This document shows, piece after piece, positions 1 through 64,000 of a stretch of 64,000 nucleotides of DNA. Source of the DNA: Rhodovastum atsumiense (GTDB taxonomy: Bacteria; Pseudomonadota; Alphaproteobacteria; Acetobacterales; Acetobacteraceae); the NCBI RefSeq assembly GCF_937425535.1, contig NZ_OW485601.1, positions 5,129,501-5,193,500 on the forward strand, read 5' to 3'. Under the pieces are notes generated by a model. It had not been told where the DNA came from. It did not search any database and worked only from the letters and a program-made list of their open reading frames with translations. The translations under genes and the position numbers were made by a program. Position 1 is the first letter of the stretch; every line of letters starts with the position of its first letter.

Positions 1-129
1 CTGACCGGCTACATGGGCGAGCGCGCGGCGCTTTCGTCCGGAGACGCCTACACCCTGATCCGCAAGCCCGTGGCGGGCCGCGCCCTGGCCGCGCGCATCG
101 AGGCCGGCCTGGAGACCGCAAGGTCATGA
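1..129 (+). CDS. C-terminal end of a receiver (response-regulator) domain protein, partial
   Basis: Only the last 42 codons are in the window, read from base 1 to a TGA at 127-129. The peptide starts LTGYMGER and contains the LIRKPV stretch, which is the conserved lysine-proline turn at the end of a receiver domain. The same LTGY...RKPI pattern ends both hybrid kinases downstream, so this is probably the end of a third hybrid histidine kinase or a free response regulator. Its stop overlaps the next ATG (ATGA at 126-129), suggesting translational coupling. The function of the missing part cannot be seen. Confidence 0.7.
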   Translation: MTGYMGERAALSSGDAYTLIRKPVAGRALAARIEAGLETARS

Positions 130-3100
130 CTGTTCACTCCGCCAGTCAGGCCGCCGCCGCTGCCGCGCGGCGTCGCGGGGGAGGCCGTCAGATGAGCCGT
201 TGGCTGATGCGCGGCGCCGCGCCTTCGCTCCGGGCCCGTCTGTTCCAGCTCGTCGCCGCCGCCATGCTGCCGCTGATGCTGCTCGTGGCCGGCGTGGTCT
301 CCGCCAATTACCGGGCGGACCGGGAGCGGGCCGGGCAGCAGGCGCAGGCCATGGCCCGCGGCATCGCGCTCGCTGTCGAGGGCGAACTCCGCGCCCGCAT
401 CGCGGCGATGGGGGTGCTGGCCGCTTCCCCGCATTTGGCGGCCGGCGACCTGACGGCTTTCCGCGCCCAGGCCGAAGCGGTCCGCGCGCACGATGATCCC
501 GGGGCGAACATCCTGCTCCTGCGCGCGGACGGGCAGCAGGTGATGAACCTGGCGGAGCCGCCCGGCGCGCCGCTCCCGGCGCGGTCGGACACGGAGAACC
601 TGCGACGCGTCGTGGCCACCGGCCGGCCCACGGTGTCCGATGTCTTCATCGGGGCCGTGTCGCACCGCCCCGTCATCGCCATCGACGTCCCCGTCAGGGG
701 CGCCGACGGCAGCATCGCCCTGGTACTGGCGATGAACCCGTCGCTCGGCGCCTTCGAGGAGGCGATCCGGCGGCAGCACCTGCCGTCCGGCTGGGTGTCT
801 GCGGTCCTGGACCGCAAGGGCGTTCTCGTCGCACGCATGCCGAACCCGGAGCGCTTCCTGGGCCGGTCGGCGACCCAGGATTTCCTGCGGACATTGTTCG
901 GACGCGACGAGGGCGTGATGGAGGCGGTCACGCTCGAAGGCATCCCGGTGCTGACGACCTGGAGCCGCCCCGGTCCCTCGGGTTGGGGCGTCAGCGTCGG
1001 CGTGCCGCAGAGCCAGCTCTACGCGCCGCTCTGGCGGGCCCTCGGGATCACCCTCGCCCTCTCCGCTCTCGCGCTGCTGGCGGCACTCGCGCTGGCCAGT
1101 CTGATCGCGGCGCGGATCGCCGGGCCGATCCACGCCCTGGCGGGTCTCGCGGCGGCGGAGGGCGCCGCCGGAACGGACACCCCCTCGTTCGGGCTGCGCG
1201 AGGCCGATGCTACTGCCGCCTCGCTGCTCGCCGCCCTGCGGGAGCGGGGTGAGGCCGAAGCGGCGCGCGTGCAGCGGGATGCGGAGCTTCGCGAGGCCCA
1301 GCGGGTCGCCCATATCGGCAGCTGGCACTGGGACGCGGCGACGGACGCCACGACCGGCTCGGACGAATTGCTGCGCATCTATGGCCTCGATCCGGCCGCC
1401 GAGTGCATGCCGAATTTCCGGGACCAGCGAGGCTGGCTCTACCCGCTGGAGAGCTGGGAGCGGATCAACGAAGCGGTCCAGCGGACCCTGGCGACCGGGA
1501 TCGGCTACGAGCTGGACGTCGAGGCGTTCCGGGGCGGGACGCCGATCTGGATCACCACCCGCTGCGAGGCCGTGCAGGACCTCGCGGGGCGGGTCACCGC
1601 CCTGCGCGGCACGGTGCAGGACATCACCCGCCACAAGCGCGCCGAGGACGCGCTGCGCGAGAGCGAGGCGGCATCGCTGGAAAGCCGGGTTCAGCTGGAA
1701 GCGGCGCTCGGCGCCATGACGGACGCGGTGTACATCTCCGACGCCGCCGGGAACTTGATCCACCTGAACGACGCGTTCGCGACCTTCCTTCGGTTCCGCA
1801 GCAAGGACGAGTGTGCCAGGACCTTCGACGCCTATCCGGCGCTCGTGGAGGCTTTCCTTGAAAACGGCGAGCCGCTGCCCCCGGAGCAGTGGGCGGTTCC
1901 GCGGGCGCTGCGCGGCGAGACGGCGGTCGGTGCCGTGTGCCGCCTGCGCCGCCGCGACACGGGCGAAACCTGGGTCGGCAGCTATAACCTGACCCCGATC
2001 CGAGACCAGAACGGCACGATCGTCGGTTCGGTGGTGACGGCACGGGACATCACCGAGCAGTTGCGCGCCGATCAGGCGCTGGTGGAGAACGAGGCGCGGC
2101 TGCGCGACCTGTTGGAGACGGTGAACCTCGGCACGTTCGCGATGATCAACGTCGAGGATGGGGTCATCTGCTTCTGGTCCAAGGGATGCGAGCGGCTGTA
2201 CGGCTGGACGGTGGCGGAAGCGGTCGGGCGGGCGATGCCCGAACTCCTGCAGACCGACTTTCCGGCGCCGCGGCACGAGGCAATGGCGGTGCTGCAGCGT
2301 GACGGCGAGTGGGTCGACGACCTGCGGCAGGTGACCCGGGACGGCAGACACCTCACGGTCGCCATCCGCGCAGCGCTCCGGCGCGGCCCGGACGGGCACC
2401 CGCGGGAGATCCTGGTGGCCATGACCGACGTGACCGCGCAACGGCAGGCCGAGGCGGAGATCGCCGTGCTGAACCGGCACCTTGAGGAGCGGGTACATGC
2501 CGAAGTGGCGGCGCGGGTGAATGCCCAGGCGCGGGCCGCCCATGCCCAGCACATGCAGGCGCTCGGGCAGATCGCCGGCGGGGTCGCCCACGAGTTCAAC
2601 AACCTCCTGCAAGCGGTCCAGGGCGGGGCCCGGCTGATCGAGAAGCGCGCCGCCGATCCGGCCGGCGTGCGGAAGTTCGCCGGCGTCGTCCTGAAATCGT
2701 CCGAGCGAGGTGCCGTCATCACCGAACGCCTCCTTTCCTTCGCGCGGCGCAGCAGCTTCCGCCCAGAGCGGATCGAACCCGCTGCCATGCTGGACGCCCT
2801 GCGCGATGTGCTCGCGCACACGCTTGGCGGCCAGGTCGCGACGCGGATCGAGCTTCAGCCCGTGCTGCCTGCGGTGACCGCGGACAGGGCCGATCTTCAG
2901 ACCGCGCTGATCAACCTCGCGACCAATGCCCGCGACGCCATGCCCGAGGGCGGCACGCTGACCCTGGCCGCCACGGCGGACAGGGTCGAGGCTGAAACTT
3001 CCCGTCCGGCCGCCCTCAGGCCGGGCCGCTACGTCCGCTTCGCGGTCAGCGACGAGGGCATCGGCATGGACGCAGAGACACTGGCACGCGCCTCCGAGCC

Positions 3101-3707
3101 GTTCTTCACCACCAAGCCGGTCGGCAGCGGCACCGGCCTCGGCCTGTCGATGGCCAAAGGCTTCGCCGAGCAGAGCGGCGGCGGCCTCGCCATCGAGAGC
3201 GCGCCCGGCTGCGGGACGACCGTGACTCTTTGGTTGCCGGTGGCGGAGGGCGACGGTGGGACGGCCGAACGGCGCCGGGTGCTCCGGGAGTCCCCGGCCG
3301 CCGGGAGGTTGGCGGCGCGCATCCTGCTCGTCGATGACGAGGAGATGGTGCGCGAAACCCTCGCCGGCGGGCTCGAGGATGCCGGTCTGTGTGTGCTCCT
3401 GGCGCAGAGCGGCGCCGAGGCCCTCGCCTTGCTGGACGCGGGCGAGCCTGTGGATGTACTGGTCACCGACCTGTCCATGCCGGGCATGGACGGGACGTCC
3501 CTCATCCGCCATGCGCAGGAGCGGCGGCCTGACCTGCCTGCGGTCATCCTGACGGGTTTCGTCGATGCCGCCGGGCCGACGACGGCCGGCGACGGGCCAG
3601 GCAGGCCATCGGCGGTGCTGCACAAACCGATCGCCGCCGCTCGCCTGGCTGAATGCCTGGATGACCTGCTGACCGCTGACGGCACGGGGCGAGGCTCCAA
3701 TGCGTGA
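126..3707 (+). CDS. Hybrid sensor histidine kinase: CACHE-type sensor, three PAS, kinase core, receiver
   Basis: This is an inner-membrane sensor kinase of 1193 residues. It has a membrane segment at about 37-60, a periplasmic CACHE-like region up to about 300, a second membrane segment at about 306-330, then PAS domains near 390-505, 526-640 and 662-775. The dimerisation helix carries the phospho-accepting His822 in GGVAHEFNN. The ATPase domain shows the N box (NLATNARDAMP) and the G2 box GTGLGLSMAKGF. A C-terminal receiver has acidic residues from Asp1070 and the phosphoacceptor Asp1115 in VTDLSMPGMDG, with the HKPI lysine. Start ATG 126 overlaps the previous stop; a second ATG at 192 (MSRWLM) is possible. 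The ligand and output are unknown. It is a close paralogue of the next gene, which suggests tandem duplication. Confidence 0.9.
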   Translation: MTVHSASQAAAAAARRRGGGRQMSRWLMRGAAPSLRARLFQLVAAAMLPLMLLVAGVVSANYRADRERAGQQAQAMARGIALAVEGELRARIAAMGVLAASPHLAAGDLTAFRAQAEAVRAHDDPGANILLLRADGQQVMNLAEPPGAPLPARSDTENLRRVVATGRPTVSDVFIGAVSHRPVIAIDVPVRGADGSIALVLAMNPSLGAFEEAIRRQHLPSGWVSAVLDRKGVLVARMPNPERFLGRSATQDFLRTLFGRDEGVMEAVTLEGIPVLTTWSRPGPSGWGVSVGVPQSQLYAPLWRALGITLALSALALLAALALASLIAARIAGPIHALAGLAAAEGAAGTDTPSFGLREADATAASLLAALRERGEAEAARVQRDAELREAQRVAHIGSWHWDAATDATTGSDELLRIYGLDPAAECMPNFRDQRGWLYPLESWERINEAVQRTLATGIGYELDVEAFRGGTPIWITTRCEAVQDLAGRVTALRGTVQDITRHKRAEDALRESEAASLESRVQLEAALGAMTDAVYISDAAGNLIHLNDAFATFLRFRSKDECARTFDAYPALVEAFLENGEPLPPEQWAVPRALRGETAVGAVCRLRRRDTGETWVGSYNLTPIRDQNGTIVGSVVTARDITEQLRADQALVENEARLRDLLETVNLGTFAMINVEDGVICFWSKGCERLYGWTVAEAVGRAMPELLQTDFPAPRHEAMAVLQRDGEWVDDLRQVTRDGRHLTVAIRAALRRGPDGHPREILVAMTDVTAQRQAEAEIAVLNRHLEERVHAEVAARVNAQARAAHAQHMQALGQIAGGVAHEFNNLLQAVQGGARLIEKRAADPAGVRKFAGVVLKSSERGAVITERLLSFARRSSFRPERIEPAAMLDALRDVLAHTLGGQVATRIELQPVLPAVTADRADLQTALINLATNARDAMPEGGTLTLAATADRVEAETSRPAALRPGRYVRFAVSDEGIGMDAETLARASEPFFTTKPVGSGTGLGLSMAKGFAEQSGGGLAIESAPGCGTTVTLWLPVAEGDGGTAERRRVLRESPAAGRLAARILLVDDEEMVRETLAGGLEDAGLCVLLAQSGAEALALLDAGEPVDVLVTDLSMPGMDGTSLIRHAQERRPDLPAVILTGFVDAAGPTTAGDGPGRPSAVLHKPIAAARLAECLDDLLTADGTGRGSNA

Positions 3708-3755
3708 CGACAACAGGGGCACAAGCGACCAAACACCGTTCGAACGAGGTTGATA

Positions 3756-6700
3756 GTGCGAAGCCTTCTGGTCCGGTTGCTGTTGATCGTTTCCGTCGCC
3801 TTGATTCCGGTCCTGGGCTTCCAGGTGTACACGGAAAGCGAGACGCGACAGATCCGCCGGCAACTCGTGCAGGATGAGGCGCTGCGGCTGATGAGCCTGT
3901 TCGCCGCCGCCCAGGGGCGCATCGCGGAGAGCGCGGAGGAGGTGCTGAACACCCTCAACGCTGCGCCCGCCCTGCGCGAGAACCTTCCCGACATCTGCCA
4001 CCGCCTGCTCTCCAATCTGCTGCAGCAGTCGCGGCGCTATCTCTCCGCCGCCGTCATCGGTCCGGACGGGCACATGCGATGTGCGCCGGGTGCACTCGAT
4101 TCCGGCGCGGACCTGTCGGATCGGGCCTATTTCCGCCGCGCCCTGCAGACCGGCGGCTTCGTCATCGGCGATTACGCGATCGACGACACGTCCGGGAAGC
4201 CGTCCATTCATATGACCAAGCCGTTCAGGCTCCAGGACGGGACGATCGGCGGCGTGGTCGTCGTCGCGTTGGACCTTGCCTGGCTGGAGCGGCAATTCGA
4301 GGGTCACGACCTGCCGCCGGGCGCCGTGGCGACGATCGTGGACCGCGACGGCACCGTGCTGGCGCGCTACCCGGACGGAGGGCGGTTCGTCGGCAGGCCC
4401 GTGCCCGCCGAGGAGCGCTTCATCATCGCCGGCAGCAAGAACGCGGTCACGACCATGACGCGCCCTGATGGTCGCCCTTTCATCGTGGCGTATTCGCCGG
4501 TCGACGCCGAGCCGAAGGGCTGGGTGGTGGCAGTCGGGCTGGATCCGGAGGTGACCTTCGCCACCCTGATGCGGGCCAACCGCACCGGGTTTTGGCTGAT
4601 CTTCGCCGGCGGCGGCCTGGCCCTGGTGCTGACGGCCCTGCTCGGCCTGCGCCTGATCCACCGCCCGGTCGAACAACTGCTGACCGTCGCCGAGCGCTGG
4701 CGGGCCGGTGATCTTCCGGCCCGCAGCGGGCTCGCCGCGCAAGCCGGCGAGTTCGGCCGGCTCGCGGCGGCGTTCGACCGGATGGCACAGGCGCACGAGG
4801 ATCGTGAGCGCGCCTTGCGCACGGCGCTGGAAAGCACCACCGACAGCGTGATGGTGCTCGATCGCGCCGGGCGCGTCACTTTCCTCAACGGGCATGCACT
4901 GGCACAGATCGCGCGCGAACAGGAACTGTTGGGTCAGGTCTTCTGGGACGTGCTGCCCCGTCTGGTTGAGAGCCCGTTCGGGGATGCCTGCCGCAAGGCG
5001 ATGGATACTGGGCTACCGGCGCATGCGGAAGGCTACTCAGCCACGTTTGACAAGCACTTCGATGCCTGGGTGTATCCATCGTCGGAGGGGATCACGGTGT
5101 TCTTCCGCGACGTGACCGAGGAGCGCCGCACCGCCGCCGCCCTGCAGGCGAGCGAGCAGAGCTTCCGCGCCACCTTCGAGCAGGCCGCGGTGGGCATGGC
5201 CCATGTCGGCCCCGACGGTGCCTGGCTGCGCGTCAACGACAGGCTTTGTGCCATCACCGGCTACGCCCGGGATGAGTTGCTCGCGCGCACGTTCCAGGAC
5301 ATCACCCATCCCGATGACCTTGATGCAGACCTCGCGCAGGTTGACGCACTGCTGGCGGGGAACATCACGACCTACGCCATGGAAAAGCGCTACCTCCGCA
5401 AGGACGGCGACGTCGTCTGGGTGAATCTCACCGTGTCCCTGCTGCGTGCGTCCGGGGGCGAGCCGGACCGTTTCATTTCTGTAATCGAGGACATTTCCGG
5501 GCGCAAGCGCATGGAAGCGGCCCTGCAGGTGAGCGAGGCGCGCCTGCGCGCGGTTCTGGAACAGATCCCGGCGGCCGTCGCCATTCGGGAGCGTCCGGAT
5601 GGCACCGTGGCCATGCGCAGCCGCTACTCGGATGTCGTGTTCGGCGCGGCGGATGCGGCACTGCAGGCCAATCCGGGACTGGCGCGGCATGGGGCCGAGC
5701 ACGCCGACGGCCGCCCCTATGCGCCGGCGGAATATCCCAGCTGGAGGGCGTTGCAGCAGGGCGAGACGATCATGGCCGAGCCGATGCTCTACCGCCGCAC
5801 CGATGGCCGCCTGATGGATCTGGAGATCTACGCCGCGCCGGTGCGCGATGCCGACGACGCGATCATTGCTTCCGTCGTGGCGGCCTTCGACGTGTCGGAC
5901 CGAAAGCGGGCCGAACGCATCCTCGCGGAAGCCAACGTGACCCTGGAGGAGCGCGTGCGCGCGGAGGTCGCCGCGCGGGAGGCGGCGCAGGCGCGCGCCG
6001 CGCATGCCGAGCGCATCCAGGCGCTCGGCCAACTCGCCGGTGGTATCGCGCACGACTTCAACAACGTGCTGCAGACGGTTTCGGGCGCGGCGGCGCTGAT
6101 CGAGCGGCGGCCGGACGACCGGGCCAGCGTGCGTCGCTTCGCCGGTCTGGTCATCGAGGCTGCCGAACGCGGCGCCTCGGTCACCCGCCGCATGCTCGCC
6201 TTCGGCCGCCGCGGCGACCTGCGGGCGGAACGGCTGGAGGTTCCCGCGCTGCTCGACGGCCTGCGCGATATCCTCGCCCATACCCTCGGCACCAGTATCG
6301 AGATCGTCACGGACGTGCAGGCCCGCGTGCCGCCGTGCTTCGCCGACAAGGGGCAGCTCGAGACCGCCCTGGTGAATCTCGCGACCAACGCGCGCGATGC
6401 GATGCCGCGCGGCGGCCGGCTGCTGTTCGCCGCCGCGTCGGAGGCGATGCCGCCGGACGGGCCCAAGCACATGGCCGGGCTCGCCCCGGGCCGCTACGTG
6501 CGGCTGACCGTCGCCGATACCGGCATGGGCATGGACGCCGCCACGCTCGCCCATGCGCTCGAGCCGTTCTACACCACCAAGCCGCTCGGCGTCGGCACCG
6601 GGCTCGGCCTGCCGATGGTCAAGGGTTTCGCGGAGCAGTCCGGCGGGGCGTTCCGCATCACCAGCATGCCAGGCGAGGGTACGCGGGTGACGCTGTGGCT

Positions 6701-7169
6701 GCCCGAGGCCGATCCGGCACCGGTCGGCACGGCGGCGCCTGATGGTGCGGCGGATGTGGCGCTCCACCCGGCCGGCAATGCCGCCGCCAGGCTGCTGGTG
6801 GTCGACGACGAGGACCTTCTGCGCGAAGTGCTGGCGGCTCAACTGGAGGATTCGGGATTCGGCGTGCTGGTCGCCGGGAACGGGAAGGAGGCGCTTGCCT
6901 TGCTCGACGCGGGCGAAGCCGTGGATGCCCTTGTCACCGATCTGTCGATGCCGGGCATGGACGGGATCGCCGTCATCAGGGAGACACAGCACCGCCGTCC
7001 CGGCCTGCCTGCGGTGCTGTTGACCGGCTATGCCGGTGAAAGCACCGCGCGGGCGCTGGGCGACACCGGCGCGGCTGCGTTCTCGCTGCTGCGCAAGCCT
7101 ATCAATACCGATGAACTGGTCGCCCGGATCCAGGCCTTGCTGGCAGCGAGCGAAGGCCGCATGCGATGA
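3756..7169 (+). CDS. Hybrid sensor histidine kinase: CACHE-type sensor, HAMP, PAS repeats, kinase core, receiver
   Basis: Second membrane hybrid kinase, about 1137 residues. It has membrane segments at about 3-24 and 279-300 bracketing a periplasmic CACHE-like sensor, a HAMP-like linker at about 301-350, then three PAS regions to about 720. The phospho-accepting His766 lies in GGIAHDFNN. The ATPase core has NLATNARDAMP and GTGLGLPMVKGF, and the C-terminal receiver has phosphoacceptor Asp1062 in VTDLSMPGMDG. The reading frame is open from a TTG at 3750, but GAGG at 3746-3749 overlaps that codon's 5' side, whereas GTG 3756 lies 6 bases after it, so I chose GTG 3756. The kinase and receiver halves closely resemble those of the previous gene. 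It probably feeds the same pathway, but no separate response regulator or output gene is visible. Confidence 0.9.
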   Translation: MRSLLVRLLLIVSVALIPVLGFQVYTESETRQIRRQLVQDEALRLMSLFAAAQGRIAESAEEVLNTLNAAPALRENLPDICHRLLSNLLQQSRRYLSAAVIGPDGHMRCAPGALDSGADLSDRAYFRRALQTGGFVIGDYAIDDTSGKPSIHMTKPFRLQDGTIGGVVVVALDLAWLERQFEGHDLPPGAVATIVDRDGTVLARYPDGGRFVGRPVPAEERFIIAGSKNAVTTMTRPDGRPFIVAYSPVDAEPKGWVVAVGLDPEVTFATLMRANRTGFWLIFAGGGLALVLTALLGLRLIHRPVEQLLTVAERWRAGDLPARSGLAAQAGEFGRLAAAFDRMAQAHEDRERALRTALESTTDSVMVLDRAGRVTFLNGHALAQIAREQELLGQVFWDVLPRLVESPFGDACRKAMDTGLPAHAEGYSATFDKHFDAWVYPSSEGITVFFRDVTEERRTAAALQASEQSFRATFEQAAVGMAHVGPDGAWLRVNDRLCAITGYARDELLARTFQDITHPDDLDADLAQVDALLAGNITTYAMEKRYLRKDGDVVWVNLTVSLLRASGGEPDRFISVIEDISGRKRMEAALQVSEARLRAVLEQIPAAVAIRERPDGTVAMRSRYSDVVFGAADAALQANPGLARHGAEHADGRPYAPAEYPSWRALQQGETIMAEPMLYRRTDGRLMDLEIYAAPVRDADDAIIASVVAAFDVSDRKRAERILAEANVTLEERVRAEVAAREAAQARAAHAERIQALGQLAGGIAHDFNNVLQTVSGAAALIERRPDDRASVRRFAGLVIEAAERGASVTRRMLAFGRRGDLRAERLEVPALLDGLRDILAHTLGTSIEIVTDVQARVPPCFADKGQLETALVNLATNARDAMPRGGRLLFAAASEAMPPDGPKHMAGLAPGRYVRLTVADTGMGMDAATLAHALEPFYTTKPLGVGTGLGLPMVKGFAEQSGGAFRITSMPGEGTRVTLWLPEADPAPVGTAAPDGAADVALHPAGNAAARLLVVDDEDLLREVLAAQLEDSGFGVLVAGNGKEALALLDAGEAVDALVTDLSMPGMDGIAVIRETQHRRPGLPAVLLTGYAGESTARALGDTGAAAFSLLRKPINTDELVARIQALLAASEGRMR

Positions 7170-7274
7170 TGCCGGGGTGCATCGCGGTGGGTCTGCCGGA
7201 TGACACGACCATGAGCGAGCGGTGATTAGACCGAATTCCCCTCTTTTCGGGCGTCGCAAGTGCGATCGAGAGAA

Positions 7275-7296
7275 CCCGGCACCGTGAGGTGCCGGG
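7275..7296 (+). terminator. Perfect hairpin after the kinase operon
   Basis: Nine base pairs (CCCGGCACC / GGTGCCGGG) close a GTGA tetraloop 106 bases after the second kinase gene. There is no T-run, so it is a weak candidate for an intrinsic terminator. It could equally be a REP-like or mRNA-stabilising hairpin. Confidence 0.4.
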
Positions 7297-7424
7297 GACA
7301 ATTCGTTCACGTGGTGCCTCAAATTTCGCCATCAGGGCTCCAGAGCTTTGACGGAGACACCGAGCTGCAGCACCACCTCGTTGCGGAGACGTGGCGTGGA
7401 GGTGGCAGGGCTGTGTGATCCGTC

Positions 7425-7815
7425 GGCGCGGGGCGCAGGAGACAGCGACGCGATGCCTCGCAGCGGCTGGTGCCGATGATCAGGTCGCGGCGCGCACCTC
7501 CTGACCGGCACAGGGGCATGGTGTCATCGCCACCTTCTCTATCCCCAACCTGGAAATGACACCAACCGGCGGAAGCGCTGCGTGGAACGGATTTGCCGGC
7601 GTCGGGCACTACGACAGAGCCACGATGAGCGTCGGCAGATGCGATCGGGGCCGGCGTGGCGCGCTTGCTCACCGCTCCCAGGGAAGAGCCGCTCAGCCCA
7701 CACCCACAGTGCCGGGTGACCGCCCGCATCCCGCCCGGTGCCCCCGTGTGGCCTCGGCACATCCAGGGCCAAACTTCACACCGGTCCGCACGCTCACCCG
7801 TTCAGGAGAATTTCC
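7425..7815. repeat. parA-leader repeat, copy 1
   Basis: A roughly 390-bp non-coding segment that recurs at 27000-27361 and, in part, at 31962-32286. All copies contain CCAACCTGGAAATGACACCA near the middle. Copies 1 and 3 run directly into a parA-like start codon preceded by TTCAGGAG. Copy 1 lacks about 50 bp present in copies 2 and 3, lost between two GCACGCTC direct repeats. To its left (about 7340-7424) weak similarity continues to the remnant left of copy 2, which reads as a decayed excisionase on the minus strand. The repeat is therefore plausibly the intergenic region between divergent xis and parA genes of an ancestral integrative element. Confidence 0.75.
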
Positions 7816-8046
7816 GTGAAGACGATCGCGCTCGCCGCCGCCAAGGGCGGTGTCGGTAAGACGACGCTGGCTGCCGCGCTGGCCACCGCCGCCACCCTGT
7901 ACCGTCCCGGCATCAAGGTTGCCCTGGCTGATCTCGATCCACAAGGATCGCTGGCCCAGTGCTGGAACGCCCGCGCTCTCCCGCAGCCTACCCTGATCGA
8001 TCTGACTGGCCGTCCGCTCGCGCCTACTCGCTGCGGAGTGAGGTGA
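7816..8046 (+). pseudogene. ParA-like ATPase, truncated to its N-terminal 76 codons
   Basis: Starts at GTG 7816 after an AGGAG at 7804-7808. The first residues, MKTIALAAAKGGVGKTTLAA, are a deviant Walker A typical of ParA/MinD ATPases, followed by ADLDPQGSL. They match the intact gene at 32287 almost exactly. The frame diverges after GRPLA, precisely where a 27-bp inverted repeat begins, and stops at 8046. The rest of the ATPase, including the Walker B-like LDCPPG region, is missing. The gene was probably cut by the palindromic sequence or by recombination at it; the peptide is very unlikely to function. Confidence 0.75.
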
Positions 8047-8131
8047 TGTGGTCCCTTCGACTGCCGCAGCTTCCCACAACTCAGGCGGGAAGGAAGGGCC
8101 ATCCACCACATCACCTCACTCCGCAGCGAGT
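8026..8131. repeat. Perfect 27-bp inverted repeat with a 52-base loop
   Basis: Bases 8026-8052 are an exact reverse complement of 8105-8131 (the arm core is CTGCGGAGTGAGGTGATGTG). Inside the loop CCCTTC (8053-8058) can pair with GAAGGG (8093-8098), extending the hairpin. The left arm starts at the point where the parA reading frame breaks. The perfect symmetry suggests a recent origin or a functional cruciform or recombination end. Confidence 0.8.
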
Positions 8132-8310
8132 GCCGGGGAAAGGCAGGCGGGCTTGGCCGCAGAGGCGGAGACCTCTCACGCAGGGGACTTTTGTGCTAGG
8201 ATGAAAATCCTAGAGAAATGCTTTATCGAGATGGCGGCATTGCGTAGAGCGCTATCGCCCGCGGGCTTTTAGCGATGCTGGCACGAGACGTAGGTCGCTC
8301 GTGCCGCGGT
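8132..8310. other. Intergenic, no gene recognised
   Basis: Contains a small hairpin CTAGGAT-GAAA-ATCCTAG (8196-8213) with a GNRA tetraloop, and a possible 23-codon reading frame from 8201. Neither can be assigned a function. The stretch separates the parA remnant from the toxin-antitoxin pair, and no counterpart lies beside the second vapBC copy. Confidence 0.4.
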
Positions 8311-8718
8311 TTAAGGCGTGATCAGCGTGACGCTCGGATAGTACGTGCGGAAACGCTGCACGTCGCGTGTCAGCAGAGGCAGTCCGGTTACCGCCGCGTG
8401 GGCACCGATGAAGAAGTCCGGCAGCACGCCAGTGCGCGTGTCGCCGGTGGCACGGTAGCGCTGGAACACCTTTGCAGCCAGGAACAGGGCCGGCCGCGGC
8501 ATCGGCGTCACGATCAGGCCGGCCTGCTCCACCAGGGCCTCAAGATCCTCGATTCGCCCGAAGCGGACCGAGAGCTCGGCATAGATAATATCGTTGATCA
8601 GCAGCTTCCCGCGCAGGGCCGCGGCATCCAGCTGCTGGAGTGCCCACTCCACCCAGGTCGGATCGTCGGTGACGAGGTCGAGCAGGACGTTGGTGTCGAT
8701 CAGCGTGCCGTCAGCCAT
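8311..8718 (-). CDS. vapC: VapC-type PIN-domain ribonuclease toxin
   Basis: This 135-residue protein has the PIN-domain layout: IDTNVLLDL at the N terminus with Asp8, an acidic Glu48 in YAELSVRF, Asp101 in LPDFFIGAHA and Asp119 in LLTRD. These are the metal-binding acidic residues of PIN endoribonucleases, which usually cut tRNA or rRNA when released from antitoxin. The start codon overlaps the end of the antitoxin gene by 8 bases, so the two are translationally coupled. A near-identical copy is at 41747-42169. No key residue is missing, so it should be active. Confidence 0.9.
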   Translation of the reverse strand: MADGTLIDTNVLLDLVTDDPTWVEWALQQLDAAALRGKLLINDIIYAELSVRFGRIEDLEALVEQAGLIVTPMPRPALFLAAKVFQRYRATGDTRTGVLPDFFIGAHAAVTGLPLLTRDVQRFRTYYPSVTLITP

Positions 8719-8944
8719 CGCCGCGCGTCAGCGCCATGATCTCGTCGGTGCTCATGCCCACGCCGGCCGCACCCCGCAGGCGGGCGAAGCGGCTCGGCGG
8801 TCGGTCGGCCCCAGCCTTGACCAGCACGACCTGACCGTCGGGCGCCAACTCGAAAGCAACAGCGCTGCCTGGCCCGATCCCGAGCCTGTCCCGGACGGGT
8901 TTGGGAATGGTGACCTGGCCCTTGCGGGTGACCGTGGTGGGCAT
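8711..8944 (-). CDS. vapB: VapB/AbrB-type antitoxin
   Basis: A 77-residue swapped-hairpin (AbrB/MazE-like) DNA-binding antitoxin. The N terminus TTVTRKGQVTIPKPVRDRLG is the classic AbrB fold signature and the C-terminal tail would bind and inhibit the PIN toxin. ATG 8944 is preceded by GGAGG on the minus strand; longer upstream frames lack this support. It lies first in the operon and probably autoregulates through the two direct repeats just upstream. Near-identical copies occur at 42162-42395 (intact) and 49520-49658 (internally deleted). Confidence 0.9.
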   Translation of the reverse strand: MPTTVTRKGQVTIPKPVRDRLGIGPGSAVAFELAPDGQVVLVKAGADRPPSRFARLRGAAGVGMSTDEIMALTRGDG

Positions 8945-8954
8945 GGCAGCCTCC

Positions 8955-8982
8955 GGTAATACCTTGTAAGGCGAGGTAATAC
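8955..8982 (-). promoter_or_regulatory. Probable VapB operator: two GTATTACC direct repeats
   Basis: On the minus strand GTATTACC occurs twice (8975-8982 and 8955-8962) exactly 20 bp apart, the second abutting the antitoxin's GGAGG. The spacing of about two helical turns fits cooperative binding by an AbrB-type dimer. The pair is conserved at the second vapBC copy (42406-42433). Confidence 0.55.
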
Positions 8983-9235
8983 TACGTACCCCCAATGCAC
9001 TTTGCCAGTTCTGATCTGCCGATCGGCGCTCAGCCGGGAAGCCATGCGAGATGAGTGGGGCTGCGCGTGGTACTGTCCACCAAGCTTCCCCCGCCTTTCC
9101 CCCGGGGGCATGGGGAGCGCATGGGGACGAACGGGGGGAATCGAGGGCGGGTTGGAGGGAACGATCGGCAGCAAAGTACCTGAAACGGATCGAAAGGGTG
9201 CTATCCGCCCTTTCGTTATGATAGCGTTCCGCGAA

Positions 9236-9280
9236 CTACGGATCTGGGGGTTAGGGGTTCGAATCCTCTCGGGCGCGCCA
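9236..9280 (+). other. Attachment-site relic: 3' half of tRNA-Arg(ACG)
   Basis: The sequence starts at a tRNA anticodon loop CTACGGA (anticodon ACG at 9238-9240), continues with the 3' side of the anticodon stem, a T arm with loop TTCGAAT, the 3' acceptor strand CGGGCGC, a discriminator G and an encoded CCA (9278-9280). No matching 5' half lies upstream, so this is not a functional tRNA. Tyrosine integrases commonly recombine in the 3' half of tRNA genes, and an integrase lies 2 kb away. The same segment recurs at 42688-42732; the identical stretch there runs from GAACTACGG to CTCGGGCG. Confidence 0.85.
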
Positions 9281-9310
9281 GTAAATCTCTGAAAGATTTG
9301 GATTTTTTGA

Positions 9311-9344
9311 GCCCTCCAAGGCAGTCTGCCGGGAGGGCTTTTTT
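9311..9344 (+). terminator. Intrinsic terminator after the tRNA relic
   Basis: GCCCTCC (9311-9317) pairs with GGAGGGC (9332-9338), followed by six T (9339-9344). It is the natural terminator of the tRNA gene and is carried along in all three boundary copies. Confidence 0.85.
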
Positions 9345-9451
9345 GCGCCCCCCGTTATTCCCCCGTTTGGCTGCCGGCGGCACCGGGCGAACGCAAAAGT
9401 CGCTTGTTGGGCGAGAAAATCGCGTCAAATGCGATGGGGGACGCCGCGCCG

Positions 9452-10360
9452 CTATCCAAGCCTCCCAAGGCAGCACTTCTTGAACTTCTTGCCGCTGCCA
9501 CACGGGCAGGGATCGTTGCGTCCAACATCGCGCAGCGGGTTGCGCACCGGCTCCGTGGGCGGCAGCAGGTCCGGGGTCCACCGTTCCTCGCGCGCCGGCT
9601 TCGGCTGGAAGCTGTCCCAGCGCGACAGGTGCTCCACCGCATCGTCAAGACTGCTCAGGTCCTTCATGCGCGACAGGATCGCATCCGCCGGCGCGCCCGG
9701 CTGCTGAGCCTTGCGCAGATCCTCCCGGAAATCACTCAGCGCGAGGAAGGACGGGTCGATCAGGTTGCGCGCGAAGGCCTGCTCGACCAGCGGCACCAGC
9801 CCCTCCAGGGCGAGGGCGGCGATTGCCTGCTGCCAGCCGACCCAGACGGCTTCAGCCTTTTGCGGCGGCAGGGTAGTGAACAGGTCGCGCAGGAAGGCGG
9901 CTGTCTCGTCGCGGTCGATCCGCCCGGTGGCGGTGAGCCACGCCAGTGCTTCCAGAGCGGCGTCGCGCGCGTACTCGTCCGCCTCGTTGTTCCGGACCAG
10001 CGCATGCAACGGGGCCGGGTCGCCGTCGAAGACGCGGGCGAGGATGGCCGGCAGATCCATGGTGATGCCGTCACCGAGGATCCGGTCCAGCAACTCCGGG
10101 TCGGCACCGAGCGCGCACAGCGGGCGGAAGGCGCGGGTGTCGCGGGCCTGCGCCATCAGGTAGACGGCGTAGAACACGATGTCGGCGTTGCGGTCAGAAC
10201 GGTCGGTGCCGGCGGCGGCTGCTTCCAGCGGCGCGAGCAGGGCAGGGGCGATCCCGGGCCAGCGCTCGGCTGCCTGCCTCAGCGCCTCGCGAGGCAGCGC
10301 GTTCTCGGCCGTCGCAAATGCCTCCAGGATGGCGTCGTCGGTCAGCACTGCTTCGGTCAT
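9452..10360 (-). CDS. DUF1186-family protein with C-terminal SEC-C zinc motif
   Basis: A 302-residue, helix-rich, soluble protein ending in NDPCPCGSGKKFKKCCLG, a SEC-C zinc finger (CxC...CC) like that at the SecA tail. The body resembles DUF1186 proteins, made of HEAT-like helices with RAFRPLCALG and EALAWLTATG. The biochemical role of the family is unknown. I chose ATG 10360 (MTEAVLTDD), because sequence upstream of it is not conserved in the second copy (42901-43809), which starts at the corresponding ATG and has the same length. It stays beside the tRNA relic in both boundary modules, so it seems to be a stable passenger of the island. Confidence 0.8.
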   Translation of the reverse strand: MTEAVLTDDAILEAFATAENALPREALRQAAERWPGIAPALLAPLEAAAAGTDRSDRNADIVFYAVYLMAQARDTRAFRPLCALGADPELLDRILGDGITMDLPAILARVFDGDPAPLHALVRNNEADEYARDAALEALAWLTATGRIDRDETAAFLRDLFTTLPPQKAEAVWVGWQQAIAALALEGLVPLVEQAFARNLIDPSFLALSDFREDLRKAQQPGAPADAILSRMKDLSSLDDAVEHLSRWDSFQPKPAREERWTPDLLPPTEPVRNPLRDVGRNDPCPCGSGKKFKKCCLGRLG

Positions 10361-10522
10361 GTTCGCATTCGGCCAGGGGTGTTTCCACGGTGAAGCGCAG
10401 TGCAGCACACGGCATCCGGGGGCGCCAGAGTGGGGAACGAGGCTGCGTCCACACAGCAAGAAATCAGAACGTGTGCTGGGATGGGCATATGCCCATCCCG
10501 GCGTGATTTGTCTCCCGCCGCG

Positions 10523-10816
10523 CTACTTCGCGGTGGCGGTCGGCATGAACAGGACGGTCCCGCCGGCGCGCCAGAGGATGGAGCATTCGTAGGCTTTATG
10601 GTGCTGCCTGCAATCCGTGATGAAGTCCTCGAACGCCGCGTGGTGGCGCGGGATGCCGATGGCAGTGATGCCGAGGCCGACGAACGCCACCGCGGAGAGG
10701 GTGCAGCCAAGCGCGGCAGCGCCGACCGAGCGGCGCCGCAGAACGACCCGCATGGCTGCGGCGGGGACGCCACAGGCGCAGGTCACCAGGGCGGCGATCA
10801 GAAGGTACTGGGTCAT
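10523..10816 (-). CDS. Small two-helix membrane protein A
   Basis: A 97-residue protein starting MTQYLLIAALVTCACG with two predicted membrane helices (about 4-25 and 35-57). A short soluble tail contains the HHKAYECSILWRAGG motif. Its start overlaps the stop of the upstream membrane gene (ATGA at 10813-10816), so the two form one operon. The tail motif ECxxLWRA recurs in its neighbour, showing they are paralogues. I do not recognise the family. In boundary copy 2 only about 30 bp of this gene survive, at about 43895-43925. It could be a small stress, immunity or phage-interference peptide, but nothing in the sequence proves that. Confidence 0.6.
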   Translation of the reverse strand: MTQYLLIAALVTCACGVPAAAMRVVLRRRSVGAAALGCTLSAVAFVGLGITAIGIPRHHAAFEDFITDCRQHHKAYECSILWRAGGTVLFMPTATAK

Positions 10817-11121
10817 CCAGGATCTTTCCTCGACGGCGATGTGACGATCACAAGGCCGACACTGTCGGCTCGCCAGAGCGCGATGCACTCATGGCGCGGG
10901 TGGTCCTGCGGACAGGCCTGCATGAAGGCGTCGTGCCTGGCGGTGATGCGCAGGCCGACCGAGCATCCGATGGCGAGGGCGCCGCTGCACACGGCGCCCA
11001 GCACGCAGATGAAGATGACCTGGAAGCGCGACGTGTGGTGCCGGTGGCCGATGAAGGCGAGAAGAAGCGCGGCGGCAGCCATGAGGACTGCAGCGCCGGC
11101 GCTCATCCAGACGATGATCAT
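10813..11121 (-). CDS. Small two-helix membrane protein B (paralogue of A)
   Basis: A 102-residue protein starting MIIVWMSAGAAVLMAAAALL, with two hydrophobic helices (about 5-25 and 35-58) and a tail carrying HPRHECIALWRAD. The helix-helix-tail layout and the ECxxLWRA motif match the downstream gene, with which it overlaps by four bases. The start ATG 11121 is 15 bases from a strong palindrome (11136-11167) that may hold the promoter or an operator. The function is unknown. Confidence 0.6.
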   Translation of the reverse strand: MIIVWMSAGAAVLMAAAALLLAFIGHRHHTSRFQVIFICVLGAVCSGALAIGCSVGLRITARHDAFMQACPQDHPRHECIALWRADSVGLVIVTSPSRKDPG

Positions 11122-11135
11122 GAGTGTCCTTGCAG

Positions 11136-11167
11136 ATGCACGAACGCGCGTTTGCGCGTTCGTGCAT
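11136..11167. repeat. 14-bp perfect palindrome with GTTT loop, upstream of the membrane pair
   Basis: ATGCACGAACGCGC (11136-11149) and its exact reverse complement (11154-11167) enclose GTTT. A second palindrome CATTCAGCTGAATG follows at 11165-11178. It lies between the end of the integrase gene and the start of the membrane-protein operon, so it could end integrase transcription or be an operator. Confidence 0.65.
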
Positions 11168-11195
11168 TCAGCTGAATGAAAACTCGCGCGAACGC

Positions 11196-12389
11196 TCAGT
11201 CGCGCTTGTCGCCGCCGTCGTCGTCGGATTCTGGCAGAAGGTTCCAGGCGCGCGCGGCCGTGGCGGCTGTTTCCACGAGGCGCTGCGGCGCGTGGTGGGC
11301 GTAGCGGGTCGTGGTCGAGAGCTGCGTGTGCCCGAGCACGGTCCCGATCTCGTTCAGCGGTGTGCCGGCGTTGGCCAGCGCCGAGGCGAACGAGTGGCGC
11401 AGGTCGTGGATGCGCAGCTCGTCGGGTAGCCCGGCCAGCCTCTTCGCCCGCTGCCACGCGCCGCGCAGGTTCTCCAGAGGCCGGCCCTCCCGGCGGTCGC
11501 TCGGAAAGACGTAGGCACAGCCGTCAATCCGCCGGAGCCACTGCGCCTGCAGGATCCGCACCGCCACCGGCGAGAGCGGGACGTGCCGCGTCCGCCCGCT
11601 CTTCGAGCGCGGCACGGTGAGCAGGAGCCGGTCGAGGTCGACGTTGTCCCACGTCGCCCTCAGCACCTCCCGCTTGCGCGCGCCGGTGACCACCAGCAGG
11701 GCGAGCGCGGCTGCGGCGCTCCGGCACGGCTCGCCGTCAAGCGCGTGCATGAGCGCCTGGGTCTGCTCGGCGGTGAGATAGCGGTCGCGGTGCTGCTCGG
11801 GGAGCATGCCGGGCGAGGCCGCGGCGTTGCGTCCGTCGAACAGGCCCCACCGCAGCGCCAGGTTCAGCATCGAGCGCAGCGTGGCGAGGTGACGATTGAC
11901 GCTGGAGGCCGAGAGCCCTTCGGCGATCAGCGCGCGGCGCAGGGCGGCGACGTCGTGCGGGGTGATCTCGTCGAGGCGTTTGCGGCCGAGCGCGGGCAGG
12001 ATGCGGAGGCGCAGGTAGGCCTCGTAGTTGGCGGCGCTGCGCAGGCGCTCCCGCACGTGCGGCACGTAGCGATCCCGGGTGAAGTCGGCCAGGGTGGGGA
12101 CGGCGCGCAGCTTCGCCCGCTCGGCGACCGGGTCGGCGCCCAGGCTGACCGAGGCCTTGATCTGCTCGGCTCTTCGCCGGGCCTGCTCGGCGGTGACGTC
12201 GCCGAGGCGTCCGAGCTTGACCTCGCGGGCGCGGCCGCGCGCGTCGGCGTAGCGAAGATAGAAGGTGGTCACCGACCGGCGGCGCTCGGCGATGAAGCCG
12301 TGGAGGGCGTCGTCGAAGATGCGCTGCTTGGCGGTGCCCTTGGGCAGGGGCGGGAGGCCGCGGAGTAGGGCGGTGGTGAGGCGGGGCAT
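11196..12389 (-). CDS. Tyrosine recombinase (phage-type integrase)
   Basis: A full-length integrase of 397 residues: an N-terminal arm-binding region with the DUF4102-like fold typical of island integrases, a core-binding helical domain (about 100-185), and a catalytic domain. Catalytic residues are visible: Arg238 in TGARKREV, Lys263 in RSKSGR, His328 and Arg331 in IHDLRHSF, His354 in LGHTQ and nucleophile Tyr363 in TTRYAHH. It would cut and rejoin att sites; the nearby tRNA-Arg(ACG) 3' half is the obvious candidate. The 3' half recurs at 43928-44455 and a short central piece at 27366-27477, so related integrases repeatedly inserted here. No excisionase is adjacent. Confidence 0.92.
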   Translation of the reverse strand: MPRLTTALLRGLPPLPKGTAKQRIFDDALHGFIAERRRSVTTFYLRYADARGRAREVKLGRLGDVTAEQARRRAEQIKASVSLGADPVAERAKLRAVPTLADFTRDRYVPHVRERLRSAANYEAYLRLRILPALGRKRLDEITPHDVAALRRALIAEGLSASSVNRHLATLRSMLNLALRWGLFDGRNAAASPGMLPEQHRDRYLTAEQTQALMHALDGEPCRSAAAALALLVVTGARKREVLRATWDNVDLDRLLLTVPRSKSGRTRHVPLSPVAVRILQAQWLRRIDGCAYVFPSDRREGRPLENLRGAWQRAKRLAGLPDELRIHDLRHSFASALANAGTPLNEIGTVLGHTQLSTTTRYAHHAPQRLVETAATAARAWNLLPESDDDGGDKRD

Positions 12390-12413
12390 GGCGTTGGCGT
12401 TCCATGCGTCGCG

Positions 12414-13040
12414 TCAGTGCGGCTGCGCCGGTCCGCACACGGCGCGCATGCGGGCGACCTCCGCCGCGAGTGCGTCCCCGACGCGCTGTGCCGCCTCGCG
12501 CAGGTGGAGGTCGGAGCGGATGCCGTTGGCGGCGTCGGCCAGGAGCTGGTCGAGCACGTGCAGCAGCAGCTCGGGGGTGACGCCCTCGCCGTCGCCGCGG
12601 AAGCCGGGGCACAGCTGTAGCGAGCCGACGCCGGGCAGCGTGGCGACGGTCCAGGCGTAGACCGAGCGGTGCGGTCCGGGCGCGACCGCGATCGAGGGCG
12701 CCGGCGGCAGGCCGAGGCGGCGCTGCAGCGCGACCAGGGCGGAGGCGAGGTGAGAAGCGCTGGTTCGAGCCAGGGCATCACCGCTGCGGTCGCCCTCGGT
12801 CAGCTGGCGGCCAAGGGCGACGCGGAGGAGGTCGCGGGCGGTCCAGGCGGGTGCGCCGGGCTCGTGGCGCTCGTCGAGGCGAACCTGGATGGTGATGGTG
12901 TCGTCGTTGCCGATGTCGAGCGCGATGGCCTGCCAGGGGAGCGGAGCGACGATGTTGGGGCCGGGTTGGTGGAACACGGCGAAGCGGCCGACGTGGTCCT
13001 GGCGGGTGGCAATGATGTCCTTCGGGGGGATCTCGGGCAT
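12414..13040 (-). CDS. Hypothetical protein between the integrase and the CRISPR array
   Basis: About 208 residues if started at ATG 13040 (MPEIPPKD); ATG 13124 (MSLASPLD) is an alternative adding 28 residues. Further upstream the frame runs into CRISPR repeats and is an artefact. The protein has no membrane segments, an early beta-like region (ALDIGNDDTITIQVRL) and a C-terminal helical part (LLLHVLDQLLADAANGI). I do not recognise a family. It ends 24 bp before the integrase start on the same strand, so the two may be cotranscribed and it may assist recombination or replication of the element. Confidence 0.55.
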   Translation of the reverse strand: MPEIPPKDIIATRQDHVGRFAVFHQPGPNIVAPLPWQAIALDIGNDDTITIQVRLDERHEPGAPAWTARDLLRVALGRQLTEGDRSGDALARTSASHLASALVALQRRLGLPPAPSIAVAPGPHRSVYAWTVATLPGVGSLQLCPGFRGDGEGVTPELLLHVLDQLLADAANGIRSDLHLREAAQRVGDALAAEVARMRAVCGPAQPH

Positions 13041-13178
13041 GGAAGTCTCGCATGTCGGGAACGCCGCGAGACGGCGCGGCGGGCCGGCCAGCACCGGACG
13101 ATCCAGCGGGCTCGCCAATGACATGCGGGCGAAATTGGTAATGATTTCGACCAGAGAGTGGATGTGGTCAGCAGCGAT

Positions 13179-16100
13179 GGCCCGTTCCCGCGTGGGCGGG
13201 GGAGCCGACGACCGCGCCGAACAAGCTGGCAACCGTGCAGGTCCATCCCCGCGTGAGCGGGGGAGCCATCGTCGCCCTGCTCGTCGCCGGCGTGATGCTG
13301 GGTCCATCCCCGCGTGGGCGGGGGAGCCTTGTGGACCTTGAGGGGACCGCAAGCATGACCGGGTCCATCCCCGCGTGGGCGGGGGAGCCCACCGGTCCCG
13401 AGACCGACTGCACTCCCGACAAGGTCCATCCCCGCGTGGGCGGGGGAGCCGATCGCCCGCAAGTCCATCCGCAATCGTCATAGGGTCCATCCCCGCGTGG
13501 GCGGGGGAGCCTCTGACCCACACCCTGCCGGGATGGCTGGATCGGGTCCATCCCCGCGTGGGCGGGGGAGCCCCCTCCGCCTGCCCATCCTCGTAAAGCG
13601 GGTCAGGTCCATCCCCGCGTGGGCGGGGGAGCCGCGTCCGGAACTTTGCAGCACGGGAGATGCAACGGTCCATCCCTGCGTGGGCGGGGGAGCCCCCGTG
13701 TCCTCGCGATAGAGGGTGGATGCCGTGGGTCCATCCCCGCGTGGGCGGGGGAGCCTGCATCGTCTCGTCTGGAATGGACTTGTATGGGGGTCCATCCCCG
13801 CGTGGGCGGGGGAGCCCTGGATTTCCACAGCACCGCCGCCGCCGTCCTGGGTCCATCCCCGCGTGGGCGGGGGAGCCCAGACATTATATCCGCCGCCGCC
13901 GAACGATTTGGGTCCATCCCCGCGTGGGCGGGGGAGCCGCGGTTGGGTCCAGTTTTCCACCGGTAACCCGGGGTCCATCCCCGCGTGGGCGGGGGAGCCG
14001 AACCACGCTGATAGTCCGATAGGGCCTGACGGGGTCCATCCCCGCGTGGGCGGGGGAGCCTCGTGATGCCTACTGATATCGATCCCAACACGGGGTCCAT
14101 CCCCGCGTGGGCGGGGGAGCCCATGACCGCCGCCCTCGATGCGCTGTGGGCGCGGGTCCATCCCCGCGTGGGCGGGGGAGCCTTCATGCACGCGGAAACG
14201 AAAGTCTCGCATGCAGGTCCATCCCCGCGTGGGCGGGGGAGCCCGCCGGTCAGCGCCAGCGCGGCGCCGCTCGTCGGGTCCATCCCCGCGTGGGCGGGGG
14301 AGCCCACGCTCCGCGCACGATGGATACGTTGCCCACGGGTCCATCCCCGCGTGGGCGGGGGAGCCGTTGCGGCGGATGCCGGCGAGATACCGAAGAACGG
14401 TCCATCCCCGCGTGGGCGGGGGAGCCGAGTAGAAAATCGAGCCGACGCCATATGCAGTGGGTCCATCCCCGCGTGGGCGGGGGAGCCCTGTAATGGGCTG
14501 ACCTTATAACCCTTATAACGGGTCCATCCCCGCGTGGGCGGGGGAGCCCCCGCGCGCCTGCCCCTCGTCCTCGTCCACCAGGGTCCATCCCCGCGTGGGC
14601 GGGGGAGCCGCTGCCCATTCTGTGGCGAGCTGTGCATTCATGGGTCCATCCCCGCGTGGGCGGGGGAGCCGATGATCTCTGCCGAGGTCAGCGGGGGAGG
14701 CGGGGTCCATCCCCGCGTGGGCGGGGGAGCCGCCGGTATCATCCTCCACCATCGCCATGAGGCGGGTCCATCCCCGCGTGGGCGGGGGAGCCCTTGCGCG
14801 TGGCTCCGCGCGATCTATTGACAGGGGTCCATCCCCGCGTGGGCGGGGGAGCCTTGCGCGGTGTGACGGATCACTTCCGTGAGCTGGGTCCATCCCCGCG
14901 TGGGCGGGGGAGCCCGCCGCTTCCGGCTGTCCGGGCACTGCGATCTGGGTCCATCCCCGCGTGGGCGGGGGAGCCGTGATTCCGAAGGGGCAGCCTAGTT
15001 TAAAGGCAGGTCCATCCCCGCGTGGGCGGGGGAGCCCCAGGCGGCCCCGACAATCATGCAAGCGGAGGGGGTCCATCCCCGCGTGGGCGGGGGAGCCTCG
15101 TCGAGGGAGCGGTACTCGACCTCGGTGTTGGGTCCATCCCCGCGTGGGCGGGGGAGCCCGGCGCATCCGGGCAGCAGGGAAACGATATCGGGGTCCATCC
15201 CCGCGTGGGCGGGGGAGCCTAATACGTTTATGCGCGCGGTGAAACGACATGGGGTCCATCCCCGCGTGGGCGGGGGAGCCGCTGCGCGCTCGGGAGTCGG
15301 GGCGCCTGGTGCGGGTCCATCCCCGCGTGGGCGGGGGAGCCAATGTCCGCGAGGGCATGGAGATCCTGATCGAGGGTCCATCCCCGCGTGGGCGGGGGAG
15401 CCCGCTGTGCCAGTGCTGGCGGGTGATGCGGCTGAGGTCCATCCCCGCGTGGGCGGGGGAGCCGCAACAACCGACCCCCTCACCTATGAGAGTCAAGGTC
15501 CATCCCCGCGTGGGCGGGGGAGCCGCCTCCGCCTGTCCAACTCCACGCCACGCGACGGGTCCATCCCCGCGTGGGCGGGGGAGCCCCGGGTATCTCTCGC
15601 CCCAGGTAGGGGCAGACAGGTCCATCCCCGCGTGGGCGGGGGAGCCGGAGCCGCGTCCACATAGCGGCGCGACTGCTCGGGTCCATCCCCGCGTGGGCGG
15701 GGGAGCCTGTTGTTGATGAAGCGTGGCGGATATTTGGTAAGGTCCATCCCCGCGTGGGCGGGGGAGCCTCCTTAGTGTGACGCCGGTCGTCAAGCAGCGG
15801 GGGTCCATCCCCGCGTGGGCGGGGGAGCCTCGGCCGCGTGCAGGCGTTCGCGGAGTGCCTGGGGTCCATCCCCGCGTGGGCGGGGGAGCCTATTTGCCCA
15901 AGTTGGGAATGGGCTTCGATCCGGGTCCATCCCCGCGTGGGCGGGGGAGCCACGGCACGATCCATCAACCTGCTGTCCGATGCGGGTCCATCCCCGCGTG
16001 GGCGGGGGAGCCGGCGGCTCGGTGTCGCCTTCGGCGGTCTGGTGCGGTCCATCCCCGCGTGGGCGGGGGAGCCCATGCCGAGGATGGATTCGCGGACCCA

Positions 16101-17780
16101 GACCGGGGTCCATCCCCGCGTGGGCGGGGGAGCCCGCCTGCTGCACGGCGGAGCGCGCCTGGTCCAGGGTCCATCCCCGCGTGGGCGGGGGAGCCCAGCA
16201 CCTGGCGCGGCTGGAAGCGGACGCTCCGGGTCCATCCCCGCGTGGGCGGGGGAGCCGTGGGCAGCGCGGTGGACGTGGTGTCGCTGCCGGGTCCATCCCC
16301 GCGTGGGCGGGGGAGCCCAGCCACCTCTGCAGCAGTCAATTTCTGTCCAGGGTCCATCCCCGCGTGGGCGGGGGAGCCCAGGACGGCGGCGGCGGTGCTG
16401 TGGAAATCCAGGGTCCATCCCCGCGTGGGCGGGGGAGCCCCGTCAGGACATCTGACACGTCAGAAGGGCTGAGGTCCATCCCCGCGTGGGCGGGGGAGCC
16501 CGCGGTCGCTCGAAATCCAGGTCGGCAAGTCCAGGTCCATCCCCGCGTGGGCGGGGGAGCCGCAGGGCGCCTGTTGCCGCAGTCACTGGGGCGGGGTCCA
16601 TCCCCGCGTGGGCGGGGGAGCCGGGCTTTCATGGTCCCTCCAGTCAGGAGATCGGGGTCCATCCCCGCGTGGGCGGGGGAGCCGCTTTCTCTGGAGCCAG
16701 TGACGCTCTGGGGAAGGGTCCATCCCCGCGTGGGCGGGGGAGCCCCAAGAGCGGCGCTTCTGGATGTCGCAGATCGGGTCCATCCCCGCGTGGGCGGGGG
16801 AGCCGCGGTGCGCGTGGTCTGCGTGCCCGGCGTCGAGGGTCCATCCCCGCGTGGGCGGGGGAGCCTGCGGAGCCACGACGAACAACCCTTCGTCGTGGGG
16901 TCCATCCCCGCGTGGGCGGGGGAGCCTGGCTGCGAGATCAACCCCGCGCTCTTTGCTCGGGTCCATCCCCGCGTGGGCGGGGGAGCCGCGAGCGCGGACC
17001 ATGCAGACGGCGTGAGGACGGGTCCATCCCCGCGTGGGCGGGGGAGCCCGCACCGGCCCGGCCATGACGAAGCCACGAGCAGGTCCATCCCCGCGTGGGC
17101 GGGGGAGCCTCCTGGCTGGCGCGCAGGCGGGCACCTACAAGGGGTCCATCCCCGCGTGGGCGGGGGAGCCTGCACATTCAGCGGGCTGCTGACGCCCCTG
17201 CGGGGTCCATCCCCGCGTGGGCGGGGGAGCCGACAATGGCGGCAACGAATTTGCCTGATACAAGGGTCCATCCCCGCGTGGGCGGGGGAGCCTCTCTCGC
17301 GATCGACACCGGTATCACCGACGTGGGTCCATCCCCGCGTGGGCGGGGGAGCCCCGCTGCGGCGTGCGCACGGCGGGCGGCTGCGGGGTCCATCCCCGCG
17401 TGGGCGGGGGAGCCGGTCCGGTGTTCCATGGCGCGGGCCCGGCTGCGGGTCCATCCCCGCGTGGGCGGGGGAGCCCTGCCGCAGACGGCGCGACAGGTCA
17501 TCGCCGCGGGTCCATCCCCGCGTGGGCGGGGGAGCCCGGCCAGGTCGATGACTGGTGCCGCGTCCATCAGGTCCATCCCCGCGTGGGCGGGGGAGCCATG
17601 CTGGCGGAACTCACGGTCCCGCAGAGCAACGGTCCATCCCCGCGTGGGCGGGGGAGCCATTCCAGCAACGACACCGGGATAACCTGGGTCAGGTCCATCC
17701 CCGCGTGGGCGGGGGAGCCGAAACCGCCACGCCGCTTCGGCAAAGCGCATCGGGTCCATCCCCGCGTGGGCGGGGGAGCC
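13179..17780 (-). CRISPR. Type I-E CRISPR array, 76 repeats and 75 spacers
   Basis: A 28-nt invariant core begins every 61 nt from 13179 to 17753, except one 60-nt step (16717 to 16777), giving 76 repeats and 75 spacers. Read on the minus strand the core starts GGCTCCCCCGC and ends GCGGGGATGGACC, with GC arms that form the stem cut by Cas6e. The base after the core is variable, as in E. coli, so the unit is 29 + 32. The minus strand is the probable transcript: cas genes lie to the right and repeats decay at the left, where the repeat at 13179 begins GGCCCGTTCC (plus strand) and the one at 13240 has GCGTGAGCGG. One other variant (CCCTGCG) lies at 13667. Spacers 13817-13849 and 16379-16411 are exact reverse complements. 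Confidence 0.98.
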
Positions 17781-17806
17781 TCTCTACGCTAAGCTACAGA
17801 CATTAT
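17781..17806 (-). promoter_or_regulatory. CRISPR leader (very short)
   Basis: Only 26 AT-rich bases separate the leader-end repeat from the cas2 stop codon. Type I-E leaders normally span 60 bases or more and carry an IHF site, so the functional leader must extend into the 3' end of cas2, which is unusually long here. I see no convincing IHF consensus by eye. Confidence 0.55.
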
Positions 17807-18139
17807 TTACTTTGTCAATGAGCCAAGGTTGTCGTTGGGTGGGGCATTTTCGCGTTTTGCGAGTAGAAGGCCTTGATAGTCTCGCAGGTCCCGCGGCGGA
17901 AGCCCCAGACTCAGCAAACCCTGCCGACCGGGCGCTTTTGGGTCGCGCCATGTCATCACCGCACTGCCCTGTCGCATCTCACTGTGCCAGTCGCTCAGTA
18001 CGTGCCATACCCGATCCCGAACGCCGTTGGTCATCGTTGGCGACGTGTATACGCCGGGGGCGATCTCGAGCATGACCGATGCCAAGAAACCTCTGAATCG
18101 ATCCGGTACATCACGCGTTACGATCAGCGTCATCGGCAT
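17807..18139 (-). CDS. cas2: CRISPR-associated protein Cas2, type I-E
   Basis: A 110-residue Cas2 of the CasE-linked type: TLIVTRDVPDRFRGFLAS at the N terminus, then MLEIAPGVYTSP and VWHVLSDWH, closely following the E. coli layout (about 94 residues). It dimerises between Cas1 dimers in the spacer-integration complex. The C-terminal tail (NAPPNDNLGSLTK) is longer than usual and its coding sequence probably overlaps the CRISPR leader. The start lies inside the end of cas1 (29-base overlap), showing tight coupling. Confidence 0.93.
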   Translation of the reverse strand: MPMTLIVTRDVPDRFRGFLASVMLEIAPGVYTSPTMTNGVRDRVWHVLSDWHSEMRQGSAVMTWRDPKAPGRQGLLSLGLPPRDLRDYQGLLLAKRENAPPNDNLGSLTK

Positions 18140-18995
18140 CGAATAGTTCCTTAATCCGATCGATCATGCGTGGGATGACCTGTTCGTCACGGAACATTCG
18201 TCCGGCGACGCCACGAAGTTCTCGTTCGAGATTGGTGTTCGGATCGCGCAGCGCTTTGCGCGCAACGCCAAAGGCGAGCGGCAGCGTGACGCTGTCACGG
18301 AACAAGTCGGCGATGTCGAGGACAAAGGCGTTCGCCGAATCCTCGTGGATGAAACCAAGCGGTGCCAGCGTCGCGGTCGCCGCCACGGCGATGAACGCCG
18401 CTGCTTCCACCGCTGTTGCCGCGTGATTGATCGCTTGGTTCGGCAAGTCTGCCGCTGAGGGATTGGCGCGATCATAGCGGCGGCCGTGCCAGGGAATATT
18501 GAACTTCTCCGCCTGGAGGCGATACGTCTCCTTCATCCGCGCTCCCTCGATGCCTCTCAGCACATCGAGGTCGCGGTGCGGCAGGATCTCACCGAGCCGC
18601 CATGCGTAGAGGCGTCGCGCGATGGCGATGCGGGCTCCATCGGCATCTGCCCAAACGCGCGCCTGGCGTCGCGCGAGACGGCTGTCATCCGGCCCGAGCG
18701 GCATTGCCGTGTAGGCACGCACACCATCGTCGCCTGAAGCGACGAGGCCAGTGCCATGTCGGGCCATCAGCCGAAGCGCATCGTGCGAGACCGTCGAGCC
18801 GGGCCCGAGCACGATCAACGACAGCATCTGGTAGGGAATGGCATAGTCCCCGGCATCCAGGTCCCCACCGCCGGCCGTGCGAAAGCGCAGGGTGCCGTCT
18901 TCCACAAAAAGATTGCCGCGCGCGAGCCAGATCAGCCCATGACGGTCTGCATGGGGAACCCGCGCAGTCTCAAGTCCAAGGCGCCCCTTCAGCAT
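18111..18995 (-). CDS. cas1: CRISPR-associated integrase Cas1, type I-E
   Basis: A 294-residue Cas1 that inserts prespacers at the leader end of the array. Active-site residues can be placed by comparison with E. coli (E141, H208, D218, D221): here Glu150 in RGIEGARMKETY, His217 in GFIHEDS, and Asp227 and Asp230 in VLDIADLF, with identical spacing. An N-terminal beta domain precedes the helical catalytic domain. The start overlaps the end of cas6e by 7 bases. Nothing suggests inactivation, so adaptation should work. Confidence 0.96.
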   Translation of the reverse strand: MLKGRLGLETARVPHADRHGLIWLARGNLFVEDGTLRFRTAGGGDLDAGDYAIPYQMLSLIVLGPGSTVSHDALRLMARHGTGLVASGDDGVRAYTAMPLGPDDSRLARRQARVWADADGARIAIARRLYAWRLGEILPHRDLDVLRGIEGARMKETYRLQAEKFNIPWHGRRYDRANPSAADLPNQAINHAATAVEAAAFIAVAATATLAPLGFIHEDSANAFVLDIADLFRDSVTLPLAFGVARKALRDPNTNLERELRGVAGRMFRDEQVIPRMIDRIKELFDADDADRNA

Positions 18996-19825
18996 CGTCG
19001 CTCGGGGGGGTGCAGCAACAGCATGCCGAAGCCAAACGCACGGTGGCGGCCGACCCCACGAGCGATCAGCTTCGCGAACCCCTCCGGGTCGGCAACTTCC
19101 AACGTTCCAGCCATTTCAGCAACCGGCCGCGCGATCCGATGAACCGGGCGTTCCGACATTTCCGGTGTCGCCAATCCACGCCGGAACAGCAGAGTCCGCC
19201 GGACTGCGCACACCCGTGTCTGCAGCACCCGCACGGTGCCGTTCTGCTCCATCTGTTCGCGCAACCAGTCCTGATAGACCGTTGCACGGTCCACTTCTGG
19301 ACGCGGGTCGCCGAGGCAGGGGCGTGGGGATTCCGCAGTACGTCCGGCCGCGTCAAGCGCCAGCAAGTAGGCATCGACTTCGCTGCCCGGCGCCCGCAGA
19401 TCCGCCCCACGCCCGAGCCGTCGCACCGGGCAGACCGTCACCGAGAAGCCGAGCCGCTGCCCGCGCGGAAAGCGCGTGGGCATCGGTTTGGCGCTTACCT
19501 GTGACCAGGCGATGCAGTCACGCGCCAACTCGCTCGCGTCCATTGCCCGCGCCATCAAGTCCGGCACGGGACGGCACGTGTAGGCAAGCAACGGCAAGAG
19601 GGGCAGGGTAGCTGCGCAGTCGGCGCGTTGCACCGTGAAAGGCCGGGGGGCGAGATCGCCGAACAGAGCGGCCAACAGTGCGTGCAGCACATAGCCCGGA
19701 TCTGGCTCGGCGCTCTCACGGCGGCCGCCGAGCCGTTGCGCGTGTGCGAAGGCCGCCAGCGCGCGGCTTTGGACCGGCAGGTAAAGCACGTGCAGCGGGT
19801 CGACAGGGAACGAAGGGGCATTCAT
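18989..19825 (-). CDS. cas6e: CRISPR RNA endonuclease Cas6e
   Basis: A 278-residue Cas6e (CasE/Cse3) that cuts pre-crRNA at the base of each repeat hairpin and remains in Cascade. The N-terminal ferredoxin-like fold contains PDPGYVLHALLAALFG, matching the usual Cas6e segment, with His28 or His48 as candidate catalytic histidines. The C terminus carries the glycine-rich loop RHRAFGFGMLLL of RAMP proteins. It overlaps cas5e upstream by 4 bases and cas1 downstream by 7. Confidence 0.94.
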   Translation of the reverse strand: MNAPSFPVDPLHVLYLPVQSRALAAFAHAQRLGGRRESAEPDPGYVLHALLAALFGDLAPRPFTVQRADCAATLPLLPLLAYTCRPVPDLMARAMDASELARDCIAWSQVSAKPMPTRFPRGQRLGFSVTVCPVRRLGRGADLRAPGSEVDAYLLALDAAGRTAESPRPCLGDPRPEVDRATVYQDWLREQMEQNGTVRVLQTRVCAVRRTLLFRRGLATPEMSERPVHRIARPVAEMAGTLEVADPEGFAKLIARGVGRHRAFGFGMLLLHPPERRC

Positions 19826-20562
19826 AAGCCGTCATCCTGACGTGCCGGCAGGCGGGCACGAAACACCGTCCGCTCGCCGCTGTGGAACTGGTTCGCCCAG
19901 TCCCGCTGGTCCACCACGCGCTCTGGCTCGCGAGCCAGAGGATCGGCTCCCGGCCAGCCTTCCCAGGCCGGCCACTCAACCGTGACCAGGGCTTCGGCGT
20001 CAGACTCCTCGGCAACGGCGGCGAGCACCGCCGCTCGTAGGGTCGGTGCTGTGACCATCCCGCGTACGATCGGTGTCGAGGGCAGGCAGGGCTTGCGGCC
20101 GATGAACAGAGGTCGGGCGGGCTTGGCGAGCGCGGCGGCGAGATCGGCGAGGGTGGGCGCCTCGTCGTCTGGATCGAGTCGGGCCGCCACCAGCACCGCC
20201 GCGTCGGCCAGATACTGGCGCAGCCGGATATGGGTGCCGCGAGTGGCCTCGCCCTTGCCACGCTCTTCACGCTGGCCACGGGTGGTCCAGCCGGTGTTGA
20301 CCATCCATGGCTGGCCGAGATCGACGGTCTGATAGTCGGTGACGACCTCGCCGGCGCGGACCAGCGCGCCGGCGATGGCCAGCCGCGCCTGCAACCGCTG
20401 CAGGCGCGTGCTGTCCGCGTGCGTCCAACCAAGGGCATTACCGAAAAGTCCGATGAGCAGCGACAGGCCGGGCAGGTCGCGAGTGCCGCCGTGGGCGTCG
20501 ATCTGCGGCCCACCGAACGCCATCAGTGGCGCCTCCAGTCGCAGCAGGAGCACTTCCATCAC
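19822..20562 (-). CDS. cas5e: Cascade subunit Cas5e
   Basis: A 246-residue RAMP protein (CasD) that caps the 5' handle of crRNA in Cascade. The N terminus LLLRLEAPLMAFGGPQID and the LIGLFGNALGW segment are diagnostic for Cas5 of type I-E. The first codon is GTG 20562 immediately followed by ATG 20559; either gives a one- to four-base overlap with the cas7e stop. The length is typical. Confidence 0.94.
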   Translation of the reverse strand: MMEVLLLRLEAPLMAFGGPQIDAHGGTRDLPGLSLLIGLFGNALGWTHADSTRLQRLQARLAIAGALVRAGEVVTDYQTVDLGQPWMVNTGWTTRGQREERGKGEATRGTHIRLRQYLADAAVLVAARLDPDDEAPTLADLAAALAKPARPLFIGRKPCLPSTPIVRGMVTAPTLRAAVLAAVAEESDAEALVTVEWPAWEGWPGADPLAREPERVVDQRDWANQFHSGERTVFRARLPARQDDGL

Positions 20563-21740
20563 GGGGTGCCGGCGACGATTCCACCCGCCCAGGTGGCGAG
20601 TGGCGCCAGGGGCATCGGCTCGGCCGGAAACGCCGCCGGCATTGTGAGCGCAGCAACGCGCCGATCCTCGTCAGGGCCGTACATGGTGTCGAACCGCCGC
20701 AAATACTCGCCGAGCCGATCCAGCGCCGTCTCACCGAGGCTTGCGGCTTCCGGCAGCGCCTGCCGGAAGGCGTTGGCGAGGGTGCGCGGCTGACGCGCGC
20801 CGGCTTCCACCAGCACCGCTTCGGCGTAGGCGTATGGCGCGGTCGAGCCGAGCTTGGCGCCAGGCGAGACCGAGGCGATCAGATGCAGCAGGCGCTCGGT
20901 GACTTGGCCGGCGAGGCTGGCGTCATCGCTGAGGTTTTCGATCAGCTTGGGGAGGTCGATGACGACATAGCCGTAGAACAGGCCGCTGGTCAGTTCGGTG
21001 GTGGAAATCAGGCCGCTGCCGGTTTCGCCTGCCGCCTGCACCAGGTCATCAACCGCAGTGAAATAGTCAGGCTCACTCTCGGCGGCATGGACGGTAAAGG
21101 CGTGGGCGACGTGGATGGCAGCGTCACCGCGGGCAAAGATGTCGGAAGTGACCATGCGCCCGAACAGCGCGCCGTCAAGGCCCGCCGCGGTGCGCAGTGC
21201 TTCCAGATTGGCACGGTTCTGCTTCACGTAGGCCATGGCGGCGGCTTTCGGGTCGGCGGTGCCCTCGGCCAGGATCGCGCGGGCAGCGGCGAGCAGGAAA
21301 TCTATCTCTGGCTGGCCGAGAACGATGACCTGCCCGGTTTCCAGAGTCTTGAGCGCATCTTCCGTCGTCACCGTCCCGACCTTCTTACGGGAGGGCTTAT
21401 CGGCCGCAGCGTCGCCTTTTTCGTTTTTCTGCAACACCACGTCCATCAGCGCCTGTACCACGGCGATCACAGGGGGGACGGCGTGACCTTCAGCCAGCAG
21501 GGGGGCGGCGATTCTTTCGGGGAAGATGCGGCGGGAGCGAACCGTCATCGGCACTCCGAGTGCTTCCAATGACCAGGCGCCGGCGGCCTTGCGCCAGTGT
21601 CGCTTGAGACATTGCGACGAGATGCGCGTGCGCATGCTACCCCCGAAGGGCAGGCGTTTGGCTGCGCCGACATCGTCGCGGTTGAGCAGGGATGCGGCGT
21701 AGGTGGTCAGTGTGTGGATCTGCAGGAAACGCGAGGTCAC
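20559..21740 (-). CDS. cas7e: Cascade backbone subunit Cas7e
   Basis: A 393-residue Cas7 (CasC/Cse4) that forms the six-copy filament along crRNA. The N terminus RFLQIHTLTTYAASLLNRDD and the following GGSMRTRISSQCLKRHWR are family signatures. It starts at GTG 21740, which overlaps the cse2 stop (GTGA). It is slightly longer than the E. coli protein because of a Lys/Asp-rich insertion (KNEKGDAAADKPSRKK). Confidence 0.95.
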   Translation of the reverse strand: MTSRFLQIHTLTTYAASLLNRDDVGAAKRLPFGGSMRTRISSQCLKRHWRKAAGAWSLEALGVPMTVRSRRIFPERIAAPLLAEGHAVPPVIAVVQALMDVVLQKNEKGDAAADKPSRKKVGTVTTEDALKTLETGQVIVLGQPEIDFLLAAARAILAEGTADPKAAAMAYVKQNRANLEALRTAAGLDGALFGRMVTSDIFARGDAAIHVAHAFTVHAAESEPDYFTAVDDLVQAAGETGSGLISTTELTSGLFYGYVVIDLPKLIENLSDDASLAGQVTERLLHLIASVSPGAKLGSTAPYAYAEAVLVEAGARQPRTLANAFRQALPEAASLGETALDRLGEYLRRFDTMYGPDEDRRVAALTMPAAFPAEPMPLAPLATWAGGIVAGTP

Positions 21741-22336
21741 GGTGCGATGCCTTCCGGGAGATCAGTTGCGGTGTCGGGTTCAGAGCCGCCTTTGCCGAAG
21801 GGGCGGAAATAATCGCGGGCGATCCTGCGAGCGGCGTTGTCGGCATCCAGGCGACCGGCCATGCGACCGAACACCAGCGGGGCGGTCTGCACCCAGTCGA
21901 AAGGACGGCGATGGCTGGCGCACCAGCGGGTCGCCGCCGCAAACTCGTAGGCGAACGCATCTGGCCGGTCGGCGCGCAACAGGCGCAGCAGGCGCGGCTC
22001 GCTGTAGCCGCCGCCTTCCCGCGGGCCGCGCAGCGCGGTCCCCAATCCGGTGCCACGCTCGTGGATGAGCGGGGCCATTTCGGCCATCCCGGCGAGCAGG
22101 ACCGCCCATGCGTTTTCGGCGCCACGTCCTTCTGTCCAGCCAGCGAAGTCGGGACGGGTGATGAAACTCCAGAACACGCCGGGCCACGGTCCCTGCCGCG
22201 GGCTCATCCGTCGCAACATGGCGATCGCGCCACGATCGAACAGGCCGGCCCGTTCCTGGAACGCGTGCACGCCGGCCATGATGACCTCGTCGGGGCGTGG
22301 TGCCGTGGGGGAGGATGTGGGGGATGGAGCGCTCAT
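21737..22336 (-). CDS. cse2: Cascade small subunit Cse2 (Cas11)
   Basis: A 199-residue helical protein matching Cse2/CasB: FWSFITRPDF, a RGTGLGTALRG segment and RLLRLLRAD. Two copies stabilise the R-loop in Cascade. Its ATG 22336 overlaps the cse1 stop by 4 bases. The length is normal for the family (160-200). Confidence 0.92.
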   Translation of the reverse strand: MSAPSPTSSPTAPRPDEVIMAGVHAFQERAGLFDRGAIAMLRRMSPRQGPWPGVFWSFITRPDFAGWTEGRGAENAWAVLLAGMAEMAPLIHERGTGLGTALRGPREGGGYSEPRLLRLLRADRPDAFAYEFAAATRWCASHRRPFDWVQTAPLVFGRMAGRLDADNAARRIARDYFRPFGKGGSEPDTATDLPEGIAP

Positions 22337-23925
22337 GCGGCGACCTCCGGCTCCGGTGTGGTTGGCGCGCGGGCCCGTGACAGCAGCACGTGAAGCCCAT
22401 CCTTTCGGTTCTGGAGGATGGCGAAGGCGCGGGCCTCGCCGCGCTCGCGGCGATTGGCGGGACAGGGCAGGGCCGCGATTGCGGTGTCAAAGGTTTGTCG
22501 AGCTATGTCGTAGAGCGCCGCCTCGAAGCCGGTGCGGCCGGCTTCCCGCGCGGCCTCATTCTCGGGTGCGGCCCATGCGTCGAGCCACTCGAAAAAGCGC
22601 GTATCGACGGTCCGGTCGAAGGCGATCAGGAAGGGGCGGACGCGGTCGTCGGTGAAATCCAGCTTCTCAGGCCCGCCTTGAACGAACGCGCGCAGGGCGC
22701 GCCGGAGCGTCTCAGCTACCTGGTTGATCCGATCGATCATCGCCCGGGCAATTTCGCCGACCGCGAGCCGGGTTTCCGCGTTGCCGAAGGCACGCCGCAC
22801 CTGTCCACTGCATCGCACGACGCGGTCGTGCAGGCCATCGGTGCCGCCTTCGCCCCGGACCAGGACGCTGCAGTGAACGAGGCCGGGGCCGTCGCCCTCG
22901 CCCGGAAGCGGCAGCAGCGCGGTTGGAGTACTCAGGCCGGTGCCCTTGGCAGGCTTCCAGTCCAGCAGAATGCGGGCAAGGAGGCGATAGTCGAAACCAT
23001 TGGCGCCGACGGTGAGTGCTGCGGGGGGAACCGCCTCGTTGATCGGCACGAAGGGATCATGGAGTCTGCCATATTGGTCCTTGGCGGCAAGGCGTGCCCC
23101 ATCGGTCGTCTGAAACAGCAGCAATGGACCGCGAGCGCTCGGCACCAGGCGATAGCGACGGCAGATCTCGACGCAGTAGGGATGAACCTCCGCAAGTGAC
23201 AGTGACGATGCGCCGTTCCAGGGCATCAGCCAGAGCAACCCGTGGCCATTCGGGTTGAACAGTGGGGCGGCCTCGTCGAGGAGATTGTCGAAACCTGTGA
23301 CCATCACCTCGGCGGCGCGGCGGACCCGGGTCCCCCAACGCATGTCGGCGATCCGCTCGACCAGCACGCGGCTGCCGAAGCCACCGTTCATGCGGGCGAT
23401 GCCGTATTTGCGTTTGCCGCTGTATCCGGACATCGTTTGTGCATTGATCAGCGCGTAGGCCCAGTCATGCGGGGCGGGGTGGGCGATGCGCGCCTGTTTG
23501 ATGTCATGGTTCTTGGCGGTGACCAGGATGTCGATCTGGTCGGGCTCGGTGCCGACGGCCTTGAACCCGGCCAACTCGTCGGCTGACACCGGCGGCTGCA
23601 GGAAGGCGGGCAGGGCTGGATCCTCGACGACCAGCGTCCAGGCGGCCTCCCCGGCAAGGTCGCCACCGGCGAGGTCGAGAAGCATGGCGTTCCACGAAGC
23701 CTGATCGGGGGGCCACTCTTCGGACGGGCCTGCAAGCAGGCAGAGTGCCGCAATCTGGCTCAGAAAATGAAACCAACCTTGCCGCTGGTGCGCGCCGAGA
23801 CCCGGGAAGCCGATGATCTCGTTACGCCCGATAGCCGCCAAGATCGCTCCCAGGCCCAGCTTTGTCTCGCCGTGGGGGAGGGTGACGGGGAAGCACGCAT
23901 CGACGCGGAGATTATGGGCAGGCAT
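22333..23925 (-). CDS. casA: Cascade large subunit Cse1 (Cas8e)
   Basis: A 530-residue Cse1/CasA that reads the PAM and recruits Cas3. The N terminus NLRVDACFPVTLPHGETKLG and later MSGYSGKRKYGIARMNGG with the GWAYA-like DWAYALINAQ are typical. ATG 23925 is preceded by GGAGAGGG 5 bases upstream on the minus strand. That ribosome-binding site lies at the foot of a 15-bp hairpin (23938-23975), so translation of the Cascade operon may be structure-controlled. It is the first gene of an eight-cistron chain with short overlaps throughout. Confidence 0.95.
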   Translation of the reverse strand: MPAHNLRVDACFPVTLPHGETKLGLGAILAAIGRNEIIGFPGLGAHQRQGWFHFLSQIAALCLLAGPSEEWPPDQASWNAMLLDLAGGDLAGEAAWTLVVEDPALPAFLQPPVSADELAGFKAVGTEPDQIDILVTAKNHDIKQARIAHPAPHDWAYALINAQTMSGYSGKRKYGIARMNGGFGSRVLVERIADMRWGTRVRRAAEVMVTGFDNLLDEAAPLFNPNGHGLLWLMPWNGASSLSLAEVHPYCVEICRRYRLVPSARGPLLLFQTTDGARLAAKDQYGRLHDPFVPINEAVPPAALTVGANGFDYRLLARILLDWKPAKGTGLSTPTALLPLPGEGDGPGLVHCSVLVRGEGGTDGLHDRVVRCSGQVRRAFGNAETRLAVGEIARAMIDRINQVAETLRRALRAFVQGGPEKLDFTDDRVRPFLIAFDRTVDTRFFEWLDAWAAPENEAAREAGRTGFEAALYDIARQTFDTAIAALPCPANRRERGEARAFAILQNRKDGLHVLLSRARAPTTPEPEVAA

Positions 23926-23994
23926 GAGACCCTCTCCTGCTGGTCGTCACGGGGGTGCTTCCGTGACGACCAGCAAAGAGTAGTCCGGGGTCTC
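23926..23994 (-). promoter_or_regulatory. Strong hairpin in the 5' leader of the Cascade operon
   Basis: TGCTGGTCGTCACGG (23938-23952) is the exact reverse complement of 23961-23975, leaving an 8-base loop. Outside it, GAGACC (23926-23931) can pair with GGTCTC (23989-23994), which would enclose the cse1 ribosome-binding site in an internal loop. It lies between cas3 and cse1 and has no T-run, so attenuation or translational control is more likely than termination. Confidence 0.6.
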
Positions 23995-24027
23995 TCGTCG
24001 TGCAAGCGAAACGAGCTGAACCTAGTA

Positions 24028-24114
24028 GGTCTTCCCCGCTGGTGCGGGGGAGCTCAGGCGCCGCTACCGTTGGTAGACCGACTAGCGGTCCATCCCCGCA
24101 GCGGGCGGGGGAGC
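24028..24114 (-). CRISPR. Mini-CRISPR: two divergent repeats and one 32-nt spacer between cas3 and cse1
   Basis: Repeat 1 (24028-24054) has CTTCCCCGCTGGTGCGGGGG in place of the array core. Repeat 2 (24087-24114) has CATCCCCGCAGCGGGCGGGG and ends directly before the cas3 stop codon complement at 24116. The intervening 32 bases (24055-24086) are exactly a type I-E spacer length, and the repeat arms still form GC hairpins. The spacer itself contains CCGCTA and continues to TAGCGG at the repeat border, a 6-bp inverted pair. It may give a crRNA-like transcript from the cas operon. Confidence 0.75.
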
Positions 24115-24115
24115 G

Positions 24116-26749
24116 TCAAGCGGCCTCGGCCAGACGTAAGCCAAGGCGATCATAGACGAATTCCCGCCCGGCGAACCGGAAGTGAAGCTTATCGGGCTCG
24201 GGACGGATCGCCTCCGGGGCGGGATCGGCGGCCGGGGCGATCCCCTCGACCATCCAGGCCGGCACCGGCAGGGTTTGGATCGTCGTGCCGAATGGCCCCG
24301 GTTGGGGCGTCTCAAACCGCGCGACCCGCCGGCCGAGCCCGAGCCGGGTGGCCAGGGCGGCATCGAGTTCGGGTAGCGGTGCAAGGGCTTTCTTCCATGC
24401 AAGCCAGGCCGCCTTCGCGTGGGTGATCTGGGCTATTTGGGCGCCAGTGTTGATTTCGTTCACATGGCGGACCCAGGCTGGGCCCAGCTGGAGCGCCAAT
24501 GTTTTGAGCGCTTCCGGATGGGTGGTGCGCTCGACCAGGTCGCGATTCATGTGGGGGATTCGCCAGATCGGATTGGCTACCAGCGCCAGCCGGGTCGCGG
24601 CGAGGATGGAGAGATCAGGATAGACCTTCCCAAACCCCAGAGGGGCATGGCTTGCCGTACCATTCGGCGATGGCGCGATCGCCTCGATCGGTGGTGCCAG
24701 AACAATCGCGCACGGTGTCGCAAAACCCGCCGGGCGGTCGGGACGGCGATGCCGGTGCAACCGCCCGAAGCGCTGCAACAGCACGTCGCACGGGCAAAGG
24801 TCGGTGATCAGCAGATCCGCATCGATGTCGAGGGACTGCTCCGCCGTCTGGGTCGAGACGGCGATGATGCCGCCACTCTGCGCATCTCTGCCGAACCTGG
24901 CTTCGAGTTCGGCGTCGAGCAGAAACCTGTCCTCCACCGCGAAGCGGGCGTGATGCGGTGCGGGCCGACCGTTGGGACTGAACAGGCAGTCGCTGGGAAC
25001 CAGGGTTTCCAGGGCGCTCTGTGTCGCCTGCGCCAGCCTGACCAGATTGCGGATGACGAGCACGCGGGCGCCCCGGCTGGCGGCATCGGCCGCAAGGGCG
25101 GCCGCATGCCCGGGGCTGGCATCGGCGTCGAGCATGACCGTCACGGCCTTGCCGGCGGCTTCGTCCGGTGGCGGCGCGCCGCAGATCAGGCCCTGGGAGC
25201 CCAACAGCGCCGGATAAGGCACCTCGCGCGCGGTCGCGAGGGTGGGCGGATCACGGAGGGTATTGTGAAGCAAACGATGGCGTGCGGCGGCGCCAAGCGT
25301 GGCTGACATCAGGAAGGTATGGCCGCCTGCCGCCCGATGCTGATCGAGGACGTTGAGCAAGAGCGTTGACATGTAGGCGTCCGAGGCATGCACCTCGTCG
25401 ATCACCAGCAATTGCCGCAGCATGGGGCCCGAGCGCAGCGGCGCGTGCCGCACCCGCATCCCACCGAGAAGGAGTTGGTCGATCGTGCCGACCATGACCG
25501 CGCCGGTGAGATAGCGTTTCGGCGTTTCTACCGCCCAGCCGCGATCGTGCCTCGTATCGGCGGGATCGTCCGGCCACAGGACCGACCAGTCGACTTGGGC
25601 CTGCCCGTCCCGGTCGTCGACACGAAGATACCCGGGCACGGCCAGACCGACCGGGGGGGCCGCCGCTCCGAGCCAGTCGCGCAGCTTCTTCGTGACCCGC
25701 TGCTGCATCGCCACCGCGGAGGCCCGTGTAGGCAGGGCAAAAAACAACCCGTCCACCGCGCGCGCCGCCAGCAACCGCAGGAAGTGGATGAGCGCGGCCT
25801 CGGTCTTGCCGGAGCCCGTTTCCGCCTCCAGGACGCGCACTTCGCCAGGCTCGGGCAAAGGCGCCGAAAGGATCTGCTGCTGAGCCCAGTGCGGCGTGAA
25901 ACCCGGCAGCAGGCGGGCGAACGAAGCGAGGTCGGGTGCCTGTGCCGCCTTCTGCCGTGGGGCCGGCATGATAAACCGGCGCTCCAGCAGCGCCCGCGCC
26001 TGAGCACGTGCCCAGTCGAGTCGCGAGGTGCCACCGTCTTCGCACCAGGGATCGCCGGCAGGGCCGAAAACCGTGCTATCCGAGCCCAACCAATCAGCCC
26101 AGGTCACAATCCCCGCGAATGCGTGCAGGAAACGCGGCGGCAGGATCGTCGGCGAATCAGGCCCGAAAGCGTGCGGAAACCAGAGCGGCAGCGCATCACC
26201 GAGGCGGCGCGCGGCCGTGATCGGATCATAAGTGCCAAGGGGTTCCCAGAGGGTAAGGTCGGCCTCGCCAGTGGCAGGAAGCGCACCGTGATGCGCGAGG
26301 ACCGCGCAGAGCGCCTGGTCCGGGTCAGGAAACCAGTTCACGACATCGTTGAGCCGCAGCGCCGTGATCAGTGCGGTGCGTATTCCGCGCCGCTGTTGCT
26401 CGCTGCCGCGCGAGAGAGGGTGGAACAATAGGTCCATGATTGGACGAACATGCCCCGCGGTCGGGCCGGGCAGAGAGCGAATGCGGTTACGGAAACCAAC
26501 ATTCACTTTCCCTGCGTCATGCAATGCGACCAGGACGCACAGTCGGGCAATCAGGGAAGGCGATATGGGCCCACCAAAGCCCGCCAGATGCCCAAGCCGC
26601 ATCGAGATTGTGGGCAAGGAAAGCAGAGCCTCGGTGACGGCCGCCACGTCGGCAGCATGCGCGTTCAAGGAGAGCAGCATGATCTCGGGGGCAGAACCGA
26701 GGGTCTTGGCGACGGCATCTGCCGGATGCTCAAGGAGGACCATGTGCAC
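24116..26749 (-). CDS. cas3: CRISPR-associated helicase-nuclease Cas3
   Basis: An 877-residue type I-E Cas3 that Cascade recruits to unwind and degrade targets. The N-terminal HD nuclease shows His77-Asp78 (LHDAGK), His100, His153-His154 (AHHGALP) and Asp219 (WADWLG). The helicase has Walker A at 309-316 (AETGSGKT), DEVH at 451-454, SAT at 482-484, and the motif V/VI segments TAEQSLDIDADL and QRFGRLHRHRR. All key residues are present. The reading begins at GTG 26749 or ATG 26743. It is separated from Cascade by about 190 bp holding a mini-array and a hairpin, so it may be expressed from its own promoter. Confidence 0.96.
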   Translation of the reverse strand: MHMVLLEHPADAVAKTLGSAPEIMLLSLNAHAADVAAVTEALLSLPTISMRLGHLAGFGGPISPSLIARLCVLVALHDAGKVNVGFRNRIRSLPGPTAGHVRPIMDLLFHPLSRGSEQQRRGIRTALITALRLNDVVNWFPDPDQALCAVLAHHGALPATGEADLTLWEPLGTYDPITAARRLGDALPLWFPHAFGPDSPTILPPRFLHAFAGIVTWADWLGSDSTVFGPAGDPWCEDGGTSRLDWARAQARALLERRFIMPAPRQKAAQAPDLASFARLLPGFTPHWAQQQILSAPLPEPGEVRVLEAETGSGKTEAALIHFLRLLAARAVDGLFFALPTRASAVAMQQRVTKKLRDWLGAAAPPVGLAVPGYLRVDDRDGQAQVDWSVLWPDDPADTRHDRGWAVETPKRYLTGAVMVGTIDQLLLGGMRVRHAPLRSGPMLRQLLVIDEVHASDAYMSTLLLNVLDQHRAAGGHTFLMSATLGAAARHRLLHNTLRDPPTLATAREVPYPALLGSQGLICGAPPPDEAAGKAVTVMLDADASPGHAAALAADAASRGARVLVIRNLVRLAQATQSALETLVPSDCLFSPNGRPAPHHARFAVEDRFLLDAELEARFGRDAQSGGIIAVSTQTAEQSLDIDADLLITDLCPCDVLLQRFGRLHRHRRPDRPAGFATPCAIVLAPPIEAIAPSPNGTASHAPLGFGKVYPDLSILAATRLALVANPIWRIPHMNRDLVERTTHPEALKTLALQLGPAWVRHVNEINTGAQIAQITHAKAAWLAWKKALAPLPELDAALATRLGLGRRVARFETPQPGPFGTTIQTLPVPAWMVEGIAPAADPAPEAIRPEPDKLHFRFAGREFVYDRLGLRLAEAA

Positions 26750-26811
26750 GATTCAAAACAACTCGCTCGAGGGTTGGCAAGTGGATATCGGTTCGGATTC
26801 GGTTCGGTTTT

Positions 26812-26970
26812 GCCGACAGGGATGACGCGGCCGGTGGTGGAACCGTTGATGTAGTCAGCGTGGTAGCGCATGACCTTGAGCGAGAGGCCCCCCCAAAGGA
26901 CACGCCAGACGTCCTGGCGGCTTCGACGCTCCAGCGTCTTGGCGGAGATGTCGAGCCGGCAGCGCCGCTG
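26812..26970 (-). pseudogene. Decayed AlpA-like excisionase fragment
   Basis: The minus-strand frame reads LDISAKTLERRSRQDVW, then RVLWGG and, after a frame disturbance, MRYHADYINGSTTGRVIP. This follows the pattern of small MerR-like excisionases (LGVxxKALERWR ... RYxxxDLxAYI) such as the intact one at 33297-33542. It lies next to a parA-leader repeat, as expected for a divergent xis-parA pair. Without a database search this is tentative. Confidence 0.4.
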
Positions 26971-26999
26971 CGGTCGGTGTTGCCGTGTGTTCCGCCGCT

Positions 27000-27361
27000 G
27001 GCGCGGGGCGCAGGAGACAGCGACGCGATGCCTCGCAGTGGCGGGTGCCGGTGATCAGGTCGCGGCGCGCACCTGCCGACCGGCACAGGGGCATGGTGTC
27101 ATCGCCACCTACTATGTCCCCAACCTGGAAATGACACCAACCGGCGCAAGCACGCCGTGGAACGGGTTTGTCGGCGTCCGGCACGACGACAAAACCAGGA
27201 TGAGCGTCGGCAAGATGAGACCGGGACCGGCGTGGCACGCTTGCTCATCGCTCCCAGGGAAGATCCGTCCGGCCCCCGTGTGACCTCGGCGTATCCAGGG
27301 CCAAACTCCACACCGGCCCGCACGCTCGCGCGAACAGGTGAATGTGGGGCCGCGCGTTTGC
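27000..27361. repeat. parA-leader repeat, copy 2
   Basis: Matches 7425-7815 from GGCGCGGGGCGCAGGAGACA onward. At its right end, beyond TTTGCCCGTCTGCGCGC, the parA gene has been replaced by an integrase fragment. It is therefore an orphan leader with no gene to drive. Confidence 0.75.
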
Positions 27362-27365
27362 CCGT

Positions 27366-27477
27366 CTGCGCGCTTGCGGCCGAGCGCGGGCAGGATGCGG
27401 AGGCGCAGGTAGGCCTCGTAGTTGGCGGCGCTTCGCAGGCGCTCCCGCACGTGCGGCACGTAGCGATCCCGGGTGAA
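27366..27477 (-). pseudogene. Integrase fragment (core-binding domain)
   Basis: The minus strand encodes RDRYVPHVRERLRSAANYEA and LRILPALGRKR, which match residues about 105-140 of the integrase at 11196-12389 nearly base for base. It is flanked by unrelated sequence and has neither start nor catalytic domain. A recombination scar. Confidence 0.8.
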
Positions 27478-27561
27478 ATGCGGGCAAAGAACCTTTAGTT
27501 TTTATTTAGAAATATATGGGCGGGAGGGAGAATCTGAAATCGCCTACCCCCCATGACTTCT

Positions 27562-29106
27562 TCAGAGTTTGAACGGAGCGCCCTGATCAAGCATGTCGCG
27601 GTCGAACTCCGTCTGGTTGCTCCAGCTTAGCTTGGCGCCGAAAGCGCCGTTGATTTGCTCCAGCGCGGCCAGAAGCTGGGGATTATCAGTCGTGCGCAGT
27701 GCAGCGCTCAGATCGGTGAAAGCGGTGGCGAACAGTGCCTCGCGATCAAGGTAGTGCTGCTCGATCAGCATGGCGAGCGCTTCCCGATTCGCCATCAGCC
27801 GGGGCAGGGCCTCCCGGCAGGTGGCCTCGATCTGCTCACGTCGCCGCTTGGCAGCACGCGCGGCCTCCAAGTGTGTCACTATCCCATAAAGGAGTGCATC
27901 GATTCCCTGATTGACGGCGACCGCTGCCACCGCGCCGAGGACGGCGGCCAGAAGCCCGGCCAGGATGTCGCCGATGCCGAACGGTAAGGCTGCGAACTGC
28001 GCCTGCAGTTGGGCTTCCAGTGCGACGCTCAGGGTGGCAATCCCGAGTGTCGCGAGCACTTTGAGGACAATAGCGACCAGCCGGCCGAAGCTTGGGACGC
28101 TTCCCGTGAAATATCCCCAAATGGCGTCCCAAATCTGCTGCGCCAGGGCGCCGACGGTCTTGAGCAGATTGGCGGCGCTTTTCACGAGGCCGGCGAGTAC
28201 TGCGGTGCTGGCCTCGAAAGCTAACTGCCCCAGCCCACCAAGCGAGTGCTGCGCCAACGCCACATTCAGGCGGTCCCAGGTGGCCGCAAAGAGGCGCTGC
28301 ACGCGTGCCAGGGCCGGCGGACCGCCAGCACCATGAAAGGCGTCCTGCATCTCCCAGATCGCGCCGCTGACGACGAAGGCCGCGGTGTCCAGCACGGCGT
28401 TCTTGACTGTTCCTTCGCTGACACGCACGGCAGCATGTTCGGCAGTGCCCATGACGGACTGGGTCACAGGGTGCTCGGCGGCCCAAGAGGTGTGCTGGCC
28501 CTGGATGAGCTTGCCGAGGGCAATGCGTGCCTTTTCAGCTTTCGGCCCACCCCGGGCTACTATTTCCTTTAGCGTCTGCTTATGGCGATCATAATGATCG
28601 TGGGGCACGACGATCTGGCTGACACTATCCTGAAGATATCTTTCCTCCAGAAGCGCAGCGGTTTTGTCGACAACCTTGAGCTGCTGGGCTTCGATGACTC
28701 GATTTTTTCGGACTATGACGTTGTCGACTGAGGTGTGGTTGCGTACTGCGTAAGATGCCAATCCTGCAGGGAGATCACCCACCTGTTGGCGTTTGGCAAG
28801 CTCATCGGTGGTGAAGGCACGCGTATTTCGGCCATTAATTTCGCTATCAAGGTTGACCGCCGTTTTCTCCAGCACCTCAAACATATGGCCTTTGATGTTC
28901 GGGTTGCGGTTTGGGCTGCCGTCATCGTTGCACGAGACTTCCTGTATCGCCACGAAGCGGTCGAAATGTGCGGCATACAGATTTGGACCCGGCATCAGCG
29001 TGACTGCGCTGCCGAACCGACGCGAGAGACGTCGGCGCACTTCGGCCTGCAACTCGGTGATGACATCGTCGAGCAAGGAGGGAACTGGCGTCCCGGGAGG
29101 CGTCAT
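27562..29106 (-). CDS. Large protein of the three-gene operon: possible nuclease N-half plus hydrophobic C-half
   Basis: About 514 residues from ATG 29106 (MTPPGTPVPS). This start avoids a 13-bp hairpin (29125-29153) that an upstream start at 29163 would include. Residues about 60-150 contain NIKGHMFEVLEKTAVNLDSE, then TSVDNVIVRKNRVIEAQQLK. The D...ExQxxK spacing is reminiscent of PD-(D/E)XK-like nucleases, but this is inference. Residues about 260-420 are rich in hydrophobic helices (GLVKSAANLLKTVGALAQQI, AIVLKVLATLGIATLSVAL, GIGDILAGLLAAVLGAVAAV), suggesting membrane insertion. It is third in an operon with a glycine-zipper protein and a TerB-like protein. I do not recognise the family; an anti-phage or toxin effector is plausible. 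Confidence 0.6.
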   Translation of the reverse strand: MTPPGTPVPSLLDDVITELQAEVRRRLSRRFGSAVTLMPGPNLYAAHFDRFVAIQEVSCNDDGSPNRNPNIKGHMFEVLEKTAVNLDSEINGRNTRAFTTDELAKRQQVGDLPAGLASYAVRNHTSVDNVIVRKNRVIEAQQLKVVDKTAALLEERYLQDSVSQIVVPHDHYDRHKQTLKEIVARGGPKAEKARIALGKLIQGQHTSWAAEHPVTQSVMGTAEHAAVRVSEGTVKNAVLDTAAFVVSGAIWEMQDAFHGAGGPPALARVQRLFAATWDRLNVALAQHSLGGLGQLAFEASTAVLAGLVKSAANLLKTVGALAQQIWDAIWGYFTGSVPSFGRLVAIVLKVLATLGIATLSVALEAQLQAQFAALPFGIGDILAGLLAAVLGAVAAVAVNQGIDALLYGIVTHLEAARAAKRRREQIEATCREALPRLMANREALAMLIEQHYLDREALFATAFTDLSAALRTTDNPQLLAALEQINGAFGAKLSWSNQTEFDRDMLDQGAPFKL

Positions 29107-29124
29107 GGGATATCCGATGCGGCG

Positions 29125-29153
29125 GCGCCAGGGTGTGCGGCACACCCTGGCGC
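29125..29153 (-). promoter_or_regulatory. 13-bp hairpin inside the three-gene operon
   Basis: GCGCCAGGGTGTG (29125-29137) and its exact reverse complement (29141-29153) leave a 3-base loop in the 53-bp gap between the second and third genes. There is no T-run. It could lower expression of the third gene or be an mRNA processing site. Confidence 0.55.
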
Positions 29154-29159
29154 GGGGGG

Positions 29160-30164
29160 TCACATGCTGGCCAGCTTGGCCACGAAGTCGCGTGCTTCCT
29201 GCACGGCCCGCCGCGACTCGCGGGTGACCGCACCATCGGCGTCGAACAGCGGCGCTTCCAGCACGTTCTTGACGGTCTTCGCCAGGGCCGCACAGCGCAT
29301 CACCAACTGCCGCTCAGCGGCGTCATAGGTGGCGTAGTCGGTCGCCTCAGCGACCAGCGCACGCAGGTCGACGAGAGCCGGCATGAAGCAATCCTCGAGC
29401 TTCTCCAGCACGTCGGCCATCTCCTCGGCGCGGCGCTGGATGGTACGGGCTGCGACCTCGGCGGTCTTCATCTCCTCCACGGCCGCCGCAGCCTTCGCCA
29501 GGTTTGCCTGGGCGTCCTCGACGGCCTTCGCCGCCTTGGAGGCCATCACCATGCCGCCGACGGCCAGCACGGGGCCCGCGACAATTCCTCCGAGCACCGC
29601 CGCACCGCCGGCCATACCCATACCGCCAGCCGCCAAGCTGCCGCCACCGAACCAGGCCAGGGTGGCGTTGGTCGCGGCAGCACCCGCGAGGCCGCTGATC
29701 GCGGCACCTGTAGAGGCCGTGGCAAGAGCGCCAACGCCGCCGAACGCCGCCAGCCCCGCCAGAGCCCCGCTGCCCAATGCAGCCGCGCCGCCTTGCAGCA
29801 CGTCGACCATGCGGAGCGCGATCTCCTGCACCTCAAGCATGTCGGCAGCGTTGACGGCGAGCCGCAATCCCGAGGCGATATTGGGATCATGAAAATCAAT
29901 ATTTTTGATTTTCTGAAAGTAATCGACGAACGGGATGAGTCCGCGCTCGTACAAGAAGGCTTTTTCCTTGCCGAGTGACTCAAGTCGTTGCTGAACAATC
30001 CGGCGAACAGCTTCCAGTTCCTCTCGTCCTTCCTCAAAAGTGCTCTGGGCTTCGGTAGTAATGCTTTTCGCGCGGGAGAAGTCGGCTTTTGCATCAAAGC
30101 CTTTCTTGACGCCCCATCCACCGGCAGCGATGGCAACGGCACCCAAAATCAGGGGAAGTGGCAC
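29160..30164 (-). CDS. Glycine-zipper membrane protein of the three-gene operon
   Basis: 334 residues. An N-terminal hydrophobic segment (LILGAVAIAAGGWGVKKGFD) is followed by a coiled-coil-like stretch (about 25-95, EEGREELEAVRRIVQQRL) and the motif FVDYFQKIKNIDF. A long Gly/Ala-rich core (about 125-215) includes TNATLAWFGGGSLAAGGMGM, then comes a helical tail. From memory the core resembles a widespread family of unnamed bacterial proteins. Gly-zippers pack membrane helices and occur in pore-formers and toxin carriers. It starts two bases after the upstream gene stops. Its role is unknown, but it is a candidate membrane effector or scaffold. Confidence 0.65.
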   Translation of the reverse strand: MPLPLILGAVAIAAGGWGVKKGFDAKADFSRAKSITTEAQSTFEEGREELEAVRRIVQQRLESLGKEKAFLYERGLIPFVDYFQKIKNIDFHDPNIASGLRLAVNAADMLEVQEIALRMVDVLQGGAAALGSGALAGLAAFGGVGALATASTGAAISGLAGAAATNATLAWFGGGSLAAGGMGMAGGAAVLGGIVAGPVLAVGGMVMASKAAKAVEDAQANLAKAAAAVEEMKTAEVAARTIQRRAEEMADVLEKLEDCFMPALVDLRALVAEATDYATYDAAERQLVMRCAALAKTVKNVLEAPLFDADGAVTRESRRAVQEARDFVAKLASM

Positions 30165-30166
30165 GG

Positions 30167-30940
30167 TCAGTCCTCCAGGAAAGTCTCGGCTTCACGCAGC
30201 AAATGCAGTTGTCGAACAACCCAGGACGTCATGTCGTCCACATCCTCCGGGGGGATGGAAAAAGCAGCGGCAAGGTTGGTGATAAAAGCGGCTTCGCTGG
30301 CGTGGTAGTCCCCGTCTATGTGCGCGAGTGCCAATAGTTCGAGAAAAGCCGAGACGCGAGCGCGACGTGTATTAAATATTGTGGCAACTTCGCTCATCGT
30401 GCAGGCACGCGGCGTAACTACGGTGCCTATTTCGCTAATAAAACCTTCAAGGCGGCTGCTTTCGGCCACATCAACGCGGGCGTCTGCGGCCACAAGGCTT
30501 TGCGCGAGATGCAGGAAAACAGCCTGCTGATCGGGTTGCAGATTGGACAGGAACATACCAGCCAAGTCTTTCGTAATGCGCAAGCCCCGCGGCTTGCAGG
30601 TGGAAGTGGATGGGGGGGAATGCCCGGTGGCCAGCATCTGCCGAAGCACGGCACACGCGGCGTGGACCCGTTCGTGGTACTGCCGAAGATCAATCCGATC
30701 AGCGTATAAGCGTTGGTACATCAAATCGATACGGCATTCATCTGGGCGCGTTGCGTAGATCGCGCAGCTCGTCAGATCGGTATCAAGATGAACACAGGTT
30801 CCGTCCCCCCGGTCGAGGTGACGATACCAGGGATGTCCGTTCAGACTGCGACAGCATGCTCCACAGCGTTCACATTGAAACCGCGGCTCATCGGGCGCCC
30901 GCTGAATGTCTACAGAAGGGGCACATCCTGAACGTGACAC
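30167..30940 (-). CDS. YkgJ-type cysteine-cluster domain fused to a TerB-like domain
   Basis: 257 residues starting at GTG 30940. The N-terminal half has CERCGACC plus later single cysteines (GTCVHL, TSCAIY, DECRID), the CxxCxxCC cluster of YkgJ (UPF0153) metal-binding proteins. The C-terminal half (about 150-255) is an all-helical, acidic TerB-like domain: VFLHLAQSLVAADARVDVAE and FLELLALAHIDGDYHASE. TerB domains occur in phage-defence and stress systems, often coupled to membrane partners. It is the first gene of a minus-strand operon with the glycine-zipper protein 2 bp downstream. A sensor role is plausible but not shown. Confidence 0.65.
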   Translation of the reverse strand: MSRSGCAPSVDIQRAPDEPRFQCERCGACCRSLNGHPWYRHLDRGDGTCVHLDTDLTSCAIYATRPDECRIDLMYQRLYADRIDLRQYHERVHAACAVLRQMLATGHSPPSTSTCKPRGLRITKDLAGMFLSNLQPDQQAVFLHLAQSLVAADARVDVAESSRLEGFISEIGTVVTPRACTMSEVATIFNTRRARVSAFLELLALAHIDGDYHASEAAFITNLAAAFSIPPEDVDDMTSWVVRQLHLLREAETFLED

Positions 30941-31195
30941 AGCAAAATGCCCCTGGAGATCGTGTGCGATTTAACATTTATCGATCATTGCACATAGCTT
31001 ATCAATTATGGGTAGATCGTCACGTTTGCGCAAGATGCTGCAGCAGGCGACACACCGCCACATTTCCAGCGAGTTCCATGAGGCGATGGCGCTGGTTGTG
31101 ATGCTATGAATCAGTATCAGGGTTGATCGGCAGGAGGCCCTCCTCCCTGAGGCTATGGGGGGCGGCGCGATCCCGCTTGGGCTGTCGCTTCGCCA
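30941..31195. other. Intergenic region with AT-rich promoter-like DNA
   Basis: Bases 30941-31010 are distinctly AT-rich for this window (TTTAACATTTATCGATCATT) and lie just upstream of the three-gene operon, so its promoter is probably here. A minus-strand TTGATA near 30995 is a possible -35. The remainder encodes no protein I recognise. Confidence 0.35.
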
Positions 31196-31238
31196 GTACC
31201 GCGCGGAGAGCACGTTCACCCTTTTCAGGAAGACTTCC

Positions 31239-31927
31239 GTGAAAGCGATCATGCGCGCTGCCGCGAAGGCCGGTGTCTGCAAGACGAGGGTGGCGGCCGC
31301 GTCGGCAATCCTGCGCGAGATGACCGCGGCATCTGACCGGGTGCGGGTGTCGGCGGAGGTGGGTGTGCTCGGCCTGGCGACGGCCTCGGTCGCCGAGATA
31401 GCGGGGCGGGTTCGGATGTCGGTGCGGTTGCGTCTGGCCACCTCACGGCTGAACCGGGCTCAGCAGGTGATGGTGGCGGCCAACTACGGCATGGGGGGCA
31501 AGATCCGTACGGTGCAGGTACGGGTAGCCTTGCTGTTTCGTGAACTGCTCGCCGGCTGCGGCCGGCGTGCTGCGCGACGCTATCAGCCGCTCGGACCTGG
31601 TGCTGGTACCGGCGCAGTTGGGTACACCGGATTTCGCAACGGTCGCAGTGGCGGCAGGCGAGTCCACCCGGGCCGGAGTGCCGCTGCGGTGGTGGTGAAC
31701 CGGGCCGTGCTGCGGGGCAGCTGGGACGATTTGACGCCCGCCGGGTTGCTATAGCCAACGATCGAGGAGATCGTGGCCGGCGACACGTCGGGCTTGGGGT
31801 CGCGCACGCAGAAGAAGGCGTCGCCAACTGACTTCCCGGGGCCCGATCTGGACGCGCTGTGGCGCGATGTGCGTAACACCCTCGGCGAGCTTCGACCGCA
31901 CGGAACGGTCGAGCAGATGGTCGCGTG
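31239..31927 (+). pseudogene. Degraded ParA-like ATPase gene
   Basis: Begins GTG 31239 after TTCAGGAAGACTTCC, the same ribosome-binding context as the other parA genes. The Walker A has decayed to AAAKAGVCKTR (an intact copy reads AAAKGGVGKTT), losing key glycines. Further on, frames carry LRDAISRSDLVLVPAQLG and, after frameshifts, a tail encoding GPDLDALWRDVRNTL, equivalent to the LSDLWQAVRRLI end of the intact protein. Several stops interrupt it, so it is a dead paralogue upstream of the functional gene. Confidence 0.7.
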
Positions 31928-31961
31928 ACAAGGAGGAAGGTGTCACTGTCATCCATTTATC

Positions 31962-32286
31962 TCCCCAACCTGGAAATGACACCAACCGGCGCAAGCACGC
32001 CGTGAAACGGGTTTGCCGGCGCCCGGCATGACGACAGAGCCACGATGAGCGTCGGCAAGATGCGATCGGAACCGGCGTGGCCCGCAGGGTCACCGCTCTC
32101 ATGGAAGAGCCGCTCAGCCCACAGTGCCGGATGACGGCTCACATCCGGTCGGGGCCGCGGCCTCGGCACACCCAGGGCCAAACTCCACCACACCGGTCCG
32201 CACGCTCGCGTGAACAGGTGAATGTGGGGCCGCGCGTTTGCCCATCTGCGCGCGGCCAGCACGCTCACCCGTTCAGGAGGACTTCC
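31962..32286. repeat. parA-leader repeat, copy 3
   Basis: Matches the right-hand part of copies 1 and 2, starting at TCCCCAACCTGGAAATGACA. It keeps both GCACGCTC repeats, between which copy 1 has lost about 50 bp. It directly precedes an intact parA with TTCAGGAGG as ribosome-binding site, so it is the only copy that could still act as promoter or partition site. Confidence 0.75.
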
Positions 32287-32961
32287 GTGAAGACGATCGC
32301 GCTCGCCGCCGCCAAGGGCGGTGTCGGCAAGACGACGCTGGCTGCCGCGCTGGCCACCGCCGCCACCATGTCCTGCCGTGGCTTCAGGGTCTGCATCGCC
32401 GACCTCGATCCCCAGGGCTCGTTGACCGAGTGGTGGAACGACCGCGAGTCGACGCATCCGCAGCTCGTCTCGTCAGCCGATCGGCCGCTCGCGCAGGAAC
32501 TGCGTGCCTGGCGAGCCGACGGCTTTCACCTCGCCATCCTGGACTGCCCGCCCGGCTACGCCAACGCGATCCACAAGGAGGCGATCGCCCTCTCCAATCT
32601 GGTACTGGTGCCGACGGGGCCGGGCCCGCTGGACCTGCATGCGGTCGCCTCGACTGCGCAGATGGCCGAGGGGGCGGGCAAGCCGTTCCGCTACGTGCTG
32701 AACCGCGCGGTGTGCCGCAGCCGGATTGCCGGGCGAGCAGTTGAGGAACTGCGCAGCCGCGGCGGGCTGCTTTGGCCGCCGGTGCACAACCGGGTTCAGA
32801 TCTCGGCCGCGATGGCAGCGGGGCTCACGGTACTGGAGACCAAGCCGGACAGCGTGGCAGCGAAGGAACTGTCCGACCTTTGGCAGGCGGTACGGCGGCT
32901 CATCGACGGCATCCCGGAACAGCCGCGCGCCCGAAGCACCGGCGGGGGGCGGCGTTCATGA
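32287..32961 (+). CDS. ParA-family partition ATPase
   Basis: 224 residues from GTG 32287, with AGGAGG 12 bases upstream. The deviant Walker A KGGVGKTT (about 10-17), IADLDPQGSL, the Walker A' region LDCPPGYANA and LVPTGPGPLD identify a small ParA/MinD-type ATPase. Such proteins partition low-copy plasmids or integrative elements by ATP-dependent binding to the nucleoid. It overlaps the next gene by four bases (ATGA). It is the intact member of a set that includes the truncated gene at 7816 and the decayed gene at 31239. Confidence 0.88.
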   Translation: MKTIALAAAKGGVGKTTLAAALATAATMSCRGFRVCIADLDPQGSLTEWWNDRESTHPQLVSSADRPLAQELRAWRADGFHLAILDCPPGYANAIHKEAIALSNLVLVPTGPGPLDLHAVASTAQMAEGAGKPFRYVLNRAVCRSRIAGRAVEELRSRGGLLWPPVHNRVQISAAMAAGLTVLETKPDSVAAKELSDLWQAVRRLIDGIPEQPRARSTGGGRRS

Positions 32962-33185
32962 TCGGGGGAGGGCCGCTGCAGAGGGGGATATTGGCGTCGA
33001 AGGGGGAGGCGAAGCCGCCCCCAGAGCCGGTGGTCCGCCCACGGAAGGGAGGCAGCCGGCGGGTCGGCGCGACGCTGCCGGCGGAGCTGTACGTCCGCTT
33101 CAAGGCCTACGTGGCACGGCGCGGAGGAACTGGCGAGCAGGCCATTGCCGACGCGATCGAGCAGATGGTGACGAGCGGGGAATGA
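32958..33185 (+). CDS. Ribbon-helix-helix partner of ParA
   Basis: 75 residues starting at ATG 32958, overlapping the parA stop. After a basic, proline-rich N terminus (about 1-32) it has VGATLPAELYVRFKAYVARR followed by GEQAIADAIEQM, the strand-helix-helix pattern of CopG/ParG-type DNA-binding proteins. In small ParA systems this protein binds the centromere and stimulates the ATPase. The parA leader repeat is the obvious candidate binding region. Confidence 0.75.
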   Translation: MIGGGPLQRGILASKGEAKPPPEPVVRPRKGGSRRVGATLPAELYVRFKAYVARRGGTGEQAIADAIEQMVTSGE

Positions 33186-33239
33186 GGACACCGCCCCCGT
33201 CTTGAACCAGATCGGATATGACGGCGGCGCAACTGAGCA

Positions 33240-33271
33240 GGGCCCAGCACCAAGGTGTGCTGGGCCCTTTT
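33240..33271 (+). terminator. Intrinsic terminator after the parA operon
   Basis: GGGCCCAGCAC (33240-33250) pairs perfectly with GTGCTGGGCCC (33257-33267), followed by TTTT. It separates the plus-strand parA operon from the convergent excisionase gene and may act in both directions. Confidence 0.85.
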
Positions 33272-33296
33272 CCCAAAACGGCAGAGCGCCCCCGAC

Positions 33297-33542
33297 TCAG
33301 CCGTCGGCAGTGGATGTGCGCACGCAGCAGGCCACATAGGCTTCGAGGTCGCGGACGCGATAGCGGACGGTCTTCCGGCCTAGCCGGACGAAGGGCGGCC
33401 CGCCCCCGCTGCACCGCCACCGCTCCAACGCCTTCCGCCTGACCCCCAGCCACGCCGCCGCGCCCGCGGTCGTGAGGAGGCCACCCGCCGAGGGCTCAGA
33501 GTATCCCGCCTGCAGCAGGGAGTCCGCAGTAACGTTCCTCAT
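33297..33542 (-). CDS. Excisionase / AlpA-like MerR-type DNA-binding protein
   Basis: 81 residues. LLTTAGAAAWLGVRRKALER is a helix-turn-helix, followed by a wing (GPPFVRLGRKTVRYR) and DLEAYV, the layout of AlpA/Xis proteins that bend att DNA and set recombination direction. ATG 33542 overlaps the integrase stop by four bases, so integrase and excisionase are cotranslated. This is the last gene of a minus-strand operon that begins with two small genes and a DNA polymerase. Confidence 0.82.
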   Translation of the reverse strand: MRNVTADSLLQAGYSEPSAGGLLTTAGAAAWLGVRRKALERWRCSGGGPPFVRLGRKTVRYRVRDLEAYVACCVRTSTADG

Positions 33543-34738
33543 CGATCCGCCCCCGCTGTCGGCCCGGCGAGGGCATCGCCGGCGCCTGTCGCGACCCGCC
33601 CGACCATGTTGGCGGCCTCCACCAGCGTCTGCGGGCTCAGGTGGGCGTATCGGGCGGTGGTGGCGAGCTGGGTGTGGCCGAGGACGCGGCTCACGTCGTA
33701 CAGCGACCGGCCGCCGTTGATCAGGATGCTGGCGAAGGTGTGGCGCAGGTCGTGCAGCCGCGTGCCCGCGGGCAGGGCGGCGGCGCGGCGGGCCCGCGCC
33801 CAGGCCGAGCGCACGCTCTGCATGGGGCGCCCGGGCCGGCGGGGGGACGGAAACAGCCACTCCTGGCCCGGCGCGCGCGGCAGCGTCTCCAGCAGCCGAA
33901 GGGCAGCGTCGCTGAGCGGGATGTGCCGCCGCCGGCCACTCTTGGACCGCGGCACCGTCAGCAGGCGCCGCTCCACATCCACGTCTGCCCAGCGCGCGCG
34001 CAGCACCTCGCTGCGGCGCGCGCCGGTCAGCGCCAGGAGCGCGATCGCCCGGCCCGCGAGCGGATCGGGGTCCTCGCCGAGCGCCGCCATCAGCGCCGCC
34101 ACCTGCGCCTCCGCCAGGTAGCTCTCGCGGGGCTCCTCGCGCAGCATGCCCGGGTGCTGGGCGGGGTTGGCGCCCTGGTAGAGCCCCCAGCGCAGGGCGA
34201 GGCTGAACATGCGCCGCAGCACAGCCAGGTGCCGGTTCACCGAGGCGTTCGACAGCCCCTCGTCGATCAGGCCGCGGCGGAACGCAGCGATGTGAGCGGG
34301 CGTCACCTCATCGAGCGCCTTCCGCCCGAGCGCGGGGGCGATGCGCAGGCGGATCGCGGCCTCGTAGTTGGCGTGCGAGCGCAGGTGCTCGCGCGCGTGG
34401 GGGATGAACATGTCGGCCGCGTAAGCGGCGACGGTCGGTATCGCCGCCAGTCGGTCGCGGGTCCCAGCGGGGTCGCCGCCCAGGCTGATGGCAGCCCGCT
34501 TTTCCTGGGCCTTCTTGCGAGCCTGGTCGGCCGTGATGTCCCCGTAGCGGCCGAGCCTCAGCTCCCGGCGCCGGTGGCGTGGGTCGGTGTACCGGAGCCA
34601 GAAAGTCTTGCGGCCCGAGGGGCAGACTTCGATCGCGAAGCCCGGGATGGCAAGGTCATACACCCGGTACTTCCGCTCTCCCGGCGCGACGGCCAGGAGG
34701 TTCTTGATGTAGGCGGTGGTGAGGGCGGCCTTCGCCAT
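33539..34738 (-). CDS. Tyrosine recombinase of the polymerase-bearing element
   Basis: 399 residues from ATG 34738 (MAKAALTTAY); an upstream extension to 34930 lacks support. An N-terminal arm-binding domain and core-binding domain precede a catalytic domain with Arg241 (TGARRSEV), Lys267 (RSKSGR), His329 and Arg332 (LHDLRHTF), His355 (LGHTQ) and Tyr364 (TARYAHL). It is clearly homologous to, but distinct from, the integrase at 11196. It sits between a family-B DNA polymerase and an excisionase on the same strand, making a replication-integration module. No att core for it was found by eye. Confidence 0.92.
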   Translation of the reverse strand: MAKAALTTAYIKNLLAVAPGERKYRVYDLAIPGFAIEVCPSGRKTFWLRYTDPRHRRRELRLGRYGDITADQARKKAQEKRAAISLGGDPAGTRDRLAAIPTVAAYAADMFIPHAREHLRSHANYEAAIRLRIAPALGRKALDEVTPAHIAAFRRGLIDEGLSNASVNRHLAVLRRMFSLALRWGLYQGANPAQHPGMLREEPRESYLAEAQVAALMAALGEDPDPLAGRAIALLALTGARRSEVLRARWADVDVERRLLTVPRSKSGRRRHIPLSDAALRLLETLPRAPGQEWLFPSPRRPGRPMQSVRSAWARARRAAALPAGTRLHDLRHTFASILINGGRSLYDVSRVLGHTQLATTARYAHLSPQTLVEAANMVGRVATGAGDALAGPTAGADR

Positions 34739-34827
34739 CCCGGGGCAACTCCTCTTGTGGGTCGTTACGTGGAAGGCTGCTGCCGCGCCCGTACTGGGCG
34801 CGGCGAAGAAATAGGGCTGAATGGACG

Positions 34828-37800
34828 TCACGACGTCTCTTGGGTGCCGGGTTCCCCGAGGGCGATGCCTTCGGGATCGAGGGCGGCGTCGATGACCGGT
34901 CCGCGGGCAGGCACGAACGCCAGCTGCCATTCAAAGGTGGGAAAGTGCGCGAGGATCGCCTTGAGCAGGGCCCGTGTCTCCGGCACCCACGGCACGCAGT
35001 GAGCGAGGAGAGGGGCAGACCGGCGCCCTGCGTAGGTGATGTCCTCTTTTCCGGTAGGGAAGCCGGCTTCCGAGAGGAGCCTCGCGACTGCCGCGAGGCC
35101 GCGTTTCTGGAATCGGATGCCCCACAGACCCTGGCGGCCGGCCTGCAGGAATACCCGCTTCAGGATGCCCCAGGCATTGTCTTGCCGCACCTGGAGCGTC
35201 CGGACGCCGGCGGCCTCGCAGGCCCGCTTCAGCGCCCAGGAAGCCTCGAAATACGCCTCCCAGTCACGGTAGTCGTCCATCGTCCGGAAGACGCGCTGTC
35301 GATCGCGGCTCCAGCCGTCCACCCGCACGCGGGCGAATTCGGCTTGCTCGACGCTTTCCCAGGCATCGGTGTCCCAGGCGATGCGGTCCTTGCGGCGGCC
35401 GAGCCGCACCATGCGTGGCCGCACGGGGCGCCGCTTGAAGTCGTAGCGCAGGTTGAGGGTCCGCGTCCGCTCGATGCCGTGCAGGTCCGCCTCGCGCGTC
35501 AGCTGCTCGCGGGCGGATATCAGCTGCTCGTGGACCACGGTCATGCCGGGGCGCAGACCAAGGTAGAGTCGCAGCATGAAGCGGTTCTCGGCGGACGGAT
35601 CGGAGCGGGTCGGCGGCTTGACGCTGCCCTTGGCGCAGACCGGCTCGAAGCCATCGGCCTTGAGCGCGGTGAAGGTCGTCCGGACCGCCACGGAGATCAG
35701 CTGGCGCGCGCCGTGCTTGGGCGTCGGATCCAGCACCTCACGCGCGCCGAAAAGCCGCTCGCGCAGATCGGCAAAGTAAGCACAGACGGGGCCATCCAGG
35801 CTGAGCTGGTCGAGCGGTACGTTGACGAGCAGACCGTCCGTGGTGGCGGTGAGCACGGTTCCCCACGAGGGCACGCCGGCCAGGATCTCGCCGAGCACCG
35901 CGCGGATGAAGCTGGTCGCCCACGCTGCCATGAACGGCTCGGTGAGTGCCGAGGGCTCGAGCGGTTGCCCGCGCATCGTCTTGGGATCGAAGACGCGCTT
36001 GTCCCTCAGACCCTGCGCTAGGAGGCCGTAGGCGGAGTTGCCGATCTCCTTCCAGAGTTCGTTGGTGGCGCGGTGCCGGTCCTTCGGAAACTCCCGCCGC
36101 CTCGTTTGCACGAGGCGCGTGAACTTCTCGAAGATCCGCTCTTCGGATTTCCAAGGTGCCTTGAATCCCTGGACGATGGTGACCTTCGCCCCCATTCGCA
36201 CGGCAAGGAATATCTCGGGGGAGCAAACGAAGACGCGGTCCTCCTTGTGGCCTACCCGGGGAAAGACGAGGGCCTCCGACGGGGTCCGGACGGGAATGCA
36301 GGGGAACCGCGTGCCTAGCGGGAACTCGAAGGTAATCCAGGCGAAGCCCATGTCGCCAATCCCGTAGGCAGCGGGATCAAACTCCGGGCGTATGTTGTCG
36401 TAGTCGATCGGGCGCAGCGCCGTGAGCGCCGTCGTGTAAGCGGCCGGCAGGTCGAAGTCGTACCAGGGGCAGATATCGCTCGGCCCATGGTAGAAGCACT
36501 CATTGCGGCCGCCGTGATAGCAATTCCGGGCGAACTCGTAGTAGATCGATTGACCCGGGGACGGAATCGGCTTGTGTGACTGGAGCTTGCGGTACGTGCG
36601 CTTTGCCTCGTTGAAGTAGGTGCGAGGCTCGAAGACGCGGCCGACCTGGGCTGCCAGGGGCGCGCTTCCGCCGGCAAGGTTGCGCACCAACGCAGCGGCG
36701 CAGGCGGCGAGCGTCGTGGGGAGCTCTCTGAGCCCGAGCTGGTCGCGGGCGAACGCCTGCATCCTGAGCCCGTGGGCCAGGGCAATCTCGCTGTCGCGGA
36801 AGGCGTATGCGTCGAAGGCCTCGCGGAAGTCGCGCTTGACGAGATCCATGCGCTCCTTGCCGTAGCGGGCGGGCAGGCCGCGGCCCACGCATTCGGGCCG
36901 CTCAGAAGCCTTGGTCCGCGGGACGCCAAGATCGTCGTGCAGGTCGAGTTTGGGCAGACCGTTCATCACGCCCACATAGGTGAGGCCTTTTTGCCCGGGC
37001 GTCAGCCTGATGGTGTCGATAAACCGCAGGCGGACCTGGAGCCGGCTGCCGTCGGGAGCTCGGAGATACAACTGTTGGGGGCGGGTCCACCCACCTTCCT
37101 GGACGGGCTCGTCGGTGACGCTGTCGGACCGCGGCCCATCGGTTCCCGGAGCGACTTCGATGAGGTGGCCGTCGGTTTTGCTGACAACCGTCTTTCCCAA
37201 CCCCCGGAACTCCCGCTTCCGTGCCCAGAAATCGAGGAAAGTGGCCAGGTCACCCCGGATGAAGTGGCCGAACACGGTGACACGATCCGGCATGGAGGGG
37301 AGCACGCCCGCCTTGATGGCGTGGCGAAGGGTCTTTTCGAAGAACTCGGCGATGGTCGGTCGGTCCTTGCGCGCCGGACCGCGGGGGACGTGCATGTAGC
37401 GGGCATAGCGCCCGCCGCACTCGACCACGGCGGTGATGCAAAGGATCTCGTTCCACCAGCCACCGCGGCCATCCGGCCAAGTGACCCATTCGGCATCGAA
37501 GCCGACGTTCGCAGGTGGTCCTGCGTAGGGGGGGGACTGCGGGGGCGGGACGCTGCCATGGTGGTGTAGCAGCGCTACTTGCTGCCGGAGTTGCTCCTTC
37601 ATTTTGGCGCGGATCTGGCGCGGCTGAAGCCCATGCGTGCCGTTGCGCGCATGGGCGGAATTCCCAGCATTTGCAAGAAGATGTTGGATATCTGCCGGGA
37701 GGCCGGCCAGGGGAGCCAGTGCCACGGTGCCAACGTCGTCCGAAATACCGTCGGCTATCGCTGGGGTGGCGGGGTCGATGTTCGCCGGCGGCTTACGGGA

Positions 37801-37839
37801 GGGCTCGCCGGGCGTCACGCCCTTAACGTGCTTGGGCAT
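34828..37839 (-). CDS. Family-B DNA polymerase of an integrative element
   Basis: 1003 residues from ATG 37839 (MPKHVKGVTP); a frame extension to 37923 is probably not used because it overlaps another small gene. Exonuclease motifs: Asp115/Glu117 in GFDAEWVT, Asp197 in GHFIRGDL, and YAFRD with Tyr345 and Asp349. Polymerase motifs: A as DFDLPAAY (Asp461/463, Tyr468), B as KEIGNSAYG (Lys597, Asn601, Tyr604), C as TTDGL with Asp668, where the usual first aspartate of DTD is Thr. This matches organellar/viral PolB, the group that includes protein-primed and primer-independent enzymes. With integrase and excisionase downstream it probably copies the element's own DNA. The exact subfamily is unsettled. 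Confidence 0.8.
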   Translation of the reverse strand: MPKHVKGVTPGEPSRKPPANIDPATPAIADGISDDVGTVALAPLAGLPADIQHLLANAGNSAHARNGTHGLQPRQIRAKMKEQLRQQVALLHHHGSVPPPQSPPYAGPPANVGFDAEWVTWPDGRGGWWNEILCITAVVECGGRYARYMHVPRGPARKDRPTIAEFFEKTLRHAIKAGVLPSMPDRVTVFGHFIRGDLATFLDFWARKREFRGLGKTVVSKTDGHLIEVAPGTDGPRSDSVTDEPVQEGGWTRPQQLYLRAPDGSRLQVRLRFIDTIRLTPGQKGLTYVGVMNGLPKLDLHDDLGVPRTKASERPECVGRGLPARYGKERMDLVKRDFREAFDAYAFRDSEIALAHGLRMQAFARDQLGLRELPTTLAACAAALVRNLAGGSAPLAAQVGRVFEPRTYFNEAKRTYRKLQSHKPIPSPGQSIYYEFARNCYHGGRNECFYHGPSDICPWYDFDLPAAYTTALTALRPIDYDNIRPEFDPAAYGIGDMGFAWITFEFPLGTRFPCIPVRTPSEALVFPRVGHKEDRVFVCSPEIFLAVRMGAKVTIVQGFKAPWKSEERIFEKFTRLVQTRRREFPKDRHRATNELWKEIGNSAYGLLAQGLRDKRVFDPKTMRGQPLEPSALTEPFMAAWATSFIRAVLGEILAGVPSWGTVLTATTDGLLVNVPLDQLSLDGPVCAYFADLRERLFGAREVLDPTPKHGARQLISVAVRTTFTALKADGFEPVCAKGSVKPPTRSDPSAENRFMLRLYLGLRPGMTVVHEQLISAREQLTREADLHGIERTRTLNLRYDFKRRPVRPRMVRLGRRKDRIAWDTDAWESVEQAEFARVRVDGWSRDRQRVFRTMDDYRDWEAYFEASWALKRACEAAGVRTLQVRQDNAWGILKRVFLQAGRQGLWGIRFQKRGLAAVARLLSEAGFPTGKEDITYAGRRSAPLLAHCVPWVPETRALLKAILAHFPTFEWQLAFVPARGPVIDAALDPEGIALGEPGTQETS

Positions 37840-38038
37840 AGTTCCAGACCTCGGATTGGAAGGGATCCGAAGCACTGATCCACTCCGTGTCAAAACCAAC
37901 ACTAGCGACAGAACTGGTCGCACCCTGTGCCTCGGTGCCGACCGGGGAGGACGAGCGGGCCATTTTCCCGCTTTCGTCCTTGGCCGGCATAGCGAAGTCT
38001 GCGGTATCCTGAGACTTGATAAGTCGTTTTTCGCTCAT
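37823..38038 (-). CDS. Small gene ending in a PolB exonuclease I-like motif
   Basis: 71 residues from ATG 38038 (MSEKRLIK), with a TTG alternative at 38047. It is polar and disordered-looking for about 45 residues, then reads SVASVGFDTEWISASDPF and soon stops at 37823, inside the first codons of the polymerase gene. The FDTEW string parallels the polymerase's own exonuclease I motif (VGFDAEW). So this may be the 5' stump of a second, deleted polymerase gene or a duplicated leader of the present one. A genuine small regulatory protein is less likely. Confidence 0.45.
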   Translation of the reverse strand: MSEKRLIKSQDTADFAMPAKDESGKMARSSSPVGTEAQGATSSVASVGFDTEWISASDPFQSEVWNYAQAR

Positions 38039-38096
38039 TTCTGCCAATTTCTTGACGACTGCTGCCGAGGCCGCGGCAGCAGTCTCGGTTCAAGGG

Positions 38097-38441
38097 TTAC
38101 TCAGCCCCGTTGGCCGGGCGCGAGTTGCGCTTGGTGGAGGGGGTTTTCTCCTGGGGAGTGCCGTAATACTCGGCAGCCCAGGTGGGGTCCGCCTCCACTG
38201 CGAGTTCCTGCCAGTTGATCTGCTGGACGGGCCGGCCGGGCCGGTGGCTCGTGAGCAACACGGTGGTCGCGTTGCGCCAGGCGAGCGCAACCTTCAAAGG
38301 GACTTGGTGGTACTCGTGGATCTGCCCCGCCACCGAGCTGAGCAGAAGGAAGCCGGCGTTGACGTCGGTTTCGAAGGCCTTGGCGCCGCCGAGGGTGGCG
38401 ATGTCGTAGACGTTGTTCTCAGGCGAGATCATGAAGCTCAT
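38097..38441 (-). CDS. Small protein heading the polymerase operon
   Basis: 114 residues starting at ATG 38441 (MSFMISPENN), with GGAG about 8 bases upstream. It is a soluble, mixed alpha/beta protein: NVYDIATLGGAKAFETDV, LALAWRNATTVLLTSH-like strands, and a basic disordered C terminus (TPSTKRNSRPAN). I do not recognise a family. By position (first in the operon before the polymerase) it could be a replication accessory such as a DNA-binding or terminal protein, but no motif shows this. Confidence 0.6.
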   Translation of the reverse strand: MSFMISPENNVYDIATLGGAKAFETDVNAGFLLLSSVAGQIHEYHQVPLKVALAWRNATTVLLTSHRPGRPVQQINWQELAVEADPTWAAEYYGTPQEKTPSTKRNSRPANGAE

Positions 38442-38644
38442 GGGTCGCTCCGTTTGCAGTTTGGAAGGGACCCGAGACGGCCCGGCCCGGCCGCTCCCGG
38501 TACCACCGAAGTGCGGCGCAGCTGCGCCCGCATCGACCGGCGGTGCTCGCCAATAAGTTGATTAATGGGGTAATGGTCTAACTCGGAATTTGGCCTCCGA
38601 AAGGCCATGCATCGACGACGGAATCCGACATTGACAGAGCAAGC

Positions 38645-39217
38645 ATGACCCGTTCACCCCGCAACATTGACCCGCCACGTAATCAACAGGTCCGGCAGAT
38701 CCAGCTCGATGACGCGTACCGCTGGGTGCTCGCCTGCTTCGAAGAGGTGGACGAGGTCGAACCGGACATGCGCCTGGGACGCCTGCCGGGTCAGGTCGAG
38801 TTCGACGAGCCACCAGCCACCCCGGTGGCCACAGGCCCCGAGTACTCACGTAGGTTCGCGCCGGCCGCTGCCACGATGCCACAGAGGGTGGGCGGCCCTC
38901 CGCCGGTGCTCCCGCGGCCAAGGACACCGCGCGTGCCTAATGCGGGGATGCTGGAGGCAATGTTGCAAGACCGCGGGCAAGGTCAGGCGCAGACGGATGC
39001 GGAGGCCAGGGTCTGCCGCGTGCACGATTGGCTACTGCAGGTACTCCGTGCTGGGCAGATCAGTGCGACGGCCCGCGGCTGGATCCAATCTAGCAACGAT
39101 CTGCCCGCCGTGGAGTGCGGTACACCGGTGATAGTTTTGCCAAAGTGGTGGGATGCGTTGGTGCTAGACTATTTCGCAGCCAGTGCCAGCGCGCGCGACC
39201 CGCACTGGGAGATTAAG
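38645..39217 (+). pseudogene. 5' part of a gene split by the IS66 element
   Basis: 191 codons from ATG 38645 (MTRSPRNIDP) to the left target duplication. As it stands the frame runs 8 codons into the IS and stops at 39241. Joining it across the insertion (removing 39218-40667 and one 8-bp duplication) restores one continuous frame of 402 residues ending at 41311. This half is proline-rich (PQRVGGPPPVLPRPRTPR) in the middle, then has AEARVCRVHDWLLQVL and ALVLDYFAASAS. Function unknown; an N-terminal fragment may still be made. Confidence 0.7.
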
Positions 39218-40667
39218 GTAATTGCTCACCGGGTTGGCTGACGCTGGGTTCAGGCGATGGCGAACGAACCGTCGATGAGAGCGCGGACGGCGTTGAGAGC
39301 GGTGGTTCCTTTCAGGCGGGCCGTCCCGGTGACCGATCGGTAGCCGGCGTGGACCTTGGCACCCCAGGCTGAGCGGAACCCGTTGGTGACCTTGCGGAAC
39401 ACCACGGAGGGCCGGATTTCCTGCTCGCTAATGTTGTTGGTCGGCGGAACGCGCCGGTCATGCAGGAAGACGAAGAACTTGTTTCGCCAGGCTTTGATCT
39501 GCCGCTGCAATTCGCGTCCGGCCGGATGAGCGGCCGGTATGCCGAGCAGGCGATCCAGGCGCCGCTCGGCCTGGCCGGCGTAGACGGCGAGCGTGCTGTC
39601 CTTGAGGGATGGTCGACGCTTGCCGATCCGGATCGCCCAGCGCAGATGGTCGCGGATCTTCGGAGCGCACACCGTGTCGCCGCAGTCGATGGCGTATTGC
39701 ACGTCACGCAGGACGTGGGCGAGGCAGACCTGATGGGTCTGGCCCAGTTCCTGCTGCCCGGCGTAGCGATCTGAAACCCATACCTCGGGCCGGTGGCCAT
39801 CGAGCACCGCCTCGGCCACGGCGCGTCCCCGCCCTGGCGCGATCTCGTGCAGGATCGCCTGCTCGGAGACGAACACCCACTGCCAATGGGTGACGCCGTC
39901 GATGCGGGTGGTGGTCTCGTCCGAGGCGATGACGCGGGCCTGCAGCAGCTTCGCCTTGATGGCCGCGCAAGCCGTGTCGAGCTTGCCTGCCATCCGGCGG
40001 AAGGCATTGGCGATCGCCCCTTCCGAGATGGAAAGCCCGAACAGCTCCTGGCACATCCGCGACAGGCGCTCGAAGCCGACGTGGTGGCTGTGGTGCAGGT
40101 AGGCCAGCAGGGCGTGGATCCCCGGTCCGAACGGCGTGCCCGGTGGCATGCCCGCCGGCGTCGGGGCGCGATAGCGCCGGCCGCAACCGCGACACCGTCC
40201 GCCGAACACTTCGACCCGCGTCACCTGCGGGCGGACGACAGGAAGGTCGACGTGGTCGTAGCGCTCGCGGCACTGCTGCGCCGTCTCGGCCACGGCCGTT
40301 CCGCAGTGCGGGCAGGCCTCGACCAGGCAGCGTTCCGTCTGATCGGGGGTGTCCGCCAGGGGCCGCGCCGCCCCCGGTCGCGAGGGGCGGGGTTTGCGCG
40401 ACTGCTTCCGCTCCCGGTTCTTGCGCCCCGGGCCATCCTGGGACGGCGGAAGGCTGGAATTCGACGACGTCTTCCGCGGTTTGCCAACCAGCGCTTCCAA
40501 CTCGGCGATCCGCGCCGCCATGCGCTCAATCAGCGCCGCCTGCTCCAGCAGCAGTGCGTCCTTTTCAGCCTCGGTCAGCCGGATGCGAGGAGGTGTCGGC
40601 ATCCGGATTTTGATTCACATCTCAGCGCCCAGCGCAACCCCCTCCCGCCAACCCCGTGAGCAATCAC
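39218..40667 (-). mobile_element. IS66-family insertion sequence, single-ORF (ISBst12-like) type
   Basis: 1450 bp bounded by imperfect inverted repeats starting GTAATTGCTCACCGGGTTGG on the left and, reverse-complemented, GTGATTGCTCACGGGGTTGG on the right. The flanks carry an 8-bp target duplication AGATTAAG (39210-39217 and 40668-40675), the usual length for IS66. One transposase gene fills it; no tnpA or tnpB accompanies it. The intact ends and duplication indicate a fairly recent insertion. Confidence 0.92.
39250..40602 (-). CDS. IS66-family transposase
   Basis: 450 residues. A coiled-coil N terminus (EKDALLLEQAALIERMAARI) with SSNSSLPPSQD is followed by a zinc-binding CPHC...CRGCGRRYRAP region (about 97-145). 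The catalytic domain has Asp228 in ASDETTTR, Asp278 in VSDRYAGQ and Glu393 in NNISEQEIRPS, the DDE triad. The length and lack of partner genes fit the ISBst12 subgroup. Only this copy is seen in the window. Confidence 0.94.
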   Translation of the reverse strand: MPTPPRIRLTEAEKDALLLEQAALIERMAARIAELEALVGKPRKTSSNSSLPPSQDGPGRKNRERKQSRKPRPSRPGAARPLADTPDQTERCLVEACPHCGTAVAETAQQCRERYDHVDLPVVRPQVTRVEVFGGRCRGCGRRYRAPTPAGMPPGTPFGPGIHALLAYLHHSHHVGFERLSRMCQELFGLSISEGAIANAFRRMAGKLDTACAAIKAKLLQARVIASDETTTRIDGVTHWQWVFVSEQAILHEIAPGRGRAVAEAVLDGHRPEVWVSDRYAGQQELGQTHQVCLAHVLRDVQYAIDCGDTVCAPKIRDHLRWAIRIGKRRPSLKDSTLAVYAGQAERRLDRLLGIPAAHPAGRELQRQIKAWRNKFFVFLHDRRVPPTNNISEQEIRPSVVFRKVTNGFRSAWGAKVHAGYRSVTGTARLKGTTALNAVRALIDGSFAIA

Positions 40668-40675
40668 AGATTAAG

Positions 40676-41311
40676 AGCGGGATCAAGGTAAATGGATTTC
40701 TTGATCTTGAGGGGGTAATGCTCAATGAAATCCAGCTTGCTGAAAATATACAAGAATCGCTTTATGGTTCATCACAGCCAAGATTGACTTTGGCGAGTGC
40801 GCCTAGTGGGTTCGAATTTTGCGAGATTGTTTGGAAGGGGGACTCCACCCGTCTCGAACTGAAGCGTCGCCAGGCGCTCGCACGTGGAGTGCTGGCGCTT
40901 GTGGTGCTGCTTCGACATCCAGGTCGAGAGGTTCCCTATGAGCTTCTTGAGGGGCTTTTGTGGCGAGACGTAGAGACGAAGCAGCAGCCGCAGAATGAAC
41001 GTGAGCAATCTATTGCTTACAGGGAAAAAGTCCAGCCGATTTCACGCGGGGTTTTCTCATGCAAAATCTCTATTGATGAAGGTTGTAGATCACTAGATAG
41101 AATATTAACTGAAATAAAAGGCGAATACATCATTAAATTTAGAAAACACGCAGCCGAAAATGTTCAGAAAAGTATTAATCTATTAATTTTCAATATTGGT
41201 GGCGATAAAACAATTGCAAAAGCACTGGACAAGCAGATTGTCAGAGACAAGAATTATGCTTGTTTTATAGAGCCACAGATATCCAAATCTTGGGATATTC
41301 AGGTGACGTGA
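40676..41311 (+). pseudogene. 3' part of the gene split by the IS66 element
   Basis: Continues the frame of 38645 after the right target duplication: SGIKVNGFLDLEGVMLNEIQ through LARGVLALVVLLRHPGREVP to WDIQVT at a TGA ending 41311 (211 residues). The base composition is far more AT-rich than surrounding genes, especially after 41090, suggesting foreign origin. The region about 60-110 of this part (EVPYELLEGLLWRDVETK) has a winged-helix feel, but I cannot name a family. Confidence 0.65.
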
Positions 41312-41356
41312 GGGGTGCCGATTCTCTCGGACTGCGTCGTCGGGGTTGACCTTCTT

Positions 41357-41529
41357 CCCGCTTATCAACCAATTGATCCGCTCCGACCTATTGATCCAAA
41401 AGGACAATTTGGACGACGGCCGCCGATTTGCCGCAGCGTGATGGGTCTGATCGGCACCGCTCGCCCGTTGCCCCCGTCTGACCCACCAGAATCCACCACC
41501 TTCGCCGGGTCGACTGGTTGATAAGCGGG
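41357..41529. mobile_element. MITE-like element, 173 bp
   Basis: Terminal inverted repeats CCCGCTTATCAACCA (41357-41371) and its reverse complement (41515-41529) extend imperfectly to about 24 bp. The element is flanked by a perfect 9-bp duplication GACCTTCTT (41348-41356 and 41530-41538). No open frame of useful size lies inside. These are the marks of a non-autonomous transposon mobilised in trans; its parent transposase is not in the window. Confidence 0.85.
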
Positions 41530-41746
41530 GACCTTCTTGGCGTGCAACATGTTCTGGCACCGGGTAGGGTTTGCGGGCTGAGGTGGCAGGGCTCACACCG
41601 CTTGGTGGATTCCAAATCCTCTTCTCTCCCCAGCCACCAAAGTGCACCAACCAGCCATCAGTGCGCACGCAAACGCATTCGGGCGGGGAGGGCGGTGTAA
41701 AGGGAATCCAAAGTTGTCGGCCTGCGCGCCGGCTTCGTTGTCGATG

Positions 41747-42169
41747 TCAGCGGGGAGAATCTTGGGGCGTGATCAATGCGACGGTCGGATAATGCGTCCG
41801 GAAGCGTTGTGGGTCCCGCGTGAGCAGCGGCAGCCCGGCCACGGCGGCGTGCGCGCCGATAAAGAAGTCCGGCAGCACGCCAGTGCGCGTGCCGCCGGCG
41901 GCACGGTAGCGCTGGAACGCCTTTGCCGCCAGGAACAGGGCCGGCCGCGGTATCGGCGTCACGATCAGGCCGGCCTCATCCACCAGGGCCTCAAGATTCT
42001 CGATCCGCCCGAAGCGGACCGAGAGCTCGGCATAGACGATGTCGTTGATCAGAAGCTTCCCGCGCAGGGCGGCGGCATCTAGCTGCTGGACTGACCACCC
42101 CGCCCAGGTCGGATCGTCGGTGACAAGGTCGAGCAGGACGTTGGTGTCGATCAGCGTGCCGTCAGCCAT
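41747..42169 (-). CDS. vapC: VapC-type PIN-domain toxin, second copy
   Basis: 140 residues, nearly identical to the toxin at 8311-8718, with the same acidic residues (Asp8, Glu48, Asp101, Asp119). Differences are conservative apart from a C-terminal extension ITPQDSPR. The start overlaps the antitoxin's end by 8 bases. Two near-identical intact pairs could cross-neutralise each other and would also provide homology for recombination between island ends. Confidence 0.9.
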   Translation of the reverse strand: MADGTLIDTNVLLDLVTDDPTWAGWSVQQLDAAALRGKLLINDIVYAELSVRFGRIENLEALVDEAGLIVTPIPRPALFLAAKAFQRYRAAGGTRTGVLPDFFIGAHAAVAGLPLLTRDPQRFRTHYPTVALITPQDSPR

Positions 42170-42395
42170 CGCCGCGCGTCAGCGCCATGATCTCGTCGGT
42201 GCTCATGCCCACGCCGGCCGCACCCCGCAGGCGGGCGAAGCGGCTCGGCGGTCGGTCAACCCCGGCCTTGACCAGAACGACCCGACCGTCGGGCGCCAAC
42301 TCGAAAGCGACAGCGCTGCCCGGCCCGATCCCGAGCCTGTCCCGGACGGGTTTGGGGATGGTGACCTGGCCCTTGCGGGTGACCGTAGTGGGCAT
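42162..42395 (-). CDS. vapB: VapB/AbrB-type antitoxin, second copy
   Basis: 77 residues starting MPTTVTRKGQVTIPKP, differing from the first copy at a handful of positions (RVVLVKAGVDR instead of QVVLVKAGADR). ATG 42395 has the same GGAGG and upstream operator repeats. Intact and expected to neutralise its adjacent toxin. Confidence 0.9.
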   Translation of the reverse strand: MPTTVTRKGQVTIPKPVRDRLGIGPGSAVAFELAPDGRVVLVKAGVDRPPSRFARLRGAAGVGMSTDEIMALTRGDG

Positions 42396-42405
42396 GGCAG
42401 CCTCC

Positions 42406-42433
42406 GGTAATACCTTGTCAGGGGAGGTAATAC
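42406..42433 (-). promoter_or_regulatory. Probable VapB operator, second copy
   Basis: GTATTACC direct repeats at 42426-42433 and 42406-42413, 20 bp apart on the minus strand, as at the first vapBC pair. The spacer between them differs slightly, while the repeats themselves are conserved, which supports function. Confidence 0.5.
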
Positions 42434-42687
42434 TACGCACCCCCAATGCGCTTTGCCAGCCCCGATCCACCGATCGGAGCTCAGCCGGGAAGCCATGCGA
42501 GATGAGTGGGGCGGCGGCGTGGTCCTGTCCACCAAACTTCCCCCGCCTTTCCCCCGGGGGCATGGGGTACGCATGGGGGCGAACAGGAGGAATCGGGGGC
42601 GGGCAGGCGGGAACGACCGGTAGCAAAGTGCCTGAAACGGATCGAAAGGGTGCTATCCACCCATTCGTTACGATGGTGTTCCGAGAA

Positions 42688-42732
42688 CTACGGATCTGGG
42701 GGTTAGGGGTTCGAATCCTCTCGGGCGTGCCA
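42688..42732 (+). other. Attachment-site relic: second 3' half of tRNA-Arg(ACG)
   Basis: Same segment as 9236-9280: anticodon loop CTACGGA, T loop TTCGAAT and encoded CCA (42730-42732). One acceptor-strand base differs (CGGGCGT instead of CGGGCGC), which would weaken the acceptor stem. No 5' half is present. With the first copy it brackets 33.4 kb containing CRISPR-Cas and the polymerase element. Confidence 0.85.
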
Positions 42733-42763
42733 ATAACTTTCTGAAAGATTTGGATTTTTTCAG

Positions 42764-42794
42764 CCCTCCGAGGCGGTTCGCCGGGAGGTTTTTT
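42764..42794 (+). terminator. Intrinsic terminator after the second tRNA relic
   Basis: CCTCC (42765-42769) pairs with GGAGG (42784-42788) around GAGGCGGTTCGCCGG, followed by TTTTTT. Slightly shorter stem than copy 1. Confidence 0.75.
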
Positions 42795-42900
42795 GCACCC
42801 CCCGCTATTCCCCCCGTTTGGCTGTTGGCGGCACCAGGCGAACGCACAAGTCGCTTTGGGGGGAGAAAATCGCGTCTAATGCGAGAGGAAAGCAGCGCCG

Positions 42901-43809
42901 CTATCCCAGCTTTCCGAGGCAACACTTCTTGAACTTTTTGCCGCTGCCGCAAGGGCAAGGATCGTTGCGTCCGACATTCCGCAGCGGGTTGCGTACCGGG
43001 TCTCCGGGCGGCAGTAGGCCCGGGTTCCATCGTTCCTCGCGCGCCGCCTTCGGTTGGAAGCTGTCCCAGCGCGACAGGTGCTCTACCGCGTCGTCGAGGC
43101 TGCTCAGGTCCTTCATGCGCATCAGGACCGCATCGGCCGGTGCCCCTGGCTGCTGAACCTTGCGCAGATCCTTGTGGAAATCACTCAGCTCGAGAAAAGA
43201 CGGGTCGATCAGGCCGCGCGCGAAGGCCTGCTCGACCAGCGGCACCAGGTCCTCCAGGGCGAGGGCAGCGATCGCCTGCTGCCAGCCGACCCAGACAGTT
43301 TCCGACCCTTCCGGTGGCAGGGCGGTGAACAGGTCGCGCAGGAAGGCGTCTGTCTCGTCGCGGTCGATCCGCGCGGTGGCGGTGAGCCACGCCAGCGCTT
43401 CGAGTGCGGCGTCGCGCGCGAACTGATCCGCTTCGCTGTTCCGAATTAGCGCATGTAGCGGTTTCGGATCACCGTCGAAGATGCGGGCGAAGATGGCCGG
43501 CAGATCTACGGTGATGCCGTCGCCGAGGATCCGCTCCAGCAACTCCGAGTCGGCACCAAGCGTACAAAGCGGGCGGAAGGCGCGGGTCTCGCGAGTCTGC
43601 GCCATCAGATAGACGGCGTAGAACATGATGTCGGCGGTGCAGTCGGACCGGTCACTGCCGGCGGCGGCCGCTTCCAGCCGTGCGAGCAGGGCAGGGGCGA
43701 TCTCGGGCCAGCGCTCGGCTGCCTGCTTCAGCGCCTTGCGAGGCAGCGTGTTTCCCGCTGTCGCAAATGCCTCCAGGATGGCGTCGTCGGTCAGCATTTC
43801 CTCGGTCAT
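42901..43809 (-). CDS. DUF1186-family protein with SEC-C motif, second copy
   Basis: 302 residues starting MTEEMLTDDAIL, the same length as the copy at 9452-10360 but clearly diverged (for example LLERILGDGITVDLPAIFAR against LLDRILGDGITMDLPAILAR). The C-terminal zinc motif NDPCPCGSGKKFKKCC is intact. The frame is fully preserved despite many substitutions, implying selection on the protein. The length agreement supports ATG 43809 as the true start. Confidence 0.8.
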   Translation of the reverse strand: MTEEMLTDDAILEAFATAGNTLPRKALKQAAERWPEIAPALLARLEAAAAGSDRSDCTADIMFYAVYLMAQTRETRAFRPLCTLGADSELLERILGDGITVDLPAIFARIFDGDPKPLHALIRNSEADQFARDAALEALAWLTATARIDRDETDAFLRDLFTALPPEGSETVWVGWQQAIAALALEDLVPLVEQAFARGLIDPSFLELSDFHKDLRKVQQPGAPADAVLMRMKDLSSLDDAVEHLSRWDSFQPKAAREERWNPGLLPPGDPVRNPLRNVGRNDPCPCGSGKKFKKCCLGKLG

Positions 43810-43927
43810 GCTCGCATTCTGCCAATAGTGTTTCCGTGGTGAAGTGCAGAGCAGAGCAGCACACGACGCCCAGTGGCGCCAGAGTGCGACACGACCGCAG
43901 GACGACCCGCATGGCTGCGGCGAGCGC

Positions 43928-44455
43928 CCGGCAGAAGGTTCCAGGCGCGCGCGGCGGTGGCGGCTGTCTCCACGAGGCGCTGCGGCGCGTGGTGGGCGTA
44001 GCGGGTCGTGGTCGAGAGTTGCGTGTGCCCGAGCACGGTCCCGATCTCGTTCAGCGGTGTGCCGGCGTTCGCCAGCGCCGAGGCGAACGAGTGCCGCAGG
44101 TCGTGGATGCGCAGCTCGTCGGGTAGCCCGGCCAGCCTCATCGTCCGCTGCCACGCGCCGCGCAGGTTCTCCAGAGGCCGGCCCTCCCGGCGGTCGCTCG
44201 GAAAGACGTAGGTGCAGCCGTCCATCCGCCGGAGCCACTGCGCGCGCAAGATCCGCACTGCCACCGGCGAGAGCGGGACGTACCGCGTCCGCCCGCTCTT
44301 CGACCGCGGCACAGTGAGCAGATGGCGGTCGAGGTCGACGTTGTCCCACGTCGCCCTCAGCACCTCCCACTTGCGCGCGCCAGTGACCACCAGCAAGGCC
44401 GCGGCGCTTTGGCACGGTTCGGCGTCGAGCGCGTGCATGAGCGCCTGGGTCTGTT
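43928..44455 (-). pseudogene. Integrase, 3' half only
   Basis: Encodes the catalytic domain from QTQALMHALDAE through TGARKWEV, RSKSGRTRYV, IHDLRHSF and TTRYAHH to AARAWNLLPG, matching residues about 210-390 of the integrase at 11196. It lacks the arm- and core-binding domains and has a short deletion (SAAALLVV in place of SAAAALALLVV). Its C terminus is fused to unrelated sequence. The left break at about 44455 abuts a transposase fragment. Not functional. Confidence 0.88.
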
Positions 44456-44483
44456 TTGGTGGGACTGAGAAGCCGAGGCGCGC

Positions 44484-44663
44484 CACGGCCTGGAGACGAT
44501 GAAGAAGCGCCTGCGCGCGCTGGATGCCTGGATGATCGGCTACAATGAGGTGCGCACGCACCAGGGGGGGCTCGTGCTTCGGCAAGGCGCCAATGCAGAC
44601 CTTCCCCAACAGCGCTCCGCTCGCGTGCGAGAAGCAGAACCTTGCCAGGGTCGCATAGGAGCC
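44484..44663 (+). pseudogene. C-terminal fragment of an IS481/IS3-type transposase
   Basis: Reads LETMKKRLRALDAWMIGYNE then VRTHQG, and after a one-base frameshift GKAPMQTFPNSAPLACEKQN. These are the final helix and the YN...TPMQTF signature of IS481-like integrases. No ends or N-terminal part remain. It sits where the island integrase lost its 5' half, so an IS insertion probably caused that truncation. Confidence 0.65.
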
Positions 44664-44717
44664 TCGGCTGACAGCTTCGATCCGGCGGACACCCACCACG
44701 GCGGAACGAACCATATA

Positions 44718-45617
44718 TCAGATGAAATCGAGACTTCTACATACTCTCGCGCAAAGGAAGTCCACCAGTGCCCGAACCTTTGGCGAGGGGTGCTTGCTCG
44801 CCGGCCACAGCACATGGAAAACGCCGGTGCGTTCCACATGATCGGTTAGGATTGGCACCAGCCGACCATCGGCCAATGGCTCGCGGACGGCGAATGCCGG
44901 CAGATAGGCGATCCCCAATCCTTGCAGCGCAAAGCACACGCGCGTCTCGATGTTGTTGCAGATCATTGATGTCGGCAGTTGCAGTTCGGGCTCGCCAGGC
45001 GCCTGCCGCAGCGCCCAGGTCTCCAGCTTGCCGCTGTTGGGGAAGCGATAGTGCAGACAGGTGTGCTGTCGCAGATCGGCCGGTGTCCGCGGCGTGCCCC
45101 GGCGCGCAAGGTAGTCCGGCGAGGCGACCAGTCGCATCTGGAAACTGCCCAGCCGCCGCGCCGACAGCCGGGAGTCGGCCGGCTCGCCCGTGCGCACCAC
45201 GGCGTCGAAGCCTTCCTCGATGACATCGACCATGCGGTCGGTGAAGTCCAGGTCCAGCTCGATCTCAGGATAAGCGCGCATGAATTCACCGAGCACCGGC
45301 AGCACTAGCGAACTGACCAGCGGCAGGCTCACGCGCAGGCGCCCGCGCGGTGCGGCCGTTGCCTGCGACAACTCCAGTTCTGCGGCCTCGATCTCGGCCA
45401 GAATGCGGCGGCTGCGCTCCAGGAACAGCGTGCCCTCGGCGGTCAGTGTGACGCTGCGCGTGCTGCGATGGAACAGGCGCACGCCCAGCTTCTCCTCCAG
45501 CCGCGCCACGCTCTTGCCCACGGCGGAGGCCGAGACACCCAGCAGCCGGCCGGCGGCGACGAAGCTGCGCGTCTCGGCGACCTGCACGAACACGACAAAG
45601 CCATTCAGGCTGTCCAT
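44718..45617 (-). CDS. LysR-family transcriptional regulator
   Basis: 299 residues. The N-terminal helix-turn-helix (MDSLNGFVVFVQVAETRSFV, AVGKSVARLEEKLGVRLFHR) is followed by the LysR effector domain with LRVSLPLVSSLVLPVLGEF and GFDAVVRTGEPADSRLSAR. It is divergent from the hydrolase-oxidoreductase-transporter operon at 45734, and a short inverted repeat lies in the 116-bp gap. This is the classic arrangement for a LysR activator of the adjacent operon. The effector is unknown; similar regulators often control efflux or detoxification. Confidence 0.92.
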   Translation of the reverse strand: MDSLNGFVVFVQVAETRSFVAAGRLLGVSASAVGKSVARLEEKLGVRLFHRSTRSVTLTAEGTLFLERSRRILAEIEAAELELSQATAAPRGRLRVSLPLVSSLVLPVLGEFMRAYPEIELDLDFTDRMVDVIEEGFDAVVRTGEPADSRLSARRLGSFQMRLVASPDYLARRGTPRTPADLRQHTCLHYRFPNSGKLETWALRQAPGEPELQLPTSMICNNIETRVCFALQGLGIAYLPAFAVREPLADGRLVPILTDHVERTGVFHVLWPASKHPSPKVRALVDFLCARVCRSLDFI

Positions 45618-45630
45618 TCCGTCCCTCTAT

Positions 45631-45650
45631 TACGGACACATAGCTCCGTA
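45631..45650. promoter_or_regulatory. Candidate LysR operator
   Basis: TACGGA-N8-TCCGTA, a perfect 6-bp inverted repeat, lies 14 bp from the lysR start in the divergent promoter region. LysR boxes are short dyads of this kind. The AT-rich stretch CTTTTTCTTTAATC that follows could hold the operon promoter. Confidence 0.45.
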
Positions 45651-45733
45651 CAAACAGGAAATGTAGCCTGCTTTTTCTTTAATCGCAGGATTTCTATCGT
45701 CAAGGCATCGCCGATTGAATCGAGCCACTTGCC

Positions 45734-46927
45734 ATGATGAATCCTCTGTTTCCTCTGCACCAAGGCGTCCCGCCGGCGAATCTCTGCGCGCGCATTCACA
45801 GCACCGTTCAGCAGGCGCTCGACGACCAGCGGCTGGTCGGTGCCGTCGTTCTGGTGGCGCGCGACGGCGCACTGGTCCACCAGCAGGCCGCCGGCTTCGC
45901 CGACCGCGAAAGCGCACGGCCGATGGCACTGGAGACGGTCTTCCGGCTGGCCTCGGTCAGCAAACCCATCGTCTCCACCGCGGCACTGGCACTGGTGGCG
46001 CAAGGCCGGCTCGACCTGGACGCGGGCATCGAGCGCTGGCTGCCCGAATTTCAGCCCCGGCTGGCCGACGGTCGCCCGGCGCGCATCACGGCGCGGCAGT
46101 TGCTCAGCCACACGGCAGGTCTCGGCTACCGCTTCTTCGAGATCCACGCAGACGGTTTGTATGCGCGGGCCGGCGTCTCGGACGGCATGGACGCTTCCGG
46201 CATCAGCCTGGAGGAGAACCTGCGCCGCCTCGCCAGCGTGCCGTTGCTGTACGAGCCAGGCACGGCCTGGGGCTATTCACTGGCGACCGACGTGCTGGGC
46301 GCGCTGATCGCGCGCATCCACGGCACGTCGCTGGACGAGGCGGTGCGCCGGCTGGTGACCGGCCCGCTGGGCATGGTCGATACCGGCTTCATCGCTCGCG
46401 ATCCCCAGTGCGTGGCGACCGCCTATGTGAATGACACACCGCAGCCGCATCGGCTGGCCGAGGGCGAGACGGTCTCGGCCTTCGAGGGCGCCGTCGGCAT
46501 TCTCTACAGCCCTGGGCGCATCTTCGATCCGCGGGCGTTTCCTTCGGGCGGCGCGGGCATGGCAGGGACGGCGGAAGATCTGATGCGCCTGCTGGAAGCC
46601 CTGCGCCAGGGTTACGGCGTGCTCCTGCCCAACGAATTGATCGCGGAGATGGCTCGGGACCAGACAGGCGGTCGGGAACTGCCCGATGCGCCGGGTTTCG
46701 GCTTCGGACTGGGGGTCTCGGTCTTGCGCGACCCGGCATTGGCCGCTTCTCCCGAATCGGAAGGCACCTGGCGGTGGGGCGGCGCCTATGGCCATTCCTG
46801 GTTCGTGGACCGTGCGCAGGGACTCAGCGTTGTCGCCTTCACCAACACGCTATACGAAGGCATGTCCGGTCGCTTCGTCACCGACTTGCGCGATGCGGTC
46901 TATGGCGCATTGGAGGTGCGGCGATGA
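45734..46927 (+). CDS. Serine hydrolase of the beta-lactamase / EstB family
   Basis: 397 residues with the class C beta-lactamase fold: SxxK at Ser74-Lys77 (ASVSKPI), LLSHTAGLGY, a GTAWGYSLATDVLG segment at the position of the YxN motif, and a C-terminal GHSWFVDR near the usual HxG. No signal peptide is seen, so a cytoplasmic esterase or peptidase is more likely than a true beta-lactamase. It overlaps the next gene (ATGA) and is the first of a four-gene operon opposite lysR. Confidence 0.85.
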   Translation: MMNPLFPLHQGVPPANLCARIHSTVQQALDDQRLVGAVVLVARDGALVHQQAAGFADRESARPMALETVFRLASVSKPIVSTAALALVAQGRLDLDAGIERWLPEFQPRLADGRPARITARQLLSHTAGLGYRFFEIHADGLYARAGVSDGMDASGISLEENLRRLASVPLLYEPGTAWGYSLATDVLGALIARIHGTSLDEAVRRLVTGPLGMVDTGFIARDPQCVATAYVNDTPQPHRLAEGETVSAFEGAVGILYSPGRIFDPRAFPSGGAGMAGTAEDLMRLLEALRQGYGVLLPNELIAEMARDQTGGRELPDAPGFGFGLGVSVLRDPALAASPESEGTWRWGGAYGHSWFVDRAQGLSVVAFTNTLYEGMSGRFVTDLRDAVYGALEVRR

Positions 46928-47997
46928 CAACGACGCCTCCGCACATGGCCGCCATCGCGTTTCTCAGGCATTCCACGCTGGCCGATCCCGACTGCCTGAC
47001 CGACATCGAAACCGAACGCCCCGAGCCGGGACCGCACGACCTGCGAATCGAAGTCCACGCCATCTCGGTCAATCCGTTGGACACCAAGGTCCGGGCCGGC
47101 CTGGTCGCGGTGCCCGGCGGCGTCCGCTCGCTGGGCTGGGATGCCGCCGGGATCGTCGAAGCCGTCGGCGAAGCGGTTACGCTGTTCCGGCCGGGACAGG
47201 CGGTCTACTACGCCGGCTCCTTCGATCGCACCGGCAGCAATGCGCAGTTCCATCTGGTGGACGAGCGCATCGTCGGCCACAAGCCCGGGACCCTGAGCTT
47301 CGCCGATGCCGCGGCGCTGCCGCTGACCTCGCTGACGGCCTGGCAATTGCTGTTCGATCGCCTGGGTGTGGCGCCCGGCAAGCCAGCCGATGCCGGCAGC
47401 CTGCTGGTGCTGGGCGGTGCCGGCGGAGTCGGCTCCATGGTGATCCAGCTTGCCCGCCGGCTGACTGGCCTGACCGTGATCGCCACCGCCTCGCGCACGG
47501 AGAGCCGTGACTGGTGCCTCGCCTTGGGCGCTCACCATGTCATCGACCACCGGCAGCCGCTGCCGGTGCAGATCGGCGCGCTGCCCGTGCCGCCCGTCAC
47601 CCATGTCGCGGCGCTGTCGCATACCGCCGGGCATCTGCACGAACTGACGGAACTGATCGCGCCGCAAGGTCGCCTGGCCATCATCGACGACCACGACACA
47701 TTGAACGCGGCGCCGTTCAAGGCCAAGAGCGTGTCCTTGCACTGGGAGATGGTGTTCACGCGCCCGCTTTACCGCACAGCGGACATGATCGCGCAGCACC
47801 GCATCCTCGACGAAGTGGCGGCGCTGGTGGACGCGGGCGTGCTGCGCTCGACGGCCAGTCGCGTGCTGCATCCGCTGGACGCAGCCCGCCTGATCGAAGC
47901 CCATCGGCTGGTGGAAGGCGGTGGCATCGCCGGCAAGGTGGTTGTGGCCCGCTCCGTGGACGATACGGCGCAATCTGCGCGGGATGCCGGACGATGA
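46924..47997 (+). CDS. Zinc-type alcohol dehydrogenase-like / quinone oxidoreductase family protein
   Basis: 357 residues of the medium-chain dehydrogenase/reductase superfamily. The GroES-like N-terminal domain (ISVNPLDTKVRAG, GWDAAGIVEAVGE) is followed by a Rossmann fold with LVLGGAGGVGSMVIQLARRL and TASRTESRDWCLALGA. The catalytic-zinc cysteines of classical alcohol dehydrogenases are absent, as in NADPH:quinone reductases. It probably reduces a quinone or enone using NADPH. It is translationally coupled to the hydrolase before it and the transporter after it. Confidence 0.88.
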   Translation: MTTTPPHMAAIAFLRHSTLADPDCLTDIETERPEPGPHDLRIEVHAISVNPLDTKVRAGLVAVPGGVRSLGWDAAGIVEAVGEAVTLFRPGQAVYYAGSFDRTGSNAQFHLVDERIVGHKPGTLSFADAAALPLTSLTAWQLLFDRLGVAPGKPADAGSLLVLGGAGGVGSMVIQLARRLTGLTVIATASRTESRDWCLALGAHHVIDHRQPLPVQIGALPVPPVTHVAALSHTAGHLHELTELIAPQGRLAIIDDHDTLNAAPFKAKSVSLHWEMVFTRPLYRTADMIAQHRILDEVAALVDAGVLRSTASRVLHPLDAARLIEAHRLVEGGGIAGKVVVARSVDDTAQSARDAGR

Positions 47998-49217
47998 GCG
48001 CTGCTGCCACGGACCGTTTGCCCCTGGCCTCTCTGCTGGTGCTCGCCATGGCGGCCTTCATCACCATCCTGACCGAAGCGTTGCCCGCCGGACTGCTGCC
48101 GCAGATGGCGCAGGACCTGGCGGTGTCCGAAGCCTGGGTCGGCCAGACCGTGACGATCTACGCCATCGGTTCGTTGGTGGCGGCGCTTCCGCTGACCGCT
48201 GCCACGCAGGCCGTACGTCGCTGCCCGTTGCTGCTGGCGGCGATCGCGGGCTTCGTCGTTGGCAATACCGTCACGACGTTGTCCGGCAGCTACGTGCTGA
48301 CGATGGTGGCGCGCTTCCTGGCGGGTGTGTCGGCTGGGTTGCTGTGGGCGCTGCTGGCGGGCTACGCCGCGCGCATGGTGCCCGAGCACCAGAAGGGCCG
48401 CGCCATCGCCATTGCGATGGTGGGCACGCCATTGGCGCTGTCGCTCGGCGTGCCGGCCGGTACCTTCCTCGGCAATCTCACGGGCTGGCGGATGTGCTTC
48501 GGTATCATGAGCGGACTGTCGCTGCTGCTCATGGTGTGGGTGCGCATCAAACTGCCGGATTTCGCCGGGCAGGCGGTGGGCAGGCGACTGTCGCTGGGAC
48601 ACGTATTCACCGTGGCCGGTGTACGCCCGGTGCTGTTCGTGGTGCTGGCCTTCGTGCTGGCGCACAACATCCTCTATACCTACATCGCGCCGTTCCTGGC
48701 GGCGGCAGGCATGGCCGAACGGACGGACCTGGTGTTGCTGGTGTTCGGCGTCACGTCGCTGCTGGGCATCTGGATCGTCGGCGTGCTGATCGACCGCTAC
48801 CTGCGTGCGCTGACGCTGGCCAGCACGGTGGTGTTCGGCCTGTCCGTGCTGGGCCTCGGCGTGGCAGGCGGTGCGCCTGACGTGGTCTATGCGGCGGTGG
48901 CCGCCTGGGGCCTGGCCTTCGGCGGTGCGGCGACGCTGTTCCAGACGGCGCTGGCCAGGACGGCAGGAGAGGCGGCGGATATCGCGCAGTCCATGCTGGT
49001 CACCGCCTGGAACACGGCGATTGCCGGTGGCGGCATCGTCGGCGGCGTGCTGCTCGAACGGCTGGGTGTCGGTGCCTTCGCACCGGCCTTGCTGGTGCTG
49101 CTGGCGGCGACGCTGGTGGTGGTGTGGGCGAGCAGGCGGCACGGCTTTCCCGCTCCGGTGGGCGTGGCCGGGTCATGTGCAGCGACGCCCGATCGATGGA
49201 CCGGGGCGCAGCCATGA
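47994..49217 (+). CDS. MFS transporter, drug/sugar efflux (DHA1-like)
   Basis: 407 residues with about 12 membrane helices. The loop between helices 2 and 3 and the RFLAGVSAGLLWALLAGYAA segment are typical of the AraJ/DHA1 group (12-TM drug:proton or sugar efflux). Hydrophobic segments run from LASLLVLAMAAFITILTEAL to LLVLLAATLVVVWA. It overlaps the oxidoreductase by four bases. It probably exports the compound sensed by the LysR regulator. Confidence 0.88.
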   Translation: MSAAATDRLPLASLLVLAMAAFITILTEALPAGLLPQMAQDLAVSEAWVGQTVTIYAIGSLVAALPLTAATQAVRRCPLLLAAIAGFVVGNTVTTLSGSYVLTMVARFLAGVSAGLLWALLAGYAARMVPEHQKGRAIAIAMVGTPLALSLGVPAGTFLGNLTGWRMCFGIMSGLSLLLMVWVRIKLPDFAGQAVGRRLSLGHVFTVAGVRPVLFVVLAFVLAHNILYTYIAPFLAAAGMAERTDLVLLVFGVTSLLGIWIVGVLIDRYLRALTLASTVVFGLSVLGLGVAGGAPDVVYAAVAAWGLAFGGAATLFQTALARTAGEAADIAQSMLVTAWNTAIAGGGIVGGVLLERLGVGAFAPALLVLLAATLVVVWASRRHGFPAPVGVAGSCAATPDRWTGAQP

Positions 49218-49552
49218 ACGGCACGCGCGCGCTGTTCTTCATAGCACTGGGGGTGTTGGGCCTGTATGCTATCGCGTTTGGTGTGGTCGGCATCCTGCCG
49301 GCCAGCGTCCAGCGCCATGGCGTCAGCGTGGCCCAGGCCGGCTGGCTGTTCGCGCTGGTCGCGGGCGTGGTCGCGGTCTGCGGGCCGGCCATGGTGCTGT
49401 GGCTGTCGTGCTTCGACCGGCGCAAGGTGCTGGCTGCCTCGCTGCTGGTCTTCAGCCTGTGCAGTCTGCTGTCGGCCTGGGCGCCCAGCTTCGGGATGCT
49501 GATGGCGCTGCGCGTGCCGTCGCCCAGCCATCGCCGCGCGTCAGCGCCATGA
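49214..49552 (+). pseudogene. Second MFS transporter, truncated after about 100 codons
   Basis: Starts at ATG 49214 overlapping the previous stop. The first 102 residues (MNGTRALFFIALGVLGLYAI ... FGMLMALRV) form three membrane helices of a DHA1-type exporter. From about 49518 the DNA switches to the 3' end of a vapB copy in antisense, and the frame ends in unrelated PSPSHRRASAP. So the fourth gene of the operon was cut by the third island-boundary copy. Confidence 0.85.
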
Positions 49553-49658
49553 TCTCGTCGGTGCTCATGCCCACAGCGCTGCCCGGCCCGATCCCGAGCT
49601 TGTCCCGGGCGGGTTTGGGGATGGTGACCTGGCCATTGCGGGTGACCGTGGCGGGCAT
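49520..49658 (-). pseudogene. Internally deleted VapB antitoxin, third copy
   Basis: Begins MPATVTRNGQVTIPKPARDK, continues LGIGPGSAV and jumps straight to GMSTDEIMALTRGDG. About 35 residues between are missing in frame, and the normal stop is lost. No vapC follows. The AbrB fold is nearly complete, so DNA binding might survive while toxin binding is probably altered. Confidence 0.8.
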
Positions 49659-49986
49659 GGCAGCCTCCGGTAATACCTTGTCAGGCTAGGTAATACTACG
49701 CACCCACAATGCGCCTTGCCAGCGTCGATCCGCCGATCGGCGCTCGGCTTGGAAAGCATGCGGGATGAGGGGGGGGTGCGTGGTCGTGTCCACCGGATTC
49801 CTCCCCCGGAGGCGTCGGGCGAGCAGGAGGGAACGACCGGCAGCAAAGGACCCGTAGGGGGTTTTGGGCCCTCCAAGGCGGTTCGCCGAGGGAATTTTTC
49901 GCGTCCCACGCTATTCCTCCCCCGCTTGGTCGATGGTGGTGCCGGGGGAGCATGGCACCCTCGGCCGCGACGTGCGAGCCTGGGGC
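49659..49986. other. Remnant of the island boundary, copy 3
   Basis: Contains the vapB upstream repeats (about 49669-49697) and a degenerate version of the downstream segment, ending with GCCCTCCAAGGCGGTTCGCC near 49870, the former tRNA terminator. The tRNA-Arg piece itself has been deleted. There is no gene here. It marks the right-hand limit of island DNA next to the chromosomal gene at 49987. Confidence 0.65.
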
Positions 49987-50523
49987 ATGACCGAGATTTA
50001 TGTCGATGCGGATGCCTGCCCGGTGCGCGACGAAGTGTATCGGGTCTCCGGACGCCTGGAACTGGTGGTGCACGTGGTGTCGAACGGCTCGCGCCCGTTG
50101 CGGCCACCGGGGTTGCCCTGGGTGCGCATGATCGTGGTGGACAGCGGCGCCGATGCGGCCGACGACTGGATCGCCGAGCGCATCACCGCGAAGGACGTGT
50201 GCGTGACCGCCGATATTCCGTTGGCGGCGCGCTGCCTGGGGCGCGGGGCAGGCGCGGTGGCACCGAACGGCCATCTCTGGACGGAGGACAATATCGGCGA
50301 GGCACTGGCCGGGCGGGATCTGGCGCGGCACCTTCGCGAGAGTGGCGTGGCAACCGGCGGCCCGGCACCGCTCACCCGGGCGGATCGCTCGCGCTTCCTG
50401 GGCGCGCTGGACGTGCTGGTGCGCGCGGCCCTCCGCGGCCTACCGGCCGGCGCCGGGCCGGCGCGCCGGGTGCCGTGGCCGGGTGAGGACGAAGCGGTAC
50501 GTTCCGGAAAGGAGATCGGATGA
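49987..50523 (+). CDS. UPF0178 (YaiI/YqxD) family protein
   Basis: 178 residues beginning MTEIYVDADACPVRDEVYRV, the signature of YaiI/YqxD proteins, with DSGADAADDWIAERI and DIPLAARCLGRGA. The fold is related to PIN/NYN ribonucleases and retains the acidic residues (VDADACP, DSGADAADDW), but no activity is established for the family. The last codons overlap the next gene (ATGA). Confidence 0.9.
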   Translation: MTEIYVDADACPVRDEVYRVSGRLELVVHVVSNGSRPLRPPGLPWVRMIVVDSGADAADDWIAERITAKDVCVTADIPLAARCLGRGAGAVAPNGHLWTEDNIGEALAGRDLARHLRESGVATGGPAPLTRADRSRFLGALDVLVRAALRGLPAGAGPARRVPWPGEDEAVRSGKEIG

Positions 50524-50831
50524 ACAAGGACGACCTGACCGCCTGGGCGCTGGCGAACGGCTGGCAGATGATCGCCGGCAGCCCGAGCCTGACGAAGCCC
50601 TCGTCGCCGAAGGAAGCGATCGTGCGGATGGTGCTGAAGGCGACAGTGGTGAACATCGAGGTGAAGAAGCCGGCGGGGAAGTGGGAAAAGATCTCCGGCC
50701 AGGGCTACGCGAAAATCCAGCCCGATCCCGAAAGCGGGATGCCGCTGGGCCTCGGTCTCGACACCATTCCCGGATTCGCGATGCTCATGCGGGAGAACAA
50801 GGACCGCATGACCTTCGCGAAGCTGGCGTGA
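50520..50831 (+). CDS. Conserved-looking hypothetical protein, 103 residues
   Basis: Starts ATG 50520 after GGAAAGGAG and overlaps the UPF0178 stop by four bases. It is a mixed alpha/beta soluble protein (DDLTAWALANGWQMIAG, ATVVNIEVKKPAGKWEKISG, GFAMLMRENKDRM). No family was recognised. The good ribosome-binding site and tight coupling suggest a real gene. Confidence 0.65.
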   Translation: MNKDDLTAWALANGWQMIAGSPSLTKPSSPKEAIVRMVLKATVVNIEVKKPAGKWEKISGQGYAKIQPDPESGMPLGLGLDTIPGFAMLMRENKDRMTFAKLA

Positions 50832-51100
50832 GCCCCGGGGTCGTAGCGGCGCGGTCGGTGACCGCGCCGCGCCCTCGATTCGGCCCGGACAGGCTCGACT
50901 CAGACGGGTGTCACGGACACGTGGCTGCGGCAGGATTTGACACGGCCCTGGCTTTCTGGTGACCCTGCGCTCGCAATCGATTTTTGGCCAAGCTTGCTGC
51001 GCTTCCGATTCATCGACCCGTCGGGCGCCTCCAAGACAACCAAGGTCCGGTTGGCGTGCCGCACGCTGTTGTGCGGCGCCTGCAGCGGAGAGCGACTCGG
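50832..51100 (+). promoter_or_regulatory. 5' region of the cold-shock gene
   Basis: 269 bases without a convincing gene between the hypothetical gene and the cold-shock protein. Cold-shock genes usually have long structured 5' leaders that control translation by temperature, and this length fits. CGGTGACCGCGCC near 50858 can form small stems. I see no clear promoter by eye. Confidence 0.35.
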
Positions 51101-51304
51101 ATGGCTATCGGAACGGTCAAGTGGTTCAACACCACCAAGGGCTTCGGCTTCATCATGCCGCAGGACGGCGGCAAGGACGTGTTCGTCCACATCACGGCCG
51201 TCCAGGCTGCCGGCCTGCGCGGCCTCGATGAGGGGCAGAAGGTCAGCTACGAGGTGATGATGGAGCGCGGCAAGGCCGCCGCCACCAACCTCAAGCTCGC
51301 CTGA
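51101..51304 (+). CDS. Cold-shock protein (CspA family)
   Basis: 67 residues: [20 protein letters not shown] carries RNP1 (KGFGFI), and DVFVHIT carries RNP2. It is a single cold-shock domain that binds single-stranded nucleic acid and melts RNA secondary structure. The length is normal. It is followed by a hairpin at 51323-51350. Confidence 0.95.
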
Positions 51305-51322
51305 GCCTGCTACGCGTTTGAA

Positions 51323-51350
51323 CCGTGACGGGGGTGCGCTCCCGTCACGG
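51323..51350 (+). terminator. Hairpin after the cold-shock gene
   Basis: CCGTGACGGG (51323-51332) pairs perfectly with CCCGTCACGG (51341-51350) around GGTGCGCT. There is no long T-run. It resembles the hairpin at 23938-23975 (shared core CGTCACGG), suggesting a common local terminator style. Confidence 0.65.
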
Positions 51351-51454
51351 CTCTGTGTGCCGGAAATGACGCCGGCAAGGCGGGCCGGCGCTATGCAGCC
51401 TGGTCCGACCAGCGGTGCCAAATCCTCCAGGCGCGGGCGGAGGCGGCGGAAGCC

Positions 51455-51694
51455 TTAGAGGCCTTCTATGCGCCCCAGGAATGCCTGCTCGCGAATTGCC
51501 GCAAGGCGCTGGTGGAAATCCGCAAGGGTGCCGCGTTCCTCGGCGAGCGTCCGCAGGTCAGCCAGTACGGCGACCGCCCTGGTGTAGCCTGCGGCGTTGC
51601 GGCGTTCGCGCCCGGCCGCCGCCCGTTCGGCTTCTTCCCGCTCGCGCTCCAGACAGATTGCCGCGGTGCATGCCCGCAGGTCACATGGCCACAT
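51455..51694 (-). pseudogene. Fragment resembling the C-terminal end of the neighbouring degraded gene
   Basis: 79 codons from ATG 51694, overlapping the upstream frame by 14 bases. EREREEAERAAAGRERRNAA is a charged helix followed by AVLADLRTLAEERG. From memory such a tail ends proteins that begin MSEYQYYEFL, so this is probably the displaced 3' part of the gene at 51681. It could be a small real gene. Confidence 0.4.
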
Positions 51695-52073
51695 GCGGGT
51701 CGCCTTCGAACAGGCGCATGAGCATCTCGACCCTGTCGTGGTCAGGGAGGGCGGAAATAATCGTCCGGACCTCATCGGCGGGGGGAGGCGTGTCGGCGGC
51801 GCGTTCGGCCGCGGCCTGCACGAGGTTGAGGAACGCCGCGAAGTCGTCCTCCTCGTCCAGGTCCACCTCGTTGAGGTGAATGTCGATGATGAGGTTCCGG
51901 TCCGCGACCTTCAGCCCGACATATTCGACGTTGCTGAGAAACCACTGATAGGAATTGGTGAAGCTGGCGGCGGTGATGCGCGCCCGGCTGGACGACGCCC
52001 GCAATTCCTGGCGGGCCGCGTCATCGAGCGGACGGTCGAGGGCGAGGAATTCGTAATACTGGTACTCGCTCAT
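51681..52073 (-). CDS. Hypothetical protein, probably a deleted derivative
   Basis: 130 residues from ATG 52073. The first 45 (MSEYQYYEFLALDRPLDDAA ... ARITAASFTNSYQW) match, from memory, the start of long conserved proteins often paired with SWIM zinc-finger genes. The rest (NVEYVGLKVADRNLIIDIHL, NEVDLDEEDDF) looks like a later part of such a protein. The central few hundred residues seem missing, and the tail continues in another frame at 51455-51694. An internally deleted, frameshifted gene is the best reading. Confidence 0.5.
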   Translation of the reverse strand: MSEYQYYEFLALDRPLDDAARQELRASSSRARITAASFTNSYQWFLSNVEYVGLKVADRNLIIDIHLNEVDLDEEDDFAAFLNLVQAAAERAADTPPPADEVRTIISALPDHDRVEMLMRLFEGDPHVAM

Positions 52074-52310
52074 GGCGCGTGCTCCCTGTCCCCAGGCCGC
52101 GGGAGACGTCGCGGCGCCCCCGTCACCGGGCGGAATTCTCCTGCCTTTCCAGGAGGGATGCCGGGGGTGCAGGGGCCTTGGCCCCTGCCGGAGTCCAGAG
52201 GCAGGGCCTCTGGCGGGGTATGGGGCAGCGCCCCATGCCGCGGCGGTTGACGCAGGTCAAAGCCGCTCCGGTGTCCCGGGATGCATGGTTTCGTTTCGAA
52301 GGAGGGCGGC

Positions 52311-53291
52311 GTGAGACCGAAACGACTCGCGGTGCTCCTGGTCGCGCTGGCGGTGATGGCCGGCGTGGTCTGGCTTGTGGTGCAGCGTGCCGGCTCGGCG
52401 CCGCCGCCCGGCACCTTGTTCGGCAATGTCGAGATCCGGCAGGTGGACCTCGCCTTCAACACCGAGGGCCGCGTCGTCAGCATGGCGCGCCGCGAAGGCG
52501 AGGCGGTGCGTCTGGGCGAGGTCGTCGCTGAGCTGGACGACGAGACCTATCGCAGCCTGCGTGATCTCGCGGTGGCGCGGCGCGACGCGGCGCGGGCCAA
52601 TCTCGGCCTGTTGCTCGCCGGCACGCGGATCGAGCAGCTCGACCAGGCGCGCGCGTCGGTAGCGACCGCCCAGGCCAATCTCGCGCATGCCGAAGCGGTG
52701 TTCGCCCGGCAGGAGGAATTGGTGCGCCGCGACGTGTCCTCGCGCCAGGCCTATGACGACGCGCGCATGGCGCTCGATGCGGGGCGGGCCCAGCTCGACC
52801 ATGCCAAGGCGGTGCTGGCCGAGGCGGTGGCCGGGCCGCGCGCGGGGGAGATCGAGGCGGCGCGGGCGACGCTGCGCGAATCCGAGGCGGCCGTTGCCCT
52901 GGCCGCCGAGGCGCTGTCGCGCACCCGGCTCAAGGCCCCGGCCGATGGGGTGGTGATGACCCGGGTGATCGAGCCGGGCACGGTGGTGCTGCCCTCTGCC
53001 CCCGTCTACTCCATGGCGATTTCCGGCGAAGTGTGGGTGCGCGCCTTCGTGCCCGAGCCGCTGCTCGGCCGCGCCGCGCCGGGGCGTGAGGTGCAGGTGC
53101 GCACGGATGGCGGGCGCGTCTATGCGGGGCGTGTCGGCTATCTCTCGCCGGTCGCCGAGTTCACGCCGAAGACGGTGGAGACGCCGGAATTGCGCACGCA
53201 GCTGGTCTATCGCCTGCGAATCCGCATCACGGCGCCGGATGACGGGCTGCGCCAGGGCATGCCGGTGACGATCAGCCTGGGCGGGGAGTAG
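52311..53291 (+). CDS. HlyD-family periplasmic adaptor of an ABC-2 efflux system
   Basis: 326 residues from GTG 52311, 5 bases after AAGGAGG; an ATG at 52281 is less likely. A membrane anchor (about 5-24, LAVLLVALAVMAGVVWLVV) is followed by a biotinyl-lipoyl half (GNVEIRQVDLAFNTEGRVVS), an alpha-helical hairpin (about 85-185), and the second half (RTRLKAPADGVVMTRVIEPG). It bridges inner- and outer-membrane partners. It is the first gene of a four-gene operon with the ATPase and two permeases, like YhiI-RbbA-YhhJ. Confidence 0.93.
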   Translation: MRPKRLAVLLVALAVMAGVVWLVVQRAGSAPPPGTLFGNVEIRQVDLAFNTEGRVVSMARREGEAVRLGEVVAELDDETYRSLRDLAVARRDAARANLGLLLAGTRIEQLDQARASVATAQANLAHAEAVFARQEELVRRDVSSRQAYDDARMALDAGRAQLDHAKAVLAEAVAGPRAGEIEAARATLRESEAAVALAAEALSRTRLKAPADGVVMTRVIEPGTVVLPSAPVYSMAISGEVWVRAFVPEPLLGRAAPGREVQVRTDGGRVYAGRVGYLSPVAEFTPKTVETPELRTQLVYRLRIRITAPDDGLRQGMPVTISLGGE

Positions 53292-53297
53292 CCGGCC

Positions 53298-55007
53298 ATG
53301 CTCGCCGGGATGGCGGGCCTGCGGCATGTCTTTCCGGGGATGCGCGGGGCGTCGCCGGTGGTGGCGCTGGAGGGGCTGGACGCCGGCATCGAGGCGGGGG
53401 TCATCACCGGGATCGTCGGCCCGGACGGCGCGGGCAAGACCACGCTGCTGCGCCTGCTGGCGGGGCTGCTGAAGCCGAGCGCCGGGCGCGTGACAGTTCT
53501 CGGCCATGACATGGCGACCGAGGCGGCGGCGGCGCATCCCTCGATCGGCTACATGCCGCAGCGTTTCGGCCTGTACGAGGACCTGACCGTCGCCGAGAAC
53601 CTGTCGCTGTTCGCCGACCTGCACGCGTTGGACGCGGCGGTGCGGCAGCAGCGGATTCCGCGCCTGCTGGGCTTCACCGGCCTCGCGCCGTTCACCGCGC
53701 GGCTGGCCGGGAAGCTTTCCGGCGGGATGAAGCAGAAGCTCGGCCTGGCCTGCGCGCTGCTGGCGCGGCCGCGGCTGCTGCTGCTGGATGAGCCTTCGGT
53801 CGGCGTCGATCCCGCTTCCCGCCGCGAGCTCTGGGCGATGGTGGCGGCGATGCTGGATGAGGGGCGGGCGGACGGCATGGGGGTGGTCTGGGCCACCGCC
53901 TATCTCGACGAGGCCGAGCGGTGCGGGCGCGTGCTGCTGCTGCACGAGGGCCGCCTGCTTGCCGCCGGGCCGCCCGCCGGGTTCCTGGCGCCGTTGCGCG
54001 GGCGTGTGGCGCGGCTCGCGGTGCCGGCGGGTGGGCGGCGGGCAGTGCTGCGGCAGGTGGTGGCGCATCCGGCGGTGCTGGACGTCGCGGTGGAGGGCGA
54101 TGCGCTGCGGCTGGTGCTGCGGGCGGGCAGCGCCATGCCCGACGCCGCTGCGTTCGGTGGTGGGGTGCTGACACCGGTGCCGCCCCGCTTCGAGGACGGT
54201 TTCGTCGACCGGCTGGCCACGGCGCCGCCGGTGGTGCCGCCGGAGCCGCCGCGCCCGGCGGCCGCGCCCGGCCCGGCGATCGAGGTGCGCGACCTGGTGC
54301 GCCGCTTCGGCGCCTTCACCGCGGTCGACCATGTCAGCTTCGCGGTGGCGCGCGGCGAGATCTTCGGGCTGCTCGGGCCGAACGGTGCGGGCAAGTCCAC
54401 CACCTTCCGCATGCTGTGCGGCCTGCTGCGGCCGTCCGGGGGGGCGGCGCGGGTGGCCGGGCTGGACCTGCTGCGGGCGCCGGCGGCGGCGCGGGCGCGC
54501 ATCGGCTACATGGCGCAGCGCTTCTCGCTGTACGGAGAGCTGACGGTGGCCGAGAACCTTGCCTTCTTCGCCCGCGTCTACGGCCTCGCCGGACGGGCGC
54601 GGGCGGAGGCGATCGCGGAGGCGCTGGAGCGGTTCGAACTGGCCGAGCAGCGCGGCAGCGTGGCCGGCAGCCTGCCGCTCGGCGTCAAGCAGCGGCTGGC
54701 CCTGGCCGCGGCGCTGCTGCACCGGCCGGACATCCTGTTCCTCGACGAGCCGACCTCCGGCGTCGATCCGCTGGCGCGGCGGGCGTTCTGGGCGCGCATC
54801 GGGGCGCTGGCGCAGGCCGGCGTCACCGTGCTGGTGACCAGCCATTTCATGGACGAGGCGGAATACTGCGACCGGCTGGCGATCATCAGCGGCGGGCGGC
54901 TGATCGCGACCGACACGCCGGCCGGGCTGAGGGGGCGGGTGCGCCGGCCCGACCTGCCCGAGCCGACGCTGGAGGACGCCTTCATCCAGTTGGTGGGGGC
55001 GGCGTGA
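53298..55007 (+). CDS. ABC transporter ATP-binding protein with two nucleotide-binding domains
   Basis: 569 residues with duplicated ABC domains. Domain 1: Walker A GPDGAGKTT, signature LSGGMKQKLGLA, Walker B LLLLDEPSVGVDP. Domain 2: Walker A GPNGAGKST, a degenerate signature PLGVKQRLALA, Walker B ILFLDEPTSGVDP. It is about half an RbbA, lacking the fused permease, which is encoded separately. It drives export by the two ABC-2 permeases downstream. The stop overlaps the next start (TGATG). Confidence 0.94.
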   Translation: MLAGMAGLRHVFPGMRGASPVVALEGLDAGIEAGVITGIVGPDGAGKTTLLRLLAGLLKPSAGRVTVLGHDMATEAAAAHPSIGYMPQRFGLYEDLTVAENLSLFADLHALDAAVRQQRIPRLLGFTGLAPFTARLAGKLSGGMKQKLGLACALLARPRLLLLDEPSVGVDPASRRELWAMVAAMLDEGRADGMGVVWATAYLDEAERCGRVLLLHEGRLLAAGPPAGFLAPLRGRVARLAVPAGGRRAVLRQVVAHPAVLDVAVEGDALRLVLRAGSAMPDAAAFGGGVLTPVPPRFEDGFVDRLATAPPVVPPEPPRPAAAPGPAIEVRDLVRRFGAFTAVDHVSFAVARGEIFGLLGPNGAGKSTTFRMLCGLLRPSGGAARVAGLDLLRAPAAARARIGYMAQRFSLYGELTVAENLAFFARVYGLAGRARAEAIAEALERFELAEQRGSVAGSLPLGVKQRLALAAALLHRPDILFLDEPTSGVDPLARRAFWARIGALAQAGVTVLVTSHFMDEAEYCDRLAIISGGRLIATDTPAGLRGRVRRPDLPEPTLEDAFIQLVGAA

Positions 55008-56143
55008 TGGCCGGCCGGGCGGCCACGCTGCTGCGCCTGCGCGGTCTGCTGCGCAAGGAGGTGCTGCAGGTTCTGCGCGACCCGTCCTCGCTGCTGATCG
55101 CCTTCCTGCTACCGGTGGTGCTGCTGCTGGTGAACGGCTACGGCATCTCGCTGGATGCGCGCGAGATGCGGCTGGCCGTGGTGATCGAGGCGCCCGCCGA
55201 GGACAGCCGCGAAGTGTTGCAGGCGCTCGCCGCCTCGCCTTATCTCGCGCCGGTGCAGACCACCAGCGCCGCCGAGGCCGAGCGCCTGCTGGTGGCCGGC
55301 ACGGTGCGGGGCATGCTGGTGCTGCGCGAGGAATTCCTGGCCCGGCTGGCCCGGCCGTCGCGCTGGCCGGCCCCGGCGCAACTCGCAGTGAATGCCACTG
55401 ATCCCAATACCGCCCGCATCCTGGAAGGCTATGTGCAGGGGGCGCTCGCCACCTGGATGGTGGGGCGGGCGCAGGAACGCCGCCTGCTGCCGCGCGGCGG
55501 GGTGACGCTGGAACACCGTTACTGGTTCAATCCGGAGCTGCGCTCGGCCGATTTCATCGTGCCGGGCATGGTGGCCTTCGTGATGTCGATGGTTGGCACC
55601 CTGCTGACCGCGCTGGTCGTCTCCCGCGAATGGGAGCGCGGCACGATGGAGAGCATGCTGGCCTCGCCGGCACGCCTGCCGGAGATGATCGCGGCGCGGC
55701 TGGCCTGCTATTTCGCCCTTGGCATGCTGGGCATGGTGGTGTCGGTGCTGATGGCGATCCTGGTGTTCGCCGTGCCGTTCCGCGGCAGCCTCGCGGTGCT
55801 GCTGCTCGCCGCCGCGCTGTTCCTGGTGTTCGCGCTGTCGCTCGGCCTGTTCATCTCGGCGTTGGCGCGCAGCCAGTTCGTGGCGGCGCAGGTGGCCTTC
55901 ATCACCACCATGCTGCCGGCGCTGATGCTCTCCGGCATGCTGTTCGACATCGCCTCGATGCCCGGCTGGCTGCAGGTGCTGACGCATGTGTTTCCGGCGC
56001 GCTACCTGGTGTCGATCCTGCAGACGCTGTTCCTGGCCGGCACCGTCTGGACGCTGATCCTGCCGAACCTGGCGGCGCTGGCCATCGCCGCCCTGATCGC
56101 CGTTGCCGCCACGCTGGCGGTGACGCGGCGGCGGCTGGATTAG
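55007..56143 (+). CDS. ABC-2 type permease 1
   Basis: 378 residues from ATG 55007. A first membrane helix (LLIAFLLPVVLLLVNGYGI) is followed by a large periplasmic loop (about 45-180) and five C-terminal helices, the ABC2_membrane_3 layout. VVSREWERGTMESMLASPA is the conserved cytoplasmic coupling region. It pairs with the permease at 56161 to form the channel. Confidence 0.92.
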   Translation: MAGRAATLLRLRGLLRKEVLQVLRDPSSLLIAFLLPVVLLLVNGYGISLDAREMRLAVVIEAPAEDSREVLQALAASPYLAPVQTTSAAEAERLLVAGTVRGMLVLREEFLARLARPSRWPAPAQLAVNATDPNTARILEGYVQGALATWMVGRAQERRLLPRGGVTLEHRYWFNPELRSADFIVPGMVAFVMSMVGTLLTALVVSREWERGTMESMLASPARLPEMIAARLACYFALGMLGMVVSVLMAILVFAVPFRGSLAVLLLAAALFLVFALSLGLFISALARSQFVAAQVAFITTMLPALMLSGMLFDIASMPGWLQVLTHVFPARYLVSILQTLFLAGTVWTLILPNLAALAIAALIAVAATLAVTRRRLD

Positions 56144-56160
56144 GGGCAAGGAGGCGGGCG

Positions 56161-57261
56161 ATGTGGCGACGCGTGCTGGCGCTGGTGCTGAAGGAACTCG
56201 CGTCACTCTGGAAGGATCCGAAGACGCGGGCGGTACTGCTGGGGCCGCCGCTGGTGCAGGTGCTGATCTTCTCCTACGCCGCCACCTTCGAGGTGCAGAA
56301 GGTGCCGCTGGCGGTCTGGAACGAGGATGCCGGCGTGCAGGCCGCCGAACTGGTGCGGCGCTTCGCCGCCTCGCCGGCGTTCCGGGTGGTGGCGGCGCCG
56401 CAGGATCCGGCTTCGGCGCGGGCGGATCTGGACGCGCGGGATGTCGTGGCGGTGCTGCACGTGCCGCAGGATTTCTCCGCGCGCGTGCTGGGCGGGCGGG
56501 AGGCGCGGGTCCAGTTGCTGCTGGATGCCAGGCGCTCGAACACCGCGCTGCTGGTCAACGGCTATGCCGGCGCGATCGTGCAGCGCTTCGCGCTGGAGCA
56601 CCAGTCGGTGCCGGTACTGCCGATCGCGCTGGAGGTGCGGGACTGGTTCAACCCGACGCTCGATCCGCAGTGGTTCATCCTGCCCGGGCTGGTCGCGGTG
56701 CTGTCGCTGCTGATGGCGATGCTGGTCAGTTCGCTTTCCCTGGCCCGCGAGCGCGAGCTCGGCACCTTCGAGCAATTGCTGGTGACGCCGCTGCGCCCGG
56801 TCGAGATCATGCTGGGCAAGGCGGTGCCGGCGGCGATCGTGGGGCTGGTGGAGGCGCATATCGTCATCGCCGCGGCGCTGCTGTGGTTCCGCCTGCCGTT
56901 CACCGGCAGCGTGCTGCTGCTGGAAGTGGCGCTGCTGGTCTACATGCTGGCCGGGGTGGGTGTGGGGCTGGCCATTTCCTCGGTGGCGCGCACGCAGCAG
57001 CAGGCGATCCTGGGCGTGTTCATCTATGCTTCGCCGGCGGTGGTGCTGTCGGGGTTCGCCGCGCCGGTTGAGAACATGCCGGTGGTGGTGGAATGGCTCA
57101 GCCGGGCCGACCCGATCCGCTGGATGCTGGTGGTGGCCCGCGGGGTGTTCCTGCAGGACATGCCGGCGGCGGTGGCGGTGCAGGCGATCTGGCCGATGGC
57201 GCTGATCGCGGTGGTGCTGCTGGGGGTGGCGACGGTCAGCGTGCGGCGGGCGCTGGGCTGA
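56161..57261 (+). CDS. ABC-2 type permease 2
   Basis: 366 residues with the same topology as permease 1: a first helix (about 20-40), a periplasmic loop with WFNPTLDPQWFILPGLVAVL, then helices around the coupling segment LARERELGTFEQLLVTPLRP. It completes the HlyD-ATPase-permease-permease efflux operon. There is a 17-bp gap after permease 1. Confidence 0.92.
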   Translation: MWRRVLALVLKELASLWKDPKTRAVLLGPPLVQVLIFSYAATFEVQKVPLAVWNEDAGVQAAELVRRFAASPAFRVVAAPQDPASARADLDARDVVAVLHVPQDFSARVLGGREARVQLLLDARRSNTALLVNGYAGAIVQRFALEHQSVPVLPIALEVRDWFNPTLDPQWFILPGLVAVLSLLMAMLVSSLSLARERELGTFEQLLVTPLRPVEIMLGKAVPAAIVGLVEAHIVIAAALLWFRLPFTGSVLLLEVALLVYMLAGVGVGLAISSVARTQQQAILGVFIYASPAVVLSGFAAPVENMPVVVEWLSRADPIRWMLVVARGVFLQDMPAAVAVQAIWPMALIAVVLLGVATVSVRRALG

Positions 57262-57301
57262 CCGGGGCCGGGCCCTGGCGGCGGGAAGGCAGGAGGCGCG
57301 G

Positions 57302-58291
57302 ATGAAGGCGATGGTGTTGCCGCGTGTCTGCGAGGCGCTGGTGCCGGAGGAACGGCCGGTCCCGGAGCCCGGACCCGGCCAGGTGCTGGTGCGGGTGCAT
57401 GCCTGCGCGGTGTGCCGCACCGATCTGCATGTGGTGGACGGCGAGTTACCGGACATTCCCACGCCGATCGTGCCGGGACATGAGATCATCGGGCGGGTGG
57501 CGGCGGTGGGGCCGGGGGTGGAGCGTTTCGGCAGCGGCGTCCGGGTCGGCGTGCCGTGGCTCGGCTGGACCTGCGGCAAGTGCGAATATTGCCGCGGCGG
57601 GCGGGAGAATCTCTGCCCGCAGGCGCGGTTCACGGGCTACCAGATCGATGGCGGCTACGCGGAATACGCCGTGGCCGATGCCCGTTATTGCTTCGCCATT
57701 CCCGACTGTTTCACCGATGTCGAGGCGGCGCCGTTGATGTGCGCGGGGCTGATCGGCCATCGCACCTTGCGCATGGCCGGCGATGCCCGGCGCATCGGCA
57801 TCTACGGCTTCGGCGCGGCGGCGCATATCGCGGCGCAGGTGGCGCGCTGGGAGGGGCGGGAGGTCTTCGCCTTCACCCGTCCCGGCGACCGGGAGGCGCA
57901 GGACTTCGCCCGCGCGCTCGGCGCGGTCTGGGCCGGCGGATCGGATGCGCCGCCGCCCGAGCCGCTCGATGCCGCGCTGATCTTCGCGCCGGTGGGGGCG
58001 CTGGTGCCGGCGGCGCTGCGTGCCACCGCGCCGGGGGGCGTGGTGGTCTGCGGCGGCATCCATATGAGCGACATCCCGGCCTTTCCTTATTCCATCCTGT
58101 GGATGGAGCGCAGCATCCGCTCGGTGGCCAACCTGACCCGGCGGGACGGGGAGGACTTCCTCGCCATTGCCGCGCGGGTGCCGGTGGTCACGCAGACGAC
58201 CGGTTTCCCGCTGTCCGCGGCGAATGAGGCCCTGGCGCGGTTGCGTGACGGGGCGCTGACCGGGGCGGCCGTGCTGCTGCCCGGCGGCTGA
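57302..58291 (+). CDS. Zinc-dependent alcohol dehydrogenase
   Basis: 329 residues of the AdhA/AdhP type. The catalytic zinc ligand Cys and proton-relay region is HACAVCRTDLHVVDGELPD, with GHEIIG supplying His and Glu. The structural zinc cysteines are CGKCEYCRGGRENLC. The Rossmann domain contains GIYGFGAAAHIAAQVARWEG. It probably oxidises primary alcohols with NAD(P). It follows the efflux operon by 40 bp and may be cotranscribed with it. A hairpin terminator follows. Confidence 0.93.
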   Translation: MKAMVLPRVCEALVPEERPVPEPGPGQVLVRVHACAVCRTDLHVVDGELPDIPTPIVPGHEIIGRVAAVGPGVERFGSGVRVGVPWLGWTCGKCEYCRGGRENLCPQARFTGYQIDGGYAEYAVADARYCFAIPDCFTDVEAAPLMCAGLIGHRTLRMAGDARRIGIYGFGAAAHIAAQVARWEGREVFAFTRPGDREAQDFARALGAVWAGGSDAPPPEPLDAALIFAPVGALVPAALRATAPGGVVVCGGIHMSDIPAFPYSILWMERSIRSVANLTRRDGEDFLAIAARVPVVTQTTGFPLSAANEALARLRDGALTGAAVLLPGG

Positions 58292-58314
58292 TCCGCGGGC
58301 GGCGCAACGGATCC

Positions 58315-58351
58315 GGCCGGGCAGAAGGTGTCACCTTTCACCCGGCCGGGA
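58315..58351. terminator. Hairpin between convergent genes
   Basis: CCGGCCGGG and CCCGGCCGG flank a weaker inner stem (AAGGT / ACCTT). It sits between the alcohol dehydrogenase and the convergent small lectin-like gene, and may work in both directions. Confidence 0.6.
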
Positions 58352-58365
58352 CGGGCCGGAGCGCT

Positions 58366-58632
58366 TCAGCTCCACGCCTTGTGCCAAAGCCCGTTGTCTC
58401 CACCCCGGGCGAAGTCGTCAATCCGGTCCGGTCCCCAGGAGACGGCGCCAGGGCCCGAGGTCAACACGCCACCGAGGGATTCCCATCCGCTCCAGTGCGA
58501 TCCGTCCCACGCTTTGTGCCAGAGCGCATTGTCGGTACCGCGGGCGAAGACGTCGAGGTGGTCCGATGTCCAGGACGATACGTCCGGATCAGACGTCAAC
58601 TGGCCGCTCAATGATTCCCAGTCACTCCACAT
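58366..58632 (-). CDS. Small protein of two tectonin/PLL-type beta-propeller repeats
   Basis: 88 residues with two near-identical blades: [19 protein letters not shown] then [19 protein letters not shown], and again [19 protein letters not shown] then [16 protein letters not shown]. These are the repeats of PLL-like or fucose-binding propellers, which normally have five to seven blades. Here only two exist, so either the protein oligomerises or it is the remnant of a larger lectin. No signal peptide is seen. Confidence 0.7.
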
Positions 58633-58931
58633 GCTTGCCCTCCCCTTGTCTGCCTCATCTGCCGTAAACAGGAGATAAAGTCATTCCAGGGATTGCAACT
58701 CAGTGTTGTTCCATGAATGTCGGGATGCGCACGATTTTTATTTTATTTAAAGTATCCATGTCATTGCTGAATTTCGACAACACAAAATGCGGACCAGCGG
58801 CGGTTCATCAGCAGAAATCGGAAAATTGTACCAAATCGTCAGCGCGGGACTTCATCGCCCTGCCGGTTTCCGGTGACGTCACAAGGCGCGGCCGGGCGTG
58901 GCAGCAGGTGCCCGGCCGCAAGGGGAAGACG
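58633..58931. other. AT-rich intergenic region
   Basis: About 300 bases, markedly AT-rich at 58720-58800 (GATTTTTATTTTATTTAAAG). It precedes the small lectin-like gene on the minus strand and follows the end of zwf. It probably holds the lectin promoter. No gene was seen. Confidence 0.4.
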
Positions 58932-60404
58932 TCATTCGACGGGTTCGTACCAGCTCCGTCCATCGCGCTCGACCAGGGCGATGGCGGCCGAAGGCCCCCA
59001 GGTGCCGGAGGTATAGGGCCGTGGTGGTTCCGGGTTGGCGGCCCATGATTGCAGGATCGGATCGATCCAGCTCCACGCCGTCTCCACCTCGTCGCGCCGC
59101 ATGAACAGCGTCTGGTTGCCGCGCACGACATCCAACAGCAGCCGTTCATAGGCGTCCGGGTTGCGCAGGCCGAAGGCCTTGGCGAAGCTCATGTCGAGCG
59201 GGACGTGGCGCAGCCGCATGCCGCCCGGACCCGGATCCTTGATCATCAGCCAGAGTTTCACGCCCTCGTCGGGCTGCAGGCGGATCACCAGTCGGTTCGC
59301 CTCGATCGGGCCGGCGCTGCCGTCGAACACCGAGAAGGGGATCGGCCGGAACTGTGCCACGATCTCGGAGACGCGGGCCGGGAGGCGTTTGCCGGTGCGC
59401 AGGTAGAACGGCACCCCGGCCCAGCGCCAGTTGGCGATTTCCGCCTTCAGCGCCACGAAGGTTTCGGTGCGGCTGGTTGGGTCGCCGAGTTCCTCCAGGT
59501 AGCCCGGCACCGGTCCGCCGCGGGAGGCGCCGGCCCGGTACTGCCCGCGCACGGTCCGTTCGTGGATGTTGCCGTCCCCGATCGGCACCAGTGATTTCAG
59601 CACCTTCAGTTTCTCGTCGCGCACCGCGTCGGCCGAGAGCGAGGCCGGCGGTTCCATCGCCACCAGACAGAGCAACTGCAGCATGTGGTTCTGCACCATG
59701 TCGCGCAGGGCGCCGGCGGTGTCGTAGTAGCCGGCGCGCCCCTCGACGCCGAGTGTCTCGGCCACGGTGATCTGCACGTGGTCGATCTGGGCGGCGCGCC
59801 AGAGCGGTTCGAACAGCGCGTTGGCGAAGCGCAGCGCCATCAGGTTCTGGACGGTTTCCTTTCCGAGATAATGGTCGATGCGGTAGATGCGATCCTCGGA
59901 GAAATGGCGCCCCACCGCCTCGTTCACCGCCCGGGCGGAAGCGAGGCTCTTGCCGATGGGTTTTTCCACCACGACCCGGCCGGTGCCGCCGGCGAGCCCG
60001 GCCTGTCCGAGCCGGTCGCAGATCGGGCCGAACAGCTCGGGGGCGGTGGCCAGGTAGAACACCCGGATGTGCTCGGGCTGCTCGGCGAGCCGGGCTGCCA
60101 GCGCGGGCCAGCCATCATCGGCACCGGCATCCGCCGCGACGTAGCAGAGACGGCGGAGGAAGCGGGCGAGGTTGGCGGCATCCGGCTCGTCGCCATGGCC
60201 GGTGATGGCGTCGCTGGCGAGGCAGCGGAAATCCTCGTCGGAGAGGCGGCGGCGGGAGACGCCGATGATGCGGGTTGCGTCGGAAAGCTGGCCGGCAAGG
60301 TCGCGGTGATAGAGCGCGGGCAGCAGCTTGCGGCGGGCAAGGTCGCCGGTGGCGCCGAAGACGACGAGGTCGAACGGCTCGACGGGAATGATGCGGGCAG
60401 TCAT
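58932..60404 (-). CDS. zwf: Glucose-6-phosphate 1-dehydrogenase
   Basis: 490 residues from ATG 60404 (MTARIIPVEPF). It has the nucleotide-binding GATGDLARRKLLPALY, the catalytic RIDHYLGKETVQN with its active-site His and Lys, and VVEKPIGKSL. It catalyses the first step of the oxidative pentose phosphate and Entner-Doudoroff routes, making NADPH. The length matches the family. The upstream neighbour (actin-like gene) is separated by a terminator, so zwf has its own promoter. Confidence 0.97.
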   Translation of the reverse strand: MTARIIPVEPFDLVVFGATGDLARRKLLPALYHRDLAGQLSDATRIIGVSRRRLSDEDFRCLASDAITGHGDEPDAANLARFLRRLCYVAADAGADDGWPALAARLAEQPEHIRVFYLATAPELFGPICDRLGQAGLAGGTGRVVVEKPIGKSLASARAVNEAVGRHFSEDRIYRIDHYLGKETVQNLMALRFANALFEPLWRAAQIDHVQITVAETLGVEGRAGYYDTAGALRDMVQNHMLQLLCLVAMEPPASLSADAVRDEKLKVLKSLVPIGDGNIHERTVRGQYRAGASRGGPVPGYLEELGDPTSRTETFVALKAEIANWRWAGVPFYLRTGKRLPARVSEIVAQFRPIPFSVFDGSAGPIEANRLVIRLQPDEGVKLWLMIKDPGPGGMRLRHVPLDMSFAKAFGLRNPDAYERLLLDVVRGNQTLFMRRDEVETAWSWIDPILQSWAANPEPPRPYTSGTWGPSAAIALVERDGRSWYEPVE

Positions 60405-60435
60405 ACGGCGGGGCAATCCTGACAAAGGGGCACAA

Positions 60436-60473
60436 GCAGTCAGGCCGGGCCGCGCGCGGTCCGACCTGACTGC
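60436..60473 (-). terminator. Terminator hairpin between the actin-like gene and zwf
   Basis: GCAGTCAGGCCGG (60436-60448) pairs with CCGACCTGACTGC (60461-60473), 12 of 13 positions. It lies downstream of the actin-like gene on the minus strand. Confidence 0.6.
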
Positions 60474-60532
60474 CGATGCTGTCCCGCGGCCCCCATGGCA
60501 TGCAAGCGAAGACGGCCGGCCGGCCCCGGAGA

Positions 60533-61621
60533 TCAACTCGCGTGGCGGCTGGCGTGGGCCCAGAAGCCGCGGACATTGGCCAGCACCGGCTCGGGCGGGA
60601 CCACCACGCGGGCGCGCGGGAAGGCGTCGCGGGCGGCATCGGCATAGGTCTCGGCGCCGCCGCCGGCCAGCAGCACCACGTCCACCTCGCGCCGTTCGCC
60701 GCGTAGCGTCTGGCGCAGCGCCATCATGGCGACGCCGGTGGTCTGGGAGGCGGCCGAGGCAAGATAGGGCGCAAGCTGCACCGGTTCGCCGAACAACTGC
60801 ACCGAGCTGGCGCCGAGGCGGAGCGCGCGTTCCAGCAATTCCCGCTCGATCCGCCCGCCACGTTCCTGCTGGATCAGCGCCGCCGCGCCTTCCAGCAGGA
60901 CGCTCATGGCGGCGGTCGAGGTGCCGGAATTGGTGGCGCGGATCTCGCCTTCGTCGAACAGCACCCAGTCGACCGAGAAGAACCCGGCATCGACCACCAG
61001 CACGCGCGACTGCGCGGCCATGGCGCGCTGTTCGGCATCGGCAAGCATGTCGATATAGGCGCCGGCCGGCTGGGGCAGCACCTCGACCGTGTCGACTTCC
61101 ACGTCCTGGTCCCGGGCCACCGCGTGGTGGCCGAGCAGCAGGGCGTGCAGCGCCTCGCGGCGGGCGCTGTCGAGCCATTGCGTCACCGGCAGGCCGGTCA
61201 CCAGGCGCTCGACCCGGGGCGTGCCGGCGACCAGCAGGGCGGCATGGGCCAGGGCGCGGAAGCCGGAGGTGGCGACGTAATCGGGGTGAAGGGCGCGTTC
61301 CCAGTTCTGCAGGCGGCCCGGCTCGACACCGGCCACCCAGGTCTCCTCGTCCAGCGCGACCACCAGCCCCTCGCCGGCGCTGCTGCCGGCGCTGTAGCCG
61401 ATGCGCTCGGGCATCGCCGTCCGGGGCCCTGCGCCGGCGGGCAGGACGGTGGCGGTCGGGTCGCCGTCGGCGGGGCCGGCGATCAGCTTGAGGTTGGAAT
61501 AGCCGATATCGAGCCCGACATAGACGGGCGCCGGCTCGGCGTCCGCCGGTGCCGGCTCGGCCCTGGCCGTTGCCCGCACGCGCGGCGCGATACGGGGCTG
61601 TACAACCGTCTTCCTTGCCAT
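60533..61621 (-). CDS. ParM/StbA-type actin-like ATPase
   Basis: 362 residues. After a disordered basic N terminus (about 1-30) comes the actin-fold phosphate-1 motif VYVGLDIGYSNLKLIAG, phosphate-2 VLVVDAGFFSVDWVLFDEG, and the adenosine motif VVLLAGGGAETYADA. It resembles the plasmid-segregation actin ParM/StbA or PRTRC protein D. Such proteins form filaments with a small DNA-binding partner (ParR), but no partner gene lies beside it. Its chromosomal setting next to zwf is unusual, and it may be a relic of an integrated plasmid or have a new role. Confidence 0.78.
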   Translation of the reverse strand: MARKTVVQPRIAPRVRATARAEPAPADAEPAPVYVGLDIGYSNLKLIAGPADGDPTATVLPAGAGPRTAMPERIGYSAGSSAGEGLVVALDEETWVAGVEPGRLQNWERALHPDYVATSGFRALAHAALLVAGTPRVERLVTGLPVTQWLDSARREALHALLLGHHAVARDQDVEVDTVEVLPQPAGAYIDMLADAEQRAMAAQSRVLVVDAGFFSVDWVLFDEGEIRATNSGTSTAAMSVLLEGAAALIQQERGGRIERELLERALRLGASSVQLFGEPVQLAPYLASAASQTTGVAMMALRQTLRGERREVDVVLLAGGGAETYADAARDAFPRARVVVPPEPVLANVRGFWAHASRHAS

Positions 61622-62004
61622 CGCAACCTCTCAGCAGCCGAACGATTTCGAGGGGTTATAGGCGCTCGAATTCCGTGCCGAAAGCGACAGGGTTTGGAAA
61701 ACGGCTGTGTGACAGAACGCGGTCAGGCAGAGGCTGCACCCGATGTCCGGGCAGCAACAGGCCGCATCCCAACTTATGGGTTAATTTTAGGTTGATACTT
61801 CCGCCTGTGCGGCATGAAGTTGCGGCATTGGCAGCGATGGCCGGCCTCCACCACCAGGACTGGCGGCAGGGGGGCGCGCGATCGCTTCGTGTCGTCGGCA
61901 ACAGGCTTGGAGGATGTCAGCTTCATGACAGAGAAGGTGCCAGGTGCCTCATGCCGGCCGGCCGAGGCCTTGACCCATGCCGGACCGGTCGGCCGGGAGG
62001 GGCC
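61622..62004. other. Intergenic region upstream of nanE
   Basis: 383 bases. A 65-codon frame exists at 61814-62008 but lacks conserved features and I do not accept it as a gene. AT-rich bases near 61770-61800 (CTTATGGGTTAATTTTAGG) probably include promoter elements for nanE or the divergent actin-like gene. Confidence 0.4.
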
Positions 62005-62664
62005 ATGATTCCGCGCGGCGCATTGATCGTGTCCTGCCAGGCGCGGACGGACCATCCACTGCACGGACCCACCTTCATGGCGGCGATGGCGCGCGCGGCG
62101 CAGCAGGGCGGCGCCCAGGCGATCCGCTGCGCGGGGCCGATGGACGTGGCCGCCATCCGGGCCACCACCACCCTGCCGATCATCGGCCTGTTCATGCGCT
62201 TCGACCAGGGCTTCCACGTCACCATCACGCCCGATTTCGAAAGCGCCTATGCGGTGGCGGAGGCGGGGGCCGACATCATCGCCCTCGATGCCACCGCACG
62301 GGCACGCCGTGGCGAACCTGCCGCCACGCTGATCCGCCGCATCCGCGGCGAACTCGGCCACGAAGTGCTGGCCGATGTCAGCACGCTCGAGGAGGCCCTT
62401 GCCGCCGAGCGGGCCGGCGCCACCTGGGTTGCCACCACGCTCGCCGGCTACACCGACGCGCCCGTGCCGGAGGAGCCGGATTTCAACCTGCTGGAGGCAT
62501 TGGTGGCACATTGCCGCGCCAAAGTCGTGGCGGAGGGCCGCTACCGGACGCCGGCGCAGGTCGCGCGGGCCTTCGCGATCGGGGCGCATGCGGTGTGCGT
62601 GGGCACCGCGATCACTGATCCGCGCGGCCTCACGCAACGCTTCGTGGCGGCCACGCCGCGATGA
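62005..62664 (+). CDS. nanE: N-acylglucosamine-6-phosphate 2-epimerase (NanE)
   Basis: 219 residues with a TIM-barrel layout. GALIVSCQARTDHPLHGPTF, IIGLFMRFDQGFHVTITPDF (equivalent to the usual IKR segment), AGADIIALDATARARRG and VLADVSTLEEALAAERAGA are NanE signatures. It converts N-acetylmannosamine-6-phosphate to N-acetylglucosamine-6-phosphate in sialic-acid or amino-sugar catabolism. ATG 62005 follows GGGAGGGG. It overlaps the sugar-kinase-like gene by four bases, so the two act together. Confidence 0.92.
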   Translation: MIPRGALIVSCQARTDHPLHGPTFMAAMARAAQQGGAQAIRCAGPMDVAAIRATTTLPIIGLFMRFDQGFHVTITPDFESAYAVAEAGADIIALDATARARRGEPAATLIRRIRGELGHEVLADVSTLEEALAAERAGATWVATTLAGYTDAPVPEEPDFNLLEALVAHCRAKVVAEGRYRTPAQVARAFAIGAHAVCVGTAITDPRGLTQRFVAATPR

Positions 62665-63551
62665 TCGGGCTCGGCCTGGACGCCGGCGGCTCGGCGACGC
62701 GCTGGACGCTCTGCGACGCGGCGGGGACGGTGCTGGCAGCGGGCGAGGTGGCCGCGATCTCCGGGCATCTCTACCACGAGGCGGAGCGGGCGCGGCTGCG
62801 CCAGGCCTGTTCGGCGCTGGCCGGGGCACTGACTGGCCTGGCCCGGCCCGGGGCGGTGGTGGCGGGCATCACCGGCCTGGCCGCGGACACGGACGAGGCG
62901 GCGGTGGCCGGCGCGGCGATCGCGGCAGCGCTGGATCTGCCCGGGGCCGCCGTGCGGGTGCGCGAGGATACCTGGATCGCCTATCACGCGGCCTTCGCGC
63001 CAGGGGCGGGGCATCTGATCTATGCCGGCACCGGGTCGGTCGGGGTGCACGTGCGGGCGGACCGCAGCGTGCTGCGCACCGGTGGGCGGGGCATGCTGAT
63101 CGATGACGGCGGCTCGGCCTTCTGGATCGGCCGCGAGGCGCTGCGGGCGGTCTGGCGCCGTCGCGACGCCGAGCCGGACTGGACCAGCCCGCTGGCGGTG
63201 GCGCTGGCGGCGGCGCTGGGGGGGGATTCCTGGGATGTCGTGCGGACCCGCGTCTATGGCGGCGGGCGCACGGAAGTCGCGATGCTGGCGCGCGCGGTCG
63301 CGGCGGCAGCGGGCGAGGACGCGACCGCGCGGGAGATCCTGGCCAATGCCGGCACGGAACTCGGGCGGCTGGCGCTGGCGCTGGTGCGCCAGGAAGGGGG
63401 GCGGCCGGTGGTGCTGACCGGACGGGCGGCGGGGCTGCATCCGCTGATCCTGCAGGCGATGCGGGCGGCGGCGCCGGCGCTGGAGATCACCCTGCGCCCG
63501 ACCGATGCCGCGCTGGCGGCGGCGCGGCTGGCGCTCGACCCCCTGGGCTGA
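62661..63551 (+). CDS. BadF/BadG/BcrA-type ATPase, probable N-acetylhexosamine kinase
   Basis: 296 residues of the actin/hexokinase fold: IGLGLDAGGSATRWTLCD (phosphate-1), GHLIYAGTGSVGVHV (phosphate-2), and LTGRAAGLHPLILQAM near the C terminus. Relatives include human N-acetylglucosamine kinase. Coupling to nanE (ATGA) suggests that it phosphorylates N-acetylmannosamine or N-acetylglucosamine for NanE. It is less likely to be a benzoyl-CoA reductase activator. Confidence 0.85.
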   Translation: MIGLGLDAGGSATRWTLCDAAGTVLAAGEVAAISGHLYHEAERARLRQACSALAGALTGLARPGAVVAGITGLAADTDEAAVAGAAIAAALDLPGAAVRVREDTWIAYHAAFAPGAGHLIYAGTGSVGVHVRADRSVLRTGGRGMLIDDGGSAFWIGREALRAVWRRRDAEPDWTSPLAVALAAALGGDSWDVVRTRVYGGGRTEVAMLARAVAAAAGEDATAREILANAGTELGRLALALVRQEGGRPVVLTGRAAGLHPLILQAMRAAAPALEITLRPTDAALAAARLALDPLG

Positions 63552-63774
63552 CCAGCGTCTCCGGAACTGCATTCGACCGTAGGTTTTTCCAGAAGATCCG
63601 GGCTCACCCTGGCATTGCTCCCCGCAATTGTCGTGATCCACCAAAGATAATTTCTGCATATCATCTTATAAGAATTTATCGTTCTTTTCGATTTACGGGA
63701 TGCACTTCTTGCGATGTCCATCCTGGTGGAGCAGGTTTGTTGCCTGGTCAGGATTCGGAGGCCGGCGAAGTCCG

Positions 63775-64000
63775 ATGGACGGCAGGCGCCCCTTGATTTC
63801 CGCACGGCATGGCCTGGTGGCCGCGGCGCATCCGCTGGCCGCCCAGGCCGGCGCCCGGCTGCTCGCGAACGGTGGCAATGCCTTCGATGCCGCCGCGGCG
63901 ACCGCCGCCGTACTCAATGTCGTCGAGCCGTTCATGTCGGGCCTCGCCGGCATGGGCATGGCGACCTGCTTCATCGCCGCGGAGCAGCGGGTGCGGGTGC
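63775..64000 (+). CDS. Gamma-glutamyltransferase-like protein, N-terminal part
   Basis: 75 codons before the window ends. HGLVAAAHPLAAQAGARLLA followed by NGGNAFDAAAATAAVLNVVE and PFMSGLAGMGM matches the N terminus of gamma-glutamyltranspeptidase-like Ntn hydrolases, which mature by self-cleavage. No signal peptide precedes ATG 63775. The gene presumably continues beyond the window. Confidence 0.8.
   Translation, partial: MDGRRPLISARHGLVAAAHPLAAQAGARLLANGGNAFDAAAATAAVLNVVEPFMSGLAGMGMATCFIAAEQRVRV

What the first reader, a model, noticed from the sequence alone, without database searches (positions are those of the whole stretch)
13817..16411. Two CRISPR spacers are exact reverse complements of each other
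The 33 bases at 13817-13849 and at 16379-16411 are perfect reverse complements, 42 repeats apart in the same array. The same protospacer was thus captured twice in opposite orientation, with the repeat-adjacent base C on the transcribed strand in both cases. That is consistent with a segment having PAM-type bases at both ends. The two crRNAs would be complementary and could pair with each other.
Basis: seen in the sequence. Interest (0 to 1): 0.72.

Follow-up and report, generated by a model that had tools for sequence, protein, structure and literature searches.

The report
Same virus fragment stored both ways
A bacterial CRISPR memory array holds one 33-letter fragment twice, 42 entries apart and in opposite directions, most likely because the same piece of invader DNA was captured on two occasions and one copy was inserted backwards; this is a known slip of the machinery, rarely seen preserved in a single natural array.

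Summary
Spacers 13817-13849 and 16379-16411 are 33/33 reverse complements, in one 76-repeat type I-E array next to a complete cas operon. They are spacer 65 (older) and spacer 23 (newer), counted from the leader side. Chance is excluded: 200 simulated spacer sets gave longest opposite-strand matches of 9-14 nt. All flanking repeats are intact and normally oriented, so DNA inversion is ruled out; two Cas1-Cas2 insertions of one 33-bp fragment remain.

In a survey of 114 type I-E arrays (3233 spacers, window included) I found one other exact complementary pair, in locus L104. There one member carries the only A among 56 repeat-adjacent bases (22 C, 31 T, 2 G, 1 A), the mark expected of a backward insertion. 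Exact non-adjacent recaptures in the same orientation numbered 8.

Overlapping spacers in related arrays suggest PAM AAY, but no protospacer was found, and the C at both ends is weak evidence (28 of 75 spacers end in G). Flipped insertion is published for type I-E, so this is a rare natural instance of a known process. I rate flip about 0.58, double PAM about 0.33.

The parts
13179..17780 (-). Type I-E CRISPR array, 76 repeats (28 nt) and 75 spacers; leader side at 17780, degenerate old end at 13179 and 13240
   Evidence: the only array of this repeat in the genome
13817..13849 (-). Spacer 65 (older member of the pair); C-first and G-last on the transcribed strand
16379..16411 (-). Spacer 23 (newer member), exact reverse complement of spacer 65
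13789..13816 (-). Repeat flanking spacer 65, consensus sequence and orientation
13850..13877 (-). Repeat flanking spacer 65, consensus sequence and orientation
16351..16378 (-). Repeat flanking spacer 23, consensus sequence and orientation
16412..16439 (-). Repeat flanking spacer 23, consensus sequence and orientation
17807..18139 (-). cas2e, 110 aa, no fused exonuclease domain found
   Evidence: TIGR01873 2.6e-24; PF09707 only
18111..18995 (-). cas1e
   Evidence: TIGR03638 3e-82, over cut-off; quick tree
18989..19825 (-). cas6e/cse3 (just under the curated cut-off)
   Evidence: TIGR01907 4e-10, 40.4 bits against 45.2
19822..20562 (-). cas5e
   Evidence: TIGR01868 2.1e-46
20559..21740 (-). cas7e
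   Evidence: TIGR01869 4.4e-87
21737..22336 (-). cse2
   Evidence: TIGR02548 2.6e-19
22333..23925 (-). cse1/cas8e (under the curated cut-off)
   Evidence: TIGR02547 6.7e-16, 58.3 bits against 70.05
24116..26749 (-). cas3
   Evidence: TIGR01587 9.7e-47; TIGR01596 1.2e-11

Best explanation
The array took up the same 33-bp prespacer twice, on two separate occasions with 41 other spacers between them in the array. In one of the two events Cas1-Cas2 inserted it backwards relative to its PAM. Shown: the exact complementarity, the single-base precision of the boundaries at intact repeats, and the order (13817 older, 16379 newer, by position from the leader side). Inferred: the source was an invading element met at least twice; one crRNA (which one is unknown) reads from the PAM side and the other does not. 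By analogy with L104, where the member with the atypical repeat-adjacent base is the older, a backward copy may have come first and left the element free to return. Both crRNAs would be complementary over the whole spacer.
For: Exact 33/33 complement with consensus repeats on all four sides. A second natural pair of the same kind in the survey: L104 7881-7913 (spacer 19) and 7210-7242 (spacer 30), exact, with intact flanking repeats; its spacer 30 has the only A among 56 repeat-adjacent bases, as expected when the PAM-derived base ends up at the far end. Same-protospacer recapture is seen elsewhere: 8 exact non-adjacent same-orientation pairs remained after 28 adjacent or block-duplicated pairs were dropped, so 2 of 10 exact recaptures are opposite. 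Inverse insertion of the 33-bp fragment was reported for a native type I-E system: Streptomyces avermitilis, four protospacers (passages of PMC4762764). Opposite-orientation spacers in E. coli are the subject of Shmakov et al. 2014 (seen only as a reference; not held; content recalled).
Against: No protospacer was found, so neither PAM side is known. Both copies begin with C, which a double-PAM segment predicts slightly better than a flip. If flips were common in this lineage, spacers with an atypical first base (A/G) should end in A/G more often; they do not (62 of 107 against 550 of 1004 distinct spacers), and in the window 0 of 4 do. Flip rates reported for type I-F are under 0.5% (passages of PMC5059440). 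In L104 the lone A could be a chance coincidence (2 in 56).
Confidence: 0.58

Rival explanations
1. Double-PAM protospacer: the 33-bp segment has a functional PAM at each end, so both spacers were inserted in the correct orientation on separate occasions and both crRNAs are functional.
For: Both copies have C at the repeat-adjacent position. Overlapping spacers in related arrays imply PAM AAY in this clade: AAC 3, AAT 1, AGC 1 among the clade's overlaps. L098 has opposite-strand spacers from one region with AAC on both sides (spacers 48/74), so both strands of one region can be sampled. Indirect tests find no general excess of flips.
Against: Needs AAY at exactly 33-bp spacing on both strands, a few per cent of PAM sites by composition (my estimate, not computed in a call). 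C at both ends is expected in about 37% of flips (28 of 75 spacers end in G). The L104 pair does not fit it well: one copy starts with A, seen once in 56.
Confidence: 0.33
2. Copying within the array: spacer 65 (or its excised or degraded DNA, for example a Cas1-Cas2 disintegration product) was re-inserted backwards at the leader, without a new encounter with the invader.
For: Explains the exact 33-nt boundaries without a PAM. Disintegration by Cas1-Cas2 exists in vitro in Streptococcus pyogenes (abstract start in a search listing, PMC8390005).
Against: I know of no pathway that exports an intact spacer as a prespacer. The array copy is flanked by CC, not AA, on both strands. The source spacer is still in place.
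Confidence: 0.05
3. Inversion or template switching at the palindromic repeats produced the inverted copy by ordinary DNA rearrangement.
For: The repeats contain inverted stem sequences, and template switching between inverted arms can invert what lies between (abstract of PMC8604942 in a search listing).
Against: It would carry the asymmetric outer repeat bases along and turn them round. The four flanking repeats are consensus and correctly oriented, and the neighbouring spacers are unrelated.
Confidence: 0.01
4. Assembly artefact.
For: None beyond the repetitive nature of arrays.
Against: A misassembly joins existing repeat-spacer units; it should not reverse-complement one spacer between two correctly oriented repeats. 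The genome is in 9 contigs.
Confidence: 0.02

Closest known systems
Oppositely oriented (complementary) spacers in E. coli type I-E adaptation, Shmakov et al. 2014 (doi 10.1093/nar/gku226)
   Same: Type I-E; the same protospacer yields spacers in both orientations. Title and citation seen in reference lists; content recalled, paper not held.
   Different: As I recall it, those pairs were found across a cell population in an experiment; here both members are fixed in one natural array, 42 repeats apart.
Inverse insertion in the native type I-E system of Streptomyces avermitilis (PMC4762764, passages read)
   Same: A 33-bp fragment is inserted backwards so that the PAM-derived base becomes the last spacer base.
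   Different: Detected experimentally from plasmids with PAM AAG; here the repeat-adjacent base is mainly C and no protospacer is known.
Flipping and slipping in type I-F of Pectobacterium atrosepticum (PMC5059440, passages read)
   Same: Mis-oriented insertion at a low rate.
   Different: Type I-F, estimated under 0.5% of spacers; there the spacers do not include a PAM base.
   Same: Exact 33-nt reverse complement, intact repeats, related Cas1e, same class of repeat.
   Different: 11 repeats apart; one copy has an atypical repeat-adjacent A, so its flip is more readable.

Membership tests
Type I-E CRISPR-Cas | cas3-cse1-cse2-cas7-cas5-cas6e-cas1-cas2 operon of subtype I-E | tested here: met
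   8 of 8 proteins hit type I-E or Cas3 models; cse1 and cas6e are below their curated cut-offs
Type I-E CRISPR-Cas | 28-29 nt palindromic repeat, 61-nt period | tested here: met
   76 repeats, 28 nt + 33 nt
Type I-E CRISPR-Cas | Repeat-adjacent base derived from the PAM | tested here: inconclusive
   The base is strongly biased: C 57, T 14, G 4, A 0 of 75, while the next position is mixed; that it derives from the PAM is inferred, no protospacer being known
Flipped (inverse) spacer insertion | Spacer and its exact reverse complement both present as spacers | tested here: met
Flipped (inverse) spacer insertion | Protospacer with PAM on one side only; complementary PAM at the far end of the flipped copy | not testable with these tools
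   No protospacer found
Flipped (inverse) spacer insertion | Atypical repeat-adjacent base on the flipped copy | tested here: inconclusive
   Window: C on both copies. L104 pair: T and the array's only A
Double-PAM protospacer | PAM-type base adjacent to the repeat in both orientations | tested here: met
   C in both, but 28 of 75 spacers would give C on flipping
Double-PAM protospacer | Full PAM (AAY) on both sides in the target | not testable with these tools
   No protospacer found

The most novel reading that the evidence does not exclude
In the divergent Cas1e lineage to which this system belongs, orientation control during integration is looser than in AAG-type I-E systems. Mis-oriented spacers persist as non-interfering primers that steer a later re-capture of the very same protospacer in the working orientation: a flip-then-correct route to immunity. 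In L104 the presumed flipped copy is the older one, as this predicts.
Probability: 0.12. Interest if true: 0.6.

Novelty: new member of a known kind. Interest (0 to 1): 0.34.

Why it matters
Flipped insertion is known mainly from experiments. A complementary pair fixed in one natural array records that the same fragment was met at least twice and that one copy was either mis-inserted or taken from a two-PAM site. With the L104 pair it makes two questions testable in nature: how often Cas1-Cas2 gets orientation wrong outside the laboratory, and whether a mis-oriented spacer helps or delays immunity. The survey suggests where to look: both pairs lie in a Cas1e lineage whose repeat-adjacent base is C/T rather than fixed G, although with two pairs the concentration there is not statistically firm (872 of 3233 spacers in the variable class; about 0.07 by chance).

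Tried and rejected
Protospacer hunt. Whole array and 37-mer against phages: best 37-mer match 83%, E 0.04, noise. Whole array against plasmids: repeats of other arrays. All 75 spacers against plasmids: one weak 27-nt match to another spacer. Own genome: only the array. Family genomes with the joined spacers at E <= 0.001: 4 of 150 genomes matched, one being the window's own and three with weak matches to other spacers; none to the pair. 33-mer with up to 3 mismatches: 1 of 385 class genomes and 1 of 377 family genomes, the window's own in both. Viral contigs: the 20-mer CTGGATTTCCACAGCACCGC hit one contig, L001, which matches 22 nt and then diverges, 25/33 overall; a search with its small overlapping ORF returned only that contig. 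The opposite-end 20-mer hit 5 contigs, each 22/33. Codon-degenerate patterns for three reading frames: 0. Reference genomes with the 20-mer: 2 hits, L004 and L005, both diverging right after the matched stretch, treated as chance. For the L104 pair: two viral scans and one phage search, nothing.

Flip signature test: spacers with an atypical first base do not end in the complementary class more often, so a high flip rate across the lineage is not supported. DNA inversion, template switching and assembly artefact were rejected on the intact repeats.

Errors of mine: mis-indexed or mis-oriented the repeat-adjacent base for some arrays; one search's list of 'variable' arrays wrongly includes L084, L090 and L092, and labels L084 as Y-class; one search corrects these but mislabels L019 (6 spacers), which leaves 22 arrays and 866 spacers in the variable class. 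One search also mis-oriented L092. One search covered 106 arrays, not the 114. One search stopped with a file error after L004. The tree is the quick version; the careful one did not finish.

Full report
Observation. The window carries one CRISPR array at 13179-17780 with 76 repeats and 75 spacers. It lies beside a type I-E cas operon at 17807-26749 on the minus strand: all eight genes hit type I-E or Cas3 models, with cse1 and cas6e below their curated cut-offs. The array reads on the minus strand with its young end near 17780; the old end has the decayed repeats (13179 with 3 changes, 13240 with 1). Spacers 13817-13849 (number 65) and 16379-16411 (number 23) are exact reverse complements. 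Resampled spacer sets gave longest opposite-strand matches of 9-14 nt in 200 trials. The repeat occurs only in this array in the genome: 76 matches with up to 3 mismatches.

What it is. The boundaries coincide with the repeat-spacer junctions to the base, and all four flanking repeats are consensus and normally oriented. An inversion or template switch at the repeat stems would have turned round the asymmetric outer bases too, so the only process I know that fits is integration of the same 33-bp fragment twice by Cas1-Cas2. Neighbouring spacers are unrelated, so it is not a block duplication.

How unusual it is. I collected loci around type I-E Cas1 genes: 101 loci fetched, of which 10 had no detectable array (8, 1, 1). 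With the window this gave 92 loci, 114 arrays and 3233 spacers. Pairs on opposite strands with at least 26 identities in near-full register: 2 in all, both exact, namely the window pair and L104 spacers 19 and 30. None occurred in the 81 arrays whose repeat-adjacent base is G (2097 spacers) or the 10 arrays with fixed C (264 spacers). Partly overlapping opposite-strand spacers also occur, for example in L098. Exact same-orientation recaptures more than three spacers apart and not part of a block numbered 8, after dropping 24 adjacent and 4 parallel pairs. Recapture of one fragment is therefore a recurring event, and about a fifth of the exact cases seen (2 of 10) are opposite; the numbers are small.

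Flip or double PAM. The repeat-adjacent base in the window is C 57, T 14, G 4, A 0, and in this lineage it is likely copied from the PAM. Where spacers of related arrays overlap, the bases before the protospacer can be read from the other spacer: AAC three times, AAT once, AGC once (lineage members only). AAC and AAT are already catalogued type I-E PAMs (passages of PMC8482600). The window pair has C in both orientations, which suits AAY at both ends but would also follow from a flip in roughly 37% of cases. In L104 the base is T 31, C 22, G 2, A 1, and the single A belongs to spacer 30, the older member of its pair: that copy looks backward. Against frequent flipping, spacers with an atypical first base show no matching excess at the last base (62 of 107 against 550 of 1004). 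I therefore prefer a flip for the window pair only moderately.

Mechanism. In E. coli, orientation is thought to be set by delayed trimming of the PAM end of the prespacer (passages of the review PMC10011333). A prespacer trimmed in the wrong order, or positioned off the PAM, would go in backwards. The backward crRNA has no proper PAM and should not support efficient interference, though it might prime; this step is inference. If the backward copy came first, the element could return and the same fragment be captured again in working orientation. The sequence does not say which window copy is backward.

Complementary crRNAs. The two spacers would form a 33-bp RNA duplex (-75.7 kcal/mol; 60 control pairs averaged -18.6, minimum -29.6). 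Whether they meet outside Cascade is unknown. Because the repeat begins GG and ends CC, each crRNA sees CC before its match at both array copies, so neither copy should be attacked by the other's crRNA if the PAM is AAY.

Lineage. In a quick Cas1e tree of 100 rows, arrays with C/T-type repeat ends and arrays with G-type ends fall on two sides of a deep, fully supported split (28 and 72 rows; 9 rows have no array and one, L019, an unsure label; two loci with both array kinds lie on the G side, in genomes that also hold a Cas1 of the other kind). The window and L104 share a supported six-row group.

Known and new. Flipped insertion and complementary spacers are known for type I-E. Searches for 'complementary spacers' with 'same array', 'flipped spacers', 'inverted spacers', 'reverse complementary spacers', and a five-term query on reverse-complement spacers returned no paper on such pairs within one natural array, but the library misses most subscription papers, so this is no claim of priority.

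Noticed in passing
window 18111-18995; loci L013-L113: Type I-E Cas1 splits into two deeply separated groups that track the base after the repeat: nearly fixed G (2081 of 2097 spacers) against C/T-rich. Overlapping spacers suggest PAM AAY for the second group.
   Followed up: partly
L104 7210-7242 and 7881-7913: A second exact complementary spacer pair; one copy has the only A at the repeat-adjacent position in a 56-spacer array.
   Followed up: partly
L098 28-9032: 147-spacer array with several opposite-strand overlapping spacer pairs and three exact same-orientation recaptures, useful for reading PAMs without the phage genome.
   Followed up: partly
L102 4226-9077: Repeat-adjacent base is nearly unbiased (C 27, T 26, G 21, A 5), suggesting a relaxed PAM in this relative.
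   Followed up: no
L067, arrays 3530-4282 and 10641-12002: Many near-identical neighbouring spacers differing by one to three bases; could be assembly noise in the array or decayed duplications.
   Followed up: no
window 11196-12389, minus strand: Tyrosine recombinase (phage integrase family, PF00589 2e-33) just beyond the old end of the array.
   Followed up: no
window 8026-8131: Perfect 27-bp inverted repeat with a 52-nt loop.
   Followed up: no
phage record JX006077.1, 15677-15885: Saccharomonospora phage PIS 136 matches the window array in ten pieces at about 70% identity, possibly a small CRISPR-like repeat array on a phage.
   Followed up: no

Follow-up and report, generated by a model that had tools for sequence, protein, structure and literature searches.

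A predicted integrative pipolin carrying type I-E CRISPR-Cas and ParA/RHH genes at a tRNA-Arg(ACG) site in Rhodovastum atsumiense

Pipolins are defined by a single gene, that of the family-B DNA polymerase piPolB; published elements range from 10 to 40 kb in size, and members are already known from Alphaproteobacteria (PMC9710591). The pipolins of Escherichia coli encode two recombinases, one of them near an excisionase, and have att repeats in a tRNA gene, and their excision is reportedly negligible under standard growth (PMC7385651). Other pipolins are plasmids, for which Staphylococcus epidermidis and Limosilactobacillus fermentum are named hosts (PMC9710591). The role of piPolB has been called unclear (PMC7385651, PMC9710591). 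These polymerases are without the first Asp of motif C, yet are highly active (Kazlauskas et al. 2020, PMC7544198). Casposons and polintons are also integrative elements with a PolB (PMC7385651), and casposon polymerases fall in the protein-primed group (PMC7544198).

Here we analyzed a stretch of 64,000 nucleotides from the chromosome of Rhodovastum atsumiense (GCF_937425535.1, NZ_OW485601.1:5129501-5193500), referred to below as the window. The original prediction for this DNA had singled out positions 33297-38441 as an operon of small genes, PolB, integrase and excisionase that could represent an undescribed class of self-replicating integrative element. The genes are present in that span, which is one part of an element of about 33.5 kb (9235-42732; Table 1) whose length fits the published size range of pipolins. 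We read the whole as a pipolin integrated in the chromosome of a member of the Acetobacteraceae, with CRISPR-Cas and ParA/RHH genes as passengers, and give this reading a probability of roughly 0.84. The instinct that a self-replicating integrative element is present was probably right, and the element found is indeed integrative and brings its own PolB; profile, tree and motifs place it with one named precedent, the pipolins. The locus would add to these a well-bounded example in the Acetobacteraceae, placed in a tandem array at tRNA-Arg(ACG) and equipped with a ParA/RHH pair and a full type I-E CRISPR-Cas system.

Table 1. Features of the predicted pipolin, in window coordinates.
Feature	Position	Strand	Description
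attL-like repeat	9235..9280	+	46-bp 3' half of tRNA-Arg(ACG), anticodon to CCA
DUF1186 + SEC-C protein, left end	9452..10459	-	Pfam
Second tyrosine integrase int2, tRNA-proximal	11196..12389	-	397 aa; Pfam
CRISPR array	13178..17781	not assigned	76 repeats (GGTCCATCCCCGCGTGGGCGGGGGAGCC), 75 spacers, 61-bp period
cas2e	17807..18139	-	PADLOC Cas2e 3.7e-44
cas1	18111..18995	-	Pfam Cas_Cas1 1.7e-9
cas6e	18989..19825	-	Pfam CRISPR_assoc 8e-24
cas5e	19822..20562	-	Pfam Cas_Cas5d 1e-35
cas7e	20559..21740	-	Pfam 2e-95; PADLOC Cas7e
cas11/cse2	21737..22336	-	Pfam CRISPR_Cse2 3e-10
cas8e	22333..23925	-	PADLOC Cas8e 1e-118
cas3	24116..26749	-	Pfam Cas3_HD; PADLOC Cas3e 1.6e-143
Three-gene cargo operon	27562..30940	-	ORFs of 533, 334 and 257 aa
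ParA partition ATPase	32287-32961	+	GTG start behind AGGAGG; Pfam/PHROG/NCBIfam
RHH (ParG-like) partner	32958-33185	+	Overlaps parA by ATGA; weak Pfam ParG match
Excisionase / AlpA-like protein	33297-33542	-	81 aa; HTH_17
Tyrosine integrase adjoining PolB	33539-34738	-	399 aa; Arm-DNA-bind_3 + Phage_integrase (Pfam)
PolB, piPolB-type family-B DNA polymerase (predicted)	34828-37839	-	1003 aa, without stops
74-aa ORF, probably not a gene	37823-38047	-	TTG start without clear ribosome site
Conserved small gene upstream of PolB	38097-38441	-	114 aa
Gene split by IS66	38645..41311	+	Transposase 39250-40602 (-)
PIN toxin / MazE-type antitoxin pair, right end	41747..42626	-	Pfam
attR-like repeat	42687..42732	+	45/46 of the same tRNA-Arg(ACG) 3' half

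Alignment with known PolBs bears out the exonuclease motifs (D115/E117, D197, Y345/D349) and polymerase motifs A (DFDLPAAY), B (KEIGNSAYG) and C (A-T-T-D-G) that had been claimed for the polymerase; as regards the TPR1/TPR2 subdomains of the protein-primed type expected in a piPolB fold, motifs A and B and motifs B and C are spaced by 138 and 67 residues, as against 138/71 in phi29, with T4 (153/59) close too. The polymerase family appears divergent, since Pfam matched DNA_pol_B_2 alone, at 24.1 bits and slightly under the 25.8-bit cut-off, and a phmmer search of PDB sequences gave no match. There was likewise no match in NCBIfam, one insignificant match in PHROGs and one weak match in an annotated phage set, and viral contigs searched with this PolB and with an E. 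coli piPolB query held no relative. An AlphaFold model made from a two-row alignment had a pLDDT of 30.

By its sequence the polymerase is a piPolB, the hallmark of pipolins, based on the following: 1) a profile built from four named pipolin polymerases (two from E. coli, pSE-12228-03 and pLME300) matches it with 353 bits (9.9e-106), one built from six protein-primed PolBs reaches 1.9e-4, and it is not among the listed matches of a T4/RB69 profile; 2) in a maximum-likelihood tree (IQ-TREE, LG+C20 PMSF) three Acetobacteraceae rows group with the E. coli pipolin polymerases (support 100/99), and all piPolBs form one clade (99/99) with every protein-primed and T4-type row outside, so that the polymerase falls with piPolBs and not with phage PolBs; and 3) its motifs are those of the family. 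The profile test imitates that of ExplorePipolin, which applies a cut-off of 1e-50 with its own larger profile (PMC9710591), and is not identical to it; branch order among the protein-primed rows of the tree is unsafe due to long branches, which leaves the piPolB grouping unaffected. In a 22-row alignment, motif C reads TDG after T, V or I in 14/14 piPolB-type rows, including the window polymerase, and D-T-D-S in phi29, PRD1, Cp-1, LCBv1, T4 and RB69; the first Asp is also missing in His1 and ABV. Pipolin polymerases of E. coli and Staphylococcus have T-T-D-G as well, and an HGG-R-N-E block ahead of motif A is common to the window PolB and the E. coli ones. T-T-D, which had been taken for an anomaly, is therefore the usual state in piPolBs (PMC7544198 and this alignment), and inactivity of the polymerase on its account was rejected given the high activity reported in that study.

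Further pipolin traits are found around the polymerase, namely tyrosine recombinases with an excisionase (two integrases and one HTH_17 excisionase-like protein) and att-like direct repeats at a tRNA (the tRNA-Arg(ACG) 3' halves at 9235 and 42687). Initial repeat analysis had recovered the latter as a 43-bp repeat at 9233 and 42685, readable as a tRNA 3' end. The left copy is 46/46 identical to an intact tRNA-Arg(ACG) gene located 21 kb left of the window (G000:C1:5108220-5108296), and the distance from repeat to repeat is 33,452 bp. The element lies in tandem to a 30.5-kb island on the same tRNA-Arg(ACG) gene, and the remnant of a third island, with a DUF1186 gene and the int2 C-terminal region, occupies 42733-44456. 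Both repeats lie within a 2.1-kb duplicated stretch, 88% identical, and may partly stem from recombination between islands, besides integration, because their surroundings are duplicated; the DUF1186 gene has an 83% copy at 42904-43863 and the PIN toxin an 87% copy at 8314-8718, in both cases next to the opposite att repeat. Pieces of parA and int2, some of them fused together, occur at 7656-8046, 27117-27519 and 43929-44456, and also between 5.3 and 6.1 kb left of the window; they show that islands at this tRNA have recombined repeatedly. Members of the genus carry intact tRNA-Arg(ACG) genes as well as stray 3' fragments, which marks this gene as a hot spot, and the DNA downstream differs among them; no clean empty site was found by synteny within the genus, where the right flank is not syntenic. 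G+C content is no marker of the element, at 0.671 vs 0.696 in both flanks.

Homologs of the polymerase were found in 5/397 genomes of the family: R. atsumiense itself, Acidocella facilis ATCC 35904 (62% identity), a genome designated G664 (57-59%), G014, with two distant copies, and G595, with a fragment; in a second contig collection Acidocella was the sole relative. A. facilis (NZ_JHYG01000005.1) and G664 share with the window the same PolB, the integrase adjoining it, the small gene, int2 and a tRNA-Arg site. Gene order is ParA-RHH-integrase-PolB-small gene in Acidocella, where integrase and PolB overlap by four bases and an HTH gene lies beyond ParA, and excisionase-integrase-PolB-small gene in G664, without ParA/RHH. 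The gene order noted in the original prediction recurs in other genomes, with polymerase and integrase adjacent in more than one and the excisionase beside them in G664. In all three elements int2 is on the tRNA side, and that of the window is 65-72% identical to the other two. The Acidocella relative lies 8.8 kb from a tRNA-Arg(ACG), and in G664 a tRNA-Arg(CCU) fragment lies 9.6 kb past int2; a right att repeat was not found in Acidocella, whose contig stops 5.2 kb past the small gene. Both relatives carry type I restriction genes in their cargo and no CRISPR-Cas genes were seen in them, unlike the window.

Within the module, reading frames and Pfam matches show that the genes claimed earlier are real and intact, i.e. 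PolB, integrase, excisionase and the parA/RHH pair. The integrase, whose real start is at 34738 (MAKAALTT...) and whose end overlaps the excisionase-like gene by ATGA, is 53-56% identical to its counterparts in the same position in Acidocella and G664, and the excisionase-like protein has a homolog of 41% identity, likewise in the same position, in G664. The ParA and RHH genes face the genes of the PolB module; both are confirmed here, and the pair recurs in Acidocella, where homologs 46% and 58% identical, respectively, stand beside the PolB, but not in G664, and none were found beside the fetched E. coli, Pseudosulfitobacter, Staphylococcus, Fusobacterium or other piPolBs. Two unrecognized small genes had also been proposed as possible terminal-protein or accessory factors. 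One of them, 38097-38441, is conserved in the same position in Acidocella and G664 (36-43% identity) and has no match in Pfam, PHROG or NCBIfam. The other, 37823-38047, has no homolog in the relatives and is probably not a gene; its sole resemblance is that of a VGFDTEW stretch to the polymerase's own N-terminal ExoI motif, VGFDAEW. The latter frame was rejected as a terminal protein for this lack of conservation, and neither frame gives any indication of one.

If the element is a pipolin, one of its two integrases would recombine the tRNA-Arg repeats for integration and excision, int2 being the likelier candidate as the one closest to the repeats, and the excisionase would set the direction of recombination. 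The excised circle could then be copied by piPolB, which would need neither RNA primer nor terminal protein, and partitioned by ParA/RHH, while the PIN/MazE pair and CRISPR-Cas may favor retention by the host. More speculatively, and in our view doubtfully, this pipolin lineage may be a low-copy plasmid when excised, which is replicated by piPolB and segregated by ParA/RHH, defends its host with CRISPR-Cas, and switches between the tRNA-Arg site and an episomal state. Since partition serves only DNA that is free in the cell, the question of whether piPolB replicates an episome becomes testable here. It is also conceivable, if unlikely, that the pipolin is a resident that no longer moves, with a polymerase that has turned to DNA-damage tolerance or has no function left. 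An IS66 element interrupts one gene, the several integrase and parA fragments give the neighborhood a mosaic and decaying character, and doubts about both excision and the role of piPolB have been published (PMC7385651, PMC9710591). However, PolB, both integrases, the excisionase, ParA and RHH are all open, with conserved motifs, and the end repeats are still identical at 45 of 46 positions.

Another arrangement, which we judge rather improbable, would confine the pipolin to the piPolB module (~32-38.5 kb), its integrase and excisionase included, nested in a tRNA-Arg island driven by int2 to which the CRISPR-Cas and toxin-antitoxin genes would belong. Fragments of int2 type and the DUF1186 and toxin-antitoxin ends do recur in the region without a PolB, the N-terminal part of an int2 lying at -5345..-6121 and the C-terminal part at 43929-44456, and the R. 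atsumiense genome has one PolB match, the window gene itself. On the other hand, int2 accompanies the PolB module in 3/3 genomes with this polymerase while the intervening cargo differs, the two-integrase plan is also that of E. coli pipolins, and repeat analysis found no inner repeat pair enclosing the PolB module alone.

Comparison with described elements also favors an integrative pipolin. A gammaproteobacterial relative led to the E. coli pipolins, with matches in 298/5,426 complete genomes, among them strain M11 (NZ_CP010206.1), which was used for comparison (type element 3-373-03_S1_C2, piPolB UniProt P0DPS1). The M11 pipolin likewise has a piPolB with T-T-D-G in motif C, repeats of a tRNA end, defense cargo, an integrase by the tRNA gene, and a second integrase next to an HTH/Xis protein, a small gene and the piPolB. 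It differs in its site (tRNA-Leu vs tRNA-Arg here), in polymerase identity (~32%), in its cargo (type I restriction vs CRISPR-Cas here), in having no ParA/RHH, and in the small gene before piPolB, which has no similarity to that of the window. A tblastn search of plasmids with PolB recovered small plasmids of Staphylococcus and Fusobacterium, along with an interrupted gene in Pseudosulfitobacter; pSE-12228-03 and Limosilactobacillus pLME300 were reached through the Staphylococcus match. These plasmid pipolins (pSE-12228-03, pLME300 and that of Fusobacterium) share the piPolB family and a motif C of [T/V]-T-D-G, but are circular plasmids with relaxase and/or resolvase-type recombinase, and their polymerases are about 24-26% identical to that of the window. 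On the Pseudosulfitobacter plasmid NZ_CP087043.1, the PolB is split by IS66 and lies near integrase and MobC/relaxase genes, and this broken pipolin occurs on some 30 large plasmid records.

The low identity to named pipolins (~32% to E. coli), and the failure to find ParA/RHH beside the other piPolBs examined, would suit the undescribed class of element first proposed; we nevertheless regard this as very improbable, as the polymerase lies inside the piPolB clade and piPolB alone defines pipolins (PMC9710591). A casposon, which integrates by means of a Cas1 integrase (casposase), was rejected in view of the only Cas1 found, which belongs to a standard type I-E operon together with Cas2 and an array, and of the tRNA repeats at the ends and the piPolB nature of the polymerase; a polinton, marked by a retrovirus-like integrase and capsid genes, was rejected because the PolB module comes with tyrosine integrases and the scanned proteins of the element matched no capsid family. 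To our knowledge, neither casposons nor polintons rely on tyrosine integrases acting at tRNA repeats. The same scan (Pfam throughout, with PHROGs for the PolB module alone) recognized no phage structural gene. The best single Pfam match (DNA_pol_B_2) might point to a prophage or linear plasmid with a protein-primed polymerase, but this is almost certainly excluded by the T-T-D-G of motif C, the tree position, the profile scores, the single insignificant and single weak matches in phage collections and the lack of recognized phage structural genes.

The most conspicuous cargo of the predicted pipolin is a complete type I-E CRISPR-Cas system between int2 and the polymerase module. Defense cargo on pipolins agrees with the later literature. 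No convincing protospacer for its spacers was found in phage records or the fetched loci. With numbering from 0 at the low-coordinate end of the array, spacer 10 is the exact reverse complement of spacer 52 over 33 bases. The three-gene operon beyond cas3 has weak Pfam matches only, CxxCxxCC and TerB, both in its third gene, and is possibly an undescribed cargo system. Toward the right end, both halves of the gene split by IS66 match one intact protein of G664 (L018:14537-15979). A 95% copy of this IS66 element is located ~39.6 kb further right, beyond the window.

Among the more distant relatives, contig G014:C45 is 4,714 bp long, and its main genes encode a piPolB (880 aa) and a Mob_Pre relaxase (408 aa). 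It is probably a circle of about 4.6 kb, because its ends overlap exactly over 111 bp; comparison with annotated plasmids gave no match. This molecule would be a minimal piPolB plasmid in the Acetobacteraceae and a simpler object in which to test the question of a piPolB episome, and its apparent circularity would speak in favor of an episomal role for the piPolB family. A second contig of the same genome, G014:C33 (9463 bp), carries a different piPolB, along with MobC and a MobA/VirD2-like relaxase.
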